DNA from: a virus
DNA length: 27,773 bases
Virus record (IMG/VR): IMGVR_UViG_3300002144_000153
Span: 1 to 27,773 of that record
Strand: one strand, 5' to 3'
Below, one piece after another: positions 1 to 27,773 of the stretch (positions are counted from its first letter, which is position 1; every line of letters starts with the position of its first letter). Under the pieces are notes generated by a model, which worked only from the letters and a program-made list of their open reading frames with translations, was not told where the DNA came from and searched no databases. A program made the translations under genes and the position numbers.

Positions 1-7
1 ATAAATA
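1..7 (+). promoter_or_regulatory. T4-type late promoter, truncated by window edge
   Basis: The window opens with ATAAATA, seven of the eight bases of the T4 late-promoter box TATAAATA; the missing T would be the base just left of the window. It ends 23 nt before the first start codon, nearly the same spacing as at the intact boxes at 2549 and 12592. T4-type late promoters need only this box, read by a phage late sigma-like factor (gp55 type). The missing first base is inferred. Confidence 0.55.
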
Positions 8-30
8 ACATATAACTAATAGGAGCAAAC

Positions 31-876
31 ATGGCTAAGCAAATCATTAACGTGGGCACGGTAGCTAATGACGGAACCGGCGATCCGATACGTTCTGCCA
101 TGACCAAAACAAACGAAAACTTTACTGAAGTTTACACATTAATAAATGATATCGTTGTACCAACTGTACCAACTGAACTAACAGATCTTGGAATTGCAGA
201 TGGTACAGTAGGTCAATTACTTCAAGCAGACGGCGACGGCACATTTTCTTTTACTACATTTGTTGCTAGTAATCCATATACTGACGCTAGTGTTAATACA
301 CATTTAAACACTGCGACTGGGTCGGCAGGAGAAGTTTTAAGCTGGACTGGGTCAGACTACGATTGGGTTGCGCAAACCGTTGCATATACTGACGCTAGTG
401 TTAATACACATTTAAACACTGGAGCTGCATCAGCAGGAGAAGTTTTAAGCTGGACTGGTTCTGATTACGATTGGATTGCTGCCGGTGGTAGCGGTTTACA
501 AACAAGGGGATCTCCATCTCAAACAACTGCTTCTTTAGCAAACAACGCTGCTGGAAATCTTAATATAACAGGCTACAAAACATACGCGCTACTTAGTATT
601 ATAACAAATAAAGCAGCGTGGATTAGAATTTATGTTAGCGACGCTGCAAGGACCGCAGATGCTTCTAGGTCTGAAGGTACAGATCCTGCGCCTGATGCTG
701 GTGTTATCGCCGAAGTTATTACTACAGGTGCCCAAACAGTTTTAGTATCACCGGGTGTTATTGGTTATAACCACGAATCACCAGTAACTACAACTATTCC
801 ATGCGCAGTTACAAACAAATCTGGTAGCACCGGAACAGTACTTGTGTCACTCGAACTTGTGCAATTAGAGGCTTAA
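31..876 (+). CDS. Small tail-fibre/tip-like virion protein with internal tandem repeat
   Basis: The 281-aa product begins with a module (residues 1-40, INVGTVANDGTGDPIR and then NENFTEVY) that I recognise as the N-terminus of several fibre-like proteins in marine T4-like phages, probably a virion attachment domain. Residues about 50-75 hold the LGIADGTVGQLLQADGDGTF linker common in such fibres. Residues about 82-155 contain two copies of a 36-residue repeat (YTDASVNTHLNT, then AGEVLSWTGSDYDW). The C-terminal part (about 160-281) is a beta-rich domain with GYKTYALL, EGTDPAPDAGVIAEV and LVQLEA, also familiar from marine phage structural proteins. There is no signal peptide or membrane segment. 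AGGAG at 21-25 lies 5 nt before the ATG and fixes the start. It shares a late unit with the protease gene that begins 3 nt after its stop. The exact position in the virion is not shown by the sequence. Confidence 0.75.
   Translation: MAKQIINVGTVANDGTGDPIRSAMTKTNENFTEVYTLINDIVVPTVPTELTDLGIADGTVGQLLQADGDGTFSFTTFVASNPYTDASVNTHLNTATGSAGEVLSWTGSDYDWVAQTVAYTDASVNTHLNTGAASAGEVLSWTGSDYDWIAAGGSGLQTRGSPSQTTASLANNAAGNLNITGYKTYALLSIITNKAAWIRIYVSDAARTADASRSEGTDPAPDAGVIAEVITTGAQTVLVSPGVIGYNHESPVTTTIPCAVTNKSGSTGTVLVSLELVQLEA
275..490 (+). repeat. Two-copy 108-bp in-frame tandem repeat
   Basis: Copies at 275-382 and 383-490 each encode 36 residues. The first 38 bases are identical in both copies, and a further 26-base block (gcaggagaag... 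to ...gactgg) is identical; the remaining bases differ. The unit is a multiple of three, so copy number could change without breaking the reading frame. Confidence 0.9.
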
Positions 877-879
877 CAA

Positions 880-2541
880 ATGCTTAATGAATGGATTGTT
901 ACTCTTCACAGAAAAGAAGACCTTGAAGGCTTTTATCAAGATATGGAAACACCGGGCGGTAATCTATTCATTCCAAACAGAGCAGTGGAAGTTGCGCACA
1001 AAAGGCCGATTAGTCGTAACACCCATTATATGTTAACACACGATGAAGTCGAGCTTATTAAAGCGGACGATAGAGTTTGGGATGTTGAATTAGCAGAATT
1101 AATCGAAATTACTACAAAACCTCACTATATAATTACAAACGGCGAGTTTGATAAAAGCACAACTGATGATTCTTCTGATATTAACTGGGGTTTGCTTAGA
1201 CATTCTGAAGAAACCAACAGAAGTAATTGGGGTGCTAACGGAACATCTCTTATAACAACTAACTTGACTATCACTGCTAGTGGAAAAAATGTTGATGTTG
1301 TTATTATAGATGGCCACATTGATCCTAATCATCCAGAGTTTGCTGCAAATTCAGATGGAAGCGGTGGAACAAGAGTTCAACAATTTAATTGGTTTTCTTT
1401 AACTAATGCCGTAACTGGTGGGTCTAATGGAACGTATGTTTATACTCCATACGTCGACGGTAGCAACGCAGATCGTACAGACGATAATAATCATGGTTGC
1501 CATTGTGCTGGAACTGTTGCTGGTAACACTCAGGGATGGGCTAGAGACGCTAATATTTACAATATTAGTCCATATGGCTCTAACCCTAATACCCTATCTA
1601 GCAGCTTTATGTGGGACTACGTGCGACAGTGGCACAACACGAAGGCTGTTAATCCTGAGACTGGTAGACGCAATCCAACGGTTACAAATAACAGTTATGG
1701 TTCTTCAATATTATCTAACTACACTGGCTCCTACACTACGGGTGCTGTAACAAGAGTAAATTATCGTGGGGTTGATTTTAATCCAGGCAGAGATTTAACT
1801 ACTGCAGAATTACAAGCTCGCGGATTTTACGCGCCAAGTTTAACTATGTCAATTCCAAATTTCTTTACATCTCGTAATGCTGATATCCAAGATGCTATTA
1901 ATGACGGCATTCTTGTTATTGCATCGGCAGGTAATAACTATTGGAAAACAGTAAACGATTCAGATCAAGATTATAATAATACTTACCAAATGACTTACGG
2001 CGGAACTAACTACACTTGGTATCTGCATAGAGGTACTGGATCTGGTGCTGGTTATGCGCCAGTTATTAATGTAGGTGCTACATCAAACGACACTCAAGAA
2101 GATAAAGCTCCTTTCTCAAATGTTGGTTCACAAGTAGATATTTTCGCAGCAGGTGAAGCTATTCAAAGTAGTGTTCATGAAAAATCTGGTGATATTGCTG
2201 ATCTAAGGAATGAAATATATAACTTTGATAAGTATCAAGGAACGAGTATGGCTGGCCCGCAAGTTGCTGGTGTTGTTGCTCTGATAGCAGAATCATGGCC
2301 TAATATTACTCAAACAGAGGCGCAGGCTTGGTTGATAAATATAGCATCTACAGATCAAATGCAAGATACTGCAACAGACGACCCGATGGATACAAACAGT
2401 CTGCAGGGCGCCGCAAACCGTTATCTAAGATGGATTAATCAAAGAGCAGTATCTGGTACTGCTTTTCCACAAAGAAACTTTAAATCAAGACCAACGTCAG
2501 GAATTACTTATCCTCGCACTAGAATTCGCAGAAGAGGCTAA
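880..2541 (+). CDS. S8 family (subtilisin-like) serine protease
   Basis: This is a 553-aa subtilase with all catalytic elements visible. Asp144 lies in VVIIDGHID, His205 in NNHGCHCAGT, the oxyanion-hole Asn352 in SAGNN and the nucleophile Ser456 in GTSMAGP. Residues 1 to about 85 (WIVTLHRKEDLEGF, then LTHDEVELIKADDRVWDVEL) resemble the I9 propeptide that folds and inhibits subtilisins before self-cleavage. No signal peptide or membrane segment is seen, so it probably acts in the infected cell or as part of the virion. The C-terminus is basic (YPRTRIRRRG). It begins 3 nt after the preceding fibre gene, with AGAGG at 867-871 as its ribosome site, and ends just before the next late promoter. It is not the T4 gp21-type prohead protease, which is an unrelated family. 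Its substrate is unknown; late expression beside fibre genes suggests virion maturation or attack on host surface protein. Confidence 0.92.
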   Translation: MLNEWIVTLHRKEDLEGFYQDMETPGGNLFIPNRAVEVAHKRPISRNTHYMLTHDEVELIKADDRVWDVELAELIEITTKPHYIITNGEFDKSTTDDSSDINWGLLRHSEETNRSNWGANGTSLITTNLTITASGKNVDVVIIDGHIDPNHPEFAANSDGSGGTRVQQFNWFSLTNAVTGGSNGTYVYTPYVDGSNADRTDDNNHGCHCAGTVAGNTQGWARDANIYNISPYGSNPNTLSSSFMWDYVRQWHNTKAVNPETGRRNPTVTNNSYGSSILSNYTGSYTTGAVTRVNYRGVDFNPGRDLTTAELQARGFYAPSLTMSIPNFFTSRNADIQDAINDGILVIASAGNNYWKTVNDSDQDYNNTYQMTYGGTNYTWYLHRGTGSGAGYAPVINVGATSNDTQEDKAPFSNVGSQVDIFAAGEAIQSSVHEKSGDIADLRNEIYNFDKYQGTSMAGPQVAGVVALIAESWPNITQTEAQAWLINIASTDQMQDTATDDPMDTNSLQGAANRYLRWINQRAVSGTAFPQRNFKSRPTSGITYPRTRIRRRG

Positions 2542-2548
2542 AAATGTT

Positions 2549-2556
2549 TATAAATA
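2549..2556 (+). promoter_or_regulatory. T4-type late promoter (TATAAATA)
   Basis: An exact TATAAATA box lies in the 39-nt gap between the protease stop and the gp8-like start, ending 24 nt before the ATG at 2581. It would drive the six-gene unit 2581-12534. A Shine-Dalgarno sequence, TAAGG at 2567-2571, follows and leaves 9 nt to the start codon. Confidence 0.8.
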
Positions 2557-2580
2557 TTAAAAAAGCTAAGGTTAAGTGAA

Positions 2581-4239
2581 ATGGCAGAAATACTAACTAC
2601 AAAATTAAAAAACGACGTTACTAGAATGTTCTATCAGGATATTCTTGATAACGAGTTTTACTTTGCTATTTCGTCAACAGTTATTGGCGAGTTGAATCGC
2701 GTCTCTGGCGTGAATGCGTTATTTAGTACAACTGATTTTTCAGAGAAGATCCTTTTTGGTAAAAAGGTGTTTGAAGATGATGTGAAATTTATGGTAAAAT
2801 ATTATCCTTGGCAAAAAGACGCAACATATGTACAATACGATAGTACTGTTGATTTAGAATCAGCAAACTTTTATGCCGTTGTTGGACCTACTAATAACGA
2901 TTCGGGCGATTATAGACTTTATAAGTGTTTGTCTAATAATAACGGCGCAGCATCTTTAACACCTCCAAATTACAATCCAGAAACTACCGAACAAATTTAC
3001 AGAATGCCTGACGGATATGTTTGGAAGTTTATGTATTATCTAACTGAACAACAGTTTGAAGCATACAATGCAACTGGTTATATTCCTCTTGTTGGAACAT
3101 TCGCTATTAACCCAGATCCTGCAGCTGACGCTAATAATGTAATTACAGGTTCAGAAGTAAGTGATATTTTTGTAGAGAATTATATCGATAACGCAGGTTA
3201 CCCTTATTTAGAAAGCGGAATTGTTTCTGGTCCTCCAGGCAATGATAGTACTATACTTTTATTCTCTAATGATTTAAGCGAGATTACAAACTATTATTCT
3301 GGTATGACAATCGTTTTAAATACTCCAAATAATGTTGCGTATACATATGTTATTGATACTTATACATGGAATGTTCAAACTGATAGAGGAACTATTAAAG
3401 TAATCGGCGACCCTAAGAATGATGGAGTTATTATTAACTCTACTTTCAAGATTTTACCTACGATTAAAATTGAAGGCGACGGTGAAGGCGCTGTTGCTAT
3501 TCCGAGAATTGTAAATGGTAGAATTACTAATATAGAACTTGTGGGGCTTGGTGGTCCAGGTAAAAATTATAGTCATATTACTGCCACTGTGATCGATCCT
3601 CCCTTTGATTTTAATCCAGATTTAAAAGACTCTATTGATATAAGAGCTGTGTTAAGACCTGTTCTTTCACCGTTTGGCGGCCACAACTTCAATTTAATTG
3701 ACGAATTATATTGCCGCCATATTTTGCTTTATTCTTATATTACCGAAACAGACAATAACAAAATTGGTAAAACAAATTCTTATTCAGCTATTGGTCTTGT
3801 TAAGAATCCTACGTTTACACCAGATCCAGTAACAGCAAATACTGCATCACCAGATGTGTTTGATAACCGTTTGCAGATTATCACAGATGACTATGGAAAA
3901 TTTGTTATAGACGGTATTGTTACTCAAAAAGATACTAATAATAACGTAGTATTCACCGGCCGTGTCCACGAAATAGATGCAAGCGCTAATTCTATTTACT
4001 TGTGTAGCTATATGGGTCCGTATACAAACACAGCAAATAACGATATATCATTAGATTATACAAAAAGTATTATCAATTCTACCGGACAAAGAATTCAGAT
4101 AAATACACCAGTAGCCAATAATGTTATTGAATCACGATATACTCAAAGATCTGGTACCGTATACTTTATGGAAGACTTCTTCCCTTTATCTAGAGAAGAA
4201 AGTTCGAGAGAAGAATATAAATTGGTCTTGGAATTTTAA
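2581..4239 (+). CDS. 8: Baseplate wedge protein, gp8-like
   Basis: The 552-aa product resembles the longer gp8 form found in T4-like cyanophages (T4 gp8 is 334 aa). Shared features from memory are an N-terminal TTKLKNDVTRMFYQDI helix, a YPWQKDATYVQYD strand region near residue 75, the YRLYKCLSNNNGAAS / TPP segment, the DGYVWKFMY motif near residue 143, and the hydrophobic end YKLVLEF comparable to T4 gp8 INILFTF. gp8 forms dimers in each wedge of the hexagonal baseplate and contacts gp10, gp7 and gp6. The insert at about 200-350 (including GLGGPGKNYSHITATV) is absent from T4 gp8. The gene leads a late unit with its own TATAAATA box; its TAA stop overlaps the TAAGGA ribosome site of the next gene. 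The family call is by recognition only. Confidence 0.65.
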   Translation: MAEILTTKLKNDVTRMFYQDILDNEFYFAISSTVIGELNRVSGVNALFSTTDFSEKILFGKKVFEDDVKFMVKYYPWQKDATYVQYDSTVDLESANFYAVVGPTNNDSGDYRLYKCLSNNNGAASLTPPNYNPETTEQIYRMPDGYVWKFMYYLTEQQFEAYNATGYIPLVGTFAINPDPAADANNVITGSEVSDIFVENYIDNAGYPYLESGIVSGPPGNDSTILLFSNDLSEITNYYSGMTIVLNTPNNVAYTYVIDTYTWNVQTDRGTIKVIGDPKNDGVIINSTFKILPTIKIEGDGEGAVAIPRIVNGRITNIELVGLGGPGKNYSHITATVIDPPFDFNPDLKDSIDIRAVLRPVLSPFGGHNFNLIDELYCRHILLYSYITETDNNKIGKTNSYSAIGLVKNPTFTPDPVTANTASPDVFDNRLQIITDDYGKFVIDGIVTQKDTNNNVVFTGRVHEIDASANSIYLCSYMGPYTNTANNDISLDYTKSIINSTGQRIQINTPVANNVIESRYTQRSGTVYFMEDFFPLSREESSREEYKLVLEF

Positions 4240-4252
4240 GGAACTCAAATAG

Positions 4253-7200
4253 ATGCCTATTAACACAAATTTAAATATTGCACCATATTTTGATGACTTT
4301 GACGTCGAAAAACAGTTCTATAAGATTCTGTTTAAGCCAGCTTATGCGGTACAAGCAAGAGAGCTGACTCAACTTCAAACGATTCTACAAAATCAAGTTG
4401 AACAATTCGGTGACAATATTTACCAAGAAGGTACTATTGTTAAAGGCTGTAACTTTACAAATCTCAATGGTTTGCAATTTGTAAAGTTGATAGATAAAAC
4501 TGGCTGGGACGTAGAACAATTCGTATCTGGGCCAAGTACTGCAATTATCGGTGGTATCTTAACAGATATTGATGTTGTGTACGAGCTCTCAAATGCTAGT
4601 GGATTGAAAGCAAACATTATTGCTGCAGCTCGCGGTTTTGAAACACGCCCACCGAATCTTAATACTTTCTTCATTAACTACCTGAACAGTAATAATACTA
4701 CTCAACAGTTTATTGGTGGTGAGCCATTAATAATAACTAAGTATGTATATAACGGATCTGTTCTAGTAGCTGAACTTCAAGAAGGTGGGGCTGGTGCAGA
4801 CTCTGCTATTTGGTTGATCAATGTCACATCTCAATCTAGTCCGGTTGGAAAATCATTTGGTATTAGAGCGTCAGCAGGTGTTGTTTTCCAAAAAGGCCAC
4901 TTCTTGTTTACAACAGACCAAACGTTGGTTGTTTCTAAATATACCGAGTCACCAAACGATCTTTCTGTTGGTTTTGAAATCTTAGAAAGCTTGGTTAGTT
5001 CTTTACAAGACAATAGTCTAAATGATAATGCTAACGGATCTGCAAACGAAAATGCTCCAGGCGCCGATAGACTTAAAATGGTTCCAGTATTAGTAGTTAA
5101 AGAAACAGCTATCGCTGATGTTGATGCTGGGTTCTTTACTCTTATTCGTTATCAAAACGGGTCTGCTGTTACTTTGCGTGACGTTGCTCAATTCAATTCA
5201 ATTGCTGAAGAGCTAGCAAAGAGAACATACGAAGAATCTGGTAACTACATCTTAGACAGTTTTAGAGTAGATTTAGATCGCAGAGACGCAGATCTAGTTG
5301 CACTTGTTGGTAAAGGTACTGCTTACATTAAAGGTTACCGTGTAGAAAATGGCGGTAAAGTAGATTTTACCATAGATCAGATTTCTAATACTTCTATACA
5401 ACAGAATCAAGCAACGACTGTTGACTATGGTTCTTATTTAGATATTGTAGATATTAGTGGCACAATAGATATTAATTACGGTACAGTAGATCTCCAAAAC
5501 ACAGTAAGTGGCAAAATCGGCGAAGCTTACGTTAAAAACATCACACCAACTAAAATTTACTTGTTCGGTGTTAAAATGATTTCGCCTAACTCTTTCAGCG
5601 AAGTTGTTAGAGTTGTAGGTACTTCTGGTGTAGTTACAGTAGCTGCAAACGCAGTAGTCAAAAACATTAGAAAATCTCCAGTAGTATTTGATACAGGCAC
5701 TCCTTACATCAAAGAAATTACTGATACTATTCTTCCAGTAAGAGCTCAATCAGCTGTTAGCATCGTTGCTAATGAGATTGAGCTTACAGCAGCTATTGGT
5801 GAAGATTTTGGGTTAGACCAAAGCGATATTCTCGTAGTTGATAGCTCGAATACACTAATTCCAGTAGTCTCTTTTGCTAAATCTTTGAACAACTCTGTAT
5901 TAACTATTACGCTTGCTTCTGGTGCAACTGGTACAGGCACAGTTTATTACAACAAACGCTTTACTACAGCAATTCCTCATAGTAAAGCTGCAGTACAACC
6001 ATATATTAAAATAAATTATTCTACAGGTACCACTAAGTACAGCTTAGGTTTCCCTGATGTTTACAAAATTGTAAGTATTACTACTGGTCCTGGTGGCACA
6101 GATTTTACTAACAGCTTTAAACTTCAAACAAACCAAACCGATCACTTTTATGATATCTCGTACATAGAATATATTCCCGGTCGCGCTGCACCAGTAAACG
6201 GTCAACAACTAGTTATTCAACTAGGAGTGTTTGAAGTCAACACTTCTGCTGGTGATTATTTCTTCACAATTAATAGCTATAATATTGACGACGCAACACT
6301 AGTGTTACCAAGTGGGTTTATCAGATCTTCAGATTTAGAAACTTACAAAGCGTCTAACTCAGATATCTACAATTTAAGAAATTGCTTTGACTTTAGACCA
6401 TACGTAGATAAAGACGCAGTAGTTGATTACACTGATACTACCATTAGTTCTGCTGGTATAGTAACAACTGCGGTTAGTGCTTATAACAAAACATTCAGTG
6501 GCAGTTATGTGGTTCCAGCTTTACAAGCTACTATTACTTCCGATATTGAAAATTATTTGTCGCGGGTTGATGCTATCGTATTCGATTCTTTCGGTGCTGC
6601 TAAACTTATTAAAGGCGAAGAAGACCAAAACCCAGTTACACCAAAAATAGCTGAAGACCAACTTGTTGTATCTGAGATTTATATTCCTGGCTATCCTGTG
6701 CTATCTCAAAAAGAAGCATCAGAGCAAGGTAAATTCTCTTGTGCAGTTCAACTAAAATCTGTTGGTACTAAGAACTATACTATGCGCGATATCGAAAAAA
6801 TCGAAAAGCGTATTGAAGGTTTAGAATACTACATCAGTTTAAACCAGTTAGAGCAAAGTTCGGAAAACTTATTAGTTCTTGACGAAAATGGATTATCAAG
6901 ATTTAAGAACGGCTACATTGTAGACCCAATGAACGACGGGCAAATCGCTAACACCGAAGATCCAAGCTACAAAGCTGCTATTCACTTTGATAAAAAAATC
7001 CTTACTCCTGCTCTAAATACATTCTCACTAGATTTAAAATATTCATCTGGTTCGGGCGCGTCTATTTTCCCAAGTGTTAATGAAGCTGAAGTTGCAACAC
7101 TAAGCAGAAATGCTAATGTGAAATTGCTAGGACAACCGTATGCAACAAACTTCAGAAACTGCGTATCTAACTTCTGGAAGTATGACGGCAACGTTCAAAT

Positions 7201-9601
7201 ATCGCCTAGCCACGATATGGCTCACGACACGATACAAAACCCAGTCCCATTAGAAATTGATTTAGTTTCAGTATTCCAAGATTTACAAGAAACTTGGCCA
7301 CTAACCGGTGTTAACTGGGGTGGAGTTACTGAAGGTGCTTCTTCAACGGTTAGACAGGGAAACAGAACAACTACGACGACTCCTAGATCTCAAGCTGGGG
7401 TTATTTCTGAGCTATTGGTAAACGACGGTGGTTTGAACGCTGTTGGTGATTTTGTTACTAACGTTGCTTTCCAGCCATATATGAGAAGCCGAGATATTAA
7501 AATATTCATATCTGGATTGCGTCCTAGCACAAGACACTATTTCTTCTTTGACGGTGTTGATGTAAATACACATGTTAAGCCAGGAGCACCATCTGCGCAA
7601 AATGCACGAAATGTTCAAAGTTTTGGTGCTAAAGGTGCCGCAGTTACAACAGATGCTAACGGAATTCTGAGGGCAGTATTCACGATCCCGCAAGGTCAAT
7701 TCTTTGTTGGTGACAGAATATTGACAGCTGTTGACACAGACCAGTATTCAAGCATCGATTCTGCATCTACTTCAAAAGGAACTATTGCATATCACGCTTA
7801 TAATATTACACAAAGTAAAACTACTGTTTCTACAAGAATGCCAGAATTTGATGTTGAAGAAACTCAGACATCAAGAAACCTAGCTGCTCGTGTTACTAGT
7901 GTTACAACTGATCCACTAGCTCAAACATTCTTTATTAAGCAAGGTATGGGTCGCGGATCTAGCAGCGTGTTTATCTCTAAAATAGATCTTTACTTTAAGA
8001 GAAAAAGCAATGTTAACGGGGCAACAGTTACTTTAAGAGAAGTAGTAAACGGTTATCCTTCTGCAATTATTCTACCATTCTCTAAAATACATTTATCTCC
8101 TACTGATATAACTGTTTCAGATGATGCTATTGGTATAACAGAAGTTTTCTTTGACGCGCCAGTTAGAATGGATGTTGAAAAAGAGTACGCTGTTGTTATA
8201 CAACCAGATGCAAACGATCCCAACTATCTAGTCTTTACTTCTAAAGTTGGCGGTCTTGATCTTACAACTGGTGCTACAAAAGGCCAAGCAGTTGTTATGG
8301 ACTGGGGTGATGGTGTTCTATTCACATCTACGAATAACAGAGCTTGGAATTCAGTACAAGACGAAGATCTTAAGTTTACACTTTATCGTCACGACTTTAA
8401 CGCGGCAACAGGCACCGTAACACTTACAAACGATGACCATGAATTCTTTACTCTAAGTGATTGGGATGGAAGATTTACTGCAAACGAGTTTGTTTATAAA
8501 CAAATCGATGTTGGGTATACTGTAAGTATGGTTCAAGGAACTAGTGTTCTTACTCAATCGGGCAACGACTTTACTGCTGATTATTCCGCTGGTGATTATA
8601 TTCTAGTAATCGCAAGTGGTGGAGCTTCATCTGATATATTTAGAGTTGCAAGTGTTGATAGTGCAACTCAAATAACTACAGATAAACCATGCTCATTCAA
8701 TGGTGCAAATGCTTCAGGTATCCCAATTGTAGCTGGTATTATTTCTCACTATAACAAATACACAGCTTCAGAACTTCACATTAAAAAGAGTTCTGCAATC
8801 GCGTCTAAAAAGTTTGCGATTGGCGACGTACTTACTGGGTTCACTAGTGGAACAGAAGGAACGATTGGCACAATTGATAACATCAATTTAAGCTATATCC
8901 AACCACTGATCCAAAAAGCAAATGATTCTGTGACAACAACTACTATTAACGGTACTTTCGCAGATCCTTCTAATGTTATTAATACATATAACATGCCGTT
9001 GAAATTTGGTGCTTCTAACTACTTCACTAAAAAAGGTGTGGTCATTTACAGTAAATCAAATAACTTTGTTACTCCAAAACCATTTAGTATTAACGTTAAT
9101 ATGTCTAACGCTTCCAACTCTACTTCAACTCCTGTTGTTGATTTAGAACTGTCCACACTGTTAGCATACCAATTTAAAGTTACAAATACTCCAGCTACCA
9201 CATCTAAATATATTTCTAAGACTATTGAATTAGCTGAAGACTTAGACGCCGAAGACTTGAATCTTTATCTTACAGGATACAGACCAAACGGTTCAGATAT
9301 TAAAGTTTATATCAAGCCACAGCATGCTCAGGATAGCTCAGCGTTTGATACAATCGATTGGGTTGAATTAGAACTATCTGAAGGTATCAATACTTATTCT
9401 TCATCTTCTAATTTAAATGATTATAAAGAATTTAGATACAAAGTTGCAGATGCTAATAAAACCACAGGTGTTATCACTTACACGAGCGCAAGCGGCACGT
9501 TTGTTGGATACAGAAAATTCGCTATTAGAATCGATTTAATAGCAGACAGTATTCACAACGCACCATTTGTAAAAGACTATAGAGGGATTGCTTTAACATG
9601 A
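4253..9601 (+). CDS. Large DUF4815-type virion structural protein
   Basis: The 1782-aa protein starts with a module I recognise as DUF4815 (NIAPYFDDFD, FKPAYAVQARELTQLQTILQNQVEQFGDNIYQEGTIVKG, residues about 8-65). Later come the C-terminal DUF4815-like part with SDIYNLRNCFDFRPYVD (about 700-720) and an amphipathic segment with MRDIEKIEKRIEGLEYYISL (about 845-865). A Thr-rich linker (RQGNRTTTTTPRS) lies near 1045. The segment DPLAQTFFIKQGMGRGSSSVFISKIDLYFKRKS (about 1220-1255), then VNGYPSA, matches a beta module shared by marine T4-like phages. The rest is beta-rich. It probably sits at the baseplate periphery or forms part of a long fibre; its place between gp8-like and fibre genes fits. 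TAAGGA at 4237-4242 is the ribosome site. The length exceeds the DUF4815 core about threefold, so it is a multi-domain fusion. Confidence 0.75.
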   Translation: MPINTNLNIAPYFDDFDVEKQFYKILFKPAYAVQARELTQLQTILQNQVEQFGDNIYQEGTIVKGCNFTNLNGLQFVKLIDKTGWDVEQFVSGPSTAIIGGILTDIDVVYELSNASGLKANIIAAARGFETRPPNLNTFFINYLNSNNTTQQFIGGEPLIITKYVYNGSVLVAELQEGGAGADSAIWLINVTSQSSPVGKSFGIRASAGVVFQKGHFLFTTDQTLVVSKYTESPNDLSVGFEILESLVSSLQDNSLNDNANGSANENAPGADRLKMVPVLVVKETAIADVDAGFFTLIRYQNGSAVTLRDVAQFNSIAEELAKRTYEESGNYILDSFRVDLDRRDADLVALVGKGTAYIKGYRVENGGKVDFTIDQISNTSIQQNQATTVDYGSYLDIVDISGTIDINYGTVDLQNTVSGKIGEAYVKNITPTKIYLFGVKMISPNSFSEVVRVVGTSGVVTVAANAVVKNIRKSPVVFDTGTPYIKEITDTILPVRAQSAVSIVANEIELTAAIGEDFGLDQSDILVVDSSNTLIPVVSFAKSLNNSVLTITLASGATGTGTVYYNKRFTTAIPHSKAAVQPYIKINYSTGTTKYSLGFPDVYKIVSITTGPGGTDFTNSFKLQTNQTDHFYDISYIEYIPGRAAPVNGQQLVIQLGVFEVNTSAGDYFFTINSYNIDDATLVLPSGFIRSSDLETYKASNSDIYNLRNCFDFRPYVDKDAVVDYTDTTISSAGIVTTAVSAYNKTFSGSYVVPALQATITSDIENYLSRVDAIVFDSFGAAKLIKGEEDQNPVTPKIAEDQLVVSEIYIPGYPVLSQKEASEQGKFSCAVQLKSVGTKNYTMRDIEKIEKRIEGLEYYISLNQLEQSSENLLVLDENGLSRFKNGYIVDPMNDGQIANTEDPSYKAAIHFDKKILTPALNTFSLDLKYSSGSGASIFPSVNEAEVATLSRNANVKLLGQPYATNFRNCVSNFWKYDGNVQISPSHDMAHDTIQNPVPLEIDLVSVFQDLQETWPLTGVNWGGVTEGASSTVRQGNRTTTTTPRSQAGVISELLVNDGGLNAVGDFVTNVAFQPYMRSRDIKIFISGLRPSTRHYFFFDGVDVNTHVKPGAPSAQNARNVQSFGAKGAAVTTDANGILRAVFTIPQGQFFVGDRILTAVDTDQYSSIDSASTSKGTIAYHAYNITQSKTTVSTRMPEFDVEETQTSRNLAARVTSVTTDPLAQTFFIKQGMGRGSSSVFISKIDLYFKRKSNVNGATVTLREVVNGYPSAIILPFSKIHLSPTDITVSDDAIGITEVFFDAPVRMDVEKEYAVVIQPDANDPNYLVFTSKVGGLDLTTGATKGQAVVMDWGDGVLFTSTNNRAWNSVQDEDLKFTLYRHDFNAATGTVTLTNDDHEFFTLSDWDGRFTANEFVYKQIDVGYTVSMVQGTSVLTQSGNDFTADYSAGDYILVIASGGASSDIFRVASVDSATQITTDKPCSFNGANASGIPIVAGIISHYNKYTASELHIKKSSAIASKKFAIGDVLTGFTSGTEGTIGTIDNINLSYIQPLIQKANDSVTTTTINGTFADPSNVINTYNMPLKFGASNYFTKKGVVIYSKSNNFVTPKPFSINVNMSNASNSTSTPVVDLELSTLLAYQFKVTNTPATTSKYISKTIELAEDLDAEDLNLYLTGYRPNGSDIKVYIKPQHAQDSSAFDTIDWVELELSEGINTYSSSSNLNDYKEFRYKVADANKTTGVITYTSASGTFVGYRKFAIRIDLIADSIHNAPFVKDYRGIALT

Positions 9602-9792
9602 TAAAGACTCAGGCGTTAATCAGAGACGAGAATACTCGAGCCATCTTAAATACTGACTTGGTTGCTCTTAATAAATATAAGGCAGAAAGGGCTTTACATC
9701 GTAAAGTCGAAAGCTTAACAACAGAGCTCGCTAATGCTAAATTGTGTCTTTGTGCAATTGGCGAGCGCCTAGATAAGATAGAGAATAATTAA
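9598..9792 (+). CDS. Small coiled-coil protein (64 aa)
   Basis: A 64-aa product whose C-terminal half (KYKAERALHRKVESLTTELANAKLCLCAIGERLDKIENN) has the heptad spacing of a coiled coil, with a CLC pair near residue 49. Its ATG overlaps the stop of the 1782-aa gene (ATGA), so translation is probably coupled; GAGGG just upstream (about 9583-9587) serves as ribosome site. It ends exactly where the S74 fibre gene starts, with no gap. Small coiled-coil genes beside fibre genes in T4-like phages can be trimerisation or assembly factors, but that role here is only inferred. The tight fit between two real genes is the main support for its being coding. Confidence 0.65.
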   Translation: MIKTQALIRDENTRAILNTDLVALNKYKAERALHRKVESLTTELANAKLCLCAIGERLDKIENN

Positions 9793-10980
9793 ATGTCAAA
9801 ACCATTAATTCAAAATATCATAACGACACAAACATTTCAGAATTGGTTTGACAAGACTAATGAGATGGTTGATATCATGCGCGATTCTGCCGTTACTGCT
9901 TCAGTAACGGGCGATACAACTACTGGCGATACAACCATTATCGGCGAGTTTACTGCAAATAATGTTGTAGTATTTAATGAGTTACTTACAGATTATGTCG
10001 AAGCTAGAACACCGGCATCTAGTATAGCTTTTGCTTCGCCAATTACTATCACACCTTCACTGTCACCTATTGCTGCTACATTTACATACGGTGCATCAGG
10101 TGGTCGTACAAGATATACCGATGGAACTCTTTCTTGGGATATTGGCTTCGACAATTCTACTGCGGCTAATTTCGAGATGAACCATCTCGCCGGTGGGCAA
10201 TTTTCACTATCGCCTGCTGGTGTGTTAACAGTTCCTAGTATCGTAACATCAGCTGATATTACAATCGGCACTAGCTTAACTGTAGATCAACTTATAGCAA
10301 ATAATGCAGTTTTTACTACTGCAAGCGGCGCGTTTGCCGGAACATTAACAGGTAACGTTATTGGTGACGTCTATGCTCCGAACGGCACTACTAAAGTATT
10401 TGAAAATGGAAATGGAACAAACATTCCAGCAACTTTTACAGGTAACGTGAATGGTACAGTAAGTTCATTAACAAATCATAAAACAACTAATCTTGTAGAA
10501 GGCACAAATTTATACTACACTGATGCAAGAGCTCAAGCAGCAATAACAGCTTCTACGGGTGTAACAGTCACTGGTGGCGTAATTTCAATCGGGCAGTCGG
10601 TAGGTACAACAGCTAATGTAACATTTGGTGCTGGTGGGACTGAAGTAGCTGTTTCTGCGAATGGTCAAATTGTTGCAACTGGTGATATTACTGCTTTTGG
10701 ATCTATCTCTGATATGAGACAAAAAGAAAATATCAAACCAATTACTAATGCACTAGATAAAGTTTCACAACTTGGTGGTTATACGTTTAATTATAAGCGT
10801 GATAAAGATACGCCAATGACAGGCGTAATGGCACAAGAGCTTTTAAAAGTTTTACCAGAAGCCGTTTACGAAACAACAGATCCAGAAACTGGAGAGCATA
10901 TATATGCCGTTAGACACGGAAACGTGATTGGTTTATTGATTGAAGCAATCAAGGAATTGAACGAAAAAGTAGGTAAATAA
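9793..10980 (+). CDS. Tail fibre with C-terminal S74 intramolecular chaperone
   Basis: A 395-aa fibre. Residues 10-35 (TFQNWFDKTNEMVDIM) resemble the N-terminal attachment helix of marine phage fibres. The middle is a repetitive, Thr/Gly/Ala-rich beta region with FTGNVNGTVSSLTN and NLYYTDARAQAAI (about 218-255). Residues 306-395 are a peptidase S74 domain: SDMRQKENIKPI, then GVMAQELLKVLPEAV and an ending helix GLLIEAIKELNEKVGK. In endosialidase-type chaperones the Ser of SD.R.KENI and the nearby Lys form the self-cleavage dyad; here these are Ser306 and Lys311. The domain drives trimer folding and is then cut off just before the Ser, which would release the last 90 residues and leave a mature fibre of about 305 residues. 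The start follows the preceding TAA directly; the ribosome site is weak. The polyglycine gene comes next. Confidence 0.85.
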   Translation: MSKPLIQNIITTQTFQNWFDKTNEMVDIMRDSAVTASVTGDTTTGDTTIIGEFTANNVVVFNELLTDYVEARTPASSIAFASPITITPSLSPIAATFTYGASGGRTRYTDGTLSWDIGFDNSTAANFEMNHLAGGQFSLSPAGVLTVPSIVTSADITIGTSLTVDQLIANNAVFTTASGAFAGTLTGNVIGDVYAPNGTTKVFENGNGTNIPATFTGNVNGTVSSLTNHKTTNLVEGTNLYYTDARAQAAITASTGVTVTGGVISIGQSVGTTANVTFGAGGTEVAVSANGQIVATGDITAFGSISDMRQKENIKPITNALDKVSQLGGYTFNYKRDKDTPMTGVMAQELLKVLPEAVYETTDPETGEHIYAVRHGNVIGLLIEAIKELNEKVGK

Positions 10981-10981
10981 T

Positions 10982-12025
10982 ATGCCGATTAAAACTTCAG
11001 GTGCTTTAAAATTTACGGAAATACACACAGAATTTGCTACCCGCGGCGGAAATTTTGATCAAAAACCTTACGCATTATCGGAGTATCGTGAATTAGAAGC
11101 CGGCATCGGGCTTCCGCAGTCTGGCGCGATTGCTTTCAGTGATTTCTATGGCAAATCAAATACTATATTCGTAACAGGCGCGCAATGGGAAGCAATTTCT
11201 GCGGCAAAAATCAATACTCTTAGTAACATCGTAAACTGTAATCTATGGAATGCACTAGTTAGCATGGGCTATACTGACCCGACCAGACGCTACGATATAA
11301 CCATCCCAGCTAATTATTATTTGTGGGCTGATTCTGTATCGAAAGCTGGCTTAACTATTCCAACAGACATGTCAGGCGCGATCACCCTGCGAAACAGTGG
11401 TAATATTATCGGCAGAGGCGGAAATGGTGGAGGATCTGGTGGCGGCGGCGGAGCTGGTGGTCCAGCTTTGAAAATATTAACTACTACTGCATCTATTACA
11501 CTTATAAACAATTCTTCTGCATATATTGCAGCTGGTGGTGGCGGCGGCCAAGGCGGCCAAGGTGCTGGCGGTGGCGGTGCTGGTGGCGGAACCGGCGGAT
11601 CAGGCGGTGGTGAAACCAAAAATGGTGGTGGTGGCGGTGGAGGTTCTTTAAACGCAAACGGCGGTAATGGTGGCAATGCGTCCCAAGCAGGCGGCGGGTT
11701 CGGAGGAGGATCTGGCGGTGCAGGCGGTGGCGCAGATCAGGACAATAGATGTTGCAACGATAGTGGAGCAGCCGGTGGTGGCGGTGGCGGAAGAAAACTT
11801 CCGGGTACCGGTGGATTAAATAACGGTAACTATGACGGAGCTGGTGGCGACGGCGGAGATTCAAATAAGGTTGGTGGTGCACGAACCGGAGCAGCTGGTT
11901 GGGGTGGTGGCGGATGGGGTGCTGCTGGCGGTGGTACTTCGGGCGGGGCAGGCGGGGCAGCTATAACTACAGCCGCAGCGAATGTTACTGTAACTAATAA
12001 TGGTTCTATATGGGGAACAGTATAA
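10982..12025 (+). CDS. Glycine-rich adhesin-like tail protein
   Basis: A 347-aa protein in two parts. Residues 1 to about 60 (MPIKTSGALKFTEIHTEF, then SGAIAFSDFYGKS) match an N-terminal module common in phage tail proteins. Residues about 75-135 are a mixed domain. From about 140 to the end, long glycine runs (GGSGGGGGAGG, AAGGGGGQGG, GGGGGGGS) alternate with short hydrophobic strands (PALKILTTTASITLINNSSAYI; AAITTAAANVTVTNNGSIWGTV). This pattern recalls the polyglycine-II helix bundles of gp38-type receptor-binding adhesins of T-even relatives, though overall similarity to gp38 is not established. A Cys-Cys pair (DNRCCND) interrupts the glycine region near residue 258. It begins 1 nt after the S74 fibre stop, so it could cap that fibre. 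The high local G content follows from glycine codons and creates a false polyproline frame on the other strand. Confidence 0.7.
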   Translation: MPIKTSGALKFTEIHTEFATRGGNFDQKPYALSEYRELEAGIGLPQSGAIAFSDFYGKSNTIFVTGAQWEAISAAKINTLSNIVNCNLWNALVSMGYTDPTRRYDITIPANYYLWADSVSKAGLTIPTDMSGAITLRNSGNIIGRGGNGGGSGGGGGAGGPALKILTTTASITLINNSSAYIAAGGGGGQGGQGAGGGGAGGGTGGSGGGETKNGGGGGGGSLNANGGNGGNASQAGGGFGGGSGGAGGGADQDNRCCNDSGAAGGGGGGRKLPGTGGLNNGNYDGAGGDGGDSNKVGGARTGAAGWGGGGWGAAGGGTSGGAGGAAITTAAANVTVTNNGSIWGTV

Positions 12026-12534
12026 TGAATCCTAGGAAATTTGCGTATGATGTAGAAAGTGGGTGGTGTGGCTCAGCACATTTATATTTTGAGCGGTTTG
12101 TTCCTGATAGTGTAACTACTGTACGTGCGTTAGAACGGTTTATTTTAAATGATACAGAATACGCAACACGGGTTGCGGCTTTGCACGTAGAACTAGGCAC
12201 AACATTTGAGATTACAGATCGCAGAAGAGCATTTGCTACAGTACGATCCAAGAAACAAAGAGAAGGTGTTATTCAACGTTGTGGAGATTTGGTCGGATCA
12301 GATGAATATAGACTAATAAACCAAGGCAGCAATGTTATATATAAAGGTAAGCTTGCCGATATTGAAACCTTACAAACGGTAGAATATGATGACGCGCAAT
12401 GGTGGTTCGCGAGAGGTATAGATGGAACTCTATTAAATAACGAAGAAGAAGTATTAGAGTACAATAGTTCTATAGTACGACAAAGACAATATCACGATGC
12501 GGCAGACAATTTGTCAGTATGGTTAGAAGAATAA
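12025..12534 (+). CDS. Hypothetical late protein, 169 aa
   Basis: I do not recognise this protein. The chosen start (ATG at 12025) forms a TAATG overlap with the glycine-rich gene and has GGGGAA at 12012-12017 seven nt upstream; a start at 12010 would add five residues but places this ribosome site inside the gene. The product looks globular and mixed helix/strand: FERFVPDSVTTVRALERFILND near residue 25, a basic DRRRAFATVRSKKQREGVIQR stretch near 65-85, then an acidic, Trp-containing half (DDAQWWFARGIDG, ADNLSVWLEE). It lacks the repeats, Gly/Thr richness and low complexity of the fibre genes around it, and no signal peptide or membrane segment is visible. As the last gene of its unit, before a terminator, it could be a fibre assembly chaperone or an accessory protein; that is a guess from position only. 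Confidence 0.7.
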   Translation: MNPRKFAYDVESGWCGSAHLYFERFVPDSVTTVRALERFILNDTEYATRVAALHVELGTTFEITDRRRAFATVRSKKQREGVIQRCGDLVGSDEYRLINQGSNVIYKGKLADIETLQTVEYDDAQWWFARGIDGTLLNNEEEVLEYNSSIVRQRQYHDAADNLSVWLEE

Positions 12535-12551
12535 AGTTTAAATAAATTTAG

Positions 12552-12592
12552 TAGAGTGGCTCATAACTAGCCCAGACCTCCACCCTATTTTT
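12552..12592 (+). terminator. Probable Rho-independent terminator
   Basis: TAGAGTGG at 12552-12559 can pair with CCACCCTA at 12580-12587, seven pairs with one A/C mismatch, around a 20-nt loop, followed directly by five T (12588-12592). A smaller GGCT/AGCC hairpin within the same stretch is an alternative fold. It lies 18 nt after the stop of the 169-aa gene and just before the next late promoter, where a terminator is expected. The stem is imperfect and the loop long, so strength is uncertain. Confidence 0.45.
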
Positions 12593-12599
12593 ATAAATA
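12592..12599 (+). promoter_or_regulatory. T4-type late promoter (TATAAATA)
   Basis: An exact TATAAATA box lies in the only sizeable intergenic gap (12535-12626), 27 nt before the ATG of the giant gene. Its first T is the last T of the run following the presumed terminator, so the two elements abut. TAAGGG at 12612-12617, 9 nt before the ATG, is the ribosome site. Confidence 0.82.
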
Positions 12600-12626
12600 A
12601 AAGAAAACACATAAGGGTATCCACGC

Positions 12627-15600
12627 ATGTCAAAGATTTCAGAATTAGGTACAATCAAAGGTGCCAATACTCGCTCTGAAGACCTTTTTGTTATCGTTAA
12701 CCTTATCCAAGGCGATGACGGTACTAAAAATATTACTAGAAAAGAACTTGTCGCGGCGATTCAGTACGAAATCTTCGATAGAATAACCATCACTGGCGGA
12801 AATATATCTGGTGTTAGAATCTTCAATTCGACAATTGAAGACAATATAATGAACCGCAATACGTTCAACGACGGAACTATTGATTCATCTTCTATTATTG
12901 CTAGTGACATCACTGGCGGCACGATGAAGGATACTGCCGTATCAAACGTTTCTATTCTTACATCAGACTTCACGAATGGTACTGGTAATAATAACGTATT
13001 TACAAACACCATTGTAGACTTTGGAGCTTTAAATAACTCCACCGGTAATAACGACGTATTTACTAACTCTACAATTGATGATTCTTTTTATAATAGAGTT
13101 ACCATTGAAGGTGGTACAGCTAATAACCTAATTCTCACAAATATTACTATTGATGAACTGATTCTAGAAGATGCTCTCATCTCGAACAGTGTAATCATTA
13201 CAACAGATTTTTCAAACGGTTCAATCTCTGATTCTACCGTAGCAAACGTTGCTATCTCAGATTCAAGTTTCGCAAACGGAAACATTAGAGATACAGATCT
13301 AGACAACGTAAATATTACAAATTCTAGATTCTCTAACGGTGAGATCTGGGATACTATTCTTTCTAATAACACTATCATCACAACTGTTATTACTGACTCT
13401 ACATTCTCAAACGGTGCAATCTCTGATTCTACTGCTAACAATATCACTATTACGAACTCTGATTTCTCGAATGGTACTGGTACTGATAACACATTCACTA
13501 ATCCTATATTAGAAAATGCAATTTTAACTGGTGCAATGAATAGTGTTATTGCTACTAATATTTCAATCGGAAGTTCTACTTCTGAAGATCTAATACAGCA
13601 AAGATCATCGATTAAAAACTCAGATATTTCAGAATCAGTTATAGCTAATTCAACTATTAATGAGTCAGAGCTTGTTGACTTTGATATGAATCTTACTAAA
13701 GTCTTCGAGCCAATGCTTGATGAAGATAGTTACTTTGCTCTAAAGAACGTCAAGACTGGCGACACAGAGAAAATGACTTACCGTCAATTATACGACGAGT
13801 TCTCCAAGAAGACAGAAAAATCTCTTAAAGTACACGTTGCTTCAGACGGTAATGATGATTATCCAGGTACAATTCTACAGCCAGTTCGCACACTAAAGCG
13901 CGCAGAGCAACTTGCTTTACAAAAAGCTGGTGGTTCATACGATCGTAACGATATTAATAACGCGGTGCATATCTCGGTAGGTCCTGGTACTTACTATGTT
14001 GATGAACCAATTGTGTTACCTGATGATTGTTCAATGACTTCAACTGCTGGTCAGTATGCTACTGTTATTCAGAAGTTGCCTGGTTACGAAAAAACAAACG
14101 GTGTTCTAGTTGGTTCTGGCAACTACGTTCAAGGTTTTGGTTATATGAACTTTGAGGTTGATAACTTTGACCAACCTGAAGGTGGCTTCGCTATTGCATA
14201 CCGTCCAGGTGCGTTGCTAAGACGTTCTCCTTATATACGAGACAGCACCCAGCTTTCAAACTTCAACCGTTTAGATGTTGAGCCACCTTTAAATCCATTC
14301 AACACTAAAGGTACAATCTTAGACTTAGGCCAAGAATTCTACTTAGTTGCTGGACATAGTCCTCAAAGTCAGTTTGAAGTAGATGATGAAGTAACGTTCT
14401 CGTCTGGTGCCACAGGTTATGTTTCATATGTCTTAGATATTGATTCAGCTCGTCAGATTTATATTAGAAACCTTAAAGGTAACGTAGAAATTGGAGATAT
14501 TCTTTATGCTCAACGAGGCGGTACAGGTACAATCGAATCAATCGGCATTGACGATTTCCCAAATAGATTGGTTGGCCGTGGTGGTGGTTGTCTTCTAGCT
14601 GACCGTGCTGTACTAGATACAGACTCACTTTACACATACGTATTATGTTTTGGTTTCACACCTCGTACTCAAAACGGTACAGGTTACGTTGCTAAGAATG
14701 GTGCTGGTGTTAACGGTATTGGTTCACTTTCAATCTTTACACGCCAAGCGTTCTTCGCACTAGACGGTGGCCAAATGACTTTGAACAACTCAGGTTCTCA
14801 GTTTGGTGACATCTCAATGCGTGCTCGTGGTAGCACAGTTATTATTAGACCGGCAAACGCAACTCAAGTTGAATTAATTGCTGATAATACTTTTGCTGAT
14901 ACTCTTGAAGCAAGCAAAGACTTAATCATAGATAACATGGTTGATTACTTGACTGCTAACACAACAACAGGCTTTAACGGTGCGCCAGGTCTTGGTTACC
15001 AAGGTTATAACGCAGACAAGTGTTTCAGAGATTCAGGATTAATTGTTGATAGTGCATCGTACGACGTTGCTACAGACGGCAACTACTGGGGTCGGTTAAA
15101 CGGTATTACATATCGTTCGCCAATCTCATACATCGTAGTAAACGATCAGATGACCGAAACAGTCGGTTCTATTAATCATATCAAAGGCGAAATAAACCAC
15201 ATCTTTGCCCAAGAGCAAAACGCAGAAGTATTAACCCGTTTAGACAGATCTCTTGACCAGACATTGAATATTCTTCAGAATGGCGAAGCCGCTGCTGATC
15301 CTATTATCTTCGCAGATACTGGTGATCAAGACGCGGTTGCAGCTCGCGAAGTTGTTCAAGATAACAGGTCAATGATCATTGATGAATTCGTAAGCTGGAT
15401 CGACAATAACGAAGAGTTCTACGCATACGATAGCGTTAAGTGCGAACGTGATATTCAAGAATATATCTTGCCAGCTACTAAGTTCGACATGATGCTTGAT
15501 ACTAACTACAACGCAGTTACTACAGGCTTAGCTTATTACGTTAACACTGCAAGAACAACTCTTGAAAATCAAAGAAACGAAACAGTTGCGTCATTTGAGA

Positions 15601-18600
15601 GACTACGCAAAACAACTGATAATCTTATTCAAGCTAACTCTGCACCAGCAGCAGTTGATGCATATAAGTCATTCAATACAATTATTAATGCTCTTAATAA
15701 TTCTGGTACAAAGTATACACCAACTAAAGCAACATACGATGCAGCAACTGGCCGCATGGTTATTACAATCGGTACTCACGATTTAACAGTTGGCAGATAT
15801 GTAAATCTTGCAAAAGAAAGCTTTACATTCAAGTGTTCTAGCGATAATTATAAGACTGAAATCAGTCATCCTAGAGTTTCAGAAAAAGCTTACCTTGCAG
15901 CACTACCTATTATAGAAGTATCTGCAAAAACTATCACTGTAAATCCAGGATTAACTGCTGCAAACTATGAACACGTATTTGTAAGTGCTTTAGATAACGC
16001 AGTATCAGTAATCGGAGAACAAATTACATTCTCAGACAATGCTAACATTGCAGTAACTAAGCGTAATGCTCGTAAGCAACTTCAAGTTAACAGAGAGTTC
16101 ATACAAGACTACATGATGTGCTGGGTAGATGACGAATTCTACTTCTACGATAGTAAGAAATGCCACAGAGATACAGAGCAGTATATATTGCCAGCAGTCC
16201 AAAGAGACTTAATGCTTGGTACCAACTATAACTCGATCCAAACTGGCGCGGCATATCGTACTAAGTCTGGTGAAGTTAGTGTTACTGATCAATTAATTCA
16301 AACAGTTGGTTCTATCAACTACTTGAAATCAGAAACTGCTGCATTGCTTACAAATACAATCGCCGAAGACAGAGCTAATCAAGCTTTTGATGAAATGACT
16401 AGATTGCTTAATAATAACGGCAAGAAGTATACTCCAACAAATGCTGTATATAGTCCTGCTTCAGGAACTACTGTAATTACAATTGGTTCACACGACTTTA
16501 ATATTGGTGACAGTATTTACTTAGAGCCTAACAGCTTAACATTTACTTGTGCGCTTGATAGCAATGCTACTGAGCACACATATCCAACAACTACATTCAT
16601 AAAATATACTCCAACTGGTGCTACATACGATCCAGCAACTGGAGAGTTTAGCGCAACAATCGGTGCAAATGCTCTTAAAGCTGGCGATCTTGTAGAGTTC
16701 AAGCCGAGCAGCATTGTGTTTACTTGCACTATGGATAACAATGTAACAAATCATCCTGCTCCTGAATCACATCACCCATTCTACAAGAAACAAATCGTAA
16801 TTGATAGAGTTGAAGGTACTACCATTTATATGAATGTTGGGGGAGTCACAAATGGTGGCGGAGTTCATACCTTTGTATCAGCCGCAACTAATGCTATCAA
16901 CGCAGAGAAAAGACATCCTGCTTATAAAAAGCCAGTTGTAATTTCTGACAGAGATGCTACAACAATCACTATTAACGTCGGCGAGTCAAGCGACACATCA
17001 GTACATACCTTTGTATCTGCAACAGCAAACGCGGTTCGTGAAGCTGATATGTGGGAAGGTAAGTTTACTCCACAAACTGCCACATACGATCCAGTATCAG
17101 GCGACATGGTATTAACCATCGGTTCACATGATTTACCAGTTGGAAAATGGATTCAAATTGCACCAGAGTCAATGATCTTTAGTTGCGATGTTGGTGGCGT
17201 AACAGGCACAGATGCTGCTCCATTATACGACCATCCTGCTTATAAAGAGCCAGTAAGAGTTAAAGCAGCTACTGCCGATACTATTACGGTCAACGTTGGT
17301 AACGCAAATGGACATGCTAACAACCACACATTCGTAAGTGCTGAAGTTGATTGTATCGATGCTAACGCTCTTTACTTCGCTGATCCTGCTAAAGTATTAA
17401 AATCATTTACTCCTACTGATGCTACATACGATCCAGTAACTGGTGTATTCGTAGTAACTATTGCAGGCCACGGTCTTACTACTGACGATCATATCGAATT
17501 ACAACCACAAAGCTTCGTATTTAGTTGTGCAGCAAACGGTGGTGGTAATGATTTCTCTCCACGTATTGGCGATTATGCATACAAGTTACCGCTTAAGATT
17601 GATTCTGTAACAACAGACACAATTACAGTTAACTGTGGTTCTGCTGGAACAAATACAGATGTGCATACTTTTGTAAGTGCTGACGAAGGCGCGGTTGTTA
17701 AGGTTAGTTCTACAACTCAAGGTGTATATGCTAGCAGAATTCTTCAGAAGAACAAAGCATATCTTCAAGCAGAAGTTACAGCTTGGCTAGATAATAACTA
17801 CTACACATACAGCAAAGCCAAATGTGAACGCGATACTGGTATTATCTTAAATGCCGTAGCAAGAGACGTTGTAACAGGTTCTAATGTTAACGCAATTTAC
17901 ACCGGCAAAGGTTACCGCATTGGTACTGTTGGTGCAAACAACTTAGTTAATACTCAACTTGTTCAAACAACTGGTGCTATTACTTGGTTAAAAGGTAAAA
18001 TCAATACTGACGTAATCGCAAATGCTACTTCAATCTCACGATCTGACGCTGCATTCGATGAAATTATCGACATTATGACTAACGGTAATGCTAACGCTGA
18101 TGAATTATACTTTGGTGAGGAAGCGGTTTCACCTGCTCACCGTATGGCTCGGGGTGCATTACAAGCTAACAGAACGTTTATCCAAAAAGAAATAGTTGCA
18201 TGGATTACAGCAAATTATCCTACCTTCACATATAACACTGTTGCTTGTGAAAGAGATATGGGTATCTTTGTTGATCTAGCTTCATGGGATATTCAACATG
18301 GTTCAAACGCTGCTACTGCTTCAAACGCGAAACTATATTTTGAAAATGCTATTCCAGTATTATCTGATAATGAAGTTGTTCCAACAAGTGAAGCTTACTT
18401 CTTTGCTGCAGACCTAATTGGCAAAATCGTTAGAAACGAAGTTGTAACCGCGTTGAATGTAACAAATACTCAAACAATCGTTGAGACAACAACATTCACA
18501 CCAACAGATGCTACATACGATCCAGCAACTGGTGACTTCGTAATGACAATCGCTGGTCACGGAATGAAATTAAATGATCGTGTTACTTTAGATCCTAACT

Positions 18601-21600
18601 CGTTCGCATTCACTTGTGCTATGGATGGCGACAACGCTTCTAAAACTTATCCAAGAGGCGGCATTGATCAATTTGCAAATAAAACATACTCTATTAAAGC
18701 AAAAACAACAAACACAGTTACTTTAGATGCTGGCGCGTCTGGTCCTAACAAATACTTTACTCCATCAGCAGCAGATTATAATGCATCAACTGGTGATATG
18801 GTAGTAACTGTTGGGCAGCACGGTCTAGGAGTTGGAAGAAACGTTGTATTAGAAAACAACTCGTTCACATTTACTTGTGATCAAGATGCTAACGTAACTC
18901 AACATACATATCCTCGTGCAGGTTCAGATCCATATGCCGGAGCATCAATTACAATTACTGCAGTTGGTTCAACAGGTCATACACCAACTAACACTGACTA
19001 CAATCCAACAACTGGTGATACTGTTCTTACAGTTGCTAGTCACGGATTTAGCAATGGCGATTACGTCTTACTAGAAGATAGCTCACTAACATATACATGT
19101 GTACTTGACGGTAACAGAGTTTCAAAATCTTATCCAAGAGCTGGAAGTGATTATGCTTCGGGTCGTTGGTTACAGGTTTCTGATGTTACAACAAATACGT
19201 TTAAAGTTAATGTAGGTCCTTCATCATATAGAGGCGCGCATACATTCATCTCAGCAACTACTAATGCTGTTAAACGTCAAGACGGAACCTTTACAATTAA
19301 TGTAGGAGATGCAGGCACTGCGTCTGGTTCGGTACACACATTTGTGTCAGCAACTACTGATGCTATTAAGCATGAACCACAATCACTACACACTTTTGTA
19401 AGTGTTGCGGCTGACGCGGTTAAAGTTGCTAATATGGCTGAAGCTTATACACCAGCTGGTATTGATTATAATCATATCACTGGTGTGATGGTAATGACAT
19501 TAGGTTCACACGCTTTAACTGAAAATGATTATGTAATCTTCGATGAAAACGCGATTACACTTAGCTGCGCAAGCAATGGCGGTGGCAACTTATCTCACCC
19601 AAGGCCAACAGATCCAATCTTTAATAAGCCAGTTAGAGTTGACGCAACTACAGCAACTACTATTACATTACAAGTCGGCCCAGCAAAGATTGACGCAGTA
19701 CATACATTTGTGTCAGCCACAGCAAACGGTGTAAGAAGATCTATCAAGCCAAGCGTTGCTGCTGAAGTTGAAAAGTTATTCTACGATCTTGGAGATACTA
19801 TCCGTAAAAACGATGGTACAATTGCAGCAATTTCTGAGCCAAGAATCGAGTCATTAACCTCGGCTTATGCACCAGCTATTATTGCAGATTACAAAGCTAT
19901 AAATGGTCAAGCTCCTAAGTATCAAACAGAAATCATTAAGTATATCAGTGAAACATATAACGGTCTAGGCTACGATGAAGCTAAATGTCCAAGAGATGTT
20001 GGCTATATTGTTGATGCAATCTCAGAAGACTTAGAGTACGGCGGAGATGTTGCAACAGTACATTCTGCAAATTACTATTACAATGGTGCAATGAGTGTTC
20101 TTGAGCCATATTCAATGTTACCTACTAAATTAGCGTTCAATCATATCGCTGATGTAGTCGAAAAAGTTGTTAAGAACGTGGTAAACGAACCAATCTTTGG
20201 TGATCGCTTTACTCCAACTAACGCAACCTACGATACAGCAACAGGAATATTAGTAGCAACAATTGGTACTCACACATTAACAACTGATGATTACATTTGG
20301 TTTACTCCAGATGCGATTACTTTCAGCTGTGATACAGGTTCTGGACCTACCAACCACGCCTCACCAGAAGCACACCATCGCTTCTATAATAAGGCATGCC
20401 CAGTCATTGGGGTTACATCAACAACTATTACATTGTGGGTAGGCGGCTTCGCTGGTGGCACTGCGCATACGTTTGTAAGCGCATTGACTGATGGATTTAG
20501 CCAGATCAATGGTAACCTTGTATATCAAAATGTTGCACTACCTGCTGCTGATGCAGCCACAGGTACTGAAGCTAAGAGACTTACAAACGTAATTGCTGAA
20601 GTTGTAGATGATAGATTAGTAATTCCAGGTTACACTGGTTCACTTGATATTTCAGTCGGTCAACAAACCCCGTATCCGTTACCAATAGCGAATCCTCTTA
20701 CAGCTCCTCTTATGGAACCAAGCAGAACATATGCTCGTAAATCATTACAGTGGAATCGCGAATTTATTCAAGAAGAAGTTGTCCGGTTTGTTAAAGATAA
20801 CAACTACACTTATGATGAAGCTAAGTGTGCCCGCGATGTTGGGTTCATTATCGATGCAATTGCAAGAGATGTTCAGACTGGTTCTGATTATCCTTCACAA
20901 TACTATGGCCGCGCTTATAGAGTAGGTACTGCTCTTGCTAATAATGTTATTACTGAGCAATTAGCAGAAACAGTAGAAGCTATCGAATATGTTCAAGCTG
21001 ATATATTAGCAAGACTGACCGGTACTGCATTAACTAGAGCAACAGCAGCATTTACTAATGTTATTAATATCATGAAAAACGGTACTGCAGGTATTACTTA
21101 CAACTTTGGTGCTGCAAACGTAGGTAGCTCAGATAGTTCTGCTACAACAGGTTTGATCTTGAATCAAGCATTCTTGCAAGAAGAAGCTATTAAATGGATC
21201 GCGGTCAACCACGGTTCATTGGTGTATGATGAAGCTAAATGCAGAAGAGATGTTGGATTCTTGATTGAAGCGGTTGCTTTCGATATTAGACATGGTTCTA
21301 ATGTTGGTGTACGCGACTTTGCTAAATTATACTTCGAAAACGGGATCAACGTTGGATTACCTCTAGCACAAAGAGCACCAACTGCTGAACTGTATGCTCA
21401 CTTAGGTGTAGTAGCAGAAAAAGTTGTTCTTAAGCAAGCAGTTACTCCTTCAACTGGAAACGTAGTAGCTCAGGTAACCTCTGGATTCGGTAACGTAGTT
21501 GGATCATCTGGTGTTGAGGTTGAAGCCTTAATCACGATAGTTAAAGATATTATTGCCGAAGATTCATTAATCAATCTTCCACAAGCGCGTGAAGCAGCAG

Positions 21601-24317
21601 TAACTGATGGAGCTGCAACTGGTTATGATCAAGAGGCTTCAGTTGCCATTATCCTCGGTCGTAAAGATGCACTTGGCGGAGCAGTTGTTCAATACTTAAG
21701 TGATAACTTTGCCTTCTTGCAATACAGCGAAGAGAGATGTCGTAGAGATACAGGATATATTGTGGACGCGATTTCACACGATATCCAATACGGCGGTAAT
21801 TCTGCAATGCACGCAACTGCTGAGCTTTACTTTAAGAACGCAGTAAATATCTTGCCAATTGACCAACGTCAAGCAACAAGAGAAGCATTCGAATATATGG
21901 GCAAAGTTGTTCAACATGTTATTCGCAACGAAGCAGTACCACGTAAAGTTGGCAAGCAATTCAGTCCATCAACTGCGTCGTACGATCCTGATACAGGAAT
22001 CTTTACTGCTACTCTTGGTTCTGGTCATAATCTTAATGTTGGCGATTATGTGCAAATTGCTCCTAATAGCATAGTATTTACATGTTCTTTAGATGGTGAT
22101 GTTGCATTGCACCCAAGCCCACAGGCAAACGACCCGTACTACAATGCTCCAAACATTATTACTGCAAGATCTGCAACAACTATTACATTACAAGTTGGTA
22201 AAGTTCCTTACGGTAGAGGTGGTGGTGCGCATACATTCGTAAGTGCGTCGGTAAATGCTATTTCGCACATCATTGGTAACCCAGTGAAACAAGAAATGCC
22301 AACTCTAGCAGCTAGAAGAACAATCGCTGCTGAAGCTATGAACCTTACATTAATGTTAGCCAAGGTTGCTGATGATAATAATCCTGGCGCAATCCCAGCT
22401 AGAGTCGAGCCATTCATTAATTGGATCGATGCTGATATGCTTGCAGAAAAGCATGTTATCGATAATGCTACTGTTCAAATGGCAACTAATCTTCAGACAT
22501 ACATCTACAATACTTACAACGGTATTAGTTACTCTAGAGAAAAATGCCGTAGAGATGTTGGCACAATGATCGATGCTATCTCACACGATGTTAACTACTC
22601 AACAAACTATGCAACAATTAGAACTGCTGAACTTTACTTTGTAAATGCTATATCAATCTTACCAGCAGATCAAAGACAACAAACTGCTAAGTTCTATACT
22701 GAAATGGCTAACACAATTGGTGATGTTGTAGTCGGTAACACCGTTAACACAACAATCTTAGGCCACTCTTCAGCATCGCAAGATTCAACAACTTACTCAG
22801 CTGCTACATCAGTAGAGCAAGAAGAAGTCAAGGATCTAGTAAGAATTGTAGAAGACGCAATCAGAAGAGATAGCATCGATGCTATCCCATCTATTGTTGA
22901 ACCTAATACTTCTTGGGTTGAAGCTAGCAGAGTTTGGGCAGGTCAAGCAATCGATGATAACCTTAGTAAATTGTCTGATGACATTACTCAATTCTTGAAA
23001 GATACATTTACAATTATTGATTACTCTAAAGCAAAATGTCGTAGAGATGCTGGTTATATTCTAGACGCGATGTCTTGGGATCTTAATTATGGCGGCAACT
23101 TAGCGACAAGATGGAATGCAAACTTCTACTTCTGGAATAACGAATTAAGAGTTCCTGAGGATACAAGAGTTGCAACTGCTCAAGCATATCGCCAACTTGG
23201 TAAGATCGTAAGTCAAGTAGTTTTGGGTGAGTATCCTGGTCAGACAATTAGAACTGAGCTCGGTACTGAAGTACAATCTACTCAAGCTGACGAATTAGGA
23301 ATGATCTTCTACAATGCATTGTTCTATAATAACGTTAACAAGCTTGGACAAACTAAATTACCAAACTTTGCTTGGGAAACTAATAGAACGTTCAAATTCG
23401 CTAAAGATATTCTTACTAATAATAAGATTAGAATCCAGCGCGAAGTTCAACGATTCATTACTTCTGAATACAAGTTTATCGATCTACCAAAAACTTATCG
23501 TGACGGAGGCAACTTCCTTAAACTTATCCAGAACGACTTCAGGTTTGAAGATCCAGTATTGGGTCCAATAGGTGGTGATAGAGCTTCAAGATCTTTTGTT
23601 GGCGCATTGTTTAATATTAATGCACAACACGTCTTCCCAGTATTTAATCCACCAGCAACATTTACTAACTGGCGCAAACTGAGATTCAAAGGTACGCTAG
23701 CTAATGCAACAATACGTGATGCACTAACGGCAGTTGCTAATCATGGTGTTAAACGTTGGGACGCATACATTATCCCAACTAACAATACTACAAATCGTTA
23801 TATTGGTGATATTACATATTGGACAGGTACAGTATGGACTGCTCCAGGCGCAGTTGGGGCTAATAATACTGATTTACTTGACGCGTTCATTGGGGCTTGG
23901 ACGCAGATGAAAACTTATATAAATAACAATATCGCTACAGATCAACCGCAAAGAGATATGGTAACCGAATTGATTGATAACGTAATTATAGATAGTGTTA
24001 TTAGACCAGACTTCTTGGTCTTTGGGTCACTAGTTGAATCCATTGCTCACCAGTTTAACGGAGCTTCAGCAGGTGTTAACAGAAACGCCTTGCCACTTAA
24101 CTTCAGAAACGTCGGTGCAGCAATTGGTGCTAATGCTTCAGTACTATCAGAAAACGGCGGCCGCATCAGATGGTCTGGGTCAGACGAATTAAACAACCAG
24201 TATTTCGCGCGCGGTCTTAAGATTAATGGTAGAACAGGTCGAATTGAAGGTCGGCCGTTCACATCATCAGTAAGAAAACTTGCAAGAAGAGCATCTAACT
24301 CAAGGGCATCTCTATAA
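12627..24317 (+). CDS. Giant repeat-built virion fibre-like protein (3896 aa)
   Basis: Domains in order: N-terminal module ISELGTIKGANTRSEDLFVIVN and GDDGTKNITRKELV (1-45), known to me from marine T4-like phage fibres; a solenoid-like region (about 50-345) with F(S/A)NG at residues 195, 215, 235, 260 and 280; a right-handed beta-helix (pectin-lyase-like) domain (about 401-750) starting VHVASDGNDDYPGT...P.RTLKRAEQL; then about 2800 residues of two interleaved repeat families. Family A (FTPT.ATYDP.TG ... FTC..D ... HTFVSA, beta) has 11 heads; family B (AKC.RD.G.I.DAI..D...G.N, helical) has 11 clear copies plus a degenerate YRDGG copy near 3625. The C-terminus (about 3640-3896; RIRWSGSDELNNQYFARGLKINGRTGRIEGRPF, ending RRASNSRASL) matches a conserved end of marine phage proteins. 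No signal peptide is seen. It is probably a long fibre or whisker; pectin-lyase folds can bind or cut sugars, but no catalytic residues are identified. TAATG couples it to the next gene. Confidence 0.85.
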   Translation: MSKISELGTIKGANTRSEDLFVIVNLIQGDDGTKNITRKELVAAIQYEIFDRITITGGNISGVRIFNSTIEDNIMNRNTFNDGTIDSSSIIASDITGGTMKDTAVSNVSILTSDFTNGTGNNNVFTNTIVDFGALNNSTGNNDVFTNSTIDDSFYNRVTIEGGTANNLILTNITIDELILEDALISNSVIITTDFSNGSISDSTVANVAISDSSFANGNIRDTDLDNVNITNSRFSNGEIWDTILSNNTIITTVITDSTFSNGAISDSTANNITITNSDFSNGTGTDNTFTNPILENAILTGAMNSVIATNISIGSSTSEDLIQQRSSIKNSDISESVIANSTINESELVDFDMNLTKVFEPMLDEDSYFALKNVKTGDTEKMTYRQLYDEFSKKTEKSLKVHVASDGNDDYPGTILQPVRTLKRAEQLALQKAGGSYDRNDINNAVHISVGPGTYYVDEPIVLPDDCSMTSTAGQYATVIQKLPGYEKTNGVLVGSGNYVQGFGYMNFEVDNFDQPEGGFAIAYRPGALLRRSPYIRDSTQLSNFNRLDVEPPLNPFNTKGTILDLGQEFYLVAGHSPQSQFEVDDEVTFSSGATGYVSYVLDIDSARQIYIRNLKGNVEIGDILYAQRGGTGTIESIGIDDFPNRLVGRGGGCLLADRAVLDTDSLYTYVLCFGFTPRTQNGTGYVAKNGAGVNGIGSLSIFTRQAFFALDGGQMTLNNSGSQFGDISMRARGSTVIIRPANATQVELIADNTFADTLEASKDLIIDNMVDYLTANTTTGFNGAPGLGYQGYNADKCFRDSGLIVDSASYDVATDGNYWGRLNGITYRSPISYIVVNDQMTETVGSINHIKGEINHIFAQEQNAEVLTRLDRSLDQTLNILQNGEAAADPIIFADTGDQDAVAAREVVQDNRSMIIDEFVSWIDNNEEFYAYDSVKCERDIQEYILPATKFDMMLDTNYNAVTTGLAYYVNTARTTLENQRNETVASFERLRKTTDNLIQANSAPAAVDAYKSFNTIINALNNSGTKYTPTKATYDAATGRMVITIGTHDLTVGRYVNLAKESFTFKCSSDNYKTEISHPRVSEKAYLAALPIIEVSAKTITVNPGLTAANYEHVFVSALDNAVSVIGEQITFSDNANIAVTKRNARKQLQVNREFIQDYMMCWVDDEFYFYDSKKCHRDTEQYILPAVQRDLMLGTNYNSIQTGAAYRTKSGEVSVTDQLIQTVGSINYLKSETAALLTNTIAEDRANQAFDEMTRLLNNNGKKYTPTNAVYSPASGTTVITIGSHDFNIGDSIYLEPNSLTFTCALDSNATEHTYPTTTFIKYTPTGATYDPATGEFSATIGANALKAGDLVEFKPSSIVFTCTMDNNVTNHPAPESHHPFYKKQIVIDRVEGTTIYMNVGGVTNGGGVHTFVSAATNAINAEKRHPAYKKPVVISDRDATTITINVGESSDTSVHTFVSATANAVREADMWEGKFTPQTATYDPVSGDMVLTIGSHDLPVGKWIQIAPESMIFSCDVGGVTGTDAAPLYDHPAYKEPVRVKAATADTITVNVGNANGHANNHTFVSAEVDCIDANALYFADPAKVLKSFTPTDATYDPVTGVFVVTIAGHGLTTDDHIELQPQSFVFSCAANGGGNDFSPRIGDYAYKLPLKIDSVTTDTITVNCGSAGTNTDVHTFVSADEGAVVKVSSTTQGVYASRILQKNKAYLQAEVTAWLDNNYYTYSKAKCERDTGIILNAVARDVVTGSNVNAIYTGKGYRIGTVGANNLVNTQLVQTTGAITWLKGKINTDVIANATSISRSDAAFDEIIDIMTNGNANADELYFGEEAVSPAHRMARGALQANRTFIQKEIVAWITANYPTFTYNTVACERDMGIFVDLASWDIQHGSNAATASNAKLYFENAIPVLSDNEVVPTSEAYFFAADLIGKIVRNEVVTALNVTNTQTIVETTTFTPTDATYDPATGDFVMTIAGHGMKLNDRVTLDPNSFAFTCAMDGDNASKTYPRGGIDQFANKTYSIKAKTTNTVTLDAGASGPNKYFTPSAADYNASTGDMVVTVGQHGLGVGRNVVLENNSFTFTCDQDANVTQHTYPRAGSDPYAGASITITAVGSTGHTPTNTDYNPTTGDTVLTVASHGFSNGDYVLLEDSSLTYTCVLDGNRVSKSYPRAGSDYASGRWLQVSDVTTNTFKVNVGPSSYRGAHTFISATTNAVKRQDGTFTINVGDAGTASGSVHTFVSATTDAIKHEPQSLHTFVSVAADAVKVANMAEAYTPAGIDYNHITGVMVMTLGSHALTENDYVIFDENAITLSCASNGGGNLSHPRPTDPIFNKPVRVDATTATTITLQVGPAKIDAVHTFVSATANGVRRSIKPSVAAEVEKLFYDLGDTIRKNDGTIAAISEPRIESLTSAYAPAIIADYKAINGQAPKYQTEIIKYISETYNGLGYDEAKCPRDVGYIVDAISEDLEYGGDVATVHSANYYYNGAMSVLEPYSMLPTKLAFNHIADVVEKVVKNVVNEPIFGDRFTPTNATYDTATGILVATIGTHTLTTDDYIWFTPDAITFSCDTGSGPTNHASPEAHHRFYNKACPVIGVTSTTITLWVGGFAGGTAHTFVSALTDGFSQINGNLVYQNVALPAADAATGTEAKRLTNVIAEVVDDRLVIPGYTGSLDISVGQQTPYPLPIANPLTAPLMEPSRTYARKSLQWNREFIQEEVVRFVKDNNYTYDEAKCARDVGFIIDAIARDVQTGSDYPSQYYGRAYRVGTALANNVITEQLAETVEAIEYVQADILARLTGTALTRATAAFTNVINIMKNGTAGITYNFGAANVGSSDSSATTGLILNQAFLQEEAIKWIAVNHGSLVYDEAKCRRDVGFLIEAVAFDIRHGSNVGVRDFAKLYFENGINVGLPLAQRAPTAELYAHLGVVAEKVVLKQAVTPSTGNVVAQVTSGFGNVVGSSGVEVEALITIVKDIIAEDSLINLPQAREAAVTDGAATGYDQEASVAIILGRKDALGGAVVQYLSDNFAFLQYSEERCRRDTGYIVDAISHDIQYGGNSAMHATAELYFKNAVNILPIDQRQATREAFEYMGKVVQHVIRNEAVPRKVGKQFSPSTASYDPDTGIFTATLGSGHNLNVGDYVQIAPNSIVFTCSLDGDVALHPSPQANDPYYNAPNIITARSATTITLQVGKVPYGRGGGAHTFVSASVNAISHIIGNPVKQEMPTLAARRTIAAEAMNLTLMLAKVADDNNPGAIPARVEPFINWIDADMLAEKHVIDNATVQMATNLQTYIYNTYNGISYSREKCRRDVGTMIDAISHDVNYSTNYATIRTAELYFVNAISILPADQRQQTAKFYTEMANTIGDVVVGNTVNTTILGHSSASQDSTTYSAATSVEQEEVKDLVRIVEDAIRRDSIDAIPSIVEPNTSWVEASRVWAGQAIDDNLSKLSDDITQFLKDTFTIIDYSKAKCRRDAGYILDAMSWDLNYGGNLATRWNANFYFWNNELRVPEDTRVATAQAYRQLGKIVSQVVLGEYPGQTIRTELGTEVQSTQADELGMIFYNALFYNNVNKLGQTKLPNFAWETNRTFKFAKDILTNNKIRIQREVQRFITSEYKFIDLPKTYRDGGNFLKLIQNDFRFEDPVLGPIGGDRASRSFVGALFNINAQHVFPVFNPPATFTNWRKLRFKGTLANATIRDALTAVANHGVKRWDAYIIPTNNTTNRYIGDITYWTGTVWTAPGAVGANNTDLLDAFIGAWTQMKTYINNNIATDQPQRDMVTELIDNVIIDSVIRPDFLVFGSLVESIAHQFNGASAGVNRNALPLNFRNVGAAIGANASVLSENGGRIRWSGSDELNNQYFARGLKINGRTGRIEGRPFTSSVRKLARRASNSRASL
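13209..13530 (+). repeat. Solenoid-type repeats of about 20 residues in giant protein
   Basis: In the giant protein, F(S/A)NG recurs at residues 195, 215, 235, 260 and 280, each followed by patterns such as I.DST..N..I..S. Weaker FTNG/TFNDG versions lie upstream (about 70-155). Spacing of 20 residues, with one of 25, and alternating small, Asn and aliphatic residues suggest rungs of a beta-solenoid related in style to pentapeptide-repeat folds. The fold is inferred. Confidence 0.7.
14896..23300 (+). repeat. Family B helical repeats (KC.RD.G.I.DA), 11 copies plus one degenerate
   Basis: The conserved Cys of C.RD lies at residues 799, 939, 1179, 1733, 1874, 2454, 2734, 2872, 3038, 3307 and 3471 of the giant protein. 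A full unit reads L..N..FI.EE...W...N...Y.Y...KC.RD.G.I.DA...D...G.N. Two sub-types follow the core: one continues G..YR.GT...N.V..QL.QT.GAI (around 1733 and 2734), the other A.LYF.NA...LP.DQR..T...F..M...V..VV (around 2872, 3038, 3307, 3471). A twelfth site reads YRDGGNFL and lacks the Cys. The units look alpha-helical. Confidence 0.85.
15711..22270 (+). repeat. Family A beta repeats (FTPT..YDP.TG ... HTFVSA), 11 heads
   Basis: Heads start near residues 1029, 1267, 1326, 1479, 1593, 1957, 2044, 2118, 2274, 2528 and 3112 of the giant protein. A full unit of about 95-115 residues reads FTPT.ATYDP.TG..V.TIGSH.L..GD.V.L.P.S.TFTC..D.N...H..P....Y.KP..I....TTTITVNVG......HTFVSA. Copies at 1267, 1957 and 2044 lack the HTFVSA tail and run straight into the next head, while extra tails without heads follow the copies at 1326 and 2118. 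Each head keeps one F(T/S/K)C cysteine except the diverged LSC copy. Confidence 0.88.
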
Positions 24318-24739
24318 TGACAATTACAACAATAGTAACATCTCAGGCGCCAGATGCTAAACCAGTCGCCAAGTCTTTTACCTTGACGACTAACTGGCAA
24401 ACGATGATTGAAGTACCAAACTATGAAGTACCGGAGCTTGTTTTCGGTGGTTCAACAACAGTAGAACCAGGAGTAGGCGAAGTTATTTCGCCTCTCATCT
24501 TATGTAACTTTACGGCTAACACCGTTGCTGTTGATGTAAGAACCCACAGGGAAGACGTTAACGCAGAATTTTGGATTATTAGAAATCTTCAAATTCCGGC
24601 TTATGACACAATTCCTTTACCGCTTAACGGTCAATTCTTTAAATCTGGTGATTTACTAGAAATTAAATGTGATACGAACTTAGCAGTAGATGCATCATTG
24701 TCCTTTACACTGGGTCAGTCTGAAGAGGATGATGTATAA
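24317..24739 (+). CDS. Small beta-rich virion structural protein (140 aa)
   Basis: A 140-aa product with alternating hydrophobic strands (SFTLTTNWQTMIEVPNY, ISPLILCNFTANTVAVDVRT, FWIIRNLQIPAYDTIPLPL, QFFKSGDLLEIKCDTN, DASLSFTLGQ) and an acidic end (SEEDDV). Small proteins of this kind (LI.CN....V.VDV, a R.L.IP....... segment, D.L......) follow the giant fibre gene in marine T4-like phages that I remember, and are usually annotated only as structural. The strand pattern suggests a beta-sandwich, perhaps a fibre collar or joint between its two fibre neighbours. It overlaps both neighbours by TAATG, with AAGGG at 24302-24306 as ribosome site, so it is probably translated in step with them. The precise role is unknown. 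Confidence 0.72.
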   Translation: MTITTIVTSQAPDAKPVAKSFTLTTNWQTMIEVPNYEVPELVFGGSTTVEPGVGEVISPLILCNFTANTVAVDVRTHREDVNAEFWIIRNLQIPAYDTIPLPLNGQFFKSGDLLEIKCDTNLAVDASLSFTLGQSEEDDV

Positions 24740-27700
24740 TGGCTTTTAGATCAATCAGCGGCAGTAAGATCGTTGGACAAGGACAACCGCAACAAGTCCC
24801 GATTCAATTAGATCCATCACCATATACAGGCGCTGTTGCCTATGGCTCAGACGGGCTAATTTATGTTTCTAATGGAACTGTGTGGACCGCAGTCGGTGCA
24901 GGCACTCAAGGTACTACTGGCGCAACAGGCATTGATGGTCCACAAGGTACACAAGGTACTTATGGACCTGGTTTTGATGTTATTGGTTCTGTTCCTGACG
25001 TAGATGCCAACAATGATCCGGGCATGCCAGCCCTGGACAGCACATATCAACAAGGTACTCTTGGTACTGCTTTTCCAGGTGCAACCATCGGTCAAGGTGT
25101 TATTGATGATACTGACGATGAATTGTGGGTTTACGACGGAACATATTGGGTAAATGTTGGCTCGTTCCGAGGTGTTCAAGGTTTCACAGGTATTCAAGGT
25201 TTACAAGGCAATCAAGGTATTATCGGCGAAGAAGGTATCCAAGGCTCTCGTGGTTTCCGAGGATATCAAGGCACGCAAGGTATGCAAGGCTTTATTGGGA
25301 TACAAGGCACTCAAGGTATACAAGGTATACAAGGCACCCAAGGTGTTCAAGGCACACAAGGTCTTCAAGGTCTTCAAGGTCTACAGGGTACTCAAGGTAC
25401 TCAAGGTCCACAATCAATTCAAGGTACTCAAGGCTTTATTGGTGTCCAAGGCTTTTTTGGTTTCCAAGGCGCGCAGGGTACTGAAGGTACAAGAGACTAC
25501 GCAGTAACCAACAACGGTAGCACAAATTATCTTGTTGATGGCGTAGCCCAGCCAACGCTTCATCTTATTCGCGGATTTTCATACAATTTTAATCTAACAG
25601 TTTCAGGCCACCCATTTTATATTAAAACAGCAGCCACAACTGGCACAGGCGATCAATATAACAACGGTGTTACTAATAACGGTGCTGAAACTGGCACAGT
25701 AAAAGTACAATTACCATATGACGCTCCAAATACTTTGTATTACCAATGTTCTATTCACTCTGCAATGGGTGGTGTAATTAATGTAAGTGATATTGGCCCG
25801 CAGGGTACTCAAGGTCTTCAAGGAACACAAGCATTTCAGGGTGTTCAAGGCACCCAAGGTCTTCAAGGTCTACAGGGTGCTCAAGGTATTCAATCTAATC
25901 AAGGTATTCAAGGTATTCAAGGCGATCTTGGTTTCCAAGGAACACAAGGCGATCAAGGAACTCAAGGTGTTCAAGGTCTTCAAGGTTACACTGGTATTCA
26001 GGGTATGCAAGGCGATCAAGGTACTCAAGGTACTCAAGGTTACCAAGGCACACAGGGTTTCCAAGGTTACCAAGGCACACAGGGTTTCCAAGGTTTCCAA
26101 GGCGATCAAGGCACACAAGGTTTCCAAGGCACACAAGGTTTCCAAGGTGTTCAGGGAGCGGTTGGTCATTACGGTGGTTTAACTCACGAGTGGAACTTTG
26201 TAAGCAACATAACAGCATCTACTGATCCAGGTCTAAGCGGTTGGAAACTTAACACAAATGACATTTCGACTGCTACAATCTTAACGCTTGATGATATTCC
26301 TTTAGATAATTATACTAACGATATCGATGAAACGTTTGATTGGTTAGCTGCAATTCCTGGAGCTAATAAAGGTCTTATCGTAATCGAAAGTTTCGACGAT
26401 GGTATTGGTCCTTCAGGACACCATCAGGTTGTATACGAATTCTCAGACTTTACTTGGGATGGTTCTGGCAAAACATTCGGTTGGTTTGACATAACTTATG
26501 TCGGAAATTATGGTATTACAAGTACAAGTTGGGCTACTGATGTAATCGGTGGTGGCCACGGTCCTAAAACTATTATTAACTTTGTTCCTCGCGGTGCAGC
26601 AGGTATTCAGGGTGATACTGGTGCACAAGGCTTTATTGGTTTTCAGGGCATGCAAGGCACCCAAGGTGTTCAGGGTCTTCAAGGAGATGTTGGTTTACAA
26701 GGCTTTACTGGCGCGCAAGGTATTGCTGGTGCGTATGGCGGGGCTTCATTTGAATACGACTTTACTCCGGACACTTCGCCAACAGGTCCTGCTTCAGGCT
26801 TAATTAAGTTTAATAACACCGATTTAACTTTAGCTACAATCATGAGAATGTCTGATACCGAAACTAACGGTGCAAACATTGATGCGTATCTAAGAAGTTT
26901 AGATGACGGCGGAAGTTCAATTAAAGGTTACATCAAGATTGTTTCTATTGCTAATCCAGCAGAATTCTTATTGTACTCTCTTACTTCTTTAGTAGAGAAT
27001 TCAGCTTATTATAACTTTAGTGTAACATACTTAACTAAATCAGCCAATGCTGATGCAACATACTTTACCAATAACACAGACATTATCTTTACGTTTACAC
27101 GGGCTGGTGATATCGGTGTTCAAGGTCTCCAAGGTACTCAAGGTGTTCAGGGTCTCCAAGGCGACTTCGGTATTCAAGGTGACACTGGCGCAGGTACGCA
27201 AGGTGCACAAGGTACACAAGGTTTTCAAGGCGACTTAGGTATTCAAGGCTTCCCAGGACCAATCGGACCGCAGGGTATTCAAGGAACTCAAGGTTTTGAT
27301 GGTGAAGGCGGTGCGCAAGGAGCAGTTGGTAGCTTCGGTGGTGTAACATTCGATTATACTTACAGCACAAATACTGGAAACTCTGATCCAACCAACGGGA
27401 TTCTTAAGTTTAATAATGCTGCGTTATCTTTAGCAACTGAGTTGTATATTGACGATAAAGATGATAATGTGGTTGATATTCAACCGTTCCTAAGAACAAT
27501 TGATGACTCAACTAGCCCGATTAAAGGTCACTTTAAAGTTTCAGAAAAAGATACACCTGCTAACTTTGTAATCTTTACTATTGCGTCGTTAACAGAAAAT
27601 AGTGGTTATTTCTCAGTTACTTCTTCTTTCGTAAGCGGTTCAGTAGCTAACTTTGCAGATGCTGCAGATATTGTTATTACTTTCGCAAGAACTGGTGACA

Positions 27701-27773
27701 TTGGCCCAATTGGTACTCAAGGCCTTCAAGGCTATGATGGTATTCAAGGTTTTGATGGTATGCAAGGTGGTGG
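24739..27773 (+). CDS. Collagen-like tail fibre with cupredoxin-like domain (partial, 3' end outside window)
   Basis: The frame stays open to the window edge: 1011 codons and no stop. The start is fixed by a TAATG overlap and AGAGG at 24724-24728. Order: N-terminal head with GLIYVSNGTVW and DELWVYDGTYWVNVG (1-144); collagen-like G-X-Q triplets (145-250); a cupredoxin-like domain (about 253-352) with His291 in SGHPF and Cys337, His340, Met343 in YYQCSIHSAMGG; collagen-like triplets (353-474); beta module M1 (475-618); triplets (619-664); M2 (665-789); triplets (790-861); M3 (862-985); triplets to the edge. M2 and M3 share F.Y.(F/Y)......P..G..KFNN..L.LAT...., D...FLR..DD..S.IKG and end R(A/T)GDIG. 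Collagen-like triplets form triple helices, so the fibre is probably a trimer with globular bulges. Glutamine fills most third positions and proline is rare. It follows two other structural genes and is presumably a tail or whisker fibre. Confidence 0.85.
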   Translation, partial: MAFRSISGSKIVGQGQPQQVPIQLDPSPYTGAVAYGSDGLIYVSNGTVWTAVGAGTQGTTGATGIDGPQGTQGTYGPGFDVIGSVPDVDANNDPGMPALDSTYQQGTLGTAFPGATIGQGVIDDTDDELWVYDGTYWVNVGSFRGVQGFTGIQGLQGNQGIIGEEGIQGSRGFRGYQGTQGMQGFIGIQGTQGIQGIQGTQGVQGTQGLQGLQGLQGTQGTQGPQSIQGTQGFIGVQGFFGFQGAQGTEGTRDYAVTNNGSTNYLVDGVAQPTLHLIRGFSYNFNLTVSGHPFYIKTAATTGTGDQYNNGVTNNGAETGTVKVQLPYDAPNTLYYQCSIHSAMGGVINVSDIGPQGTQGLQGTQAFQGVQGTQGLQGLQGAQGIQSNQGIQGIQGDLGFQGTQGDQGTQGVQGLQGYTGIQGMQGDQGTQGTQGYQGTQGFQGYQGTQGFQGFQGDQGTQGFQGTQGFQGVQGAVGHYGGLTHEWNFVSNITASTDPGLSGWKLNTNDISTATILTLDDIPLDNYTNDIDETFDWLAAIPGANKGLIVIESFDDGIGPSGHHQVVYEFSDFTWDGSGKTFGWFDITYVGNYGITSTSWATDVIGGGHGPKTIINFVPRGAAGIQGDTGAQGFIGFQGMQGTQGVQGLQGDVGLQGFTGAQGIAGAYGGASFEYDFTPDTSPTGPASGLIKFNNTDLTLATIMRMSDTETNGANIDAYLRSLDDGGSSIKGYIKIVSIANPAEFLLYSLTSLVENSAYYNFSVTYLTKSANADATYFTNNTDIIFTFTRAGDIGVQGLQGTQGVQGLQGDFGIQGDTGAGTQGAQGTQGFQGDLGIQGFPGPIGPQGIQGTQGFDGEGGAQGAVGSFGGVTFDYTYSTNTGNSDPTNGILKFNNAALSLATELYIDDKDDNVVDIQPFLRTIDDSTSPIKGHFKVSEKDTPANFVIFTIASLTENSGYFSVTSSFVSGSVANFADAADIVITFARTGDIGPIGTQGLQGYDGIQGFDGMQGG
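25171..25488 (+). repeat. Collagen-like G-X-Y repeat block 1
   Basis: About 106 residues of Gly every third position, mostly G-X-Q with X = T, V, L, I, F, Y or M, encoded by units such as ggtactcaa and ggtattcaa. The DNA therefore has a strong 9-base texture (X-codon, caa, ggt). Short non-Gln triplets (GFT, GII, GEE, GFR) interrupt it at the left end. Confidence 0.92.
25795..26160 (+). repeat. Collagen-like G-X-Y repeat block 2
   Basis: About 122 residues of G-X-Q triplets between the cupredoxin-like domain and beta module M1. In its right half a longer DNA unit repeats (ggttaccaaggcacacaggg, 26038-26057 and again at 26062-26081), followed by ggtttccaa units, showing recent slippage or recombination. 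Confidence 0.92.
26593..26730 (+). repeat. Collagen-like G-X-Y repeat block 3
   Basis: A shorter block of about 46 residues (starting GAAGIQGDTGAQG) linking beta modules M1 and M2; triplets are mixed G-X-Q and G-X-T/G-X-A. Confidence 0.85.
26731..27693 (+). repeat. Repeated beta modules M2 and M3 of the collagen-like fibre
   Basis: M2 (26731-27105) and M3 (27322-27693) are about 125 residues each and clearly homologous: shared segments include LKFNN/IKFNN, LRSLDDGGSSIKG against LRTIDDSTSPIKG, and the ends FTFTRAGDIG and ITFARTGDIG. M1 (26161-26592) has the same placement and a related layout (GG.T.EW.F, LAAIPGANKGLIVI) but is more diverged. Each is flanked by collagen-like blocks. Confidence 0.8.
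27106..27321 (+). repeat. Collagen-like G-X-Y repeat block 4
   Basis: About 72 residues linking modules M2 and M3, with one break in the triplet phase (GDTGAGTQG, near 27180-27200) and the only Pro-rich triplets in the fibre (GFPGPIGPQ). Another block starts at 27694 and leaves the window. Confidence 0.85.

Follow-up and report, generated by a model that had tools for sequence, protein, structure and literature searches.

A subtilase zymogen gene coupled to a tail fibre C-terminal domain in T4-like phages: a possible virion-borne protease

The fibre-subtilase gene pair

The stretch of viral DNA analysed here (the window, 27,773 nucleotides) opens with two closely spaced genes that encode a 281-amino-acid fibre protein and a 553-amino-acid subtilase, followed by a gene for a gp8-like baseplate wedge protein whose best isolate matches are the gp8 proteins of Cr30 and phiM12 (Table 1). 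The stop codon of the fibre gene lies 3 nt from the subtilase start. The region further upstream can be followed in another contig of this phage (L222), which agrees at 1312 of 1313 nt, and together the two contigs place the fibre and subtilase genes exactly between gp7 and gp8. In phages phiM12 and Cr30, gp6 is followed directly by gp7 and gp7 by gp8, and the cassette is absent. The cyanophages S-H38 and S-CREM1 carry a fibre-subtilase pair in a similar baseplate setting, and in other cyanophages the pair is located among tail fibre genes elsewhere.

The late promoter sequence downstream of the subtilase gene has a counterpart, AATAAATA, that precedes the fibre gene and is present whole in the L222 contig. 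For TATAAATA, only its placement between genes hints at a late unit of its own. Its frequency was rejected as statistical proof of such a unit, as three copies were found in the window versus 3.0 expected.

Table 1. Features of the fibre-subtilase locus, in window coordinates.
Feature	Coordinates	Strand	Evidence
Fibre gene of the pair (281 aa), opening the cassette	31..876	+	ORF; phrog_9627, E=2.1e-41
Baseplate anchor of T4 gp9/gp10 type at the N-terminus, residues 1-40	31..150	+	PF07880, E=1.2e-05
C-terminal domain (CTD), protease-linked module, predicted beta-sandwich, last ~130 aa	484..873	+	Alignment of 27 sequences
S8 subtilase gene, predicted zymogen	880..2541	+	Open ORF, 553 aa, ATG start
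I9-like propeptide, residues 1-82	880..1125	+	AF2 topology; PF05922 in 1/19 relatives; dN/dS
Proteinase-K-like catalytic domain, residues 83-529	1126..2466	+	VIA-align to keratinase 5wsl
Catalytic Asp144	1309..1311	+	Codon GAT; D in 158/162, E in 4
Catalytic His205	1492..1494	+	Codon CAT; kept in 162/162
Oxyanion Asn352	1933..1935	+	Codon AAT; kept in 162/162
Nucleophile Ser456, in GTSMAGP	2245..2247	+	Codon AGT; kept in 162/162
Tail motif RPTSGITYPR, residues 537-546	2488..2517	+	Predicted disordered tail
TATAAATA, T4-type late promoter sequence	2549..2556	+	Between subtilase and gp8-like genes
gp8-like gene (baseplate wedge), flanking the cassette on the right	2581..4239	+	phrog_438, E=2.5e-47

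The subtilase has the features of an active peptidase

Profile searches identify the 553-amino-acid protein as a member of the S8 family, with a Pfam Peptidase_S8 match spanning residues 135 to 495 (E=6.5e-30; PF00082 score of 104.9 bits against a curated cut-off of 21.8) and a match to PHROG_9158 (E=4.6e-112). An AlphaFold2 (AF2) model built with 45 relatives (mean pLDDT 87.8, pTM 0.80) is assigned to the subtilisin fold by Foldseek (E 3.4e-18), and VIA-align superimposes 276 residues of the catalytic domain on keratinase 5wsl (Z 34.0, rmsd 2.2). The protein is thus a proteinase-K-like S8 subtilase with an I9-like prodomain, for which proteolysis is predicted. No signal peptide was evident at its N-terminus when the sequence was judged by eye.

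The preliminary description had placed Asp144, His205, Asn352 and Ser456 in canonical S8 motifs, and all four residues occupy the positions claimed (VVIIDGH, NNHGCH, SAGNN and GTSMAGP, respectively), with the nuance that the Asp motif reads D-G-H where D-[TS]-G is usual. We compared 162 complete homologues, which correspond to 109 distinct aligned rows. The 39 homologues collected first, with identities down to 23%, retain all four catalytic residues. Loss of catalytic residues among homologues had been named as an observation that would count against an active enzyme; what was found is a replacement of Asp by Glu in four sequences, all of one small clade, wherein His, Asn and Ser are unchanged, and the last three residues are lost in none. 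The gene is also under strong purifying selection (dN/dS of 0.11-0.17 relative to five relatives), which indicates that it is not a chance ORF. Residue conservation and purifying selection therefore support the earlier description of a complete, zymogen-type enzyme.

Among the loci collected, the Asp-to-Glu change with intact His, Asn and Ser was seen at L055:6317-8572 (S-CAM1, by eye), L075, L076, L135 and L136.

An I9-like propeptide precedes the catalytic domain

In the AF2 model, residues 3 to 71 adopt the beta-alpha-beta-beta-alpha-beta order that is the I9 topology (strands 3-9, 38-41, 47-52 and 66-71; helices 12-23 and 54-61), directly before the mature fold. Because the structural alignment of the catalytic domain begins at residue ~83, the propeptide is taken to comprise about residues 1 to 82. 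When 19 prodomains were compared with PF05922 (Inhibitor_I9), one relative gave a weak match (E=0.0027) and the window prodomain alone gave none, and this was the sole subtilase-related Pfam family matched by any of the 19. A prodomain profile search of the sequences of solved structures in the PDB gave no match. Thus, the resemblance of the N-terminal residues to an inhibitory propeptide, proposed earlier, holds at the level of predicted topology, and the family match is limited to that weak hit.

The prodomain is strongly conserved. Its dN/dS relative to five relatives is 0.05-0.13, the mean frequency of the majority residue among the 162 sequences is 0.69 (0.67 for the catalytic domain), and both the segment ISRNT (residues 44-48) and the wider motif R-x-x-S-R-N-T are near-invariant. 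Taken with the conserved catalytic residues and the selection on the whole gene, this pattern suggests that the protein is an active zymogen.

A prodomain conserved at least as much as the catalytic domain is also what might be seen if the protein were a structural or binding protein with a subtilase fold, perhaps one with an undissociated prodomain, for which proteolysis is dispensable. PCSK9, whose prodomain stays undissociated, is among the fold matches, and the clade with Glu in place of Asp exists. The invariance of His, Asn and Ser, together with the near-invariance of Asp, argues against such a role, as does the finding that this genomic slot can house a different peptidase family of active type (see below), and we regard this explanation as very improbable and the least probable of those considered here.

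The partner fibre ends in a domain that is linked to the protease

The fibre protein comprises a putative baseplate anchor and a distinct CTD. Its N-terminus gives a borderline match to PF07880 (25.9 bits; gathering score 25) and is also matched by the T4 gp10 chains 2fl8 and 5hx2 (E=6e-05). Residues 149 to 281 match phrog_15343 (E=6.2e-26). The AF2 model of the whole protein has a pLDDT of 82, which rises to ~95-98 over residues 161 to 280 of the CTD. In fold comparisons, the CTD matched beta-sandwiches of a generic kind and nothing more specific (best Z 7.3), and its assignment to a recognisable known domain was rejected; the jelly-roll of the Tk-SP subtilase is among these matches (Z 6.6) and is not diagnostic.

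To describe the pairing, we examined 76 distinct metagenomic loci, related loci included, that had been retrieved by their subtilase, with the partner playing no part in retrieval. A fibre bearing the CTD lies directly upstream of the subtilase at 75 of them, and the sole exception is a tandem second subtilase. Among isolates and single-cell viruses, this CTD is present at 11 loci and a second C-terminal type, of the kind found in P-SSM2, at six. The offset between the fibre stop and the assigned protease start falls between -8 and 0 at 118 of 140 pooled loci, and larger values are partly due to start-codon guesses. Searches in the reverse direction gave a corresponding result: where enough downstream sequence was available, the gene after the CTD encodes a subtilase at 57 of 59 loci and an S53 peptidase at the other two, in a sample limited to the 80 best-scoring of at least 583 relatives, which hence leans to close relatives of the window CTD. 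Related loci contribute to all of these linkage counts, which are phylogenetically non-independent.

The N-terminal parts of the fibres vary, forming eight clusters among 89 distinct partners, and one CTD is common to all. The linkage is therefore between the CTD and the peptidase, not between the peptidase and a whole fibre. The preliminary description had raised the question of whether the subtilase always pairs with the 281-amino-acid family; a neighbouring fibre is indeed fixed beside the subtilase, and the constant partner proves to be the CTD, with differing N-termini.

Tight coupling of gene order to one fibre domain is also consistent with the main rival explanation, in which the enzyme is an assembly protease that trims its partner fibre (for example, by cutting off the CTD or introducing a nick in it), or trims baseplate proteins, and stays bound. 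The protein has no evident signal peptide, self-cleaving fibre ends are common in phages, and a gene for an S74 chaperone fibre is present within the window. However, the alignment of CTDs drawn from different fibres (A2, 27 sequences) reveals no obvious common cleavage site, the slot can be occupied by an S53 enzyme, and a maturation enzyme need not remain on the virion. We consider an assembly role unlikely, though by no means negligible.

Seven loci from a genome scan were considered as evidence that the gene is a bacterial acquisition, a candidate that was set aside: at every locus but one a CTD fibre adjoins the subtilase, and the loci were therefore read as phage contigs inside MAGs. A tandem second subtilase-like gene directly follows the first at L102, L126, L127, L093, L084 and L211; at L126, the available portion of this second gene is not matched by Pfam S8.

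A second peptidase family can fill the protease slot

At the two exceptional loci among the CTD-retrieved set, the gene after the CTD encodes a 548-amino-acid kumamolisin-type S53 peptidase. This protein carries a Pro-kuma_activ propeptide (E=1.8e-14), matches pro-kumamolisin 1t1e over nearly its full length (E=2.5e-63) and has YPR in its tail. In all, six S53-family loci have the CTD directly upstream. Because the slot can be filled by either of two peptidase families, proteolysis would seem to be its purpose. No relative of this phage-encoded S53 zymogen was found among 50,697 phage records. Kumamolisin-type zymogen genes beside a CTD fibre were noted at L133:3757-5400, L226 and L228-L231.

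Genes other than proteases can also follow the CTD. In S-SCSM1, Sf-CH1b, S-BM3 and ACG-2014i, the gene following the CTD fibre belongs to a second, non-peptidase family, which gave no peptidase match and no Pfam match. Members of this family (L052:6403-8373, L053:6314-8611, L054:6308-8134, L059:6405-8735 and L058:6314-9103) start with MAV..NxGNTGW and also show PCPYYxPDDFV and an ARTT end, and a small protein with a YPR tail usually comes after them. The same tail region of S-BM3 (L054:1-3346) also encodes a 2648-amino-acid protein annotated as peptidase S8.

A shared C-terminal tail motif

The last residues of the window subtilase (540 to 553) are modelled with a pLDDT below 50 and overlap a motif that recurs elsewhere. 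In most main-group peptidases, the C-terminus consists of R-P-x-x-G-x-x-[YF]-P-R, or a sequence close to it, together with a run of basic residues. When 20 complete phage genomes were searched with the corresponding DNA pattern, 10 matches were obtained, all at the C-terminal ends of ORFs, versus none for a reversed control. The carriers are subtilases, the small proteins that follow the second family and one S-SCSM1 fibre, and the motif also ends small proteins of cyanophages S-CRES2 and PSS2. Judged from this distribution, the RPxxGxxYPR tail may be a docking or assembly tag. Enzymes paired with the second CTD type are without the YPR tail. This tracking of tail type with CTD type was rejected as proof of docking, since it is suggestive but confounded by descent.

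At L041, L042, L048, L049, L139 and L147, a plastocyanin/cupredoxin-like end (YYYxCQFHxxM) replaces the YPR tail, and at L100 there is a weak Copper-bind match within the subtilase.

Evidence for carriage on the virion

The record of cyanophage S-SCSM1 attaches the label "(virion protein)" to both SSCSM1_227, a fibre partner, and SSCSM1_228, a subtilase. The same label stands on ORF213 and ORF214, which the S-SCSM1 report names as detected by mass spectrometry in CsCl-purified particles (PMC9602691), and it is absent from several known structural genes. Because the label matches the ORFs named from mass spectrometry, we read SSCSM1_227 and SSCSM1_228 as having probably been detected in virions. 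SSCSM1_228 is a distant relative, with 1411 amino acids, extra domains and a subtilase domain that is ~28% identical, and its partner carries the second CTD type. The earlier proposal that the enzyme might ride on the virion is thereby supported, by these labels, for this distant homologue and its partner.

Carriage in virions, as read from the labels for this homologue, weighs against an enzyme that acts inside the host, whether it is injected or set free by the tail, or synthesised late to degrade host proteins or aid lysis. The partner is, moreover, a tail fibre domain and not a lysis or early gene. An intracellular enzyme would fit with synthesis in the cytoplasm and the lack of an evident signal peptide, and a zymogen form would spare the cell until late, but we judge this explanation improbable.

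A model for a fibre-mounted protease

On balance, we lean slightly towards the interpretation that the subtilase, a zymogen protease, is attached to a tail fibre and cuts host surface proteins, for which we infer the docking, the activation and the target. According to this model, a short fibre would be anchored to the baseplate by its gp9/10-type N-terminus and would end in the beta-sandwich CTD. The protease, made beside the fibre as an I9-type zymogen, would dock through the CTD, through its own C-terminal RPxxGxxYPR tail, or through both, and would then mature and be carried on the virion. Upon contact with the host it would cut surface proteins, much as tailspike depolymerases cut glycans. 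The preliminary description, which had offered trimming of fibre or baseplate proteins and attack on the host surface as alternatives, is supported in part, and it did not include the tail motif, the S53 replacement or the insertion between gp7 and gp8.

A broader proposal, which we advance more tentatively, is that T4-like phages share an exchangeable mount in which the CTD acts as a socket for a tagged zymogen, either S8 or, independently, S53. Such a cassette would be exchanged among tail loci, and also among phages whose hosts are cyanobacteria or other bacteria, arming the tail against host surface proteins. If these ideas are correct, then proteolysis of surface proteins such as S-layers, pili and outer-membrane proteins would be a common infection step of aquatic phages, and both the tail and the CTD would provide handles with which to find or re-assign many unannotated fibre genes.

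Relationship to known systems

Like S8 subtilases of the proteinase K/keratinase type (5wsl, 4dzt and 1ic6), the window enzyme has the catalytic triad, the oxyanion Asn, GTSMA, an N-terminal prodomain and the same fold (Z 32-34). It differs from them by ~160 residues of insertions, the D-G-H motif, the RPxxGxxYPR tail, its location in a phage tail operon and the lack of an evident signal peptide. The family itself is not new: by sequence it is the cyanophage "subtilisin-like serine protease" family (PHROG_9158/T4-GC 292; S-H38, S-WAM2 and P-SSM2), members of which are already annotated as proteases in some records, and an S8 peptidase, T4-GC518, is mentioned in PMC3037559. Unlike S-H38, S-WAM2 and P-SSM2, the phage of the window has a core that is not cyanophage-like. 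In open-licence papers, we found no description of the function of cyanophage subtilases, nor of the cassette rule, the tail motif or the S53 replacement.

Most of the enzymes known from phage tails are glycan depolymerases or murein hydrolases. The proposed role resembles that of tailspike and tail fibre depolymerases, in that a virion-borne enzyme would degrade host surface polymers, but the window enzyme is a separate polypeptide and a protease rather than a glycan enzyme. The pin and short fibre proteins gp10, gp11 and gp12 of T4, together with tip adhesins of the S16/T2 gp38 type, offer parallels in the gp9/10 N-terminal anchor and in a second polypeptide, encoded beside a fibre, that may cap it; the candidate cap in the window differs in being a peptidase. 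The T4 prohead protease gp21 is likewise a phage-encoded serine protease, of a different peptidase family, that acts in heads.

The host and other genes of the window

By subtilase sequence, every one of the closest isolates is a cyanophage or a marine single-cell virus of similar type. A cyanophage origin of the window, assumed from these matches, was rejected on the basis of gp6 (from the L222 contig) and gp8, both of which are closest to the Sinorhizobium phages phiM12/phiN3 and the Caulobacter phage Cr30; these baseplate-gene affinities argue against membership of Kyanoviridae. Sinorhizobium phages also rank first for the 771-amino-acid gp7-like gene, and three further subtilase homologues come from contigs in Rhodobacteraceae bins. 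These affinities and bins make an alphaproteobacterium a more likely host than a cyanobacterium, as judged from gene relationships.

Further along, the window contains the S74 chaperone fibre gene (9793-10980) and, in the tail region, a single ORF of 3896 amino acids (12627-24317). An Arg/Ser/Tyr-rich ORF at 25122-25484 overlaps a long ORF at 24739-27771 and is perhaps another frame of collagen-like repeats.
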